Assembly: GCA_026122225.1 (NCBI GenBank)
Contig: JANEZZ010002699.1
Coordinates: 62,001 to 126,000 of the forward strand
DNA: 64,000 bases
Origin: Heloderma charlesbogerti
Lineage: Eukaryota; Chordata; Lepidosauria; Squamata; Helodermatidae
Direction: 5' to 3'
Part shown: one piece after another, positions 1 to 64,000 of the stretch
Layout of the letters: every line of letters begins with the position of its first letter
How positions within the stretch are numbered: position 1 is the first letter of the stretch
Position numbers and translations under genes: made by a program
The notes under the pieces: generated by a model
Database searches by the model: none
The model's input: the letters and a program-made list of their open reading frames with translations, nothing else
What the model was told of the DNA's origin: nothing

Positions 1-2860
1 ATAAGGGAACAAATATCTGAACAGTATGGGATGCAAGTAAGGCCTATATGAGAGCTTATTTTATATATTTTATACAACAAAACATGCAACTGAAAAAGAA
101 AAGAGAAGAGAAGGTACAAAATATTCTAAAACAGATAAAGGAGAAAGAAGAATTCCTAAAGGAAAAACCGGGAAAGGCAATTGTCCTCCAACAGATTAAA
201 TTACTCCAACAACAATTGTCAATGTAACAGGTCAGGATATGCAAAAAAATTAAACTTTGTAAAACAAAGAAATCTTGAATTTGCTAATAAACCAGGAAGA
301 TGGTTGGCTTAGAAAGGAAAAAGAAAACAATTGTGAAAATAAGTGAAAGTGGATTAGAATTAACTGATAATGTGGCAATTCAGAAAGCCTTTTATCAATA
401 TTATTAAAATTTATATAAAGGACAGGATATCTCCCCAGAATTAATGGATAAATATATTCATAAACAAAATTTGCCAAAAATGACTAAGGAACAAAAACAA
501 ATGATGAATGGCCCAATAACAGTAAATGAAATGGTGGAAGCAATAAAAAAAATTAAATTGGGAAAAACTCCAGGACCAGATGGAATATCAGGATTATATT
601 ATAAGAAGTGTGAAGAAGGAATTTTACAACCGTTGAAACATATGATGAACCGTATTTTAAAAAAGGGGAGATACCGGAAACATGGAAAACAGCATATATA
701 ACATTAATATCTAAAGAAGGACAGGATTTAACCTCGACAAAAAACTACAGACCAATCTCATTATTAAACAATGACTATAAGATATTTACAACAATTTTGG
801 CAGAAAGGCTCAAGAAAATATTGCAGGAGTTTGTAGATGAGGACCAAAGTGGTTTCTTACCAAGGAGACAGATGAGAGATGATGTAAGAATGGTCTTGAA
901 TGTGGTGGAATATTTGGAAAAACACCCAGAAAAACAAGCAGCTCTGATCTTTTTAGATGCAGAGAAAGCATTTGATAATCTCAACTGGAAATTTTTAATT
1001 AAGACTTTAGAAGAACTGGACTTTGGAGAAAACTTTATAAAATGGGTGAAATTGGTATGTACCGATCAAAAGGCTCAAATCATTATAAATGGGGATTTGA
1101 CTAAACCTTGTGAGATAAAAAGAGGAACAAGACAAGGTTGCCCATTGTCACCGCTACTGTTGATATTGCTTTTAGAATTATTGAACAGAGATATAAGACA
1201 AGATGATCGAATTACAGGAATAAAGATTAAAAAGGAGAAATATAAGCTGAGGGCTTTTGCAGATGACTTGGTGTTTATGTTGGAAGAACCTTTAAAGGGA
1301 ATTGAAATTTTAATGAAAAAATTAAAAGAATTTGGAGGAGTGGCAGGGTTCAAAGTTAATAAACAGAAAACAAATTTTTTAACAAAGCATATGAATGTTC
1401 AAGAAAAAACAGTTGATGGATAAGACTGGCTTCCAAATTGAAAAGAAAGTAAAATATTTGGGAGTCCTTTTGACAAATATGAATTGTATGCTTTTTCAAA
1501 ATAACTATGTAAAAGTGTGGAATGAAATTAAACAAGACCTATTAAAATGGGGAAAATTACAACTATCACTTTTGGGAAGAATTGCAACAATCAAAATGAA
1601 TGTATTACCTAGAATGTTATTTTGTTTCAAATGATACCCATTATTACATCGGATTTACCTTTTAAGCAGTGGCAGAGAGATATAATGAAGTTTATATGGC
1701 AAGCAAAAAAACCAAGAGTTAAAATAAAAAAAATTACAAGATGCAAAGGAAAGAGGTGGCTTGGGATTACCAGATTTTAAAGCCTATTTTTCTGCCTGCT
1801 GCTTGATGTGGATGAAGGAATGCGTGATGTGGAAAAATAGAAGACTTTTAGAACTAGAAGGACATGAATTGAGATATGGGTGGCATGGTTATTTGTGGTA
1901 TGATAAAACAAAAGTGAATGTAGATTTTAAATAATAATTATATAAGAAGGGCTGTATTAAGAATTCGGAATAAATATAAATTAAGATTCTATAAAAAAAA
2001 ACCGCTTTGGATATCTTCACAAGAAGCAATGCACAGAAGAGAATTTGATAGCATGCATAAATGGATAAGATATAATGATTTAATGGAATTGTCACAAGGG
2101 GAATATAAGTTAAAATCAAGGGAAAGCTTATTGGAAGAAGATCATGTATGTCAGTGGTTTTCATATTTGCAAGTTAAAGAAAGGTTTAAAATAGATGAGA
2201 AAAATGGTGGATTTGAACATCTGTTGTGTAAGGGGAGCCAAAGGTAGATATCTTACTATCTTAAGGGATATTTTAGTGTATGTGTATTATGTGTTTATGT
2301 TGTTGTTGTGTCTTGGGTTTTTTTTTTTAAATAAAAATAAAATAAAAAAATTAAACAGTAAGGAGCTGATTACTCATTTACTTTTAGCTGCCAGATCCAC
2401 AATAGCTAGGTTCTGGAAGGGATTCACCTTCCAGGGATTAGATTATTGGCATGCCATGGACTGGCGAACTGCCATAATGGAAAAAATATTGCACAAGTTG
2501 AGGGTGGCCAGGGGTCAAAGCAAACACGATCCATTCCATGCAATATGGTTTGACTTTATTGCATATATGAACAGAACAGAACATCAATATTTGATTCCCT
2601 CACACTATAAAACGCTATGGCTTTTATAAGGAAGAAAATAGATGAAGAGTAATCCTGAGTCTGTCTGATAAAACATCTAGTAGCACCAACAAAAATTAGC
2701 TGTGACCTCTGTATACCCATTAAAATCTAACTGTATGGTAAGAAGATGTAATCCTGATGGAAATTGCTTTATTTTCATTTCATTTCATTTTGGTTTGGTT
2801 TTATTTTCTTTTGTTAATATTACTGAAATTCAATAAAAATTTGTATACAACGCCCCCCTC
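1..2860 (+). mobile_element. L1-type LINE, ORF2 remnant with 3' end
   Basis: A decayed L1 ORF2 reads along the plus strand in several frames. The pre-RT block lies at 444-701 and contains KTPGPDGI. The reverse transcriptase core at 797-1,423 shows FLDAEKAFDNLNW, a TRQGCPLSPL block and the catalytic FADD box (AFADDLVF). C-terminal L1 sequence continues through 1,395-2,630. The 3' untranslated end contains AATAAA near 2,831. The 5' part (endonuclease and ORF1) lies outside the window or is missing. Stops and frameshifts make it inactive. Confidence 0.9.
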
Positions 2861-2875
2861 CTAGAACTGGTTTGT

Positions 2876-3215
2876 TGAAATTTATTGATTTGTTTATTTA
2901 TTACATTTCTATACCGCCCAATAGCCGAAGCTCTCTGGCCAGTTCACACAACTAAAACTGTTATAAAACACGATATAAAAATTGAAAGTTTAAAGCTATG
3001 GTATAACAGTACAAACCAAAATAAAACCTAGCAGCAATGGAGGCATTTAAAACATGATAACAGATTTAAAACAACAGAGCTAAAAGACTAAAATGCCTAG
3101 GAAAATAAGGAGGCTCTGGGAAACGCACAGCTTAGGTGCCAGGCGAGCCTCCCTGGGAAGCTCATTCCACAACTGGGAAGGGATCAACACAGCTGCCTGA
3201 ATTTTTGGGCTCTCC
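2876..3215 (-). mobile_element. L2-type LINE 3' end remnant
   Basis: The sequence starts with a TTTATTTATTA-rich stretch followed by a 'taccgccc' motif, which is the reverse complement of the 3' end shared by the other L2-like copies here (for example 40,950-41,260). No usable coding sequence remains. The strand follows from the position of the A/T-rich tail. Confidence 0.6.
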
Positions 3216-3309
3216 TTGGGGGTGTGGCTATAAGGATTGTCATGATGAGCCCTTCAAAATTTACCAGTACACCACTGACTCCAACCCTTTTCCCAGCTGC
3301 CATTCCTTT

Positions 3310-3840
3310 TTAACCACTCTTCCCACCTTCCATTCCCCCAACAACTGTTGCCATGACTCCCTTCTTGCCAATGTGCCATTTTCCTGGCTCATCTATCGCA
3401 TGCCACAACTGCTTGATAAATCGCTTGCCTGGTGCAACGTTTTTAGATGTCATGCACCGTCTAATAAGCTTTGTAGATAGCGCTGGGGTGGAGTCAGTGG
3501 TCATGCTGCATTTCTGTACCACTGCCATGGGGAAATCTAGTCGTGAGGTCCTAGAAGTCACATTTAGGTTGCTAGGTAGGAGGCGGAAATCCAGGACCAC
3601 CAAGGTGTCTTTCTCTGAAATGCTACCTGTTCCATGCACAGAGCCAGCAAGACAGGTGAAGGTGAGAAGTCTCAATCTGCGGATGAGATGGTGGTGAAGG
3701 AGTTCAAATTTGTTAGGCATTGGTGAATATTTTGGGACAAGCCAGGCCTGTACAAGGGGGATGGGCTCCACGTGAACCAGAATGGAACCAGAGTGTGGGT
3801 GCTTAACATAAAAACGGTGCCAGAGCATTAAGGGCATCTC
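3310..3840 (+). mobile_element. CR1 LINE ORF1 fragment (esterase-like domain)
   Basis: The plus-strand translation at 3,353-3,840 aligns by eye with the ORF1 esterase (SGNH hydrolase-like) segment also seen in the minus-strand CR1 at 22,285-22,569. Shared elements are a conserved VDSAG.ESVV stretch, then REVLEVTFRLLGR, then FSEMLPVP. The glycine/asparagine-rich catalytic block is eroded and there are stops, so this is a dead fragment. An open antisense frame (3,837-3,310) is a shadow. Confidence 0.7.
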
Positions 3841-4390
3841 TACACCAGCCTAAAATCCTGCATTTAAAATGGGGCTTTCTGCTTCTGTTTTAAAGGCAGG
3901 ATCACAACTGACTCCCTTTACACGTGCCTCCTTTCCCCCCTCCCCTTCCCCCCTCCTTCTCCCTGTAGCTGAAACTTCCATTCTCTTTCATTGATCTCGT
4001 TTCTCTTCTTGCCACCTTAACTCTTTTCACGGAGGAAACTCAAGCGCAACACAACGGGGTAATTTGATAGCTCATTATCTGCGATCTATTTAAAAATGGA
4101 ACAAAGGGCATTTAGTGCAGGAGACGCCCTGGAGGGTCACGGCAGGGCGATGGAGTCATGTAAAGAGCCCACAAACGTCTGTGAAGGAGTAATCTCAATC
4201 ACAGGATTAAAGCTCCGTGTGAAGGAGCCCGTAAACTGAACCCTGGGGAAAAGCTGACAGGAGCTCAGAAGCATCCCATTCACACTGAATCACCCCTAGG
4301 GGATGGAGATGAAAACGTTTATGATTGCCCAAATTGGGATGGGATGAATATTGGCCATGAGCGTACAATAAAACATGATAGCTCGTCAAT
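3836..4390. repeat. Interspersed repeat, related copy at 39,912-40,305
   Basis: From 'catctctacaccagcctaaa' onward this stretch matches 39,912-40,305, including the pyrimidine-rich centre and the 'aggattaaagctccg' block. No protein similarity is seen. It behaves like a non-coding interspersed repeat, possibly a non-autonomous DNA element. The 39.9-kb copy continues into a hairpin at 40,319-40,380. Confidence 0.5.
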
Positions 4391-4399
4391 GAGGCCTAA

Positions 4400-5417
4400 G
4401 GGCTATAGAGGAAAATGCACATGCCAGGGATATCTGGAGAGGATACCATGTATAGGGCTTTCTGTGTGGATGCCAGAAACCTCTGTGCTAAGATAGGAGA
4501 ATTGGACAGCTTAGTTTTAAGGGAATGATACAGCAGGAATGATGAGGAAATGACTATCTCTGGGTACAAACTCTATAAGAAGGACAGGGAACGGGTCCTG
4601 GAGCTGGTATCACTCAAAGAGGGCATAACGTAAAGCAAAGTAGAAACCTTAAACGGGGCATCCTCCATACAATTACTGTGAGTGACAATACCAGGTTCCA
4701 AAAGTAATTCAGGACTGGGGATATGTCATTTTCCCACTGAGTAAAAGGCTAAGGGTGATCTTCAGATGGAGAATGAAATCGGGGAGGCATCCAAATCTGA
4801 AAGTGTTGTAGCAATGAGTGACTTCAATTACCCTCACACTGATTGGATAAAATCACATTCTAGTAATGACAAAGATGTAACATTTCTCTATACCTTAAAT
4901 GACTCTGCCCTAGAACAATTGGGGCAGAGTTCAACGGGACACTTGCGCCTCCACCGAATCTCTGACAGCCCGTGAATTCCCATCTGCAAATGGCACCACC
5001 TCTTGTGGAAGGAAGATTTAGCCCTTCTAAGGCCACTGGAATCCAGCAAAACTGCTCGTCTCTGGAAAGGGGCAGGGTGGTGGAGCTCACATCAGGGAGT
5101 TCCACTAAAGAGTTTCAGAGGAAGGCCAGGATCTCTGTTCCATCATCCCAGAGTGCAGGACACGGAATCATGGGCTCAAGTGACAGGAAGCCAGATTCCA
5201 GCTGAACACCAGGAAAAACGTCCTGACTGTTAGAGCAATATGACAGTGGAACCAGTTACCTAGGGAGGTAGTGGGCTCTCCCACACTGGAGGGATTCAAG
5301 ATGAAGATGGACAACTACCTGTCAGGGATGCTCTGACTTGGATTCCTGCACTGAGCAGGGGGTTGGACTTGATGGCCTTGTAGGCCCCCCCAACCCTCCT
5401 ATTCTATGATTCTATGA
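4400..5417 (+). mobile_element. CR1-type LINE remnant with 3' microsatellite end
   Basis: The right end is diagnostic for CR1: a 3' untranslated region ending in two perfect ATTCTATG units at 5,401-5,416. The middle part (about 4,640-4,810) matches 37,430-37,625. The portion from 4,460 to 4,975 is short broken frames that I cannot assign, so the block may be composite. The insertion interrupts an L2 remnant that resumes at 5,418. Confidence 0.6.
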
Positions 5418-5811
5418 TCAACTGCCCCAATTGAGAAGTGAGCATTTTCACATTTCAGGGCTTCCTCTGCAAAGCAGCACATCTCTGCTGTGTACGCGTT
5501 GGGTCCCGCTTGTACAATGCATTTGGTGAGACCCACACAACAATGTTGGCGGCCCACAAGAGAATAATTGGGGACAGAAGCGCCCCATGGGGTTCTGCCC
5601 TTGGTCATGGAACTGACCAAAGGGGGGGGCGACCCTTGATTTAATCTGGTGTGGTGCCACCAGGACCTTGTGTATGACGCGTGTTGTTGAACCAACTGGA
5701 AACAGTGACTACAGTGGCACTGGATGCAATTTATATTTAAGTGTAAAATCGCTGCGGAAGTCTCACACAGTCACCTTTGATTTCAAATGGGAAACCTCTA
5801 AAGTGAGAGAA

Positions 5812-6160
5812 GGTTGAAAGGGGGAGTCCATAGAGTTACCTCTCACCAAAATCCTTGGAGGTTACTGAAAACCAGAATGATAGAAACTCAACTAAAATGT
5901 ATACTGCTGATCAGGAAAGGTAGCACCAAGTGCAAGAGGTCACGAGCTTGGTTAACAAGTTGTGCCAAGGAAACTGTTAGAGAAAAAGATGCTTCCTTCA
6001 TAAAATGGCCATCTTGTCCAAATGAGGAGAACATAAAGGAAAACAAACTTGTACAAAGGAGGTGAAAAACAGACAATGAGTGTTGCAAAAAAGAATTCTG
6101 AGGAGCATATTGCTAATAGCACCAGAGCCAGAAATAAAGAATTCTTTAAATGTACCACCA
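5812..6160 (+). mobile_element. CR1 LINE ORF2 fragment (endonuclease-RT linker)
   Basis: Broken plus-strand frames match the linker between endonuclease and reverse transcriptase of CR1. They include a KEVKN/KNSE... segment followed by NKEFFK, also present in the CR1 fragments at 8,822-9,058 (minus) and 41,690-42,080 (plus). It is part of duplicated block A. Confidence 0.65.
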
Positions 6161-6495
6161 CCTTCAGAGGCATATTTGCTGGTGACCCAAGAAAGGGCCT
6201 TTTTGGTGGCTGCTCCCAGGTTGTGGAACTCCCTCCCAAAGGAGGCTGGGGTGGCTCCTTCTCTCTTGTCCCTGCGTTGACAGGCAAAGACCACTTTATT
6301 CAAGTGGGCCTTTGGCTTGTACATGGGTTGCTTGGGTTGGGTGCTGGTTTTTATTTTTTTATTCTGCAATTGTTCTCTTTTCTTGAGTTTTAAAGTATCA
6401 TTTTATTGTTTTAATCCATTTTAAGTCTGACTAAGCTGCCTTGAGTACCATATTTTGGTAGACAGGCAGGGTACAAATCAAACAAACAAAGACAT
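6160..6495 (+). mobile_element. L2-type LINE 3' end
   Basis: It encodes the extreme C-terminus of an L2-clade ORF2 (APRLWNSLPKEAG motif near 6,210-6,250), followed by the usual 3' end that closes with 'gtacaaatcaaacaaacaaa'. The paralogous copy in block B is 42,140-42,670. The piece is truncated at its 5' side and inactive. Confidence 0.7.
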
Positions 6496-6499
6496 TGTG

Positions 6500-7173
6500 T
6501 GTGCATTCATGTATATCAGGGATGGGGAAGGTGTGGCAATCCAGATGTTGGACTAGAAAACCCACCATTCCTCACCATTAGCTACACTTTCAAGGGAGGA
6601 TGAACTCACAGCTCAGCAATATCTGGAAGGCCACAATTTCCCCAGCACTGGTACACATCCTCAAAGATTTTCTTGATCCTGGCTCTTTTTTGTGCATGTT
6701 TCTTTAATAAAGGTGAGACCAAGCTCACCTTCTCCCCCTCACTGACCCATGGCAGAAGATGGAACCATGTCCGTGAGCTCTTGCGAGTACGTTTTTCTCC
6801 AGCTCCGCATCTGTGCCTCGAGCCACGCAGAGCCCATGAAGTTGCCGAGGTGACCCTTCCCCTTGGAATTATCAAAAGCATAGTGATTTATTTTAATGTT
6901 TGCCAATGCTCAAGAGAGCTTACTGGAGACTGCCTTTGAGACCAATAAAATCAACACCAGAATCAAGGGCAATGTCAGGAAATCTCTCGCACAGTGCCTC
7001 AAAGCTTGGTGCATAAAATAGGTTCTGAGCAATTGAGCTAAGATCTAGGGCAGGTTGGGTGACCATGACCGTGGTGCAGATTAGTATAACTCCCTGTCCC
7101 CTTCCCAGTCAGAAGGTACTGCATTTGCAAAGACACTGCAGCTGTGGTCTTGCAAGAGTTTCTTTATGCCTTC
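6500..7173. other. Upstream region of the V2R gene, no gene seen
   Basis: I find no convincing coding sequence here. The stretch is conserved in block B at 42,670-43,330, so it was copied together with exon 1 and may contain the V2R promoter. Open frames such as 6,673-6,939 are not shared in an intact form between the copies. Confidence 0.4.
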
Positions 7174-7179
7174 TAATTA
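7174..7179. promoter_or_regulatory. Homeodomain-type TAATTA core upstream of V2R exon 1
   Basis: A palindromic TAATTA lies 67 bp before the V2R start codon. The identical site lies at the identical distance in the duplicate (43,331-43,336). Homeodomain cores are common in chemoreceptor promoters. That this one is functional is inference, and conservation may only reflect recent duplication. Confidence 0.25.
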
Positions 7180-7240
7180 GCTGTCTATGGAGGTGAAAGG
7201 AGCAGTCACAAGGGAGTTCTAGGAAGCGGGTCGGCCCAGA

Positions 7241-7461
7241 ATGATATCAGTGCTGCTGGTCTTGCTGCTGCTGCTGCTGCCCCGTGCAGCCCAGGAGATG
7301 CAGAAGGCAAAATGTCCCTGGAATCTGATCGGAGGTCAAACTGGAGCATCGAACTATTACCGGCCAGGAGACTACCTCATTGGCGGAGTCATATCTTCAC
7401 AGTATTTTCAAAAACAACAGCCATACGTCTTTTCCAAGTCCCCGTTACACAGGGTTGATCC
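7241..7461 (+). CDS. V2R exon 1: signal peptide and mature N-terminus
   Basis: The exon opens with the only suitable ATG and encodes a leucine-run signal peptide ([14 protein letters not shown]) with cleavage likely after A-A-Q. The mature start contains the cysteine and the [19 protein letters not shown] segment typical of V2R exon 1. The donor is CC|GTAAGT, phase 2. A near-identical second copy lies at 43,398-43,618. Confidence 0.95.
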
Positions 7462-10400
7462 GTAAGTAATGCTGATTTAGTGCTGCCCAACCTCCATTCC
7501 CATTGTCCCCATTTACTGGACCCTGCCCACATTTCCTGGTGCCCCTGGTCACCTCAAGTCATTCGCTCTCCCTCCTTTCCCCGGTTGTGCCCTTTGAAGG
7601 AGAATTTGGAATTCATGAACATGAAGGGAACACTTTGTTCAGCATGGTCACATATGGCTGGATAACCAGGGTTTCCTGGCATAGTTTGAACCGAAATAAC
7701 AAGCACCCTGGCCGACAGGAAGCTCTGGCGTGGGCTGGTCCATGAAGTCACGAAGAGTCGGAAGCGACTGAACGAATAAACAACAACAACAACAACCACC
7801 CTCTTGGCTTTGAAAGAAAGTCAAGACACAGGCTGGCGCCAGGGTGGCTTTTTCTGGCTGGTGGTCTAAACACAGACATCCCACAGCTTCCCCCTCCATC
7901 CCCAGCATAGCTGTTTGCTATGAGGCAGCAAATGTACTTGGGTGTATCTGACTTGCAGCTATTCTTCAGTAAGTAGAGTGAATCTCCAGGCAGGGCTGTG
8001 AAATCCCCTGCCTGAAAACCCAGAGGGCTGCTGGCACTCAGAAAGTGTCGGCAATTCTGGGCTAGATGCACCAATAGTGTGGCTCAGTCTGAGGCTGCTT
8101 CCCATGTTCCCAAATCCATTGTGCAATTCAGTGTTGGGGGAGAGGTGGGGCAGGGTGAATGCGCAACCTGTGTTCTTTGGCAGCGCAAACTGGGTGTTAG
8201 TTACCACTGTTTTCCTTGGATGGGTTGGAGCGCCAGTTATTTTTTTAGTTTCCCCAGTCCCTCTGTGACATCACCTTCTGGGAGGTATCTGGAGAACTGA
8301 CGTCCCACGCCTGACTTTCCCATTGCAGTGAGGCTGAAGGAAGAATGGATAAAACCCCAGGGAGAAAAACAAGTGATCAGGCAACTGTCTTTCTGCAGTG
8401 AAAAGAAGGTCTCTCCTTTACAGCTGGGTGCAATGATAATTTGAGATAACAGTTTCCAACTGGAGATGCACTTATCCCCCCGCCCCACCAAAAAACAAAG
8501 TACTTCACACAGATTCCAAATGGAAATCTATACTACCCTAACACAAGTGCAGTGCAGCTTGGGACTCAATTTGGCTCAAAGGGCTTGTACTTTGGACTCT
8601 GTATATAAAATAATTATATTATTTGTATAAGAACCTACAAACATAAGAGCCATGCTAAATCAGACCGGGGGTCCATCTAGTCCAGCACTCTGTTCACACA
8701 GTGGCCAACCAGCTGCACCCAGTGATTTTTTAACTTCCAATTTGTCAATAAGGCCTAGAACGTAATCTCTTGACACCACTATTTGCCTGAATTCCTCTGA
8801 ATCCCTCCCAGAAAATATAAATTAAGGCACATGTATCTTGCCTACTTCTACTGCAGTGAAGACAGAAAGATTCGATTTCTCTGCGATCTTCTTGTCCTCC
8901 TTTAGTCCTCCTTGAACTGCATTATCATCCAACAATCCAATTGCCTCCCAAGCTGTTCTCCTGGTTCTGATGTATTTGAAGAATTCTTTATTTTTGGCCT
9001 TGATGTTATTAGCATTATGCACCTCAAAATTCTTTTTCTTTTTCTTTTTTTTTGGCATTCCTTATTACTTGCTTGCATTTCATTTGTGCAAGTTTGTGTT
9101 CCTTTCCATTCTGCTCATTTGGGAAAAACTTCCAGTTTCTGAAGGAAGCCTAGTTTTCTCTCGTAGCCTCTTTGACACTGCTGATTAACCATGCTGCTCA
9201 TCCCTTTATTTTAAGCCTTTTGGAAGTCCAAGCAAACAAGATCTACCATATGCTCACCCCACATCCCATTACTGTGGACCTCAGCTGATTTCACTTGCAC
9301 AAGTGAGATGCACACAAAGGGCCTTGTGGCCTCCTAGTGGTTTGTTGCAGTCAAGGGTTGGATGGCTGGAAGTAATGTTTATTGACTTTGGGTGCAATCC
9401 TATACATGTTTAGACAACAAGAAGTCCTACAATTCCCAGAATGCCTGAGCCAGCTGGCTGAGCACTCAGCACAGGAGCATCCATCCATCCATCCATCCAT
9501 CCACATTTTTAAGCAGCCCAAACCACCAAACCCACTGCAACGGTTGCAGGTATTTTCCAAAGTTCATTTTTTAAAAATGGTGTTGTTCTTCAAAGGCCGT
9601 TCCCCCCTTAAGGCATGTGGCATAATCTCTCCATCTTTGTTTTCACGTGCCAAATGTTTATGCCTTTACCTTGCAACATGGGCATTCTCTGTGTGCTATA
9701 GACATACAAACGGTCATGTGAGGATCGGCTCTTCTGAGGTTTATATTGCCTTAAAAGAACTTTAGATTCATAAAAGAAAGAAAGTGATGTTTTGTTTTCA
9801 TTGAATGGACAATGAGAGTGAGACACGTGTATTTTTATTTTCCCGTCTTGTTTTGCAGGTTGCTACCTCCAAGGTACTGGCACATGTTATCCTTCCTATT
9901 TGCCATTCAGGAGACCAATCAGAACCCCAGCCTCTTACCCAACATCAGTCTGGGCTACAACATCTATGAGACCAGTTTTGATGGAAGAACCACTTCCTAT
10001 GCCATGCTCCAGCTGCTTGCTGGAGGGGAAAGCGATATTCCCAATTACAGCTGTGGGAGAAAGAATCACCTGCTGCCCATCCTTGAAGGGGTTGAATCTG
10101 ACCTCTCCGTCCTGATTTCTTCCATGTCAAGTATCTACAAACTCCCGCAGGTATGAACCGGTAGGGGAGAGGAGGCCTGCTGCATAGAAATGGCAGGTGA
10201 TACCTGGCTTGAGTCACCTCCCACTCCAAAGTGCCTCTGCCTGTGGGGCTGTTTGTACTGAGGAGCATGTGTTGGAAGTCAGTACTGGTGTAGTTGTTTT
10301 GGAAGGGGAGCCAGGACATCAAAAAGTGGGGCCAGAGGAAGACCGTCGTTAGGGCTGGCATGATCGGACAGTGGCTGAGTGCTCATGGACTCTGAAGGGC

Positions 10401-13400
10401 CAATTCGCCAACCCCTGCTTCTTTTTCTTTTTTTTGAAAATACTTTTTATTCTATTTTTTATCTTTATAAATAAAATAAACAGTACCAACAACCTAATCA
10501 GTAACTACAATTTCCCAACAATACAGTATTCTTAGGAGGACACAGCAATAATGAAAGAGAAAAAGAAAGAAAGAAAAAAAGAAAACAGAAGAAGGAAGAA
10601 GAAAGCATGAAAAAATATATATATATAAAGTTATTTAAAAGGATTAAATTTAAACTCCATTATACAGAAACTTCAAATCCCATTCTACTTAAAAATTATA
10701 CCTATAACATTGGCAATATTACAATTCAATACAGCATAAATAATCAACATTACATTTCAATATCATATCATCAGTCTTATAACAAGGAAGTAGGCCTACA
10801 ATTCATTTCCAGTAACCATATATTCCCCTTCATGGATCACTGCCTTGTTGTGGCGAAGGGGCTTGCGTAACTCAGTGAAGCCATAAGCTATGCCGTGCAG
10901 GGCCACCCAAGACGGACAGGTCATGGCAGAGAGTTCTGACAAAATGTGGTCCACTGGAGAAGGAAATGGCAACCCATTCCAGTATTCTTGCCAAGAAAAC
11001 CCCATGGAACGTATCACAAGGCTAAAAGAGATGACGCCGGAAGATGAGCCCTTCAGGTTGGAAGGTGTCCAATATCCTACTGGGGAAGAGCAGAGGGTAT
11101 TTCCAAGTAGCGCCAGAAAGAGTGAAGCGGCTGGGCCAAAGCCGAAAGGACACTCAGCTGTGGATGTGTCTGGTGGTGAAAAGAAAATCCGATGCTGTCA
11201 AGAACAATATCGTTTAGGAACCTGGAATGTAAGGTCAATGAATCAAGGTAAGCTAGAGGTGGTCAAACATGAGATGGCAAGATTGAACATCGACATCTTG
11301 GGAATCAGGGAACTAAAATGGACAAGCGTGGGCGAATTTAATTCAGGTGACCATCATATCTACTATTGTGGGCAAGAATCCCTGAGAAGAAATGGAGTAG
11401 CACTCATAGTCAACAAAAGGGTGGGAAAAGCAGTACTGGGGTACAATCTCAAAAATGATAGAATGATCTCAGTACGAATCCAAGGCAAACCATTCAACAT
11501 CACAGTAATTCAAGTCTATGCCCCAACCACTGATGCCGAAGAAGCTGAGGTTGATCGGTTCTATGAAGACCTACAACACCTTCTAGAACTAACACCAAAA
11601 AAAGATGTCCTCTTCATCATAGGGGATTGGAATGCTAAAGTAGGAAGTCAAGAAATCACCGGGATAACAGGCAGGCATGGCCTTGGTGTACAAAATGAAG
11701 CAGGACAAAAGCTAATAGAGTTTTGCCAAGAGAACACGCTGATCATAGCAAACACTCTTTTCCAACAGCACAAGAGGCGACTCTACACATGGACATCACC
11801 AGATGGTCAATATCGAAATCAGATTGTTTATGTACTTTGCAGCCAAAGATGGAGAAGCTCTATACAGTCAGTCAAAACAAGACCTGGAGCTGACTGTGGC
11901 TCAGATCATGAGCTTCTTGTTGCAAAATTTCGGCTGAAATTGAAGAACGTAGGGAAAACCTCCAAACCATTCAGGTTTAAATCTAAACCTAAATCATATC
12001 CCTCAGAAATATACAGTGGAGGTGAGGAATAGATTTCAGGGATTAGACCTGATAGACAGAGTGCCTGAGGAACTATGGACGGAGGTCCGTAACATTGTTC
12101 AGGAGGCAGCAACGAAATCCATCCCAAAGAAAAAGAAATGCAAGAAAGCCAAGTGGCTGTCTGATGAGGCTTTACAAGTAGCTGAGGAAAGAAGGGAAGC
12201 GAAAAGCAAGGGAGAAAGGGGAAGATATATCCAACTGAATGCAGAGTTCTAGAGAATAGCAAGGAGGGACAAGAAGGCCTTCTTAAATGAACAATGCAAA
12301 GAAATCGAGGAAAACAACAGAATGGGAAAGACTAGAGATCTCTTCAAGAAAATCGGAGATCTCAAGGGAACATTTTGTGCAAAGACGGGCATGATAAAGG
12401 ACAAAGAAGGCAGGGACCTAACAGAAGCAGATGAGATGAAGAAGAGGTGGCAAGAATACACAGAAGAACTATACAGGAAAGATCTTAATGTCCCTGATAG
12501 CCATGATAGTGCGGTCAGTGAACTGGAGCCGGACATCCTCGAGAGTGAAGTCAAGTGGGCCTTAGGAAGCATTAGTAACAACAAAGCTAGTGGAGATGAC
12601 AGTCTTCCAGCTGAGCTATTGAAAATCCTAAAAGATGATGCTGTTAAAGTGCTGCATTTGATATGCCAACAAATTTGGAACACTCAGCAATGGCTGCAAG
12701 ACTGGAAAAGGTCAGTTTACATTCCAATTCCAAAGAAGGGCAACGCCAAAGAGTGTTCAAACTACCGCACAATTGTGCTCATTTCACATGCCAGCAAGGT
12801 GATGCTCAAAATCCTACAAGCTAGGCTTCAGCAGTATGCGAACCGAGAACTACCGGAAGTACAAGCTGGCTTTCGAAGAGGCAGAGGAACTAGAGATCAA
12901 ATCGCCAACGTTCGCTGGATCATGGAGAAAGCAAGAGACTTCCAGAAAAACGTCTATTTCTGCTTCACTGACTATGCTAAAGCCTTGGATTGTGTGGATC
13001 ACAACAAACTGTGGCAAATTCTTAAAGTGATGGGAGTACCAAACCACCTTACCTGTCTCCTGAGAAACCTGTACGAGGGTCAAGAAGCAACAGTAAGAAC
13101 CGGACATGGAACAACCGAGTGGTTCAAAACTGGGAAAGGAGTACGACAAGGCTGCATATTGTCACCCTGCTTATTTAACTTATATGCAGAGTACATCATG
13201 AGAAACGCTGGGTTGGATGAATCAGAGTTCGGAATTAAGATTGCCGGGAGAATTATCAACAACCTCCGATATGCAGACGATACCACCCTAATGGCAGAAA
13301 GCAAAGGGGATCTCAAGAGCCTCTTGTTGAGGGTGAAAGAGGAGAGTGCAAAAACTGGTTTGAAACTCAACATTAAAAAAACTAAGATCATGGCATCTGG

Positions 13401-16400
13401 CCCCATCACGTCCTGGCATATAGAAGGGGAAGAAATGGAAGCAGTGACAGATTTTACTTTCTTGGGCGCCAAGATCACCGCAGACGGTGACTGTAGCCAT
13501 GAAATTAAAAGACGCTTGCTCCTTGGGAGGAAAGCTATGGCAAACCTAGACAGCATAGTAAGAAGCAGAGACATCACCTTGCCGACAAAGGTTCGTATAA
13601 TCAAAGCTATGGTTTTCCCAGTAGTAATGTATGGCTGTGAGAGCTGGACTATAAGGAAGGCTGAGCGCCGAAGAATTGATGCTTTCGAACTGTGGTGCTG
13701 GAGAAGACCCTTACGAGTCCCCTGGACTGCCAGGAGGTCAAATCCTAAAGGAAATCAACCCTGAGTGCTCATTGGAAGGACAGAGACTGAAGCTGAAGCT
13801 CAAATATTTTGGCCACCTAATGCGAAGAGAAAACTCTGTGGAAAAGACCCTGATGCTGGGAAAGACTGAAGGCAAAAGGAGAAGGGGACGACAGAGGATG
13901 AGATGGCTAGATAGCATCACCGATGCAATGAATATGAACTTGAGCACGCTCCAGGAGAGAGCGCAGGACAGGAAGGCCTGGCGTGCTATGGTCCATGGGG
14001 TCACGAAGAGTCGGACACGACTGAACAACTGAACAACAACAACAACAACAACCATATATTGCCCTTCAGCTAACATAATAATAAAGCTTAAAAGCAACCT
14101 TACAACAATCACTAATGTATTTTGTATTAGATATATAAATGAGTGTGCACATTTCTATACACTCTCAAACAATAAATTTAAGTACAGTATATCATACCCA
14201 TTTTAAAAAGAAAGGATTGAAGAGAGAAAAAAGAAAAAAGAGAGAAAGAAAAAAAATGAGAGAAGAAAAAAAGGACGGATATATATATGAGCCATTATCT
14301 CTGGCCTAGCCTGAATCTTACAGACTAAACATAGCCAGTTAACAAAACATGTTTGTAGATTCCAGTTCATGGGCTGGAACAGAAATCTCACATTTTCCAT
14401 TTAGCCACGCCTCCGCCATTTCATGAATTAGAAACTTCGTCATCTGGCCTTCAGAAAAAATGCAAAATGTAGCAGGATATTTTAAGTGATATTGTAAGTT
14501 CATTTGTTTTGCCAATTTTTTTGCCTTGCTAAATTGCCTTCTATTATCAGCAACTTCTTTGCTGTAATCTGGAAATAGCATAACTTTATCTTGTTTCCAA
14601 AAAAGATATCTGCCCTCTCTTGCCAAACGCAGTATATAATTTTTTGTGGAGATTCTTGCAAATTGGACTATAATTGTATAACCAGTCCCTTTGGCATTTG
14701 ACACATGGAATGCCTGCTCAATATCATATGAATAATCAGATGGCACAGGGAGTATCTCATGCAAAAGCTTATCTACAAAAGTAGACAAATTTACATCACT
14801 AGGTAAATCTTTAATGCCAATGATACGTACATTTGCCCTGTGCGCAAAAGCCTCCAGTTGAGAGATTCTAACAGAAAAATTGTTGAAAAAAGCTTGTGAT
14901 GTAGTCTCGTTCCCTGCCACCCGATCTTGCAGCTCGTTAAACTTCGCCTCCATTTTTTTTGCCAAGAAGTGTTGATTAAATCCACAGCCCCTTGCAGGGC
15001 GGTGATGGAATTTTGAATAGTATCCAGTCTCTTAGCTTATTCAGCAAATTGCGAAGACAAAGTTTTTATCAGAGCAAGTAACTCCCCTGTACCTTCAGTT
15101 CTCGGAGCCTTTGCCAAGGGAGGTATGGGGGGGGGAGGCGGAGATCCTTTTTTTCGCCTTGATGTGGCCATCCTTCTCTTCAAACAGATCTTGCAGGTCC
15201 TCAGATATTGTTGATATTTCTTAATCCATTCCTCAAATATTGTTGGTATTTCTTAATCTATAAACTACAATGGAGCACGTCAGCCCTGATTTCTCCTAAT
15301 TAGATAGGAGGTTCAAAACAACGCTGAGCTATGATTAAGCTCTGGCAGGCTAGTCTTGGATCCCAGCCCCCTGCTAATTTGCACAGAGGATTATCTTCCA
15401 AAACTTCATCCAGATGTGGCTCTTGCCTCCCCTTTTAATTCCAGATGAAGAGGTTTTTCAACCTTTTAAAAAGCTGTTTGAGATAGCGTCCCGTGGAGGC
15501 TCCGCAGAATGCTGCCAGGGCGACATTGGCTCTGACCGGAAGTGCCACACAGCAGCAGTGTTCAGTGGTCTGCTTCCACGATTAGTTCCCAACCTTCCGC
15601 CAGAAGGGCCCATCCGCCAGCCCCTGCTTCTGACTGAATAATTCCTGAATACGGCTCTTGTCTGCCCCCCAAACAATATCTGGAGCAGAGCTGTGACGGG
15701 GGCTAAATCTACCCTTTATGGTGGGCTCACTCAAGGCAGGGAACCAGTTCATCTTCCATCTAGTGGTGTCCTCAAGTGTACCACTGTTCTCTGTGACAAA
15801 GAAGTGAAAGGTTTGCATTCATGCCTATGGGGAAAAGGCTTTGGTGGCTTCGTACTGTGGCGCTCTGCTGCCAACTCCCCCACTGTATCTCTTTGAGCAA
15901 AGGTCACCCACAATGGCTGCCCCAGAAAGAGGCAGAGTCTTCAGAGACTTTGGCTCTCTGCATCACCGCATACCCCACTCCTATCGCAGCGCCATTCATT
16001 AGTAATTTCAGGTTAATAAATATGTGGTCCTTATTCTGAAAACAAGACCCATCTCCTCCTTTTCTCCTTAGATCAGTTATGGCTTTGCTGCTCATTTTCT
16101 TAATGATAAAACCCAGTTCCCTTTTGTCTACCGGATGGCCCCAAAGGAAGAAACCCAGTACCCGGGGATTGTCCAACTGCTCCTGTTTTTCCAATGGACG
16201 TGGGTCAGTCTCTTCGCTCCAGACAGTGACAACGGAGAGAGGTTCATGAGAGCCATGACACCTCTGATGCACAGTAGTGGAATTTGTGTTGCCTTCTCCA
16301 AAAGACTACCAAGAAATATCATAGACCAAATGCTTGAGCATGAACTATCTATCGTGTGGAGACAAGTGAATGTAGTTGTTTACTATGCAGACTCTCACTA

Positions 16401-19400
16401 TGGCCTTTATCCAATTATCTTCATACAAAGAATACTTGAAACGAAACAAATTGGGAGAAAAGTCTGGATCACAACAACTTTTCAAGACATCAACCTGAGC
16501 TTGAGTTTGGCACCAAATACCTTTCCATTCCTCCATGGCTGTTTGTCCTTCATAATGAAGACCAAAAAAGGGACAAAACATGATTACTATGAACCAGAGT
16601 CCTTTGCTGCTGAATGGTTTTGGGATGGAGCTTTTAATTGCTTCATTTCAAAGCATGTTTTGTCCATGAAAATTTGGACAAGATTCACAGAGAAAGAGAA
16701 TCTGTGGACGCTGCCCCAGGAGGAGACCGAGCGAGCCTTGTCTCAAGACAGTTACAGGACATACCACAGTGTCCAAGCCATGGCCCATGCCTTAAATGTT
16801 GCATATTTATCCCAGTCCAAGCAGATGTTGATAATGGGTAGAGGAGAACAGCTGGATCATCACAAACTACAACCATGGCAGGTATTCCCTTTTGCTTTTG
16901 CAACCCCACGACAAATAGCAGAAGACTCATGGTGAAGATGGCCAGAAATGTGTGGGAGTACATAATAGTGCCTAATGTGCAGCAGTGCAGGCAGGAAACA
17001 GAGACTATTTTGCTATAGCATCCTCAAGAAGCCACCCAAGGGAGTTATTATGAGTTGTCCAGGTATGGAGGCCCTGTGGTGGTTCCCATGCCTGGGACAT
17101 AGGCTTGTTACTTGGTCAAGATGGGTTTGCACTCCTCACGAAAGAGCAGTTTCATAGTCTGAGAGTACTCCTAGATCTGCTGGAGGCCCATGTGACTGTG
17201 ATAGCTCACAGTGCGTTTTCTGAATTTTATCCGATATGCCACTCCTGGACAAGTTTAGCTTGGCCATGGTGGCGCAGGAGTTGGTAACCTCAAGACTGCA
17301 TTACTGCAGCACACTATGCGTTGGAGCCGATCTGCTACTGGGTCAGGTTTAAGGTTCTTGTACTAGTCCATGTCTTCCAAATTATAGGTTTGTGGTCACT
17401 TAGAATATATGCCATAAATTGAGTTCACCTTGGGCATAAAACTGAAGCTGTTGTGCTGTTGTCCTTCATTGGTGTCCTGTCGGCTCAAACAGTCAGTAGC
17501 TGATGCATCAAATTCTTGAGATGCTTTGCTCCCAATGCTGCCCACCCCTTTACAGGTGACATAACTAATGCTCCTAGTGCTGTCCATTCTGGACATTCTC
17601 ATCTTGCCTCCAATGTTTGGCTGGGGCTATTAGCTGGGTTTTAAGATACTTGTGTAAACTGGGTAAGTTAACACCACCTAATTTTACAGGTAGTTGTAAT
17701 TTGGATGATGCAATGCATCGATTTGCTGTTGCCACCCACAGAAAGGTCCTAAATAAGCTACCTATTTTTCTAAAAGATTGTTGCGGCATTAACAAATGCA
17801 GGAAATATCTGTTAAATGTCTGTTAAAAGCAACAGAACACCATCATCACAGAGAGCAAGTCTATATTGGAGGCCTCCCACTTTGTTGGCATTGATGGTTT
17901 GTTGAATGGCTGAAATGTGATGTTTAAAAGAAGCATGGAAAAGGGACACTCCTGCATAGCTCCACAGTAAAGTGGGAACAGGTCTGAATTAATTCCACTA
18001 ATTGCATGGTATAAAGCACATGATGCAGGTGCTTTATATAATATTTGGATCCAAGTGAGAAATCGATGAGGGAAGTGAAGTTTGTGCATGGCTGCCATGA
18101 GGAAACTCCAACTGATCCTGTCAAAGGCCTCCCCACTTCCAGTATCATGAGTCCAGGCATCTCAGAGCTTTTCTACACAATTTATTGCGCACTCGACATT
18201 CCTTACTAACCGTTGTTTATGGGTTCTTTAGACAATGTCATCACCCTCCTGTTTCACTTCTGTTTTTAAACAACACTTTCAGCAAGTTTCTTTGGAGCAA
18301 GGAAAATGTGGTATTAATTAACGGCATAATCCTATGCACATTTAGACAGAAAAAAGGTGTACAACTCCCAGCATGCCCCAACCAATGTGACTAGTTGGGC
18401 CATGCTGGGAGTTGTAGGATTTTTTTCTGTCTAAACATGCATAGGATGGCGCCCTAAAGTGAGCGAAAGAAAACACTATTTCTACTTCTGTATTTGCGGT
18501 ATTCTGCTATACCACAGTGCTACCTAGAGGTTATGTAGCAGACAAGCAGTTGATCTCAGTTCAGTGGTAGTACTCTCAATTCTGTGACAAAACCAAAAGT
18601 AGATACAGTGGATGAACAGCCTCATGTAGAAAAGCTCTTATTTTCTGCAAGAAATTTTGTATGGCTTCATTACTGAGGGCCATATCACCTTTGTTGAAAG
18701 TAGCATAAAACTGTTAGAACACGTTATTGATGGCTTCTGTGTCTTTGTGTATTTGTCCTTTGTTGCATTTAATGCATGCAATGGTGGCTTTATTCTTGAT
18801 GTGTTTTAGCCTGGAATGAAGTCGTTTGTCTACCTTCTCCCGATAGGACTGCTTGGTTTATGCCAACAAACACTCAGCTTGCTGGGCATGTGTTTTATTT
18901 TCTTCATATTGGGTTTGGTTATTGGGACCAGGATGCCTAGCAAACTGTCTTCCCCTATATAAACCAAATCAACCCCTGAAATCTTCTGAGGAGGCTTTGT
19001 TGGTCCCCCCATGACCAACAGTGTGTTGTCTAGTAATGGCTTGTAAGCGGCCTTCCTGGTTGTGGTTGCCCTACTCTGGAATGCTCTCCCACATGTGGTC
19101 TAAGAGGTGGAAAGTGGTGCCTCTTGAAGGTGCAGCTTTTTAGTCGGGCTTTCCCTGATGTGTAATCGCACTACTCTGTTGTACTGTTTCTGTACTGTTT
19201 TTAATGTATTTAATATTTATATTTATTTTCTGTTGGCTTTAGTATTGTATTTTAGAAAACCACCTAGGGATTTTGTCATATTTAGTGGTATATAAATATC
19301 ATAAATAAATACAATTTTATCTATTTCTTATGAAAACTGCTTAGAGATCTTATGATATCAAGCAGTACATAAGTAATTTAAATAAAAAACAACAACAAGG

Positions 19401-22400
19401 ACACCATATTTTTGAGGTGTAGGGTGCATTGTTTCACTTCTTCCTGCAGTTACCATTCTAAAGAACATAAGAACATAAGATGAGCCATGCTGGATCAGAC
19501 CAAGGGTCCCTCTAGTCCAGCATTCTGTTCACACAGTGGCCAACCAGCTGCCTACTGGAAACCTACAAGCAGGACATGAGTGCAACCCCACCCTCCTGCC
19601 CATGTCCTCCAGCAACCGGCGTACACAGGCATACTGTCTCTGATACTGGAGGTAGCACATACCTCCAGTAATTATGTCCTGTAGCCATTGATAGCCTACT
19701 CCTCCAGGAATGTATCCAACCCCCTTTTAAAGCCATCCAAGGTGGTGGCCATCACTACCTCTTGTGCTAGTGAATTCCATAGTTTGATTATGTGCTGTGT
19801 GAAGAAGCCCTTCCTTTTATCTGTCCTGAGTCTCCCACCAATCAGCTTCATGGAATGATGCTGGGTTCTAGTATTTTGAGAGAGGGAGAAAAACGTCTCC
19901 CTATCTGCATTCTCCACACCATGCATAATTCTGTATGCATCATAGAATCTTAAAATAGTAGGGTTGGAAGGGGCATATAAGACCATCTAGTCCAATCCCC
20001 TGCTCAGTGCAGGAATCCAAGGCAAAGCATCCCTGACAGATCCCTGTCCAGCCTCATCTTGAATGCCTTCACTGTCAAAGAGCCCACCACCTCCCTAGGT
20101 AATTGGTTCCATTGTTGTATTGCTCTAACAGTCAGGAGGTTTTTCCTCTATCATGTCTCCCTTTACCCTCCTTTTTTTTTCCTATGCTAAACAAACCCAG
20201 CTGTTGTAACCTTCCCTTATAGGGGCGATGCTCCAGACCCTTGATCATTTTAGTTGCCCTTTTCTGCACTTTTTCCAGCGCTACAATATCTTTCTTCAGG
20301 TATGGTGACCAGAACTGTACACAGTATTCTAAGTATGGTTGCACCATAGATTTGTATGAAGTCAAAATTATATTGGTAGTTTTATTCTCAATTCCTTTCC
20401 TAATTATGCCTAACATGGAGTTTGCCTTTTTTACACTGACCACACACTGGGTTGACATTTTCATTGAGCTGTCCACCACAACCTCAAGATCTGTTTCTTG
20501 GGTGGTCATCACTAGCTCACATTCCATCAGCATATACATGAAGCTGGGAGTTTTTGCCGCAATTTGCATCAATTTACACTGTCTTACATTGTACCACATT
20601 TGCCATTTAGATGCCCAGTCTCCCAGTTTGGAGAGATCCTTTTGGAGCTCCTCACAATCCCTATTGGCTTTATTATCCCTAAATAATTTGGTGTCATCAG
20701 CAAACCTGGACACTTGGCTGCTCACTCCTAATTCCAGATCATTTATGAACAAGTTGAAAAGCATTGGTCGTAATACAGATCGCCGTGGAACCCCACCATT
20801 TACTTCCCTCCATTGGGAGAATTTACCATTTATTCCTACTCTCTGCTTTCTGTTCTTTAACCAGTGACTGATCCATAAGAGGAGCTGTCCTCTTATTCCG
20901 TGACTGCTCAGTTTGCTCAGGAGTCTTTGGTGAGGGACTTAGTCAAATGCCTTTTGGAAGTCCAAGTAAACAATGCCTACCAGATCATCCCTGTCTACAT
21001 GTCTACTGACGCTCTCAAAGAATTCTAAACAGTTACTGAGATAGGATTTACCTTTGCAGAAACTGTGTTGATTCTTTTTCAGCAGTGCTTGTCCTTTTGT
21101 ATGGCTACTAGTTTTATCTTTAATAATGCTTTCAACCAATTTACCTGGAACAGATGTGAAGCTAACCAGCCTGTAATTTCCCGGACCCCCCCGGATCCCT
21201 TTTTAAACATTGGTGTTACACTGGCCATTCTCCAGTCCTCTGGTATCTTAGGGACATGTTGCAGATTTTTGTTAGAAGATCAGCCATTTTGTATGTGAGT
21301 TCTTTGAGAACTCTAGGATGGTTCCCATTTGGGCCTGGTGACTTATTTGCTTTCATCTTATCAATAAGGTTGAGAACTTCATCTTTTGTCACCACTGTTT
21401 GCCTCAGCTCCTTAGACTCCCTTCCTGAAACAATCAGTTTGAGCACAGGTATCTGTCCTATATCTTCTGCAGTGAAGAAGGATGAAAAAGAATTCATTCA
21501 GCTTCTCTGAAATCTCCTTGTCCTCCTTCAATACTCCTTTAACTCAATTGTCATCCAAAGGTCCAATTGCCTCCCTAGCTTTTTTTCTGCTTCTGATATA
21601 TTTAAAGAATTCTTCATTGCTGGCCTTGATATTGTTAGCGATATGCTCTTCGAAATGCTTTTTTGCATCTCTTATTGTCTGCTTGCATCACCCTTGTGCA
21701 AGCTTGTGCTCCCTTTGTTTTCCTCACTTGGGCAAGTCTTCCATTTTCTAAAGGAAGCTCGCTTTTCTCTAATAGCTCCCTTGACACTGTCCGTTATCCC
21801 TGCTGGCAACCTCTTGGACTTGGTGCTACCTTTCCTAACCTGTGGTTTACATTTTAGCTGAGCTTCTATTATTGTGGTTTTGTGTAATCCCCAAGCATTT
21901 TGAAGGGATTTAATCCTCTTGATTCCCCTTTTAATTTCCCTTTCTCCTGTTGCTTCATTTTAGAGAAGTTTCTTCTTTTGAAGTCAAATGTGACTCTGTT
22001 GGAATTCCTGGGCAATTTCCCACTTAAATACGTATTAAATGTGATAGCACTGTGGTCACTGTTTCCAATTGGCTCAACAATGTTTACATCTCGTATTAGG
22101 TCCCGGGTGACACCACATAGGATTAAATCCAGGGTCGCCTCCGCTCTGGTTGGTTTCATGACCAACTGTTCTAGGGCACAGTCATTTAGGGCATCAAGAA
22201 ATGTAACCTCTTTATCATGACTGGAATTTGCATTTAGCCAGTCAATATGGGGTAATTGAAGTCACCCATTATTACAACAGTTCCTCATCTGGAGGCCTCC
22301 CTGACTTTTTTTTCCATCTCAAGCTCAGCCTGAGCATTCTGGTCTGGCCCTGTGTGTGGAACAGGCAGCACTTCAGAGAAAGCCACCTTGGTGATCCTGG

Positions 22401-25400
22401 ATTTCAGACTCTTACCTAGCAACCTAACTTTGGCTTCCAGGACCTCAGGATTACATTTCCCCACATTGTTGGTACCAGCATGGACCACAACCACTGACTC
22501 CACCCCCCCAGCACTATCTACTAGGCTATCTAGACGGCACGTGATATCCGCAACATTCATACCAGGCAATTCTCCATGAGGTCTACCTGCCCATCACAAA
22601 CCCAGCTGCCTATGTGTCTAATGATTGAATCCCCCCAACCACAAGCCCCCCTCCCTGTGGAGGCACATCCTCAGCATGAGAGGATATTTGTTCATCTTCC
22701 GAGAAATGGGTCCCTTCTAAGGGATCATTTCGCTCTTCCTCAGAATGATACCCTCCTTCCCTGAGATGCCAATTCTTCGTGACAGCAGAGGAGCTATCAC
22801 CCTGGGAGTGGGACATCGCTAATAGGTCCCTGAAGGTCTCATCCACCAACCTCTCTGCCTAGCTTAGCAGATCAGTTCAGCAACCTTGGCCTCAAGGGAA
22901 TGAACTTGTTCCCTGAGAGCCAGGCACTCATTACATCAAGCACACACCCATGACTTCTGTCCAGTGGGCAGATAGTCATACATGTGGCACTCAGCGTAAT
23001 ACACTGGATAGCCCCCACACCCCTGGTGGCTTTCTACTTTCATAAGTGTTTTTTTTTAAATTTGGGTATGTTTTACCTGGAAAGCTTAGTTGTTTGTGGG
23101 AAAAGGGGAGGAATTTATATATAGTAATTTCTTTACAATTACTTACTGTGAGTAGGGAGGAAAGAGTCAACTGCTCTGGCTTCCTCACCCTGTTGCTAAA
23201 CTCACACAGTTGCTTAACTTGCTTGTTTGCTGACGCTTTGTCACTGAGGCTCCTCACACTTGGAAAGTGGGGTCCCTTACAAGCATGCTTCCTTATATAG
23301 ATAGGCCCAACTGCTGCTGCAGTGAATCTGGTTGGACTACCTTGTTTGAAAAGCAAGGAAGGCTGTGTGTGAACTCCTGATCAGCACTAGCTTCCAGTAG
23401 CTGGGAATGTCGGTCTATTGACGCCCCAGGGAATGGTGATTCCTATTTAGGAAGGAGGACTATTAAGATTAGTGAATGGGACACTTATTTAGGGGAGATC
23501 CTCTATTCAATGGGTCATTGCAGGGGACAGCAGACAAAGGGCAGGTGATTTGGGAAGGCTGTGGCTTGCAAGATCTGTGTGTTTTTCTGTGTGTTTTTAA
23601 AAAACTAAACGATAAGCTGGACTCTTAAACTTGCTTTATTTAATGAACTGCTCTTTAGGGCCTAAAGCCTGGGACTAAACTGAGCCCAAACTGAAGCTAG
23701 CTTGCACTTTTCCTGCTTAGAAGCAGACTCTTATTCACCCTTTCTAAGCTTGGCTTTAGTTTAAAATATGCAGGTGAGGTTGCTAACATTTGCTTAGCCC
23801 ATTCTTTTTTGAGATAGGCAGAATAAGAGATGATTTGGTCCCACAGGTATGCCTTCATAATGTCCCATAATTGTGCTCTTCTGACAGCTGGTGAGTCGTT
23901 AAAATGCAGGAAGTGCTGGGTTTCTGTTTTTATTGTATGTAGGAAGCTTGGATCACATCACACTGATGGGATGAGTTTCCACTGTGAACATCTTCCATTT
24001 CCCAGTTGTTGTTGTTTTTTTTTTAATAGTCACTGGGCATGATCTGATATTATAATTGGCCCTTTTGCACAAAAGTAATAGTGTGACTAATGGGAGTGGA
24101 GACCAAAAATTTATCAAGCTGTGAGCTCATTTGGTGGACTGTGGACAAGAAAGCATAGTCTCGAGCTGTGGGGTTCATTAGTCCCCACACTTCCTGAAGT
24201 CCCATGTTCTCCATGAGGACATCGAACATGGCTCAAGGTTTGGAGGGTTCTCCTATCCAGGGTTCTCCTATCCTTCGTTCTGGGTTCTCCTATCCAGAAT
24301 TGGGTTATTATGTCCACCCCTCAGAATCTCCCCACACTCTTTCATCAGGGTCAAAAAGAGATGCTGCCTTTCAACCAGAGGGCAGTACGGCACAGGGTGA
24401 CTTAGGAAATGATGCTGACTCTGTCCAACCATAAAATGCTGAAGCAGAAAGAGAGGACTCAAGAAAGTATCTCAGTAGTGACTGTGAAAACCAGTGAGTG
24501 TCAACCCCTTGGAGTCCAGGGCTGAATCTATACATAGCAGTTTTACCGTTATCATACTGCAATGATAACTATTGGTGCACATGACACCAATGGGACCCAA
24601 AAGGTATCACTGCAGTATGATAACAGTAAAACTGCTATGTGTAGATTCAGCCCAGGTGACTGTGCACTGGCCCCAGAAGACTACAGCTCAAAGTGAGGAG
24701 GGCTAATATACAGAATAAGCTGTCATGTTTTCTAAAAGCAGATTGTTTTGTCTGTCATTCTAGCTTCATGCTTTCTTAAGAGAAGTCCAGCTTTCTAATA
24801 TTTCCATTGATGGAATGTATTTGGATGAGCGTGGGGACCTGGGAGCTGACTTTGATATTGTGAACTGGGTGCTGTTTCCCAACTATTCTTATGGAAGGGA
24901 GAAAATCGGAAATATCACGCAACAGACAACCACTCTTACAAAGCTCACCATTAACCTGGAAGCCATTGTGTGGCCCGGGCATTTTAAGGAGGTAGGGGAA
25001 ATGATTTGTGTCATATTATGGGATTGTGCTATTTGTTAAGCTTTAATAATATCTGGGGTAATAAATAGATATGAGATACCTTGTGCAATTCTCTGAAGAC
25101 TTACCTGGAAATAAGTCCCCTTGACCATAGTGGGAATTGAGGTTGTTGAGTAAACACCTGCAGGATTGCATTGTAAAAGGAATCCTTCCATAGCAGCGCA
25201 GGCTGGGGAGTGTTTAGCCCCCCAAACCCACCCTGTGTTGTGATCATTGTTCTGGCTTCTCAACACATGTTAGGCTATCCTGTTGCTAAACACACATCGC
25301 AACCCACATTGTCATGTAAATCCATCTTCAGCTGCCTTAAAAACACCATTTGAACAGCAAACTACTAATCAATGCAGAGGGTCAAATATTTCGGTGTAGA

Positions 25401-28400
25401 AGGTGGACTAATGGATGGACGAATCAGACCGAGGTAAAAAAGATGGCACGGGGGCTTCCGTGGATAGGGCTTCCATGTTGCGACAGCAAAATGGCAGAGA
25501 ACAAGGCCAGAGGAAGGATTCAGAGAAAGTTAAATGTCTTCCACTCTTGACATTGGCCGAGGGATGGCTCACCCATGACAGTGGACAAAGCTTTTGTTGT
25601 ACCTCCTCCCCAGCTCAGTCAATCTATCTGCCAGGACTGTCACCTCCAACAATCCCCAGGAAACAAGGCTTGACGTGGTCCTCATCCGTCTCCACCACTT
25701 GGACTTCCAGCTCCCTCTCTTCCCTGCCTCTTTCCTGTCCAATGCTCCCATGCCAATTATATAGCCAATTCTGTGGCTTGGATTGCCTGCTCATCCCTAG
25801 CCTCCTACCATCACCTATGCTGAATGGCTTTTATGCAGTTAATTTGATGTATTCCGAGTGTTTGTGTGTGGTTGTGAACCACTGTAACTCCATATTGCTT
25901 TGGGAGTCTTGGCGTTTAAGGTGATTTTCTCGTTTGCTTATTGTCAATTTCACTGTTTTATACAGTGAACTGCACTGGGAAGGCTACTCTCTTGAAAGGA
26001 GGGTAAAAAATACGGTAAATAAAATGGATTCTGAATTCCCACAGTCCTCCCAGACAAGGCATTTATCACGCAGTCACTCTGCCTAACTCATGGAAGGTTA
26101 TGGGTCTTCCATATGGTGATATCTTTTATTTTTATTATTTATTATTAAATTTATTAATCGCCCATCAGGATGGTCACCCAGCGTACAATAAAACAGCGTA
26201 CAATACTGTTTGTATTGTACAAACAGTATTGTACAGCGTACAATAAAACAGTTTAAAACAATGAAATTCTACAATAAAAACATTTTCTAAAATACCCTAA
26301 CCCATCCCAATTGCCTGCCTGAACAACCACGTTTTTAATGCACGATGGAAGCTCATTAAAGAGGGGGCATGGCGGAGTTCCCTAGGGAGGGAGTTCCACA
26401 GAGTGGGGGCCACCACAGAAAAGGCCCTTTTCCTTGTCCCCACCAATCTAGCTGTCCTGGCTGATGGGATAGAGAGAAGGCCATCCGAGGCTGATCTTGT
26501 TAAGAGGCCTGTCTGGTGCTGCTGGAGGATCTTCCATGTGTAACACCCCCGTGTTCCCCCAGTGCTTCTCCCTTTATTTTATTTTTCCAGAAATGAATCC
26601 ATTAAGGAAGAAAAGACAGAATAGCTGCGCTATTCATTTTGAGGGGTAGTGCTTGAAGCCCTCTGTCTGGAAGCTCTCCTGCTCTCCTTAAAACGTCTTT
26701 CCTTTCCTAGCTGTGGCATCAGGCCTCTGATCCTTGCTTTGCTTTCTACACTGCCTCTAACATAAGAACATCAGAACAGTTGTCCTGCATTAGACCAAAG
26801 TCCGTCGAGTCTAGGATTCTGTTCCCACAGTGCCCGACCAGCTGCCTATGGGAAACCCACAAGAAGGACATGAGTGCAACAGCACCCTCCTGCCCATGTT
26901 CCCCAGGAACCGGTGCACATAGGCGTACTGCCTCTGAGACTGGAGGTAGCATGGAGCCATCAGGACTAGTGGTCACTGATAGCCTTCTCCTCCAGGAATT
27001 TATCCAACCCCCTCTTAAAGCCATCCAAATTGGTGGCCATCACTGCATGTTGCTGTAGTGAATTCCATCATTTAACTATGTGCTGTGTGGAGAAGTACTT
27101 CCTTTTATCTGTCGTGAGTCTTCATGGGATGACCCTGGGTTGTAGTATTATGACAGAGGGAGAAAAATGTCTCCTTATCTACTTTCTTCCCATCATGCAT
27201 AATTCTGTAGACCTCAGTCATGTCCCCCCTCACTCACCTTTTCTCTAAGCTAAACTATCCCAGCTGTTGCAACCTTTCTGCATAGGGGAGTTGCTCCAAC
27301 CCTTTGATCATTTCAGTTTCTCTTTTCTGCACAATATCCTTTTATAGGAACGGTGACCAGAACTGTCCACGGTATTCCAAGTGTGGTCACATCATACATT
27401 TGTATAATGTATTTTATTTATTCATTAATTTATTTGATCATACGCCGCCTTTCTACCAAACAATGTCACTCAAGGTAACTTACCGGCACAAGTAAAATGG
27501 ATTAAAACAATAAAACAATTCACTAAAATACAATAAAACATAACAATTACAGATTAAGAAAATAAAAACAAACAAACTATACAACAGTGCCCAACCCAAC
27601 AGACCCTCTGGCAAGCTAAAGTCCTTCTTGAATAAAGCGGTCTTTATCTGTCGGTGTTAGGATTGTATGATATTGGCAATTTTAGTTTTGATTCCTTTCC
27701 TAACTATGTGTAGCACGGAATTGGTCTTTTTCACTGCAGCCATACACTGGGCTGACCTTTTCATCAAGCTGTCCACTATGGCCCCAAGATCTGTTTCTTG
27801 GTCAGTCACCATTAGTTCAGATCCCATCACTGTGTATGTGAAGTTTGGATTTTTTTTTGCCCCAATGTGCATCACCTTACACTTGCTTACATTGAAGGTT
27901 TTCTGCAAACTTGGGAACAAGCCTCAGCTCTCCCTTCCAATTTCAGATAATTTAGGACTAAGTTAAAAAGCATTGGTCGAAATACAGAGGCTGGCTGAGG
28001 GATGATGGGAGTTGTAGGACTTTTTTTCTGTCTAAACATGCATAGGATTGCACCCTTAATCAGGTGCAATGTTTTATTGTCTTGAGTAGACCTATATACA
28101 GAAAAGTGGGATATAAATGCTGAAAAAAAGAAGTACAATGAAGTGGTTTCCCTGCCATGCCACTGTTCACTGAAAGTGCTTCCCTCAAAAAAGAAAATAA
28201 GGGGGGGGGGAGTCACTGGAGTTACTAGGGGCAATCAAAACTAGTGATCCCATTGGGTTCTTTCCAAACCCTATGTTTTGTTTCCATAGACACAAATACA
28301 CGTAACTCTTTTTCCTTGATGACCCTCCTCTTTATTTCTAGGCTGTGCCTCATTCCAGGTGTGTTGAGGACTGTCGCCCTGGATATGTGAAGGAGGTTCA

Positions 28401-31400
28401 AGAAGGAGAGCCACCTTGCTGCTATGCTTGTGCTCCCTGTAAGGAAGGGACAGTCTCTGCTGAAGAAAGTAGGTGACCTCAGAGGAAAGTATGTTCCCTT
28501 GGGAAGTATGGCAAATATTCGAGCCTGCCAAACTCCATGTTCCTAATTGGAGGCAGTGTTCCAGATCCCACCACTATCAGAAATTAGTTGGGTGGTGACC
28601 AGAGAGAGGGCCTTTTTGGTTGTGGCACTCTGCTACTGGAATGCCCTTCCCAGGAAGGCTCATCAGCTGCCAATTCTTCCAGCTGAAGATGTCTTTATTT
28701 GCCCAGCCATTTCAGCACACAGAAAGAATGTGGCTTTAATGATGTCTTTATATTTTCTACCAAATTTGAAACTGCTGTTCTTTGTTTTATTTTATTGTGA
28801 TTAATTGCTCTTCTACTATAGTAGTCTGGTTTATAATTCATCCTAATAGTTTTTCTGAAGGGCAGGCTCAGAGTAATTTAGGGAGCGATCCTATGATCCC
28901 TAGACATCATCTGAGGGGCCATAAGATTGATTAATGCCCCTCTTTGAGGTCGGAGACGGTGCTCTGAAATCCGACCCCCTCCATTTCCCTTTACAGCTGG
29001 CATGGAAATAATTGCTCCTGCTGTCCTCTGAGGTCAGAAAAGTGACCATGGAGTGGGGGATAAAGGGGCTTAAATAGCTATGGCAGAAAAATTGACATAC
29101 CAGCTTAAACTAGCAAAAGTCAGAGTCAAAACTTTTATAAAATATGGAAGGATTTTAATTTCTATACTTATCAGGGGCCTACACAGCAGTATTTGTCGAA
29201 GCTTTTCCTCAGGCTACAGAAAAGATACTACATTTAATCTGTTATGGTCAAGTATTATAAAGAAAATATCCAAGCAGCATATGGATCCCACCTTTATCCT
29301 GGTTTGTAATGTAAAGGGAAAAGATACATATTTGTTGTTCAGTCGTTCAGTCGTGTCCGACTCTTCGTGACCCCATGGACCATAGCACGCCAGGCCTTCC
29401 TGTCCTGCGTTCTCTCCCGGAGCGTGCTCAAGTTCATATTCATTGCATCCGTGATGCTATCTAGCCATCTCATCCTCTGCCGTCCCCTTCTCCTTTTGCC
29501 TTCAGTCTTTCCCAGCATCAGGGTCTTTTCCAGGGAGTTTTCTCTTCGCATTAGGTGGCCAAAATATTGGAGCTTCAGCTTCATTATCTGTCCTTCCAAT
29601 GAGCAGTCAGGGTTGATTTCCTTTAGGATGGACTGATTTGACCTCCTTGCAGTCCAGGGGACTCGTAAGAGTCTTCTCCAGCACCACAGTTCGAAGGCAT
29701 CAATTCTTCGGCGCTCAGCCTTCCTTATAGTCCAGCTCTCACAGCCATACATTACTACTGGGAAAACCATAGCTTTGATTAGATGGACCTTTGTCGGCAA
29801 GGTGATGTCTCTGCTTCTGACTATGCTGTCTAGGTTTGCCATAGCTTTCCTCCCAAGGAGCAAGCGTCTTTTAATTTCATGGCTACAGTCACCATCTGCG
29901 GTGATCTTGGAGCCCAAGAAAGTAAAATCTGTCACTGCTTCCATTTCTTCCCCTTCTATATGCCAGGAAGTGATAGGGCCAGATGACATGATCTTAGTTT
30001 TTTTAATGTTGAGTTTCAAACCAGCTTTTGCACTCTCCTCTTTCACCCTCAACAAGAGGCTCTTTAGATCCTCTTCGCTTTCTGCCATTAGGGTGGTATC
30101 GTCTGCATATCGGAGGTTGTTGATAATTTTCCCGGCAATCTTAATTCCGACCTCTGATTCATCCAACCCGGCATTTCTCATGATGTACTCTGCATATAAG
30201 TTAAATAAGCAGGGTGACAATATGCAGCCTTGTCGTACTCCTTTCCCAATTTTGAACCAATCGGTTGTTCCATCTCTGGTTCTTACTGTTGCTTCTTGAC
30301 CCTCGTACAGGTTTCTCAGGAGACAGGTAAGGTGGTCTGGTACTCCCATCACTTTAAGAATTTGCCACAGTTTGTTGTGATCCACACAATCAAAGGCTTT
30401 AGCATAGTCAATGAAGCAGAAATAGACGTTTTTCTGGAATTCTCTTGCTTTCTCCATGATGCAGCGAATGTTGGCAATTTGATCTCTAGTTCCTCTGCCT
30501 CTTCGAAACCCAGCTTGTACTTCCGGTAGTTCTCGGTTCGCATACTGCTGAAGCCTAGCTTGTAGGATTTTGAGCATCACCTTGCTGGCATGTGAAATGA
30601 GCGCAATGGTGCGGTAGTTTGAACACTCTTTGGCGTTGCCCTTCTTTGGAATTGGAATGTAAACTGACCTTTTCCAGTCTTGTGGCCACTGTTGAGTGTT
30701 CCAGATTTGTTGGCATATTGAATGCAGCACTTTAACAGCATCATCTTTTAGGATTTTAAATAGCTCAGCTGGAATACTGTCATCTCCGCTAGCTTTGTTG
30801 TTACTAATGCTTCCTAAGGCCCACTTGACTTCACTCTCTAGGATGTCCGGCTCACGTTCAGTGACCGCACTATCATGGCTATCAGGGACATTCAGATCTT
30901 TCCTGTATAGTTCTTCTGTGTATTCTTGCCAGCTCTTCTTAATCTCATCTGCTTCTGTTAGGTCCCTGCCTTCTTTGTCCTTTATCATGCCCGTCTTTGC
31001 ACAAAACGTTCCCCTGAGATCTCTGATTTTCTTGAAGAGATCTCTAGTCTTTCCCATTCTGTTGTTTTCCTCAATTTCTTTGCATTGTTCATTTAAGAAG
31101 GCCTTCTTGTCTCTCCTTGCTATTCTCTGGAACTCTGCATTCAGTTGGGTATATCTTCCCCTTTCTCCCTTGCTTTTCGCTTCCCTTCTTTCCTCAGCTA
31201 CTTGTAAAGCCTCCTCAGACAGCCACTTGGCTTTCTTGCATTTCTTTTTCTTTGGGACGGATTTCGTTGCTGCCTCCTGAACAATGTTACGGACCTCCGT
31301 CCATAGTTCCTCAGGCACTCTGTCTATCAGGTCTAATCCCTGAAATCTATTCCTCACCTCCACTGTATATTCATCAGGGATATGATTTAGGTCATACCTG

Positions 31401-34021
31401 AACGGTTTAGTGGTTTTCCCGACGTTCTTCAATTTAAGCCGAAATTTTGCAAGAAGCAGCTCATGATCTGAGCCACAGTCAGCTCCAGGTCTTGTTTTGA
31501 CTGACTGTATGGAGCTTCTCCATCTTTGGCTGCAAAGGACATAATCAATCTGATTTCGATATTGACCATCTGGTGACGTCCATGTGTAGAGTCGCCTCTT
31601 GTGCTGTTGGAAAAGAGTGTTTGCTATGATCAGCATGTTCTCTTGGCAAAACTCTATTAGCTTTTGTCCTGCTTCATTTTGTACACCAAGGCCATGCCTG
31701 CCTGTTATCCCAGTGATTTCTTGACTTCCTACTTTAGCATTCCAATCCCCTATGATGAAGAGGACATCTTTTTTTGGTGTTAGTTCTAGAAGGTGTTGTA
31801 GGTCTTCATAGAACCGATCAACCTCAGCTTCTTCGGCCTCAGTGGTTGGGGCATAGACTTGAATTACGGTGATGTTGAATGGTTTGCCTTGGATTCGTAC
31901 TGAGATCATTCTATCATTTTTAAGATTGTACCCCAGTACTGCTTTTCCCACCCTTTTGTTGACTATGAGTGCTACTCCATTTCTTCTAAGGTATTCTTGC
32001 CCACAATAGTAGATATGATGGTCACCTGAATTAAATTCGCCCATGCCTGTCCATTTTAGTTCGCTGATTCCCAAGATGTCGATGTTCAATCTTGCCATCT
32101 CATGTTTGACCACCTCCAACTTACCTTGATTCATTGATCTGACATTCCAGGTTCCTAAACAATATTGTTCTTTACAGCATCGGATTTTCTTTTCACCGCC
32201 AGACACATCCACAGCTGAGTGTCCTTTCGGGTTTGGCCCAGCCGCTTCACTCTTTCTGGCGCTACTTGGAAATACCCTCTGCTCTTCCCCAGTAGCATAT
32301 TGGACACCTTCCGACCTGAGGGGCTCATCTTCCGGCGTCATATCTTTTAGCCTTGTGATACGTTCCATGGGGTTTTCTTGGCAAGAATACTGGAGTGGGT
32401 TGCCATTTCCTTCTCCAGTGGACCACATTTTGTCAGAACTCTCTGCCATGACCTGTCCGTCTTGGGTGGCCCTGCACGGCATAGCTTATGGCTTCACTGA
32501 GTTACGCAAGCCCCTTCGCCACAACAAGGCAGTGATCCATGAAGGGGAAAAATACATATAGTATATGTTAAATGTTCTACTCTCTGTCAATAAGTAGATT
32601 TAAATTCAGTGTGTTTCTTTTTATTTTTTTCTTTCTGTTGGTTGTTTAATCTTGTTTTCGAAAACTAATACAATATTTTTAAAAGGAAAGAAAAAAAGCA
32701 GGGTCCCTACCTGGGATGCTTTTCCTCTCTCCCTCCCCTACCACACATTTGTGCACATAATTGCAGGGTGGCTAATACGCCATGGTGGTTTGTTAACCAC
32801 GCTGCATATGCCAGTTGCCTTGGGTTCAGGGTGGTTTGTTATCCACCCCTGCCACCCACCCTCACCAGGTTCAGAAGTCACAGCAAGCCATGCCTAGTGA
32901 GGGTAGTTATGTAAACTGGGGTGGCACGCAACCATCAAGCATAGGTGGGTAATAAACCACCATGGCATATAAACCACCTTGCAAACCAGGTCACTGTGGC
33001 TTCCTGACCTCTGCCACATCCCCATCTTTGTTCCAAATGGAATAGAACACAGACTGTTCTTGATGCACAACTGTTTTCAGTGATGCTGAAGTCGCTCTCC
33101 TTCTTTTCAGATGCAGACCATTGTAGCAAGTGCCCAGAAGATCAGCATCCAAACAGGGACCGAGATCAATGTGTCCCCAAGATTATCACCTTCCTCTCCT
33201 ATGAAGAATCTTTGGGGATCATCCTGGCTTCCTTTGCCCTCTTCTTGTCCTTAAGTACTGGCTTTGTGTTAGGAATCTTCATTAAATACTTAGAAACTTC
33301 AATAGTCAAAGCCAACAACAGGGACCTCTCCTACATTCTCCTCGTCTTCCTCCTGCTTTCCTTTTTGTCCTCCTTCCTCTTCATTGGCCGTCCAAGGAAA
33401 GTGACTTGCCTTCTCCGACAAACTGCCTTTGGCATTATCTTCTCAGTTGCTGTCTCTTCTGTGTTGGCCAAAACAATCACTGTAGTACTGGCCTTCCTGG
33501 CTACTAAGCCAGGGAACAAGGTGAGGAGATGGTTGGGGAAGAGTTTGGCCAACTCCACTGTCATTTCCTGTTCCAGTGTCCAAATTGTAATCTGTACCAT
33601 CTGGCTGGGGATCTCTCCCCCATTTCCAGATTCTGACATGCACTCACAGTCTGGGCAGATTGTCCTGCAGTGCAATGAAGGCTCTGTCGCTGTGTTTTAT
33701 ACTGCCCTAGGCTACATGGGCTTCCTGGCTGCTCTCTGCTTTACGGTAGCATTCCTAGCCAGGAAGCTGCCTGGGGCCTTCAATGAAGCCAAGCTGATCA
33801 CCTTCAGCATGCTGGTCTTCTGCAGTGTTTGGATGTCCTTTGTGCCTACTTACCTGAGCACAAAGGGGAAATACATGGTAGCTGTGCAGGTCTTCTCTAT
33901 CTTGGCCTCAAGTGCTGGCTTACTCGGCTGCATCTTTCTTCCCAAGTGCTACATTATTTTACTGAGGCCTGATTTGAATACAAGGGAGCATTTAATGAAC
34001 AAAATCAAATGTGGCATCTGA
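7241..34021 (+). CDS. Vomeronasal type-2 receptor (V2R), complete six-exon gene (span)
   Basis: This is a class C G-protein-coupled pheromone receptor of vomeronasal neurons. The exons are 7,241-7,461, 9,859-10,150, 16,072-16,881, 24,764-24,991, 28,342-28,468 and 33,111-34,021. Every junction has GT/AG, and the phases (2, 0, 0, 0, 1) join to 863 codons without a stop. Domain order is signal peptide (about residues 1-18), extracellular Venus-flytrap ligand-binding domain (exons 1-4), nine-cysteine domain (exon 5 into exon 6), and seven transmembrane helices in exon 6. The C-terminus has the V2R-typical [10 protein letters not shown] block. Length and six-exon structure match the family. The 26.8-kb span is inflated by LINEs in introns 2, 3 and 5. 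It appears functional. Its subfamily and expression cannot be judged from this window. Confidence 0.95.
7702..7797 (+). mobile_element. BovB-type 3' tail insertion in V2R intron 1
   Basis: About 95 bp match the 3' terminus of the BovB copies in this window: 'ggtccatg..gtcacgaagagtcgga' and a terminal (AAC)n. The sequence is diverged from those copies. The duplicate block has an empty site at about 43,842-43,858, where 'aataacaaccaccctcttgg' runs through uninterrupted. The insertion therefore came after the duplication. It could also be a SINE with a BovB-derived tail. Confidence 0.75.
7798..8640. other. V2R intron 1 sequence, no gene seen
   Basis: Intron sequence is shared with block B (43,859-44,700). 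No protein similarity, RNA gene or clear repeat is recognised. Conservation between the blocks reflects the duplication. Confidence 0.5.
8640..9235 (-). mobile_element. CR1 LINE fragment
   Basis: The start 'aaacataagagccatgctaaatcagacc' is the 3'-terminal sequence of the CR1 family seen at 19,455 and 26,758. It is followed directly by ORF2 linker sequence (minus, 9,058-8,822, with [17 protein letters not shown]), so the reverse transcriptase is deleted. The homologous fragment in block B stops at 45,134. Confidence 0.75.
9389..9446. mobile_element. Terminal arm of a hairpin miniature element (family of 18,323-18,453)
   Basis: The stretch 'ggtgcaatcctatacatgtttagacaacaagaagtcctacaattcccagaatg' (given here as a description of its span) matches one arm of the palindromic element at 18,323-18,453. 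The partner arm is not found nearby, so this is a partial copy. Confidence 0.55.
9477..9503. repeat. (CATC)n microsatellite
   Basis: Consecutive ATCC/CATC units form a short tandem repeat in V2R intron 1. Confidence 0.9.
9859..10150 (+). CDS. V2R exon 2
   Basis: The acceptor TTTTGCAG|GT is followed by codons for [19 protein letters not shown], the conserved start of the ligand-binding domain in V2Rs. The exon ends at CCGCAG|GTATGA in phase 0. It covers residues 74-171 of the predicted protein, with several potential N-glycosylation sites. No lesions are seen. Confidence 0.95.
10814..10830. repeat. BovB target-site duplication, left
   Basis: Seventeen bases starting 'aaccatatatt' recur at 14,050-14,066 with a single mismatch and flank the BovB exactly. 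They mark its insertion site in the older L1-type element. Confidence 0.85.
10831..14049 (+). mobile_element. BovB (RTE-clade) LINE, full length but frameshifted
   Basis: The element runs from its 5' end ('catggatcactgcc') to an (AAC)n tail and is flanked by a 17-bp target-site duplication. The ORF is broken into 10,890-12,032 (apurinic endonuclease with [12 protein letters not shown] and SDHELL motifs), 12,016-12,252, 12,322-13,764 (reverse transcriptase with RYADDT) and 13,676-14,032. The frames require at least three shifts or stops. A conserved FDYAKAFD-type box reads FTDYAKALD. It is inactive. Confidence 0.95.
14050..14066. repeat. BovB target-site duplication, right
   Basis: This is the partner of 10,814-10,830, with one mismatch in 17 bases. 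Confidence 0.85.
14343..15171 (-). pseudogene. L1 ORF1 protein remnant
   Basis: The ORF1 starts at ATG 15,171-15,169 with a basic, proline-rich N-terminus ([15 protein letters not shown]). A stop follows about 40 codons later. A long open part (14,965-14,343) holds the L1 ORF1 RNA-binding fold with RIIGIKDLP and [12 protein letters not shown] motifs. ORF1p normally coats L1 RNA as a trimer. A homologous fragment on the plus strand is at 46,395-46,812. Confidence 0.8.
15660..16071. other. V2R intron 2 remainder, no gene seen
   Basis: No recognisable gene or repeat is seen. The polypyrimidine tract and acceptor of exon 3 lie at its right edge (TTTCTCCTTAG). Confidence 0.5.
16072..16881 (+). 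CDS. V2R exon 3: core of the ligand-binding domain
   Basis: This is the large third exon (270 codons, phase 0 to phase 0). It starts [12 protein letters not shown] and continues with the conserved [20 protein letters not shown] and HHKLQPWQ boundary motifs of V2Rs. It forms most of the Venus-flytrap lobe. The donor at 16,881|GTATTC follows a CAG codon. The frame is open throughout. Confidence 0.95.
16882..17390. other. V2R intron 3, left part, no gene seen
   Basis: Only short, probably random frames are present. About 17,290-17,370 may be a short L2-type fragment, but it is too eroded to place. Confidence 0.3.
17390..19000 (-). mobile_element. L1 LINE ORF2 remnant (linker, RT, C-terminal part)
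   Basis: Minus-strand reading gives, in element order, the endonuclease-RT linker (about 18,990-18,480), an RT piece (18,175-17,823, with [21 protein letters not shown] in place of the G.RQGCPLSPLL box) and the post-RT region (17,795-17,574). Many stops and a deletion between the parts make it inactive. The endonuclease part of what may be the same element lies at 23,790-24,215, beyond inserted L2 and CR1 copies. Confidence 0.7.
18323..18453. mobile_element. Palindromic miniature inverted-repeat element
   Basis: Two arms of about 55 bp are near reverse complements. They run from 'ggcataatcctatgcacatt' through 'acaactcccagcatg' and back through 'catgctgggagttgta' to 'ataggatggcgcc', around a loop of about 22 bp. 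Related single arms occur at 9,389, 27,989 and 42,075, so this is a dispersed family. No coding capacity. It sits inside the old L1. Confidence 0.8.
19040..19330 (+). mobile_element. L2-type LINE 3' end
   Basis: C-terminal ORF2 codons (a [14 protein letters not shown] motif near 19,060) are followed by the L2 3' end with 'ggtatataaatatcataaataaata'. The piece is severely 5'-truncated. Confidence 0.65.
19455..23380 (-). mobile_element. CR1 LINE, nearly full length, decayed
   Basis: In element order this copy has ORF1 with a cysteine-containing N-terminal part and coiled segment (about 23,000-22,860) and an esterase-like domain (22,569-22,285; [12 protein letters not shown]). ORF2 follows with an endonuclease part (22,165-21,869; NSDHSAITF), linker (21,497-21,216; KSPGPNG), RT parts (21,139-20,939, LDFQKAFD; 20,764-20,132, RFADDTKL) and a C-terminus (19,986-19,696; [10 protein letters not shown]). 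The 3' end at about 19,460 carries repeated 'aacataag'. Stops and shifts make it inactive. It separates parts of an older L1. Confidence 0.9.
23790..24215 (-). mobile_element. L1 LINE endonuclease fragment
   Basis: Minus-strand frames encode an eroded L1 endonuclease C-terminal region (GPIIISDHA motif, with SDH the catalytic box). Its position and strand fit the missing 5' part of the L1 at 17,390-19,000. Confidence 0.55.
24518..24653. mobile_element. Foldback miniature element (43-bp arms)
   Basis: Left arm 24,519-24,561 and right arm 24,611-24,653 are near-perfect inverted repeats (start 'ggctgaatctatacatagca', end 'tgtgtagattcagccc') around a 49-bp centre. It lies 110 bp before V2R exon 4. 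There is no coding sequence, and the transposase family is unknown. Confidence 0.8.
24764..24991 (+). CDS. V2R exon 4
   Basis: The acceptor TCTAG precedes LHAFLREVQ, and the exon contains the family motif [11 protein letters not shown] near its middle. It ends at AAGGAG|GTAGGG in phase 0. It encodes residues 442-517, the last part of the ligand-binding domain. Open and intact. Confidence 0.95.
24992..26138. other. V2R intron 4, left part, no gene seen
   Basis: No gene is recognised. The segment at about 25,940-26,035 ends in 'ggtaaataaaatgg' and may be an L2-type 3' end on the plus strand. The open frame 25,415-25,924 has low-complexity serine/leucine content and no recognisable family. Confidence 0.4.
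26139..26545 (-). mobile_element. L2-type LINE 3' end
   Basis: It matches the 3' terminal 400 bp of the L2 copies at 37,885 and 56,032 (A/T-rich tail, 'cgcccatc', then C-terminal codons read on the minus strand). It contains an internal perfect hairpin at 26,199-26,233 made from its own 'gcgtacaata' repeat. Confidence 0.75.
26199..26233. repeat. Perfect 16-bp inverted repeat with 3-nt loop
   Basis: The arms TACAATACTGTTTGTA and its exact reverse complement are separated by TTG and flanked by repeated 'gcgtacaata'. It was probably formed by local inverted duplication inside the L2 tail. Confidence 0.85.
26758..27987 (-). mobile_element. CR1 LINE, 5'-truncated, interrupted
   Basis: It starts with the 'aacataagaacatcagaac' 3' end and continues into the ORF2 C-terminus and RT (27,920-27,657; [25 protein letters not shown]). 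An L2 fragment at about 27,405-27,656 interrupts it. It ends where a miniature-element arm begins. Many stops make it inactive. Confidence 0.8.
27405..27656 (-). mobile_element. L2-type LINE 3' fragment inserted in CR1
   Basis: An A/T-rich start ('tttatttattcattaattta') is followed by L2-type 3' sequence. CR1 homology stops before it and resumes directly after it. Confidence 0.55.
27989..28055. mobile_element. Single arm of hairpin miniature element
   Basis: It contains 'gggagttgtaggac', a T-run, 'ctgtctaaacatgcatagga' and 'ttgcaccc', matching the right arm of 18,323-18,453. The left arm is lost or replaced by CR1 sequence. Confidence 0.6.
28342..28468 (+). CDS. V2R exon 5: nine-cysteine domain
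   Basis: The acceptor TTCTAG opens an exon of 42 codons plus one base. It encodes [15 protein letters not shown] and [10 protein letters not shown], the first half of the NCD3G cysteine-rich linker that couples ligand binding to the membrane domain. The donor GAAA|GTAGGT is phase 1. Six cysteines of the motif are visible here. Confidence 0.95.
28550..28875 (+). mobile_element. L2-type LINE 3' end
   Basis: C-terminal ORF2 codons ([16 protein letters not shown]) are followed by non-coding 3' sequence. This is a 5'-truncated remnant on the same strand as the V2R gene. Confidence 0.6.
28876..29075. repeat. Interspersed repeat related to 36,842-37,150
   Basis: 'gcgatcctatgatccctag', an interior 'ctctgaggtcggagacggtg' and 'aaaagtgacc' recur in the same order at 36,842-37,150. 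Non-coding, family unknown. Confidence 0.5.
29332..32545 (-). mobile_element. BovB (RTE-clade) LINE, full length, intact frame
   Basis: The element lies in V2R intron 5, antisense to the gene. It runs from the 5' end at 32,545 ('ccttcatggatcactgcc' on the minus strand) to an AAC-type tail at 29,332. It is flanked by a near-identical target-site duplication (29,316-29,331 and 32,545-32,559, 'gggaaaa.atacatat'). It carries a single uninterrupted ORF. Direct duplications plus an open frame indicate a young insertion. Confidence 0.95.
29339..32482 (-). CDS. BovB endonuclease-reverse transcriptase, 1,047 aa, uninterrupted
   Basis: The N-terminal region is followed by an apurinic/apyrimidinic-type endonuclease ([36 protein letters not shown]). 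A reverse transcriptase follows with [27 protein letters not shown] and the catalytic [12 protein letters not shown]-terminal RTE domain follows ([19 protein letters not shown]). It nicks target DNA and reverse-transcribes its own RNA. I see no internal stop or frameshift and all catalytic boxes are present, so it could be competent. The start follows the conserved MPCRATQDG; a start further downstream is possible. Confidence 0.95.
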   Translation of the reverse strand: MPCRATQDGQVMAESSDKMWSTGEGNGNPLQYSCQENPMERITRLKDMTPEDEPLRSEGVQYATGEEQRVFPSSARKSEAAGPNPKGHSAVDVSGGEKKIRCCKEQYCLGTWNVRSMNQGKLEVVKHEMARLNIDILGISELKWTGMGEFNSGDHHIYYCGQEYLRRNGVALIVNKRVGKAVLGYNLKNDRMISVRIQGKPFNITVIQVYAPTTEAEEAEVDRFYEDLQHLLELTPKKDVLFIIGDWNAKVGSQEITGITGRHGLGVQNEAGQKLIEFCQENMLIIANTLFQQHKRRLYTWTSPDGQYRNQIDYVLCSQRWRSSIQSVKTRPGADCGSDHELLLAKFRLKLKNVGKTTKPFRYDLNHIPDEYTVEVRNRFQGLDLIDRVPEELWTEVRNIVQEAATKSVPKKKKCKKAKWLSEEALQVAEERREAKSKGERGRYTQLNAEFQRIARRDKKAFLNEQCKEIEENNRMGKTRDLFKKIRDLRGTFCAKTGMIKDKEGRDLTEADEIKKSWQEYTEELYRKDLNVPDSHDSAVTEREPDILESEVKWALGSISNNKASGDDSIPAELFKILKDDAVKVLHSICQQIWNTQQWPQDWKRSVYIPIPKKGNAKECSNYRTIALISHASKVMLKILQARLQQYANRELPEVQAGFRRGRGTRDQIANIRCIMEKAREFQKNVYFCFIDYAKAFDCVDHNKLWQILKVMGVPDHLTCLLRNLYEGQEATVRTRDGTTDWFKIGKGVRQGCILSPCLFNLYAEYIMRNAGLDESEVGIKIAGKIINNLRYADDTTLMAESEEDLKSLLLRVKEESAKAGLKLNIKKTKIMSSGPITSWHIEGEEMEAVTDFTFLGSKITADGDCSHEIKRRLLLGRKAMANLDSIVRSRDITLPTKVHLIKAMVFPVVMYGCESWTIRKAERRRIDAFELWCWRRLLRVPWTARRSNQSILKEINPDCSLEGQIMKLKLQYFGHLMRRENSLEKTLMLGKTEGKRRRGRQRMRWLDSITDAMNMNLSTLRERTQDRKAWRAMVHGVTKSRTRLND
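32560..33110. other. V2R intron 5, right part, no gene seen
   Basis: Internal repetition of 'ggtggtttgttaaccac'-like words occurs between 32,770 and 32,990, some in inverted orientation, suggesting an old degraded repeat. It ends in the exon 6 acceptor (CTTCTTTTCAG). Confidence 0.4.
33111..34021 (+). CDS. V2R exon 6: end of cysteine domain, seven-transmembrane region, stop
   Basis: It starts with [20 protein letters not shown], completing the nine-cysteine domain. Seven hydrophobic helices follow with the class C/V2R landmarks [46 protein letters not shown] and [19 protein letters not shown]. The C-terminal tail is short ([21 protein letters not shown] at 34,019-34,021). The frame is fully open. 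Confidence 0.97.
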
Positions 34022-36290
34022 TCCTAGAGATGACGCCTCACCAACCAGTGTCTTTATATGAACCATAGCGTCTGGTGGGTCCAAAAAAGATATGGAACAT
34101 ATCCATGTCCTGTTGATTTCCTGTGGATTCCAGGTAGATACAGATGTACAAGGAGGCTTTCACTGCAAGGAGGAGAGCCCTAATTCATATGGGGTCACAT
34201 CACTCTAGCGGTGAAGAAGAGTGAAAGTTTTTTTTTCAAAGAAGCAACCCCCTGAGAAGTAATTCTCATGACCCCTGGTTTGCTTAAAAAAAGAAGTAAA
34301 AGCAATGGATTAGGAGGTTCTAGAAGACTCCACTGTTGGTCTTGATACAGGGATCTTGGTGGCAGGATCCAAGCAGCACCTTTCTTTTGCCAGCCAGGAA
34401 CCTTGGAAGAGGACCGCCACCACTGCAGAGGGTCAGAGAGCATCACTGCAACCTCTGGCCCAGCAGGGATCTCTGCTGACCCTTGCCTGGCTTTTGAGGC
34501 TGAGCAATTCATGCAGATGGAGCTGCTGATTCTTCCGTGTGAGCACCTGAGGAACCAGCCATTTTCCTCAGAGCCACCAGACCCTCTCCCAGGGTACTTA
34601 CCTCACCTTTGAGGAACTCTCAGATGCATTTATCAAATACGTTCCACGGTTTGGAGACTGGGAGCATGTGTGTTTGCTCTCTCACTCCCGTGTGTGGCAT
34701 GGAATACAAAACGGACTGAACAAACTCCTTTTGAAACTGCACGCTGTACCTGCATTCTATATGCAAGAATATTTGTGAGTGGAACTACTTTTCACCTTCA
34801 CTGAAGAAGGGTGTGGCTTCCTTAGATAGCCTGTGTGCATATGGGACTTGTGAACACTCATTTTGTTTTGCCTTTTGTTTTTTGTTTGTTTGCCTGGTAA
34901 TGGCCTTTCTAGCAGGAGGCATCATTACTAAATAATCCCATCACCTTTCCCCACTGGTCTTTCTACCATCCACAGCCCTGTGAGATGGATCCCTATGAAT
35001 TAGGTTTAATATTGTTTTATAGGAGTTTATATCAGTGTATTTTTGTAGCAATATTCCACCTTGGTAGGCTTTCGTGCTGAAAGGCAGGATATAGTTAATG
35101 GTAATCACTGTAACTGTAACAAATAACTAAATAAATTCTGTTCCTGGTGAAAAACAGAGATCCTACGTTACTTGGTCTTTCAAACAGCAAATACCAAGCA
35201 AGCTTGCATTATGTTCTTGGCTACTGAGGAAAGTCCTATACAGATATCTGAACATTAGTTGAAATGTGGTCAACTAAAAATAATTAAACCCATAAGCAGT
35301 GATATGGCACACTTGGGTTTTATTTCCTTTCTTACGAGACTATCCCAATAAATACTTGTTCACATGCATAACCCCCAAGCATCAAGGAACACCACAGACT
35401 GACACATTGACAGTTGGCCCTTACTCAGAAGAAACCTTTCCGCTTTAAAAAAAAACGCATCCAGAGGAAGAGTTCTGTATAGCTCAGAAGCCCACATCCT
35501 GCATGAAAAATGCTTCTGGATTCCAGTGAAGCCATTATTTTATGAGTTCGATTCATAAAACTGATTATGCAAGATAAAGCTTCACGCTTGCTGTTTTCTG
35601 ACCCAGAATATCACCATCAAGAGCCTTTTCACTCAGTTCCCTCCTCCGTTGGCTCGAGGGAAGGGAGCCCCCTCTCTCTCTCCCTCTGTCTCTCCATTCT
35701 TCTCTGGCTATGGACATGGAAGTTTCCCTGTGTTTGTCCAGGTTCTTTGTCCACACCTTTGCTCTCTCTGGTAGTAGCTCTCCAAAGGCTGAGGCAGAGA
35801 TGGGCCGTCTCGAGGCTTGCTAGCCAAGTGGAGATGGCATGGACTGAACTTCGGCTTTTCAACATGCAACGTGTAGGCTCTGCCACTGGTGGATGAAAAT
35901 GATTATGTTGGTTGCTTACATATCCACAGAGGAAGCTATAGGATGATGAGTGACACTGTTAGGTGCCTGTAGTCTAGGAAAATCTGCTGTGAGTGGCAGT
36001 GGCTCTCCAGGGGTTCCGACACAGGTCTTTCCAAGCCCTTCCAAATGCAGGGGCAGCTGGGCCCATGGGTTCATTTGTCTTTCTTCCCTGGCAGCTTGTG
36101 GCCTGGCTCACTTCCTTGAGCCATCTGGAACTGGAAAGGTTTCCTCCAGAAATGGGCCTCTCCTTGCTGCAGCTGTGCCTTGCTTAGGGCAGACTTGGTC
36201 TGGGGTGGATTCCGCGTGCTGACTCAAAGAAGGTGGGAATGGTTTCCATTTATTTTGTTATTTTTTATCTGCTCCCCAGGGGGGTTACAA
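34022..36290. other. 3' flank of V2R, no further gene seen
   Basis: It should contain the V2R 3' untranslated region. AATAAA signals occur at 35,130-35,135 and 35,347-35,352, but the first may belong to an eroded L2-type tail (about 35,000-35,135). Open frames at 35,567-36,222 lack any recognisable domain and have Ser/Leu-rich, non-protein-like composition. Confidence 0.4.
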
Positions 36291-36295
36291 TAAAA

Positions 36296-36440
36296 AAGTA
36301 TCAGTGGCGTTCGATACTGTTGACCATGGTATTGTTCTGGACCGGCTCTGTGAGTTAGGAGTTGAAGGCAGGCTCTTTCGGTGGTTCTGGTCCTACTTGC
36401 AGAGTTGTTCCGAACATTGACCTGTTCAATAAAGGAATGA
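36296..36440 (+). mobile_element. L2-clade LINE reverse transcriptase fragment
   Basis: A short RT segment reads VAFDTVDHGIVLDRLCELG and RLFRWFWSYLQ, the L2-clade box around the first catalytic aspartate. It is truncated on both sides. Confidence 0.7.
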
Positions 36441-36841
36441 ATGAATGCATGTTTATTATTTTAAATACCTATGTCTTGGTCTGGGTGGATTTGAAGATTA
36501 GCATATCTCACCCCACGGGCTAAGGATATAAAGAGTAGAGTCCTACTGCTTTCTTTTCTGAATGAGCCGATGGTGGAAGCTTGTGTTTTGGAGAGTCCTA
36601 GAAAAAGCGTGGAACCACACAGTGACTTCTATAGGGTACTTCTCCATATGTCACAGTCTCAAACACTGCAGTTCTTCCCTGCAGGATCCAGCCAACTCTA
36701 AACAGGAGCATGAATAATCTCAGCAGGCACAGCCTCCCTCCATTTCAGCTAATTAGCCAGCCCCACAGCCCTGTTTGAAGCTCTGTTCTAATACGGTGGT
36801 ATGCTTTAAGCGTGGAGCAACTAATGCTCCTAATTCAAGGG

Positions 36842-37150
36842 ATGGAGCAATCCTATGGTCCCTGGGTTAGTGTCCCAGGGATCATAGGACAGGTTGGAAA
36901 AGCCCTCTGAGGTTGGAGATCGCTCTCCAACCTCAGAAGGGGGCATCAGAGAACCACCTCCTGCCCCCTTGCAGCTGGTGTGGAAAGTACTGTACCAGCT
37001 CCTTCCCCAAGGTTGGAAAAGTGACCTCAGAAGAGGAGGAAAGGAGCGCTGGGTGGGGAGGGGAGGAGACCAGAGCGGCCAGGATATGATTTATCCTGAG
37101 CCTCCTCCAGCCTCCTTCCCTCCCCCTCTGAAGTGCCCTCACTAGATGGC
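36842..37150. repeat. Interspersed repeat with terminal palindrome
   Basis: 'caatcctatggtccctgggt' and 'cccagggatcataggac' at 36,849-36,890 form an imperfect palindrome. Downstream blocks match 28,876-29,075. Non-coding. Confidence 0.5.
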
Positions 37151-37384
37151 CTGAAAAGCCCATTTAGCGAAAATAGAGGACATCGGAGGACAGGGAGGCA
37201 AAGATCACTTCTGCCCCCACTCCTGCCCTGCTCGCTTCAGCCTGGCAGGGCATAGGAAGCTTTGGGGGCTTCCAATTGGCGACAGCGCAATCCACAAGAC
37301 TGCGTTCTAAGTACCTAATACAGCTGAGGCTGGTGGCTCCAATGTCAGTGGCGCAGGGATCCGCTCCGGGTTTCAATCAGAACC

Positions 37385-37625
37385 AGTCAGAACTCTAAAA
37401 GCGCTCTCCAAGGTGTTTTGCACAATGAGGGCATAATGTAAAACAAAGCAGAAACCTTAGAAGGGTCATCCTCCGTGGAATAACTGTGAGTGACAATATC
37501 AGGTTCCAAAAGTAATTCAGGACTGAGGACATGTTATTGTCCCCCTGACCAAAATGCTCAGGGTGATCTTCAGATGGAGAACGAAATCAGAGAGGCATCC
37601 AAATGTAGAAGTGTTGTAGCAATGG
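37385..37625 (+). repeat. Fragment shared with 4,600-4,810
   Basis: From 'aaacaaagcagaaacctta' to 'gtgttgtagcaatg' the sequence parallels 4,630-4,815. It is probably a piece of the CR1-associated repeat described there. Confidence 0.5.
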
Positions 37626-37885
37626 CTGCCTATTCGCTACCAGGCCAGGTTTAAGGTATTAGTACTAGTGTACAAAGCCCTAAACAACTTGGGACCAGGA
37701 TACCTGAGAGAGCACCTCCTTCTTTACCAACCTGCCCCATCACTGAGGCCATCAGAGGGCATGTTCCTGGTTGTTCCACGTGGACCCATGGCTTGGTTGG
37801 AGTCCACCAGGAAAAGAGCCTTCAGTGTGGTGGCTCCCTTACTGTGGAATTCCCTGCCTTTGGAGATCAGGCAAGCACCAACATT
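37626..37885 (+). mobile_element. L2-type LINE C-terminal fragment
   Basis: It encodes an ORF2 C-terminus ([37 protein letters not shown]) on the plus strand. It directly abuts the tail of an oppositely oriented L2 at 37,886. Confidence 0.75.
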
Positions 37886-39905
37886 TTATTTATTTATTTA
37901 TTGGATTTATTCGCCACCCATCTGGTCGGCTGCCTGCCACTCTAGGCACTGTACAATACTAATAACAACCCAAAATACAACAAATTTACATAATCAACTG
38001 AACATTGAGCAACAACATTGCTCTAAAAAACCCTAACCCACCCCAGCCAGGTTATCAAAGCCTGGCAGAAGCTCATCAAAGAGGGGACATGGCAGAGGTC
38101 ACAAGGGAGGGAATTCCACAGAGTGGGGGCCACCACAGAAAAGGCCCTCTCCCTAGTCCTCACCAGCCTAGCTGTCCTGGCTGCTGGGACAGAGAGAAGG
38201 CCTTCTGAGGCCAATCTCATTGAGCAGTGTCCTTGGTGTTGTTGGAGGCACTCCTTAAGATAGGCTGGGCCGGAACCATATAGAGTTTTTAAGGTCAAGG
38301 CCAACACCTTGATTTGGGCCCAGAAAACAACTGGTAACCAGTGCAACTCCTTCAGCACTGGAGTGATGTGATCTTGCCGGCAGCTGCCTTTAATCATGCA
38401 GGCTGCTGCGTTCTGCACCAGCTGCAACTTCCAAACCATCTTCAAGGGTAACCCCACATAGAGTGCATTAGAGTAGTCGTGGCGAGAGGAGACCAGGGCA
38501 TGAACTACAGATGGGAGGAGATGGTTAGGGAGATAGGGGGCACAGCCGCCGTATCAGATGGAGCTGGTACAGCACCGCTGGCTCACAGCTGACATCAGCT
38601 TATTCCATCCAGCCACTCACCGATTCCAAACACTTGGACAGGGTTTCTACAGCCAACCTTGGCGAGGATGTAAATGAGAGGCAGAGTTTCATGTCATCCA
38701 CATATTGGTGACACTGCACCCCAAACCTCCTGATGATAGCCCCCAGTGGCTTCACATAGATGTTAAATAACATTGGGGAGAGAATAGTACCCTGAGGCAC
38801 CCTGCAAGTGAGCAGCCAAGGGTCTGAAGTCTCCTCCTCCAGAGCTACTCTCTGGTACCTGCTAGAGAAGAAGGAACAGAACCACTGTAATATGATGTCC
38901 CCTATGCCCAACCCTTCCAGGCATTCCAGGAGGATACCATGGTTGATGGTATCAAAAGCTGCTGAGAGGTTGAGGAGAACAAGGAAGGAGGATACACCCC
39001 TATCCAGAGCCCTCCCCATATCATCCACCAAGGCGACTAAGGCTGTTTCTGTCCTATGCCCAGGCTGGAAGCCCAATTGAAATGGATGCAGGTAATCAGC
39101 TTCTTCCAAGTGTGCCTGCAACTGCAATGCCACTACCCGCTCAATCACCTTGCCCCAAAATGGCAGATTTGTGACCGGGTGAAAGTTGTTCATGTCTTGG
39201 AGATCCAAGGAGGGCTTCTTTAACAGTGGTCTTATCACTGCCTCCTTGAGGGCTGATGGCATCACTCCCTCCTCCAGGGAGGCATTCACCACCACCTCGA
39301 TCCCCTCCCTGAGTCTCTCCGTGCAGCTCATAATGAGCCAAGATGGGCAAGGATCGCGTAAGCAGGTGGTTGGCCTTAAAGACGAAAGCACCTTGTCCTC
39401 TTCCTCAGAAGGAAGAAGCTGGAACTGATCCCACACAACCAGTCTGCCACTGGCCGCCCCTCATTCACTAACTGTATCTACAGCGCATGGAATAGCACTC
39501 CTGATCCGGTTGATTTTATCCACAAAGTGCTTTGCAAACTCATCACAGGAGGCCTTAGAATGCTTCATTGGTTCCGGAACAACTGGACCAACCAGGTTCT
39601 GGACCACTTTGAACAGCCTCCTGGGACAGCGCTCTGCGGACGTGATAGAGGCAGCATAAAAATTCTTTTTTGCAGCTCTTATCGCCACGTGGTAGGCTGA
39701 AGCTACCGCTCTAACCCGTGTCCGATTGTCTTCGGAGAGAGATTTCCGCCACTGGCGCTCCAGCTTTCTCCCGCTTCAGAGCTCGCAACCATGGGGTGAA
39801 CCACAGTGCAGTCTGAGCTGTGTTCAGGGGGAGAGGGAGTCTCAGAGCCACCTGGTCTAATACTCCTGAGAAACGAGCATTTTCACATTTCAAGGCTTCC
39901 TCTGG
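37886..39905 (-). mobile_element. L2-clade LINE, long decayed copy
   Basis: Reading minus: N-terminal pieces (39,893-39,461), RT (39,436-38,600, with LSAAFDTINHGILL, VPQGTILSPMLFNIYV and a YVDD box) and C-terminus (38,457-38,023, with LVQNAAACMIKGS and APTLWNSLP). An A/T-rich 3' tail follows at about 37,890-37,910. Stops between parts make it inactive. Its 5' side runs into duplicated block B. Confidence 0.85.
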
Positions 39906-40318
39906 GAAGCACTTCGAGCATCTCTACACCAGCCTAAAATCCCTCATAAGCCTTTAAAGAGGGCTTTCTGCTTCCGTTTTAAATGCAGGATCACAATGGA
40001 CTCCCTTTGCACATGCTTCCTTTCCCCCCTCCTGTTTCCCCCTCCTTCTGCTTCATATCTGCGTCTTCCATATGTTTCATTGATCTAGGTCCCCTTCTTG
40101 CGGCTTTTCCTTTTTCACGGAGAGAACTCAAGCAGGACACAAGTGCGGTAATTTAATACCTCATTATCTCTGATCTTTGTCACAATGGAATAAGGGTCAT
40201 TGAGTGCAGGAGACACCCTGGAGGTTCACGATGTCATCTAAAGGGCCCGCAAACTTCTGTGAGTGAGCAATCTCAGTAGCAGGATAAAAAGCTCCGCTTG
40301 AAGAAGCTCTACGTCTCT

Positions 40319-40380
40319 GTTGTGCAAGCGGTGGGTCCTGTGTGCATAATGGAATCGGTGAGACCCACCGCTTGCGCAAC
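40319..40380. repeat. 19-bp inverted repeat hairpin
   Basis: The arms 40,319-40,337 and 40,362-40,380 ('gcaagcggtgggtc' and 'gacccaccgcttgc' cores) are complementary except for one base, with a 24-nt loop. A degraded form is at about 5,490-5,545 in block A. Confidence 0.7.
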
Positions 40381-40602
40381 AAAATGGGCAGAGCGCAAGA
40401 GAATCGGTGGGGGTGTAAGTGCCTCACTGGATTTCACCCTTGCTCATGGAACTGACCAAAGGGTAGGTACCCCTAGGAACTCTAGGTCATGCCATGCAGG
40501 ACTTCGTGCGAGATGTGTGTATTGTTGAACCAATCGGAAACAGTGACCACAGTGATATTGGATGTACATGTATTGTTTGTTTATTTGTTTATTTAAAACA
40601 TT

Positions 40603-40890
40603 TCTAGAGCCTCGTGTGGCACAGAGTGGTAGGCGGCAGTATTGCAACCGAAACTCTCCCCACGACCTGAGTTCGATCCCAGCGGAAGCCAGGTCTCGGG
40701 TAGCCGGCTCAGGTCGACTCAGCCTTCCATCCTTCCAAGGTGGGTAAAATGAGTACCCAGCTTGCTGGGGAAAGGTAGTCACGACTGGGGAAGGCAATGG
40801 CAAACCACCCCACTACAGCCTGCCATGAAAACGCCAGCGCAAGCGGCGTCCCTCTAGGGGTCAGTAATGACCCAGAGCTTGCAGAGGAGG
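40603..40890 (+). mobile_element. tRNA-derived SINE
   Basis: A polymerase III A-box-like 'tggcacagagtggtaggcgg' and a B-box 'gagttcgatcc' are spaced as in a tRNA. A body with 'ggtagccggctcaggtcgac' and 'ggcaatggcaaaccacccc' follows. A CTTT microsatellite tail follows directly. It is absent from the matching place in block A. Confidence 0.8.
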
Positions 40891-40892
40891 AA

Positions 40893-40947
<55 letters not shown>
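40891..40947. repeat. (CTTT)n microsatellite
   Basis: About 14 consecutive TTTC units form the tail of the SINE. The open frame across it is an artefact. Confidence 0.95.
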
Positions 40948-40949
40948 AC

Positions 40950-41600
40950 ATTTCTATCCTGCCCTATATCATTAAGATCTCAGGGCAGCATACAGATAAA
41001 ACCAATTTAAACTGTATGAAACAAATAATTTAAACACCTAAAGACATATTAAAGTATTAAACAAGCTAAGACCAGTTAAAATCTAAAACAATGAAACACG
41101 TAAAACAATGTGCCGGGGAATGCATTTAGCCCTCCAAGGCTTTGGTAAAAAGCCATGCTTTTACTTGGCAGCGAAATGAGACCAATGTCTGCACCAACTG
41201 GGCCTCCAAGGGGAGGGCATTCCACAACTGGGGTGTTACAGCAGAGAAGACCCTCTCCCATGTCCCAACATAGTGTATGTCTCGTACTGGTGGGACGCGA
41301 AGAAGGCCTCCTCCAACAGATCTCAGTTCTCAGGCAGGCATATATAGGGGGAGGTGCTCCCTCAAATATCGAGGTCCCAAGCCAGCACCAAAACCTTGAA
41401 TTCAGACTGGAAGTGTATTGGCAGCCAGTGCAATTCCTTTAAAACTGGTGTTATATGATTTTGCTGAGGTGTTCCTGTCAGCAGTGTAGCTGCTGCATTT
41501 CGCACTAGCTGCAACTTCCAAGTCATCTTCAAGGGCAGCCCTACGTAAAGTGCATTGCAATAGTCTAATCCAATCCATTGCAATAGTCTAATATCCAATA
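40950..41600 (-). mobile_element. L2-clade LINE 3' part
   Basis: The ORF2 C-terminal region reads minus at 41,598-41,362 (DYCNALYVGLPLK, LVRNAAATLLTGT, ITPVLKELHWLP). The 3' untranslated end is at about 40,950-41,080. It has stops and is inactive. Confidence 0.75.
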
Positions 41601-41689
41601 CTGAAGTGTAAAATTGCTGAGGAAGTCTAACATGGTCAAATTTGATTCTGAAAGAGGAAACCTCTAAAGAGGAAGTTGAAAGGGGTACT

Positions 41690-42080
41690 CAATAGGGTTA
41701 TCTCTTGCCAAAATCCTTGGAGCTTACCGAAAACCACAACAATAGTAACTCAACTAAAATGTATACTGCCTGTCAGGAAAGGTGGCACCAAGTCCAAGAG
41801 GTCACCAGCCTGGTTAAAAGTTGTGCCAAGGAAGCTGTCAGAGAAAAGGAAGTCTTGCCCAAATGAGGAGAACATAAAGGAAAACAAACTTGCTCAAAGG
41901 AGGTGAAAAACACGCAATGTGTGATGCAAAACTTTGTTTTGAGGTCCACATTGCTAAGAACTCCAAAGCCAATAATAAGGAATTATTTAAATATATCAGA
42001 AGCAGGAAACCAGCTAGGGAGGCAATTGGACCGCTGGATAACAATGGAGTTAAAGGAGTACAAAAGGAAGATAAGGGTGG
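41690..42080 (+). mobile_element. CR1 LINE ORF2 linker fragment
   Basis: This is the block B counterpart of 5,812-6,160. Broken frames match the CR1 endonuclease-RT linker. It ends where a miniature-element arm begins (42,075). Confidence 0.6.
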
Positions 42081-42140
42081 GATCCTATGCATGTTTAGAA
42101 AGAAAAAGTCCTACAACTCCCAGCATTCCCCAGCCTGAGG
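42075..42140. mobile_element. Single arm of hairpin miniature element
   Basis: 'gggatcctatgcatgtttag' followed by 'gtcctacaactcccagcatt' matches the left arm of 18,323-18,453. Confidence 0.6.
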
Positions 42141-42670
42141 GGAATGCAGTTAGGAGGGCTGGCAAAGGAAGGAGGGCTGGGACACTACCTCAAGTTGGGT
42201 GCAGAATTCAAAGCGCTGGTTATGAACCATAAAGCCCCATCTGGCTTGGGAATGGGCTACCCGAAAGACCGCTTTCTCCCGTATGAGCCTGTCTGGGTCC
42301 GAAGACCATTGGGAGAAGCCCTTTTTTCGAGACCAGTGCCTTCACAGGTGCATTTAGTGGTGACCCATGAGGGGGCCTTTTCAGAGGCTGCTCCCAGACT
42401 GTGGAACTCCCTCCCAAAGGAGGCTGAGTCTGCTCCTTCTCTGCTCTCCTCGTGATGGCAGGCAAAGACCACTCCATTCAAAAAACCTTTGGCTTGTAAG
42501 TGGGTCGGTTGGGTTGGGTGCTGGTTTTTTACTTTCAGTCTGTAACTGTTATCTCTTATTGTATTTCAATGTATTGTGTTATTGTTTTAATCCCTTTCAA
42601 TTCTGCCTGTAGGATGCCTCGAGTGCCATTTTTTTTGGTAGAAAGCAAGGGTACAAATAAAATAAATAAA
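42140..42670 (+). mobile_element. L2-type LINE 3' end (block B)
   Basis: It carries an ORF2 C-terminus (HEGAFSEAAPRLWNSLPKEAE) and a 3' end closing in 'acaaataaaataaataaag'. It is paralogous to 6,160-6,495, with a longer retained 5' part. Confidence 0.7.
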
Positions 42671-43330
42671 GAAATTGTGCGTGCATTCGTGTATATCCGG
42701 GGTGGGGAAGGTGTGGCTGTCCTGATGCTGTTGGACTGCAACTCGTTCCTCATCATTGGGTGTGCTTTTGAGGGTGGAGGAACTTGCAGCCCAACAGTAC
42801 CTAGAAGGCCACATGTCCTCAAAGATTTTCTTGATCCTGGCTCTTTTGTGCATGCTTCTTTAAGAAAAGTGAGGCCAAGCTCACCTTCTCCCCCTCACTG
42901 ACCCATGGCAGAAGTTGGAGCCATGTCCGTGAGCTCTCGCAAACATGTTTTTCTCCAGCTCCGCATCTGTGCCTCAAGCCATGCGGAGCCTATGAAGTTG
43001 CCGAGGTGACACTTCCCCTTGGAATTATCAAAAGCATAGTGATTTATTTTAATGTTTGCCAATGCTCAAGAGAGCTTACTGGAGCTGGCCTTTGAGACCA
43101 ATAAAATCAACATCAGAATCAAGGACAATGTCAGGAAACCTCTTGCACCATGCCTGAAAAGCTTGGTGCATAAAATACGTCCTGTGCAATCAAGAGCTTG
43201 AGCTAAGATCTAGGGCAGGTTGGATGACCATGCCTGTGGTGTAGTTTAGTATAACCCCCCTTCCCAGTCAGAATGTATTATATTTGCAAAGACACTGCAG
43301 CTGTGGTCTTGCAAGTTTCTTTATGCCTTC

Positions 43331-43336
43331 TAATTA
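43331..43336. promoter_or_regulatory. TAATTA core upstream of duplicated V2R exon 1
   Basis: It lies 67 bp before the ATG, exactly as at 7,174-7,179. Confidence 0.25.
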
Positions 43337-43397
43337 GCTGTCTATGGAGGTGAAAGGAGCAGTCACAAGGGAGTTCTAGGAAGCGGGTCGGCCCAGA

Positions 43398-43618
43398 ATG
43401 ATATCAGTGCTGCTGGTCTTGCTGCTGCTGCTGCTGCCCCGTGCAGCCCAGGAGATGCAGAAGGCAAAATGTCCCTGGAATCTGATCGGAGGTCAAACTG
43501 GAGCATCGAACTATTACCGGCCAGGAGACTACCTCATTGGCGGAGTCATGTCTTCACAGTATTTTCAGAGTCAACAACCATACGTCTTTTCCAAGTCCCC
43601 GTTACACAGGGTTGATCC
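43398..43618 (+). pseudogene. V2R exon 1, second copy (partial duplicate gene)
   Basis: This 221-nt exon has an intact ATG, signal peptide and CC|GTAAGT donor. It differs from 7,241-7,461 at five bases, changing two residues (I to M in GGVMSSQYF, K to S in FQSQQPY). No exon 2-6 sequence follows in the next 20 kb, which is filled by retrotransposons and a Maverick. In the first copy exon 2 is only 2.4 kb away. It is best read as an orphan exon from a partial duplication. The remaining exons could lie beyond 64,000, so pseudogene status is an inference. Confidence 0.8.
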
Positions 43619-44700
43619 GTAAGTAATGCTGGTTTAGTGCTGCCCAACCTCCACTCCCATTGTCCCCATTTATTGGACCCTGCCCATATTTCCTGGTGCC
43701 CCTGGTCACCTCGAGGCATTTGCTTTCCCCTGTTGTGCCTTTTGAGGGAGAATTCGGACGTTGTAAACATGAAGGGAAGACTTAGTTCAGCGTGATCATG
43801 TATGGCTGGATAACCAGGGTTTCCTGGCATAGTTTGAACCAAAATAACAACCACCCTCTTGGCTTTGAAAGAAAGACAAGACACAGGCTGGCGCCAGGGT
43901 GGCTTTTTCTGGCTGGTGGTCTAAACACAGACATCCCACAGCTTCCCCCTCCATCCCCAGCATAACTGTCTGTTATGAGGCAGCAAATGTACTTGGGTGT
44001 ATCTGACTTGCAGCTATTCTTCAGTAAGTAGAGTGAATCTCCAGGCAGGGCTGTGAAATCCCCTGCCTGAAAACCCGGAGGGCTGCTGGCACTCAGTGTT
44101 GGCAATTCTGGGCTAGATGCACCAACAGTGTGGCTCAGTCTGAGGCTGCTTCCCGTGTTACCAAATCCATTGTGCAATTCAGCGTTGGGGGAGAGGTGGG
44201 GCAGGGTGAATGCGCAACTTGTGTTCTTTGGCAGCACAAACTGGGTGTTAGTTACCACTGTTTTTCTTAGATAGGTTGGAGCGCCAGTGATTTTTTTAGT
44301 TTCCCCAGTCCCTCTGTGACATCACCTCCTGCGAGGTATCTGGAGAATTGATGCCCCATGCCTGACTTTCCCATTGCAGTGAGGCTGAAGGAAGAATGGA
44401 GAAAACCCCAGGGAGAAAAACAAGTGATCAGGCAACTGTCTTTCTGCAGTGAAAAGAAGGTCTCTCCTTTACAGCTTGGTGCAATGATAATTTGAGATAA
44501 CAGTTTCCAGTTGGAACTCTGCACATTTTTATCTCCAGGTGCAAAGTAGTTTATGCAACTTCAAAATGGAAATCTATAATACCTTTATGCAAGTGCAGTG
44601 CAGCCTGGGACTCAATTTGGCTCAAGGAGATTGTACACTGGACTCTGTATATAAGATTATTATCTTGTCTCTTCTCTTCTCTTCTCTTCTCTTCTCATCT
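43619..44700. other. Duplicated intron 1 sequence, no gene seen
   Basis: Homologous to 7,462-8,640 without the BovB-type insertion. There is a short CTTCT-type run at about 44,673-44,698. No coding content is recognised. Confidence 0.5.
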
Positions 44701-44704
44701 TATC

Positions 44705-45134
44705 AACATACAAACATAAGAACAACCATGCTAAATCAGACCAAGGGTCCAACTAGTCCAGCACTCTGTTCAGACAGTGGCCAAACAGCTGGACCCAGTG
44801 ATTTTTTTTAACTTCCAATATGTCAATAAGGCCTAGAATGTAATCTCTTGTCACCACTATTTGCCTGAGTTCCTCTGAATCTCTTCCTGAAAATATCAAT
44901 TAAGGCATGTATATCTAATCTTTTTCTTCTGCAGTGAAGACAGAAAAAAAATATAGTTTCTCTGCAATCTTCTTATCCTCCTTTAGTACTCCTTTAACTG
45001 CATTATCCAGTGATCCAATTGCCTCCCTTGCTGTTCTCCTGGTTCTGATGTATTTGAAGAATTCTTTATTTTTAGCCTTGATGTTATTAGCAATATGCAC
45101 CTCAAAATGCCTTTTTTCCATCCCTTATTACTAA
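44705..45134 (-). mobile_element. CR1 LINE fragment, cut at the duplication limit
   Basis: It has the same internally deleted CR1 structure as 8,640-9,069 (3' end joined to ORF2 linker, minus 45,121-44,915 with [17 protein letters not shown]). It stops abruptly at 45,134, while the block A copy continues. Confidence 0.75.
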
Positions 45135-45905
45135 GGCTGTGCACGGACCCCCCACTTTGCTTCGGATGCCAATTTGGACCTTCTGAAGCAGCCTCACTTC
45201 ACTTCTGACTGATTTCACCCTATCTGCTTCGCTTCAGATTCAGATCTGAAGCAAGATTTGGATATGCAACTTATTCAGATATGATGTTTTCCCTTCGACT
45301 TGCGTTGGAAAACAGAAATGGCCATTTGTGGTTTTCATGAAACCTGGGGCCCTGGCTGCCCCCATGGAGCTGATTCTACCTGCCAAATTTCAGACAGTTT
45401 ATCCAAGTAGTTCATGTGCTCGGCACAGGTAAAATGTGCTGTTCTCAGAAACTCAAACCAAAGGTCATAATCAGAGAATTTAGGTGTTTAAGCAGTGATT
45501 AGAAAGAGGACACTATCCCTAATCTCTGCTGTAGGTTTCTTTGAAGTGCAAATAACCCCTCTCCCCTAGTACTACTTTCCGATTCAGCTTCATAGCGGAT
45601 GACCTCAGGCTCTCTTTGGCTGAATGGAAGACACATTACCTGGGAAAACAGGTTGGCAGGGTAGTTTTTGTGCTATGTGGCTTTTTCAATGAAAACTCTC
45701 AAAGCAAAGAGCTCTAACTTTTCACTGGTTGCAGAGGAGGGTCCAAGTAGCACCTCACCCTCCTCTGCCCCTGCCAAGTCCCTGAAGATGCCTAATATTG
45801 GGCTTGCTTTGCCACACAGTGTAATATTAAATTTAAATAATATATGTTAATATGTGTCCTTGTGTGTAGTGCTTTGCCACACACCGATGGCTTGACCACA
45901 ACACA
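45135..45905. other. Unassigned sequence right of the duplication
   Basis: It starts 'aaggctgtgcacggacc' and looks like an interspersed repeat, but I cannot assign a family. No convincing coding frame. Confidence 0.3.
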
Positions 45906-46350
45906 AGCGCACACACACGCACACACACACACACACGAGCAAAGGAAAAGCAAATACAGAACTACCTTCACACAAAGAAAAGGGTCTTTAATTTTTTGGG
46001 GGGAATATAGAGTTCAAAACTGTGAAGGGAAGGAAAGGAATACAGGGATTAAGAAGGGCAGGGTAGGTGGGTGGGGAGCCAAGAACAAGGAAAGGAAAGG
46101 AAAGTGTGTGTGTGGGTGTGTGTGTGTATTCAAGAAAGAAAGAAAGAAAGAAAGGAAGGAAGGAAGGAAGGAAGGAAGGAAGGAAGGAAGGAAAAGCAAA
46201 TACAGAACTACCTTCATGCAAAGAAAAGGGTCTTTAATTTTTTTTTGTGGGGGAATATAGAGTTCAAAACCGGGAAGGGAAGAGAAGGAATACAGGGATT
46301 GAGAAGGGCCGGGTGGGTGGGTGGGGAGCCAAGAACAAGGAAAGGAAAAT
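45906..46350. repeat. (CA)n and (GGAA)n microsatellites between two copies of a tandem unit
   Basis: Bases 45,944-46,104 and 46,190-46,350 are two copies of the same unit ('ggaaaagcaaatacagaact' to 'caaggaaaggaaa'). A (GT)n and (GAAA/GGAA)n run separates them, and a (CA)n run lies to the left. Lysine/glycine-rich open frames here are artefacts. Confidence 0.85.
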
Positions 46351-46394
46351 ACTTATTAGTAACAATAATAAACAATAAAAGCTTCATATAATAT

Positions 46395-46812
46395 CCTGTC
46401 TACTAGAATCTCACAACTGGAAGCATTTACACGAAGAGTGAACCTACGCATTATTGGCATCAAATAATTACCCAATGATGTAAGCCTGTCTAAATTCTTG
46501 GATAAATTCCTGCATGAACTACTTGCTTTGCCATCTGATTATTTACTTGACATTGAGCATGCATTCTGTGCTCCAAGTTCGATGCATGGGGTTAAAGGGA
46601 CTGCTGTTACTGTTATAGTTCAGTTTGCAAGAGTTTCTACAAAAAATTACATCCTGCGTGTGGCAAGAGGGAGGGGAGTTCTTCTTTGGGGGGCCAAAAC
46701 AAGTTAAGATGATGCTATTTCTGGATTACACTAAAGAAATTGCTGATAAAAGAAGGAAATTCACTAAGGTGAGAAATCAAGCAAGACAAATGAATTTACA
46801 ATACCACATAAA
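46395..46812 (+). mobile_element. L1 ORF1 fragment
   Basis: Plus-strand frames match the L1 ORF1 at 14,343-14,965: FLDKFLHELLALPSDY and [18 protein letters not shown]. Small indels break the frame. It is interrupted at 46,813 by a BovB tail. Confidence 0.75.
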
Positions 46813-47299
46813 ATGTTGTTGTTGTTCAGTCGTTAAGTCATGTCCGACTCTTCGTGACCTCATGGACCACAGCACACCAGGCCCTCCTGTCCTCCGCTCT
46901 CTCCCAGAGTGTGCTCAAGTTCATATTCATTGCATCGGTGATGCTACCTAGCCATCTCATCCTCTGCCGTCCCCTTCTCCTTTTGCCTTCCATCTTTCCC
47001 AGCATCAGGGCCTTTTCCAGGGAGTTTTCTCTTCACATTAGGTGGCCAAAATATTTGAGCTTCAGCTTCAGTATGTGTCCTTCCAATGAGCAGTCAGGGT
47101 TGATTTCCTTTAGGATTGACTGATTTGACCTCCTTGCAGTCCAGGGGACTCGTAAGAGTCTTCTCCAGCACCACAGTTCGAAAGCATCAATTCTTCGGCG
47201 CTCAGCCTTCCTTATAGTCCAGCTCTCACAGCCATATGTTGCTACTGGGAAAACCATAGCTTTGATTAGATGGACCTTTGTCGGCAAGGTCCATCTAAT
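46813..47299 (-). mobile_element. BovB 3' fragment, 5'-truncated
   Basis: Tail (GTT)n at the left, then the last 160 codons of BovB read on the minus strand (47,287-47,033). The truncated 5' end is followed by a perfect 14-bp inverted copy of its own last bases (47,265-47,278 versus 47,286-47,299). Confidence 0.85.
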
Positions 47300-47375
47300 T
47301 GGCTTTCATGATTGGCCAACCTGGTGGAGTGTCTGTGCCCCACCGCCAACTTTTCCCACTTCACTCTGCAACGGA

Positions 47376-50335
47376 CCCTTGTTGTTGTTCAGTCATTCAG
47401 TCATGTCCGACTCTTCATGACCCCATGGACCATAGCATGCCAGGCCTTCCTGTCCTGCGCTCTCTCCCGGAGTGTGCTCAAGTTCATATTCATTGCATCG
47501 GTGATGCTATCTAGCCATCTCATCCTCTGCCGTCCCCTTCCCCAGCATCAGGGTCTTTTCCAGTGACTTTTCTCTTCGCATTAGGTGGCCAAAATATTTG
47601 AGCTTCAGCTTCAGTCTCTGTCCTTCCAATGAGCACTCAGGGTTGATTTCCTTTAGGATGGACTGATTTGACCTCCTTGCAGTCCAGGGGACTCGTAAGA
47701 GTCTTCTCCAGCACCATAGTTGGAAAGCGTCAATTTTTCGGCGCTCAGCCTTCCTTATAGTCCAGCTCTCACAGCCATACATTACTACTGGGAAAACCAT
47801 AGCTTTGATTATGTGGACCTTTGTCAGCAAGGTGATGTCTCTGCTTCTTACTATGCTGCCTAGGTTGGCCATAGCTTTCCTCCCAAGGAGCAAACGTCTT
47901 TTAATTTCATGGCTACAGTCACCGTCTGCAGTGATCTTGGAGCCCAAGAAAATAAAATCTGTCACTGCTTCCATTTCTTCCCCTTCTATATGCCAGGAAG
48001 TGATAGGGCCAGATGCCATGATCTTAGTTTTTTAAATGTTGAGTTTCAAACCAGCTTTTGCACTCTCCTCTTTCACCCTCAACAATAGGCTCTTTAGATC
48101 CTCTTTGCTTTCTGCCATTAGGGTGGTATCATCTGCATATCAGAGGTTGTTGATAATTCTCCCGGCAATCTTAATTCCGACCTGTGATTCATCCAACCCA
48201 GCGTTTCTCATGATGTACTCTGCATATAAGTTAAATAAGCAGGGTGACAATATGCAGCCTTGTCGTACTCCTTTCCCAATTTTGAACCAATCGGTTGTTC
48301 CATGTCTGGTTCTTACTGTTGCTTCTTGACCCTCGTACAGGTTTCTCAGGAGACAGGTAAGGTGGTCTGGTACTCCCATAACTTTAAGAATTTGCCACAG
48401 TTTGTTGTGATCTACACAATCAAAGGCTTTAGCGTAGTCAATGAAGCAGAAATAGACACTTTTCTGGAATTCTCTTGCTTTCTCCATGATGCAGCGAATG
48501 TTGGCGATTTGATCTCTAGTTCCTCTGCCTCTTCGAAACCCAGCTTGTACTTCTGGTAGTTCTCGGTTCGCATACTGCTGAAGCCTAGCTTGTAGGATTT
48601 TGAGCATCACCTTGCTGGCATGTGAAATGAGTGCAATTGTGCAGTAGTTTGAACACTCTTTGGCATTGCCCTTCTTTGGAATTGGAATGTAAACTGACCT
48701 TTTCCAGTCTTGTGGCCACTGTTGAGTGTTCCAAATTTGTTGGCATATTGAGTGCAGCACTTTAACAGCATCATCTTTTAGGATTTTAAATAGCTCGAGC
48801 TGGAATACTGTCATCTCCGCTAGCTTTGTTGTTAGTAATGCTTCCTAAGGCCTACTTGACTTCACTCTCGAGGATGTCCGGTTCCAGTTCAGTGACCACA
48901 CTATCATGGCTATCAGGGACATTCAGATCTTTCCTGTATAGTTCTTCTGTGTATTCTTTCCACTTCTTCTTAATCTCCTCTGCTTCTGTGAGGTCCCTGC
49001 CTTCTTTGTCCTTTATCATGCCCGTCTTTGCACAAAACGTTCCCTTGAGATCTCCGATTTTCTTGAAGAGATCTCTAGTCTTTCCCATTTGTTGTTTTCC
49101 TCGATTTCTTTGCATTGTTCATTTAAGAAGGCCTTCTTGTCTCTCCTTGCTATTCTCTGGAACTCTGCATTCCGTTGGATATATCTTCCCCTTTCTCCCT
49201 TGCTTTTCGCTTCCCTTCTTTCGTCAGCTGACTTGTAAAGCCTCATCAGACAGCCACTTGGCTTTCTTGCATTTCTTTTTCTTTGGGATGGATTTCGTTG
49301 CTGCCTCCTGAACAATGTTACGGACCTCCGTCCATAGTTCCTCAGGCACTCTGTCTATCAGGTCTAATCCCTGAAATCTATTCCTCACCTCCACTGTATA
49401 TTCATAAGGGATATGATTTAGGTCATACCTGAATGGTTTAGTGGTTTTCCCTACGTTCTTCAATTTAAGCCGAAATTTTGCAACAAGAAGCTCATGATCT
49501 GAGCCACAGTCAGCTCCAGGTCTTGTTTTGACTGACTGTATAGAGCTTCTCCATCTTTGGCTGCAAAGGACATAATCAATCTGATTTCGATATTGACCAT
49601 CTGGTGATGTCCATGTGTAGAGTCGCCTCTTGTGCTGTTGGAAAAGAGTGTTTGCTATGATCAGCATGTTCTCTTGGCAAAACTCTATTAGCCTTTGCCT
49701 GCTTCATTTTGTACACCAAGGCCATGCCTGCCTGTTATCCTGGTGATTTCTTGACTTCCTACTTTAGCATTCCAATCCCCTATGATGAAGAGGACATCTT
49801 TTTTTGGTGTTAGTTCTAGAAGGTGTTGTAGGTCTTCATAGAACCGATCAACCTCAGCTTCTTCGGCCTCAGTGGTTGGGGCATAGACTTGAATTACTGT
49901 GATGTTGAATAGCTTGCCTTGGATTCGTACTGAGACCATTCTATCGTTTTTAAGATTGTACCCCAGTACTGCTTTTCCCACCCTTTTGTTGACTATGAGT
50001 GCTGCTCCATTTCTTCTCAGTGATTCTTATCCACAGTAGTAGATATGATGGTCACCTGAATTAAATTCGCCCATGCTTGTCCATTTTAGTTCGCTGATTC
50101 CCCAGATGTCGATGTTCAATCTTGCCATCTCATGTTTGACCACCTCCAGCTTACCTGGATTCATTGATCTTACATTCCAGGTTCCTAAACAATATTGTTC
50201 TTGACAGCATCAGATTTTCTTTTCACCACCAGACACATCCACAGCTGAGTGTCCTTTCGGCTTTGGCCCAGCCGCTTCACTCTTCCTGGCGCTACTTGGA
50301 AATATCCTCTGCTCCTCCCCAGTAGTATATTTCTC
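47376..50335 (-). mobile_element. BovB LINE, nearly full length, inactive
   Basis: All BovB domains are present on the minus strand but in separate frames: endonuclease (49,981-49,688 and 49,667-49,224), linker (49,315-48,852), RT (48,814-48,140) and C-terminus (48,019-47,507). Frameshifts lie near 49,690, 49,230, 48,830 and 48,030. The RT box is altered (the 'cagaggttgttg' stretch lacks the usual YADD continuity), and a deletion near 47,540 removes part of the C-terminus. The 5' end is truncated at about 50,335. To its right begins the Maverick-associated region. Confidence 0.9.
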
Positions 50336-50686
50336 TTTCTGTGTTGGTACATTGTAAAAAAAAAAAGGCTCTTTCTCTAAAACTGGTCTATCTTTTTTTC
50401 CTATCCATAGAACAGTCCCCAAAAGTGGTCTTTATGTCTCAGGTCTATCAAGAAGGCATGTATTTTTAGTTAATGGTGCATGTTTTAAGGGGTTTTGTTA
50501 CCAGTAAGTGCCAGTAGGTGGTGATGCAGGATCACAAATAGGTCTCCTTTGGCTTATTGCTGATAGGTTTACCTTTTTTTTTTTTTAAATACTTTCGATA
50601 ATCTCACAACTGAAATATACTAAGACAAAGTACATTAGGTAATATTTCAAAATTTATATTATCATTCAGAACTGTTGCTGCAATCT
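50336..50686. other. Sequence between BovB and the Bcl-2-like gene
   Basis: A/T-rich, with A- or T-runs at 50,356-50,366 and 50,573-50,586. It may contain the 3' end of the Bcl-2-like gene and the eroded left part of the Maverick. No terminal repeat can be recognised because the other end lies outside the window. Confidence 0.3.
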
Positions 50687-51450
50687 CTATGCAGAGAACA
50701 ACAGCCATTTTAGGGAAAAATAGTGCATGCAAATCGTTTTGATTTTTGTCTTCACGTTGTAGGAATGTGTAGGAAGCCAGGTGTTTCTGTCTTCAAACGT
50801 CCTTACAAATCCTTTTTCCTGCAATAAAAAGAAAATAGTAGCTTTATCATACCCTATTTTTATGGAAGGTAAAACATTATGGTGGGGTCTTTTTTCCTTT
50901 TTTTTAATACAAGATCAGTATAGCTTCTTTATCATCTTAGAACCCACACCTAGCTGAAATACCCCCCCAACCTCCACCCCGTAATAAATATTAAAAGAAA
51001 GCACATCTGTAGCAAGGGTTGTTTCAAACTTACCCAGCCTTTATGACCCATAATCCAATTTGCTTTGGTGTTTATGATATAGGCAGTGATAAAATTAGCA
51101 AGTTCTTCTATATTCTGTCTTGTTAGAGGCCCATCATGTGTCTGTAGTTTCTTGGGGATTAGACTTCCAAACAGAAAAATGGTTAAAATCCATCCCCAAC
51201 TGATTTTTCCATCAGCAAATTCAGACTGCATCACCACAGTAAAAGTGTGGAACGCATCAGCCAGACTATGGATTTGGAGGTCATTGATGAGGGGGGTTAA
51301 CAGTTCTTCAATATCGTCTTGAATTGTAGAGACTGTTTTTTGCAAAATTAATAATGTTTTGCATTTTGCTATTTTATGGGGTATTTGTCCACAAGCTGTG
51401 CTTAAATAAGCATGAACTAGCATAGCCGTTTCCCCCTCCATTCTTCTCAT
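50687..51450 (-). CDS. Bcl-2 family (BCL2A1-like) two-exon gene, cargo of the Maverick
   Basis: Exon 1 is 51,450-51,034 (139 codons) and exon 2 is 50,818-50,687 (43 codons plus TAG). They are joined by a 215-bp intron with consensus GTAAGT donor and a pyrimidine-rich TTTTTATTGCAG acceptor, phase 0. The predicted 182 residues compare with about 175 in BCL2A1. Visible features are BH3-like helix region (residues about 36-50), BH1 with EFADGKISWG (about 77-86) and BH2 WIMGHKGW (132-139). The intron follows BH2 directly, the conserved BCL2-family position. Exon 2 has the short A1-type tail with GFV..FE.....W spacing. Bcl-2 proteins of this type bind BH3 ligands and block apoptosis. The usual BH1 Arg is Trp here, which may weaken binding. 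Without splicing the frame runs on to 50,950. It could be a host-derived copy carried by the element or a stray host duplicate. Confidence 0.8.
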
Positions 51451-52077
51451 GGGTGCTGCTAGAAATGGTCAAAAGGCTCTCACACCATACGTAGCGCTGG
51501 GGGTGGAGCAAAGCTTGAGGCAAGACTCTACATGCCTTTGGGGTGACTAAACTAGCACCTTTTCCTTATTTGTTGTTGTTGTTGTTGTTCAGTCGTTCAG
51601 TCGTGTCTGACTCTTCGTGACCCCATGGACCATAGCACGCCAGGCCTTCCTGTCCTGCGCTCTCTCCCGGAGCGTGCTCAAGTTCATATTCATTGCATCC
51701 GTGATGCTATCTAGCCATCTCATCCTCTGCCATCCCCTTCTCCTTTTGCCTTCAGTCTTTCCCAGCATCAGGGTCTTTTCCAGAGAGTTTTCTCTTCGCA
51801 TTAGGTGGCCAAAATATTTCAGCTTCAGCTTCAGTATCTGTCCTTCCAATGAGCAGTCAGGGTTGATTTCCTTTAGGATGGACTGATTTGACCTCCTTGC
51901 AGTCCAGAGGACTTGTAAGTGTCTTCTCCAGCACCACAGTTCGAAAGCATCAATTCTTCGGCGCTCAGCCTTCCTTATAGTCCAGCTCTCACAGCCATAC
52001 ATTACTACTGGGAAAACCATAAAAAAACACTCTCTGCCTGTAAAAATCAAAGGACTCCTAAGAAAAGCTGCTCTCCA
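51451..52077. promoter_or_regulatory. Divergent promoter region between Bcl-2-like gene and polB, split by BovB
   Basis: Leaving out the BovB fragment (51,571-52,021), only about 178 bp lie between the two opposed start codons. Any promoters of both genes must be here or inside the genes. No TATA box is obvious. The close head-to-head pairing supports both genes belonging to one element. Confidence 0.4.
51571..52021 (-). mobile_element. BovB 3' fragment inserted in the Maverick
   Basis: The (GTT)n tail at 51,571 is followed by the BovB C-terminal codons read on the minus strand (to about 52,020, ending in the [14 protein letters not shown] region). 5'-truncated. It separates the start of polB from the Bcl-2-like gene. 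Confidence 0.9.
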
Positions 52078-55000
52078 ATGGCAGATTCTCAGGATGCCTC
52101 ACAACTTTCTGAAGCATGCACAGAGGATGAGCCTCCAGAGGTGGCGTCTCAAGATACCTCACAGTCTTCTGAAGCTTCCAGGGATGCTTCAGGGTTGGAC
52201 CAAACCCCACCCATAAATAACACAAATCAGGACCAACCCCAGCAAGTATATGCAGAATTTGTGAGGAGGTGGGAATGGAGGCAGGAAAGATTCAGGTCAA
52301 TACACATAGGTGAAGAATTTAGATTTGTTAATTTAGAACATGTAACATCATTCTCACAGGCTGTGACTGCATTATACACAGCAATCCAGCAAATCCTGGG
52401 TGATGTTAATAGGGGAATTTCTCCTCAAGATTTCGTTCAATTAAGGCTGGACGGCAGTGGCCTTAATTGTCCTCTTCTTTCAGTTAAAAGACATAGGGAT
52501 ATTTTGCATGTAGAAGATTTTCTTTCTCAGATCAGTAATCTCATGCAAAGCCATGCTGAAACATGTGGGGATGTTACGCTGTGGTTGATTGTTACAATTG
52601 TGAGGGCTCCACGGAGGGGAGGAAATCGGAGTAGGAAAATAGGTTCTCTCCCCAACAGTCAAATCATCCTTAGAAAATGACAACACTTGGTAGATCTAAA
52701 TTACACAGGCACCAATCTCTGCTTTCCTGGGGGTCTTTTAGCCGTAATGGCCGAGAGGACACCCACAGATGCAGAATGGTTGACCGCCGCCAGACAGTTA
52801 CATACGGAGCTTGGTTGGTCTGAACAGAAAAAAGTAGCCCTCAGTGACATTTCATTGATTGAAAACCATTTAAGTGTCAACATTCAAGTCATACGTTTTG
52901 CAAAAAAAAGGTTGGGGGCTATTTAAAGTACCAGGGCCTAGGTACCCCCAAACCTATATGATGCTGCTACATGACGAGCATTATTATGGGGTACGTAGTG
53001 TAAAAGTGGTGTTTGGAGCTCAAAACTATTGTGAAATATGCAGTACAATCTTTACCCACAGTCACAGTTGTCTATATATGTGCAGGCTCTGCTTGAATGC
53101 AGATTGTGCTGTAAATGTCGGTAAAATGAAGAGGTGCGGATATTGTCGGATGAACTGCAGATCCAGCGCCTGCTTAAATAGACATAGAGAATTGGCCTTA
53201 GAGGGTAAAGTAAAATGTGTCTTTAGAGAGTATTGTGAATACTGTCAGACTTTCCAGAAAGGTGATCATGACTTTGGGCGTTGTCCAGGAAGGTGGTGCA
53301 CTGCCTGTTAGGGGTTTATTATATATGGTGATAAGCATGAGTGCTATATGGGGCATCTTAAGAAGCCTGAAGTGTCTGTGAAATATGTGTTTTATGACTT
53401 TGAAGCACACCAGTCTTCAGGGTTTCATGTTCCTAATTTCTGCTTTGCAAATGCGTTTGTGGGTGAAACTGTAGAAAGCTTTAAGGATAAGCCAGGTAAG
53501 GGCAAGAAGAATAGAAAGCGGCGTGTGAAAGTGCATGGGGATGTAAGCCCGTGGGCCATGGCTGGCAAAATGTGGGAGTTTAAGGGTGATTCCTGTCTCT
53601 CTGATTTTATCAAGACCTTCACAGACAGTGCGCAGTTCAAAGGGTGCACTTTTATAGCCCATAACTCAAAGGGGTATGGTGGTTACTTTATTCTCAGCCA
53701 GTTGATAAAAGAGAAACTGACTGTAGATCTAAGTACTCAAGGGGGGAAATTGCTATGTATCACAGTGAAGGGGCTAGATATAAAATTTATCGATTCACGC
53801 TGTCATCTACCCATGGCCCTCTCAAAGCTACCAAAAGCCTTGGGTTTTACCGGCAGCAAGGGCTACTTCCCACACTGTTTTAACAAACCTGAGAATTGGG
53901 ACTATGTGGGCCCGCTGCCTAAAGCAGAGGACTATGGTGCCCAAAACATGATTCCTGGGGAGAGAGAGGCTTTTTTAGCATGGTATGAGGAGAACAAGTC
54001 AAAAATTTTGAAATGCAGAAGGAGTTGATGTTTTACAGTAGGCAAGATGTTAATATTTTGGAGCAGGCATGCACCAAGTACTGACACGAAATCATGGAAC
54101 TGACACAGACAGTGAGAGCGTTTTGGGAAGGTAAGAAGTATGTGAAGAAAAGGTTAGCAATAGATCCATTCCAATACCCCACTTTGGCTAGTACATCTTT
54201 TGCGATGTATAGGTTTACGTTTCGGACGGAGTACACCATTACCATACCCCCACCAGATAATGATCACCGGCAGTGTAAACGGTTTTCTACCCCTGAAATT
54301 CAGTGGTTGAGCTACACAGAGCATAAAGAAAAGATTCAGATTCAGCACGCCTTAAAGGGTGGGGAATTCAAAGCTGGCCCTTATTTTTTAGACAGCTATG
54401 CTGTCATAGATAATAAGAAGACAGCCTTTGAATTTCACGGCTGCTTTTGGCATGGGTGTGTAGTGTGTTATTCTCCAGAGGATAAGAACCCCCTGCAGGG
54501 TAAAGCATATGAATTCCTGTACAACTCCACACAAAAAAGGGATGCTGAACTGAAACTGATGGGGTTTGAAGTCAGGACTATATGGGAACACGAGTGGAGG
54601 CTGATGTTAAAAACAGATGAGGACCTCAAGAGTTTTCTTGCTGGTGCTCATTTTCCAGACCCTCTAGAACCTAGAGACACTCTCTTTGGGGGGCGTACTA
54701 ATGCGGTCTGTCTGTATGATAAACCTGGAGATGGGGAATGGATTCATTACTATGATTTCACAAGCCTGTATCCCTATGAGAACAAGAATAAAGCATACCC
54801 TTGTGGTCACCCCGAAATAATTTATGAGAACTTTGAACTGCTCTCAGATTACTTCGGGATTGCAGAGGTTAAAATTTACCCACCCTGAGGTCTTTTCTTC
54901 CCGGTCCTCCCTACCAAGGTGGGCAGTAAGCTCATGTTTGCCCTGTGTGCAGCTTGCGCAGCAAGGCATCAGCAGGGAACGTGTAAACATCCTGATGAGG

Positions 55001-56031
55001 AATGGGCTCTGCTAGGAACATGGTGCACCGTTGAGCTGAATGCAGCTGCAGAAAAGGGCTACAAGGTTGTGAAAATTTATGAAGTCTGGCATTTTGAAAA
55101 GCGGACCACCCGTTTGTTTTCAGATTACATTGACATGCACCTTTGCCAAACAGGAGGCTTCAGGTTACCCACACTGTGTCAGCGCAGGTGTGTCAGCGCA
55201 GAAGATAAACAGCGATATATAGCTGATTATCTCCAAAATGAAGGGGTGGTGTCACGCCCCGACGAGATCGCTGTGAACCCCGCAAAATGGCAAATGGCAA
55301 AATTATTTTTAAATTCTCTGTGGGGGAAATTTGGCCAGAGGACAAACTTGCCTAACACACAAGTGGTAAGAGACCCTGATGAGTTATTTCAGATTCTGTT
55401 TCCTGATGCTTATGAGCATCATAATAATAAATTATGAGCATTATTATGATAAAATGTGCGAATTTATCGATGCTGATGCAGCATGCGTGTCCTGGCAACA
55501 TTCTGAAGACTGCATGATAACTCTAGGTAGGAAGAATGCGTTCATAGCTGCCTTTACAACAGCATATGCTTGGCTGAAGCTCTACGCTTTGCTGGATGGC
55601 TTGCAAGAGCATTGTTTATAACACGACACAGATTCTGTGATATTTGTGAGTAGGGAGGGGCAGTGGATGCTCCCCCTCAGAGATTACTTAGGAGACCTCA
55701 CAAGTGAAATCCCTGCAGATGAATTTATCTCAGAGTTTGTGTCGGCTGGTCCTAAGTCTTATGGTTTTAAACTTTCAGGAGAAGGGACAGTTGTTTTGAA
55801 GGTCAAAGGCATTACACTGAACACCGCTAACTGTGAAAAAAGGAATTTCAACAGTCTCAAAGACTTAGTTTTCGCCTACGTCTCAGACAGGGAGCACTGA
55901 CTGCCTTGTGAGATTGTCGTACAGCAGCCAGGTATTGTAAGGAACAAAAGCCATTGGACTTTGGAAACTAAGACTCTGAGGAAAACTCAAAAGGTGGTAT
56001 ATGATGAAAGAGGTATTACTAAAGGGTTTAA
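52078..56031 (+). pseudogene. Maverick protein-primed family B DNA polymerase (polB), broken
   Basis: This replicates the element's linear DNA in relatives. Domain order is an acidic Ser/Gln-rich N-terminus (52,078), a cysteine-rich zinc-like region (about 53,020-53,310), exonuclease motif I (YVFYDFEA, 53,390) and motif II (AHNSKGYGGYF, 53,657; the usual Asp is Gly). Then come the DPFQYPTLAST region (54,160), Pol A (DFTSLYPY, 54,757), Pol B (LNSLWGKFGQR, 55,310) and Pol C (DTDSVIF, 55,625). In-frame stops lie at 52,678, 53,309, 54,082, 54,886, 55,619 and 55,898, and frameshifts near 52,905, 54,005 and 55,430. An L2 insertion follows at 56,031, and the last few codons with the stop are at 59,939-59,962. 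No functional product is possible. Confidence 0.93.
56026..56031. repeat. Target-site duplication of the L2 in polB, left
   Basis: GTTTAA recurs at 59,935-59,940. polB coding sense continues across the two copies without loss, which fixes the insertion point. Confidence 0.6.
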
Positions 56032-56617
56032 TTTATTTAATTTATTTATTTATTAAATTTATTAATCGCCCATCTGACTGGTCACCCAGCCACTCTGGGC
56101 GATGTACAACCCACCATAAAACAATTTAAAATAATAAAATTTTACCAATTTTTTTTTTTTTAAATACCCTAACCCACCCCAAATGCCTGCCTGAACAACC
56201 ACGTTTTTAATGCACGACGGAAGCTCATTAATGAGGGGGCATGACGGAGTTCCCTAGGGAGGGAGTTCCACAGAGTGGGGGCCACCACAGAGAAGGCCCT
56301 CTCCCTCGTCCCCACCAGTCTAGCTGTCCTGGCTGATGGGACAGAGAGAAGGCCATCTGAGGCTGATCTTGTTAAGCGGCCTGTCTGGTGTTGCTGGAGG
56401 CGCTCCTTAAGATAGGCTGGGCCGGAACCATATAGGGTTTTAAAGGTCAAAACCAACACCTTGAATTTGGCCTGGAAAACAACTGGTAACCAGTGCAACT
56501 CCTTCAGCACTGGAGTGATGTGATCTCGCCGGCGGCTGCCTTTAATCAGGCGAGCCGCCGCGTTCTGTACCAGCTGCAGCTTCCGAACCGTCTTCAAGGG
56601 TAACCCCACGTACAGCG

Positions 56618-59600
56618 CATTGTTGTTGTTGTTCAGTCGTTCAGTCGTGTCCGACTCTTCGTGACCCCATGGACCATAGCACGCCAGGCCTTCCTGTCCT
56701 GCGTTCTCTCCCGGAGCGTGCTCAAGTTCATATTCATTGCATCCGTGATGCTATCTAGCCATCTCATCCTCTGCCGTCCCCTTCTCCTTTTGCCTTCAGT
56801 CTTTCCCAGCATCAGGGTCTTTTCCACAGAGTTTTCTCTTCGCATTAGGTGGCCAAAATATTGGAGCTTCAGCTTCAGTATCTGTCCTTCCAATGAGCAG
56901 TCAGGGTTGACTTCCTTTAGGATGGACTGATTTGACCTCCTTGCAGTCCAGGGGACTCGTAAGAGTCTTCTCCAGCACCACAGTTCGAAAGCATCAATTC
57001 TTCGACGCTCAGCCTTCCTTATAGTCCAGCTCTCACAGCCATACATTACTACTGGGAAAACCATAGCTTTGATTAGACGGACCTTTGTCGGCAAGGTGAT
57101 GTCTCTGCTTCTTACTATGCTGTCTAGGTTGGCCATAGCTTTCCTCCCAAGGAGCAAGCGTCTTTTAATTTCAGGGCTACAGTCACCGTCTGTGGTGATC
57201 TTTGAGCCCAAGAAAGTAAAATCTGTCACTGCTTCCATTTCTTCCCCTTCTATATGCCAGGAAGTGATAGGGCCAGATGCCATGATCTTAGTTTTTTTAA
57301 TGTTGAGTTTCAAACCAGCTTTTGCACTCTCCTCTTTCACCCTCAACAAGAGGCTCTTGAGATCCTCTTTGCTTTCTGCCATTAGGGTGGTATCGTCTGC
57401 GTATCTGAGGTTGTTGATAATTCTCCCGGCAATCTTAATTCCAACCTCTGATTCATCCAACCCGGCATTTCTCATGATGTACTCTGCATATAAGTTAAAT
57501 AAGCAGGGTGACAATATGCAGCCTTGTCGTACTCCTTTCCCAATTTTGAACCAATCGGTTGTTCCATGTGTGGTTCTTACTGTTGCTTCTTGACCCTCGT
57601 ACAGGTTTCTCAGGAGACAGGTAAGGTGGTCTGGTACTCCCATCACTTTAAGAATTTGCCACAGTTTGTTGTGATCCACACAATCAAAGGCTTTAGCGTA
57701 GTCAATGAAGCAGAAATAGACGTTTTTCTGGAATTCTCTTGCTTTCTCCATGATGCAGCGAATGTTGGCGATTTGATCTCTAGTTCCTCTGCCTCTTCTA
57801 AACCCAGCTTGTACTTCCGGTAGTTCTTGGTTCGCATACTGCTGAAGCCCAGCTTGTAGGATTTTGAGCATCACCTTGCTGGCATGTGAAATGAGCGCAA
57901 TTGTGCGGTAGTTTGAACACTCTTTGGCGTTGCCCTTCTTTGGAATTGGAATGTAAACTGACTTTTTCCAGTCTTGTGGCCACTGTTGAGTGTTCCAGAT
58001 TTGTTGGCATATTGAATGCAGCACTTTAACAGCATCATCTTCTAGGATTTTAAATAGCTCGGCTGGAATACTGTCATCTCCGCTAGCTTTGTTGTTACTA
58101 ATGCTTCCTAAGGCCCACTTGACTTCACTCTCGAGGATGTCCGGCTCAAGTTCAGTGACCGCACTATCATGGCTATCAGGGACATTCAGATCTTTCCTGT
58201 ATAGTTCTTCTGTGTATTCTTGCCACCTCTTCTTAATCTCATCTGCTTCTGTTAGGTCCCTGCCTTCTTTGTCCTTTATCATGCCCGTCTTTGCACAAAA
58301 CGTTCCCTTGAGATCTCCAATTTTCTTGAAGAGATCTCTAGTCTTTCCCATTCTGTTGTTTTCCTCGATTTCTTTGCATTGTTCATTTAAGAAGGCCTTC
58401 TTGTCTCTCCTTGCTATTCTCTGGAACTCTGCATTCAGTTGGGTATATCTTCCCCTTTCTCCCTTGCTTTTCGCTTCCCTTCTTTCGTGAGCTACTTGTA
58501 AAGCCTCATCTGACAGCCACTTGGCTTTCTTACATTTCTTTTTCTTTGGGACGGATTTTGTTGCTGCCTCCTGAACAATGTTACGGACCTCCGTCCATAG
58601 TTCCTCAGGCACTCTGTCTATCAGGTCTAATCCCTGAAATCTATTCCTCACCTCCACTGTATATTCATCAGGGATATGATTTAGGTCATACCTGAACGGT
58701 TTAGTGGTTTTCCCGACGTTCTTCAATTTAAGCCGAAATTTTGCAAGAAGCAGCTCATGATCTGAGCCACAGTCAGCTCCAGGTCTTGTTTTGACTGACT
58801 GTATGGAGCTTCTCCATCTTTGGCTGCAAAGGACATAATCAATCTGATTTCGATATTGACCATCTGGTGACGTCCATGTGTAGAGTCGCCCCTTGTGCTG
58901 TTGGAAAAGAGTGTTTGCTATGATCAGCATGTTCTCTTGGCAAAACTCTATTAGCCTTTGTCCTGCTTCATTTTGTACACCAAGGCCATGCCTGCCTGTT
59001 ATCCCGGTGATTTCTTGACTTCCTACTTTAGCATTCCAATCCCCTATGATAAAGAGGACATCTTTTTTTGGTGTTAGTTCTAGAAGGTGTTGTAGGTCTT
59101 CATAGAACCGATCAACCTCAGCTTCTTCGGCCTCAGTGGTTGGGGCATAGACTTGAATTACTGTGATGTTGAATGGTTTGCCTTGGATTCGTACTGAGAT
59201 CATTCTATCATTTTTAAGATTGTACCCCAGTACTGCTTTTCCCACCTTTTTGTTGACTATGAGTGCTACTCCATTTCTTCTAAGGGATTCTTGCCCACAA
59301 TAGTAGATATGATGGTCACCTGAATTAAATTCGCCCATGCTTGTCCATTTGAGTTCGCTGATTCCCAAGATGTCGATGTTCAATCTTGCCATCTCATGTT
59401 TGACCACCTCCAGCTTACCTTGATTCATTGATCTGACATTCCAGGTTCCTAAACAATATTGTTCTTTACAGCATCGGATTTTCTTTTCACCGCCAGACAC
59501 ATCCACAGCTGAGTGTCCTTTCGGGTTTGGCCCAGCCGCTTCACTCTTTCTGGCGCTACTTGGAAATACCCTCTGCTCTTCCCCAGTAGCATATTGGACA

Positions 59601-59692
59601 CCTTCCGACCTGAGGGGCTCATCTTCCGGCGTCATCTCTTTTAGCCTTGTGATACGTTCCATGGGGTTTTCTTGGCAAGAATACTGGAGTGG
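56618..59692 (-). mobile_element. BovB LINE nested in L2, slightly 5'-truncated
   Basis: The (GTT)n tail at 56,618 and a body to 59,692 lack only about the first 140 bp of the full element. The ORF is intact (see CDS). No clear target-site duplication is visible, and compared with other L2 copies a few bases seem lost at the junction. Confidence 0.95.
56633..59690 (-). CDS. BovB endonuclease-reverse transcriptase, intact frame, lacks N-terminal ~30 codons
   Basis: It has the same domain set as the copy at 29,339-32,482: endonuclease ([22 protein letters not shown]), reverse transcriptase ([24 protein letters not shown]) and C-terminal RTE domain, without stop or shift. The frame stays open upstream into L2 RT codons, giving a fortuitous L2-BovB fusion frame that starts at 59,902. 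A truncated 5' end means loss of the element's own promoter region, so autonomous activity is doubtful despite the open frame. Confidence 0.92.
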
Positions 59693-59934
59693 GTAGTCTA
59701 AACGAGAGGAGACCAGGGCATGTACTACCGATGGGAGCAGATGGTCGGGAAGGAAGGGGCGCAGCCGCCGTATCAGATGGAGTTGATACAGCGCTCTCCA
59801 GCTCACAGCTGACACCTGAGCCTCCATGGACAGCTGGGAGTCCAAAATGACCCCCAGGCTGTGGACCTGGTCTTTCAAGGGTAGCCGTACCCCATTCAAC
59901 ACCAGGTCAACATCCCCCAGCCTTATGGTTTTAT

Positions 59935-59940
59935 GTTTAA
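59935..59940. repeat. Target-site duplication of the L2 in polB, right
   Basis: Partner of 56,026-56,031. Confidence 0.6.
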
Positions 59941-59962
59941 CACACTGCCTTACGGATTTTGA
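59939..59962 (+). pseudogene. Displaced 3' end of polB
   Basis: The last codons and TGA stop (59,960-59,962) of the polymerase resume directly after the L2 insertion, in the frame that runs into the insertion at 56,031. The short C-terminal motif is the one typical of Maverick polymerases. Confidence 0.7.
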
Positions 59963-59969
59963 CTATGGA

Positions 59970-60090
59970 TACATGCTGGCAACACCCCTTTTCAGCCATT
60001 CTAGCGTGGTCTAGCAACTGTGGGAAAAACTTTTTCATCAAAAATATGCTGGACAATGCTCACAGTGTGTTCTCGGTTGTCGAACAACAT
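59970..60090 (+). pseudogene. Degraded start of a Maverick P-loop NTPase-like gene
   Basis: Short frames after the polB stop show SSNCGKNFFIKNMLDNA, resembling the P-loop (GPTGCGKT-type) N-terminal region of a Maverick-associated NTPase. A stop and a frameshift break it, and homology is lost at the hairpin cluster. The assignment rests on a short match. Confidence 0.4.
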
Positions 60091-60097
60091 AAATATT

Positions 60098-60360
60098 TAC
60101 GTAGGCTAAAACAGTGAACCAAAAAGGAATGCAAATAGCGCCCACTATGCTATTTGCGTTCCCCTTTATTTTCACCGTAATAGTCTACGTATTTACGAAA
60201 AATAAGGAACGCAAATGGCAGCCGCCGTAGCTGCTGCCATTTGCGTACGCATTTTTTTTTTAACCCAGACGTGATAGGCTACGTAAGTCTTTACATAGCC
60301 TATCATGGTTGAATACAGGGACGCAAATGGTGGTGGCTATGGCAGCCGCCATTTGCGTCC
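60098..60360. repeat. Cluster of four hairpins, three with a shared CGCAAATGG-like core
   Basis: Hairpin 1 spans 60,098-60,191. Its inner arms are GGAATGCAAATAGC and GCTATTTGCGTTCC, with outer TACGTAG/CTACGTA and GTGAA/TTCAC pairing. Hairpin 2 has perfect 14-bp arms at 60,209-60,222 and 60,233-60,246. Hairpin 3 has 9-bp arms at 60,273-60,281 and 60,296-60,304 (GATAGGCTA). Hairpin 4 has arms at 60,319-60,338 and 60,344-60,360. Hairpins 1, 2 and 4 reuse the same core. It interrupts Maverick coding sequence. Its nature is unknown: a foldback element, a non-autonomous transposon or a structural site. Confidence 0.85.
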
Positions 60361-60545
60361 ATGCTACCCGGCGGTCGGATGTCCGGCTGTTGGCGGAGCC
60401 GGCTGGTGGCTCTGCAGAATCCCCACGGAGTGGAGCCAGCCGGGCAGGACTCCGGGGGGAAGGATGGAGCACCTCCCCCCCGTCGAGGATTCCAGGGGGA
60501 GGGACAGAGCACCTCCCCCCCCGCGAAGCAGATCCGCAAAACGGT
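60361..60545. other. GC-rich, CpG-containing stretch with internal repeats
   Basis: The word 'gagcacctccccccc' occurs twice, with 'ggaggattccaggggg'-like spacing. The composition is very unlike the A/T-rich Maverick genes on both sides, so it probably belongs to the same inserted unit as the hairpin cluster. The open frame crossing it into the Maverick ORF is fortuitous. Confidence 0.5.
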
Positions 60546-60585
60546 AAGTAACTTTCGTACATCCCTACAAAACAGTCAATTCTTC

Positions 60586-60849
60586 ATGGAGGTGTTTGCA
60601 GATTCTACAAGCAAACCTTGTGGTTATCTGGTGGTAGATTTAAATGCAGCTACCCCAGAAACTTACAGGTTAAGAACAGGTCTTTTTCCACCAGACTGGC
60701 CTGTAGTGTACACCATGAAAAAAAGTTCCATCTGGTTACAAAAGGCTTCGTCTTTAGTACTGGCCCATCTATTGACGCCCAGCTCCTCTGCAAGACAACA
60801 TGTCTACCTGTGTAAAGAGAAATTTGGCCCTCTTAAAACGTCTTATTAA
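60586..60849 (+). CDS. Maverick conserved protein, C-terminal part (function unknown)
   Basis: From the first ATG after the GC-rich insert the frame encodes 87 residues beginning MEVFADSTSKPCGYLVVDL and ending at TAA. The GYLVVDL and RLRTGLF motifs recur in proteins of animal Mavericks, which are usually longer, so the N-terminal part was probably displaced or destroyed by the insert. Its end overlaps the next gene by 50 nt in another frame. Confidence 0.6.
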   Translation: MEVFADSTSKPCGYLVVDLNAATPETYRLRTGLFPPDWPVVYTMKKSSIWLQKASSLVLAHLLTPSSSARQHVYLCKEKFGPLKTSY

Positions 60850-61129
60850 GGCACCACCATGCCAGAGGAAAGCCATTTTATGTGCGGCATCTGATGACCT
60901 GATTGCAGTCATCTCAGAAATAGCACTCAGTACTTTAAAAGGCAACATTCCTCTATCTCCCCGACAGGTACATACAGTAAGAAAGAAATGTAACCTTATT
61001 AAAAGCCTGAGTAACAAGAAAGTCTCTCTGAGAAGAAAGAAGCATCAGATGAAACAATCTGGTGGGTTTCTTGGACCGTTACTAAGTTTTGCAGTCCTTC
61101 TGCTCACCGTGTTTTTAGCCAATCAGTGA
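60800..61129 (+). CDS. Maverick small basic protein with hydrophobic C-terminus (virion cluster)
   Basis: This is a 109-residue intact ORF. The N-terminal two thirds are rich in Lys/Arg (KRNLALLKRLIKAP, KKVSLRRKKHQMK) and the end is a hydrophobic helix after QSGGFLGPLL. This pattern is typical of a conserved small protein next to Maverick capsid genes. Relatives have been likened to adenovirus core or membrane-active proteins, but the role is unproven. The stop TGA overlaps the start of the next gene (61,127-61,131). Confidence 0.7.
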   Translation: MSTCVKRNLALLKRLIKAPPCQRKAILCAASDDLIAVISEIALSTLKGNIPLSPRQVHTVRKKCNLIKSLSNKKVSLRRKKHQMKQSGGFLGPLLSFAVLLLTVFLANQ

Positions 61130-61833
61130 TGGAGTATGCTAAAAAGATGTATTTGGTCCCTAGCCACCAGCTGGAAAAATTGAAGGGTCCACCTCCTAAG
61201 GAGGAAAACATCAGAACTGCAGCAATCAGCTCACTAGATACTGGGATGCAGGGAATTCTCCACAGGAGTGACTTAAAAGAACATGAAAAAGCTAAACATT
61301 ATGCTTCTTTGCTTCAAAAATATCTAACTCATGTAAGACAGAGGGAGGCGGAGAAAGAAAACCTAAACCTGTTGTGGCTGAGGCATCTACCTCAGCCAAA
61401 ACAGGCCTCTGTGGAAGCATCAGTAATCTCTGACAATGTTTTCCAAGAAGTACTGGACAGTCTTCCTGTTAGATATAAGAACAATGCAAGGCTCCTATTG
61501 ATCAAAATGCAGCAAAACAGAGATGTTCCTTCGTGGGATAAGAAAGGAGCCTTTGTGTACAAGGGGGAGGCTATACCTGGTTCCAATATGCTGGATTTGG
61601 TGAAGGGGGTCACACAGACCCTGAAAACCAAGCGTGCCCCTAAAAGTTGGGATGTTTTTCTGAGTGCTCTGGCTGAACTAAATGTCCCAGCATCTGTAGT
61701 GGGTAATCCTGCCAATAGAGAAGCCCTGGACTACTTAAAGACCCCCAAAGGTGCGACGCCAATGTTGTTGCACACAGCTACGAGTGCTAAAAAACAAAAG
61801 CGGTCTGATGCTTCTACCTGGCTCAGCTTATAA
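61129..61833 (+). CDS. Maverick conserved protein of 234 aa (virion cluster, function unknown)
   Basis: The frame is open from ATG 61,129 to the TAA at 61,831. It has no signal peptide or membrane segment. It is lysine-rich, with a predicted helical N-terminal half (LKEHEKAKHYASLLQKYL). A C-terminal half follows with VLDSLPVRYKNNARLLL and FVYKGEAIPGSNMLDLV, motifs I associate with a protein found beside capsid genes in vertebrate and invertebrate Mavericks. The upstream in-frame GTG at 61,126 is less likely the start. Confidence 0.7.
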   Translation: MEYAKKMYLVPSHQLEKLKGPPPKEENIRTAAISSLDTGMQGILHRSDLKEHEKAKHYASLLQKYLTHVRQREAEKENLNLLWLRHLPQPKQASVEASVISDNVFQEVLDSLPVRYKNNARLLLIKMQQNRDVPSWDKKGAFVYKGEAIPGSNMLDLVKGVTQTLKTKRAPKSWDVFLSALAELNVPASVVGNPANREALDYLKTPKGATPMLLHTATSAKKQKRSDASTWLSL

Positions 61834-62157
61834 AGTTACCTTTTGTGGGTTTTGTTTTATCAGGACTAAACATAAATTATTATTTTAAAAAAACTTACTT
61901 AAAGTAATCTGCGCTGTGCCTGTCTACTTTAAGGGTAAATGGATAGAAAATATACAGACAAGAAATTCTTTAAAAAAAACACAAACCTCAATAGAGGTTG
62001 TTTTATTGGGAAATACAGCTATGAAAATCACAGCTTGATCTATAGCATTGGGCAGGCTGGAACATGCCTAAGGCATGCCTGGACATGTTCTTGTTTTAAA
62101 AAAATGTTCCACCATTTGATCATTTCTTTCTAAATTATGAGAATACAGTTCTTGAAC
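61834..62157. other. Convergent intergenic region of the Maverick
   Basis: It separates plus-strand ORFs from the minus-strand protease. It contains an AATAAA on the minus strand (complement of TTTATT near 62,001) that could serve as polyadenylation signal for protease/capsid transcripts. No gene is recognised in it. Confidence 0.4.
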
Positions 62158-62547
62158 CTATTTAAATGTTAGGCCTTTACAACACTGCTGCAGGAAAAAT
62201 ACACAAATGTAGCCACAAACCATGGACTCATCGGCTTGGAGTTGTCTGGACTGAAACATAGTCTTGTCGGCATTTTTTCTTAAAAAATTCAAGATGGTTT
62301 TAGGGAAGAGACGGTGGTTAGGAGGGTGTCCGTAGGAATAAAAAAACTCTACACTTTTATCCTCTGTCAAGTAGATGGCCAACCAGTGCTCTCCAGGGAG
62401 GTTGTGGGGATAGGTATTGACTACTAACCCCACAGGCCTTTGTTGTAACCTCCCACTGGGAAGCATGTCACAAGGAAGCACACCATAGAAAATCTTTCTG
62501 GTGTAGGGGCTTGAAGATAGCACACGAGTTAGCTGTACACTGTCCAT
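62158..62547 (-). CDS. Adenovirus-type (adenain/Ulp1-like) cysteine protease of the Maverick
   Basis: The ORF of 129 residues starts at ATG 62,547, two bases after the capsid stop. An ATG at 62,571 would overlap the capsid gene and is less likely. The catalytic His54 (GEHWLAIYL), Gln104 and Cys111 (LQADESMVCGYI, spacing of seven as in adenain) are present. The acidic third residue expected in an F-[DE]-S-[FY]-G context is Tyr70 here (FFYSYG, codon 62,340-62,338), one base change from Asp. The family processes virion precursors. The frame is open, but the changed residue suggests loss of activity. Confidence 0.85.
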   Translation of the reverse strand: MDSVQLTRVLSSSPYTRKIFYGVLPCDMLPSGRLQQRPVGLVVNTYPHNLPGEHWLAIYLTEDKSVEFFYSYGHPPNHRLFPKTILNFLRKNADKTMFQSRQLQADESMVCGYICVFFLQQCCKGLTFK

Positions 62548-62548
62548 G

Positions 62549-63856
62549 TTACATATAGTCAAACAGGACATTTCTCCTGTGATTTATTTCTATCACATTG
62601 TCAAAAGGTCCGTACACAATCATGTTAACAGTGACGGCCAGGGCTATAGCAAAATGGAATTCTGCTCTCAGGTTCCCAGTTTTAATCAAAGAATAGTGAT
62701 CTCCGCATTCTTGGTCTGGCGTCAAGTCGAATGCAAAAAGTGTGTAACCATTCGCATACTCCTCACGGTTAATTAAACGCGACCTATCTTTCATATGTTT
62801 ACCGGCTGTTTATACCAGACTCATGTATTACACATCATTACACAGTTTCCATCTTCAAAATTGGGTTGGAGTGGCTTCATGGGGATTTGCTCTCCATCCA
62901 GATAAAGAGCTGCAAAATTAATATCGTAATGCTGAAAATTAAATGGATTTTTATTGAAAGCTCCACTGAAGGAATCATTATCCACTTGGCCTATAACGAC
63001 CTGTTTAGGCAGTTGGCCCCAAAACAGGTTTTCCTGATTGGCAACGTGGCTTCCTCTTGGAATGCTAAACACTTTCATACTTACACGATCCACATGATAT
63101 TTGGCGTTGGCGGTCAACAGAGCCTCTGCATGGCCTAAGCGAATGCCAGGAGCCACCCTCACCTTTTTCACAAAAAGGGAGGCTGACAAAATTTGCAGTC
63201 TGTAATGTCTTGCTGCGCTTTCTGTCATTAAGCAGAAAGCATCTTTGTTACGTGTAAGTTTAATTTTCACATCAACTCTGTTTAACAGATGTTTTTCTTG
63301 AAAAAACAGGTCGGCGTGGAGATGTCCCAACAGGTCTATTTTTCGGCTTTGAGCTGTCAGGTTTGCTCTTTTAATGAAGCCTTGATTGTTTCCTTCCAGA
63401 TCCACAGCTTCATGTCCCCCGGCTGTATCTTTGTAAAATGGCCCTGTTGAGAATTGTGTTGCTAGAGTATCCTCACTATAGTTCAGCAATGAAAGCACGA
63501 TAAGGATAAGAATTATTACTCTGACTTATAAGACGATCCCCCACCATTACATCCAGTTGACTAAAGATGGAGGCTGTGGGGTAATTCACTAGGCCTACTG
63601 CTGCATCTGCAGCAATGTTGCTTCCATCTTCATTGACAACTTTGCAGCACACATAGAGCAAGGTGTTATTTAGATCCATATAATCTTCACCATTTCCTGT
63701 GATGAAGAAGTCTAAGGGTGCAGATTCTGTCAGGGCTGACAAGGGGGGTACTTCGATAAACAAACTTCTCTCAATACTGGTCTGCGTAGGGCCAATGCTG
63801 AATAGATCCAATTCAGATTTAGTGCATTCTTCAGAGCCGCAGTGGATAAAAGCCAT
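62549..63856 (-). pseudogene. Maverick major capsid protein (double jelly-roll), broken
   Basis: The start at 63,856 (MAFIHCGSEECTKSELDLF) is the typical N-terminus of vertebrate Maverick capsid proteins, followed by EVPPLSALTESAPLDFFI. Coding sense then moves to a second frame at about 63,490 (one frameshift, 63,498-62,821) and to a third near 62,825 (second frameshift). An in-frame TAA follows near 62,807, and the end is at 62,549. Total length about 435 codons, close to the family. The gene lies directly before the protease on the same strand. It cannot make a complete protein. Confidence 0.9.
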
Positions 63857-63864
63857 GGTTGCGT

Positions 63865-64000
63865 CTAAAATATATCTCTTTTAGATGCAGCTGGATGTCT
63901 CTTCTTTCTTACAACATGGCGCTTCTGACATCTCTTTCCTCTCACAGCTTTTCTTTTAAGGGGGTGGGGTGGTCCAATCAATCTCACCCGTGATGCTTTT
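63865..64000 (-). CDS. C-terminal end of a very basic Maverick protein (partial)
   Basis: An open minus-strand frame enters from the right edge and stops at TAG 63,867-63,865, just upstream of the capsid start. The 44 visible residues include about 18 Lys/Arg (for example KRKAVRGKRCQKRHVVRKKR). Its place before the capsid gene suggests a virion component such as a DNA-binding core-like protein. The identity needs the rest of the gene. Confidence 0.55.
   Translation of the reverse strand, partial: KASRVRLIGPPHPLKRKAVRGKRCQKRHVVRKKRHPAASKRDIF

What the first reader, a model, noticed from the sequence alone, without database searches (positions are those of the whole stretch)
50687..51450. BCL2A1-like gene carried head to head with a Maverick polymerase
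Seen: a Bcl-2-type BH1/BH2 frame on the minus strand whose start faces the polB start. Known: Bcl-2 homologues are recurrent captured anti-apoptotic genes in large DNA viruses. I have an uncertain memory of Bcl-2-like genes being mentioned for adintoviruses and cannot confirm a match. Inferred: this element carried a host-derived apoptosis regulator, consistent with Mavericks acting as viruses that benefit from keeping cells alive.
Basis: partly seen in the sequence, partly recalled or inferred. Interest (0 to 1): 0.88.

Follow-up and report, generated by a model that had tools for sequence, protein, structure and literature searches.

The report
Captured reptile Bcl-2 gene in Mavericks
Virus-like Maverick elements scattered through this reptile genome carry their own fast-evolving version of a host gene that blocks cell death (BCL2A1), still split by the host gene's intron, which suggests that they once lived as viruses that kept infected cells alive.

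Summary
In detail: a two-exon BCL2A1-like gene on the minus strand (exon 1 51450-51034, 215-bp GT..AG intron, exon 2 50818-50687; Pfam Bcl-2 9e-17) faces a decayed Maverick polB.

The genome itself settles the main question. The exon-1 protein matches 58 loci, 52 at 54% identity or more. polB lies head to head in 33 of 58, polB or a capsid-like gene in 37 of 58. Two other copies have both ends mapped, with (AGT)2//(ACT)2 termini and exact 6-bp target duplications; the Bcl-2 gene lies 5.8 and 7.2 kb inside. It is a regular gene of this Maverick family.

The Maverick genes tested form one clade (98/96) inside lepidosaur BCL2A1 (100/99) and are about 45% identical to the same genome's BCL2A1, whose intron sits at the same place but is about 3.4 kb. 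Best reading: an old capture as genomic DNA, then fast evolution under constraint. Anti-apoptotic action is inferred. The window copy is decayed. Anti-apoptotic homologues in adintoviruses are already in print (PMC11071296, passages), so this is a new, well-documented member of a known kind.

The parts
51034..51450 (-). Exon 1 of the BCL2A1-like gene (BH1 and BH2 region); likely start codon at 51441
   Evidence: Pfam Bcl-2 9.1e-17; BCL2A1 best in PDB; start from comparison of 22 copies
50819..51033 (-). Intron, 215 bp, GTAAGT...TTGCAG, directly after the BH2 Gly-Trp, where host BCL2A1 also has its intron
50687..50818 (-). Exon 2 (C-terminal helix region) with stop codon
   Evidence: alignment to five host C-termini above 500 of 500 shuffles each
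50332..50686 (.). Flank downstream of the gene that still matches another Maverick copy in pieces; further left no match to five left-hand pieces of other copies was found
51576..52021 (-). 3' fragment of a LINE inserted between the two gene starts
   Evidence: 97.5% identical to 56620-57065; the name BovB is recalled
52078..55900 (+). Maverick polB, split over several ORFs in two frames; its start faces the Bcl-2 start
   Evidence: N-terminal part found in the flank of 8 of 30 loci including the window
61015..61833 (+). ORF of the polB-side strand, no Pfam match
62158..62583 (-). Protease-like ORF
   Evidence: only weak similarity to SENP8 (E 0.035) and to ASFV S273R (E 1.1); no Pfam match; naming rests on gene order and recalled motifs
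62821..63880 (-). Major-capsid-like gene in two overlapping ORFs
   Evidence: no Pfam or PDB match; the 62821-63525 piece has 105 matches in the genome; naming rests on gene order and recalled motifs

Best explanation
The gene is a regular accessory gene of a Maverick (endogenous adintovirus-like) family of a squamate reptile. Shown: it lies inside complete elements with terminal repeats and target duplications, faces polB, and is present in dozens of copies; it derives from lepidosaur BCL2A1 and keeps that gene's intron position. Inferred: an ancestral Maverick took up BCL2A1 as genomic DNA, not as an mRNA copy; the intron shrank or was taken up short; the protein then evolved fast but under constraint while the element replicated as a virus; it would work like BCL2A1/BFL-1, holding BH3 helices of death-promoting proteins in its groove and so delaying death of the infected cell. 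The copy in the window is a decayed fossil.
For: 33 of 58 Bcl-2 loci have polB head to head and 37 of 58 have polB or the capsid piece in the expected place, chance about 2.5e-4 per locus for polB. Two copies with both ends and 6-bp duplications hold the gene. Integrase with rve and Chromo domains in one of them. Clade 98/96 within lepidosaurs 100/99. Intron kept: GT directly at the donor in 26 of 30, acceptor found in 27 of 30. Constraint: neutral drift to 41% identity leaves 1% stop-free, 21 of 30 fetched copies have no stop in the matched exon-1 stretch, exon 1 diverges less than the intron (0.057 against 0.081), pN/pS 0.56. Model closest to A1/BFL-1 bound to BH3 peptides.
Against: 21 of 58 Bcl-2 loci have neither neighbour and 25 of 58 polB loci have no Bcl-2 match in place. 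Exon 2 diverges more than the intron (0.096). pN/pS of 0.56 is not strong constraint. The BH1 Arg is kept in only 10 of 21 copies and is W in the window. No relative in viral contigs. No expression or binding data. Birds, turtles and crocodiles are missing from the tree.
Confidence: 0.88

Rival explanations
1. The gene is a host BCL2A1 paralogue that merely lies beside a Maverick insertion.
For: In the window alone the left end of the element is not seen and the host does have BCL2A1.
Against: The same arrangement recurs in 33 of 58 loci and the gene lies between mapped ends in two copies.
Confidence: 0.02
2. The gene is passive cargo: captured once and copied along with the element without serving it.
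For: pN/pS is 0.56, exon 2 shows no sign of constraint, and many copies are broken.
Against: The protein diverged to about 45% identity from host BCL2A1 without losing its frame in 21 of 30 copies; neutral drift that far leaves about 1% stop-free even with indels ignored; exon 1 diverges less than the intron.
Confidence: 0.08
3. The protein is a viral Bcl-2 with another main task, such as binding Beclin or acting on a different partner, or it lost BH3 binding.
For: The BH1 Arg varies among copies (R 10, W 6, Q 4, K 1 of 21). That some viral Bcl-2 proteins bind Beclin is recalled.
Against: Closest sequence and fold are the anti-apoptotic A1/BFL-1; the Arg is the commonest residue, and these are decaying copies.
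Confidence: 0.12
4. Some copies now serve the host as extra BCL2A1 genes.
For: 21 of 30 fetched copies have no stop in the matched exon-1 stretch.
Against: No copy stands out as conserved; copies were not tested for expression or for selection after insertion.
Confidence: 0.04

Closest known systems
Host BCL2A1 (A1/BFL-1)
   Same: Sequence, fold and intron position; squamate and tuatara BCL2A1 are its nearest kin in the tree.
   Different: About 45% identical to BCL2A1 of the same genome; lies in a mobile element in many copies; intron about 215 bp instead of about 3.4 kb.
Bcl-2 homologues of other DNA viruses (gammaherpesvirus BALF1 and v-Bcl-2, iridovirus, poxvirus)
   Same: Bcl-2 fold in a virus; listed as structural matches, best BALF1 of a dolphin gammaherpesvirus at 3.8e-4.
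   Different: The best is 16% identical, against 28-30% for mouse and human A1; these are other captures as far as the comparison shows, and this one keeps the host intron.
Anti-apoptotic homologues in adintoviruses (PMC11071296, passages)
   Same: Same kind of element with a gene against cell death.
   Different: The passages seen name neither Bcl-2 nor BCL2A1 nor an intron, and speak of mammal-associated species; a direct comparison was not possible.
Vertebrate Mavericks (PMC8097293, abstract start and passages)
   Same: Converging polB and capsid modules, accessory regions at the flanks, (AGT)2//(ACT)2 ends.
   Different: The passages seen do not name a Bcl-2 gene among the accessory genes.

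Membership tests
Bcl-2 family | Bcl-2 domain with BH1 and BH2 regions | tested here: met
   Pfam PF00452 over its full length, 9.1e-17; the window copy has W at the BH1 Arg
Bcl-2 family | Bcl-2 fold | tested here: met
   Model of exon 1, pLDDT 84; top five PDB matches are A1/BFL-1 complexes, TM 0.85-0.91
Bcl-2 family | Binds BH3 peptides and blocks apoptosis | not testable with these tools
   needs an assay
BCL2A1 lineage | Groups with BCL2A1 of one host lineage | tested here: met
   With lepidosaurs 100/99, with squamates 92/93 (not starred); holding the four host lepidosaurs together is not rejected, p-AU 0.094; birds, turtles and crocodiles not sampled
BCL2A1 lineage | Intron directly after the BH2 Gly-Trp | tested here: met
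   window and 30 fetched loci; host gene of the same genome
[quoted passage not shown]
   DNA_pol_B_2
Maverick/Polinton | rve integrase | tested here: met
   rve 1.9e-11 and Chromo 1.7e-5 in another copy, L054; not examined in the window copy
Maverick/Polinton | Terminal inverted repeats with (AGT)2//(ACT)2 ends and 6-bp target duplication | tested here: met
   Copies C2938 and C724; in the window copy the left end was not found and the right end is damaged
Maverick/Polinton | Capsid and protease genes | tested here: inconclusive
   No Pfam match, weak protease similarity, no capsid match, failed fold of a capsid piece
[quoted passage not shown]
   no adintovirus reference sequence at hand; the integrase with a C-terminal chromodomain fits

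The most novel reading that the evidence does not exclude
A Maverick of squamate reptiles took up BCL2A1 directly as intron-bearing nuclear DNA, kept a short spliced intron, and held on to the gene through at least two lineages (the main family and the distant C1279 copy), marking a long-lived infectious reptile virus that depended on blocking cell death.
Probability: 0.6. Interest if true: 0.75.

Novelty: new member of a known kind. Interest (0 to 1): 0.66.

Why it matters
Particles of vertebrate Mavericks have not been observed (PMC8097293, start of abstract), so their life as viruses is argued from genes. A host gene against cell death that is a regular part of the element, evolves fast and stays in frame is what a cell-infecting virus would carry and what a mere transposon would not obviously need. 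The kept intron points to capture of nuclear DNA rather than of an mRNA copy, which can be tested in other reptile genomes.

Tried and rejected
Viral-contig scans with exon 1, a three-row A1 alignment, a polB piece, a polB alignment and a capsid piece gave no relative. A protein search with exon 1 alone gave none; with two mammal A1 rows added it gave 150, of which 120 are listed.

My early idea that the two gene starts were originally about 175 bp apart is wrong: seven other copies have 1.03-1.40 kb between them, against 627 bp with a LINE fragment in the window.

AGTAGT at 50321 was considered as the element's end and dropped: it lies within the LINE match 47379-50331. The first flank pieces of C724 and C2938 showed no inverted repeat because the left ends lay further out; they were found. 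The fold of a capsid piece was useless (pLDDT 35). In the first tree the snake row was cut ten residues short; it was repeated with the same placement.

Limits of counts. One search was given 74 of 74 Bcl-2 matches, 93 of 93 polB matches and 68 of 105 capsid matches; the other 37 are further pieces of loci already listed. The 58 loci include probable duplicate contigs (C361 twice, C67 twice, C1279 twice, C1344/C2690). Rows dropped: one search left out L026, L033, L036 and L038-L042, then L030 (21 of 30 used); one search used 18 of 30, chosen for ungapped exon 1 and a found acceptor; trees used 20, 19 and 12 of the 120 listed BCL2A1 proteins and, 8 stop-free copies plus one distant piece.

Full report
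What is there. Exon 1 of a Bcl-2 gene runs on the minus strand from 51450 to 51034, followed by a 215-bp GTAAGT...TTGCAG intron and exon 2 at 50818-50687 with a stop. Exon 1 matches the full Pfam Bcl-2 profile at 9.1e-17 and BCL2A1 ahead of every other solved Bcl-2 protein listed (9e-18 against 6.1e-10 for Mcl-1). Exon 2 aligns to the BCL2A1 C-terminus better than 500 of 500 shuffles for each of five hosts. The model of exon 1 (pLDDT 84) is closest to A1/BFL-1 bound to BH3 peptides (top five, TM 0.85-0.91); the best viral Bcl-2 match is 16% identical.

The neighbour. polB starts at about 52078 on the plus strand and is split over several ORFs; the best protein match of one piece is from Pogona vitticeps, 59% identical, which suggests a squamate. 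An unnamed ORF follows on the plus strand and protease- and capsid-like ORFs on the minus strand. This is the two-module, converging layout with accessory regions at the flanks that PMC8097293 describes for vertebrate Mavericks (passages). Further left the window holds receptor pieces of the V2R type (7tm_3 and ANF_receptor; the name V2R is recalled), not the host BCL2A1 locus, which lies on another contig (C25).

Is it part of the element? The own-genome search answered only after many busy replies. Pfam Bcl-2 gave 58 matches. The exon-1 protein gave 74 matches, which merge into 58 loci. All but six of these (host C25, C2986, C724:244302, C2955:3574102 and two on C1279) reach 54% identity, that is 52. 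Of the 58, 33 have polB head to head within 20 kb, 31 have the capsid piece on the same strand within 25 kb, 37 have either; chance is about 2.5e-4 per locus for polB. Misses: 21 of 58 have neither, and 25 of 58 polB loci have no Bcl-2 match in place. Four loci without a polB match (C2100, C361:54943, C2078, C2080) do show the polB N-terminus in their flank. Similarity among the 30 fetched loci runs beyond the gene on both sides in most of them.

Ends. The C2938 copy runs from 31342 to 50991 with AGTAGT termini, flanked on both sides by GATGAT; the C724 copy runs from 812675 to 836826, flanked by AACCTG. The terminal repeats share about 460 bp with internal tandem repeats. The Bcl-2 gene lies 5.8 and 7.2 kb inside the left ends (coordinates). 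A left end differing at one of 16 motif bases was found in C1933; none was found with the motif in the C2936 piece. The integrase of the C2938 copy carries rve and Chromo domains. In the window copy, similarity to other copies was found down to 50326-50332 on the left; on the right a damaged end lies at about C2468:129389, outside the window, where LINE sequence abuts.

Origin. The Maverick genes sampled (the window, seven other copies and the distant C1279 piece) are one clade (98/96) inside lepidosaur BCL2A1 (100/99) and with squamates (92/93, not starred). Holding the four host lepidosaurs together is not rejected (p-AU 0.094), nor is a sister relation to the own host gene (p-AU 0.489), so the donor is not resolved within squamates. 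The C1279 copy has a capsid match 6.9 kb away (53% identical over 57 residues). Host BCL2A1 of this genome is 45% identical; its two exons are about 3.4 kb apart. In other copies GT stands directly at the donor in 26 of 30 and the acceptor was found in 27 of 30; 25 of those 27 introns are 195-232 bp, two are longer. An mRNA copy would have lost the intron, so uptake as DNA is the simplest reading (inference).

Constraint and decay. In a simulation, neutral drift of a host A1 protein to 41% identity leaves 1% of sequences stop-free, indels ignored; aligned repeats of the window show 115 gap openings for 1217 mismatches, so indels would lower this further. Of 30 fetched copies 21 have no stop in the matched exon-1 stretch, and 5 of 30 show one gap in exon 1. 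Among 18 copies chosen for ungapped exon 1, exon 1 differs by 0.057, the intron by 0.081, 300 bp upstream by 0.113 and exon 2 by 0.096: exon 2 gives no sign of constraint, though its cut-out was of fixed length. pN/pS over 21 copies is 0.56. The BH1 Arg is R in 10 of 21 copies, W in 6 (the window among them), Q in 4 and K in 1, while NWGR stood in 112 of the 113 listed BCL2A1 proteins in which the script found the motif; 7 of 120 gave none. With a broken polB beside it, the window gene is probably a dead copy of a once-working gene.

Mechanism. By family knowledge A1/BFL-1 holds BH3 helices and blocks mitochondrial apoptosis. That this gene did so for the Maverick is inferred from fold, kept BH regions and constraint; it is not shown.

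What is known. [quoted passage not shown] In the held library, adintovirus with Bcl-2 gave no paper; Maverick, Polinton and Bcl-2 gave one, which speaks of BCL-2 in planarian retrotransposons; Polinton with BCL2 gave four, of which I looked into that one only; broader searches listed no such report among the rows shown. PMC9683012 (passages) says that only two intact elements had been found in amniotes. Starrett et al. 2021, the adintovirus description, was not held, so a Bcl-2 gene may be named there. I rate this a new member of a known kind.

Noticed in passing
window 3834-9037 and 39918-45116: Five aligned pieces, 78-91% identical and in the same order, point to a segmental duplication of about 5 kb.
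   Followed up: no
window 16072-16935 and 33008-34021: Receptor pieces (ANF_receptor and 7tm_3) of the vomeronasal V2R type; the type name is recalled.
   Followed up: partly
window 46814-47290, 47379-50331, 51576-52021, 56620-59694: Several copies of one LINE, 90-98% identical to each other, crowd around and inside the Maverick; one sits inside another repeat at 56220-59814. The names BovB and CR1 are recalled.
   Followed up: partly
L060 1607-2020 and 2225-2758: Open frames in the left accessory region of another Maverick copy, possibly further accessory genes; no Pfam match above the cut-off.
   Followed up: partly
L055 (C1279), L056 (C2337), L057 (C3049): More distant Bcl-2 copies, 49-70% identical in the matched pieces, perhaps from older or other Maverick lineages.
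   Followed up: partly
G000 C361:7409 and C361:54943; C1344 and C2690: Near-identical Bcl-2 matches in opposite orientation on one short contig, or with equal scores on two contigs, look like duplicated assembly.
   Followed up: no
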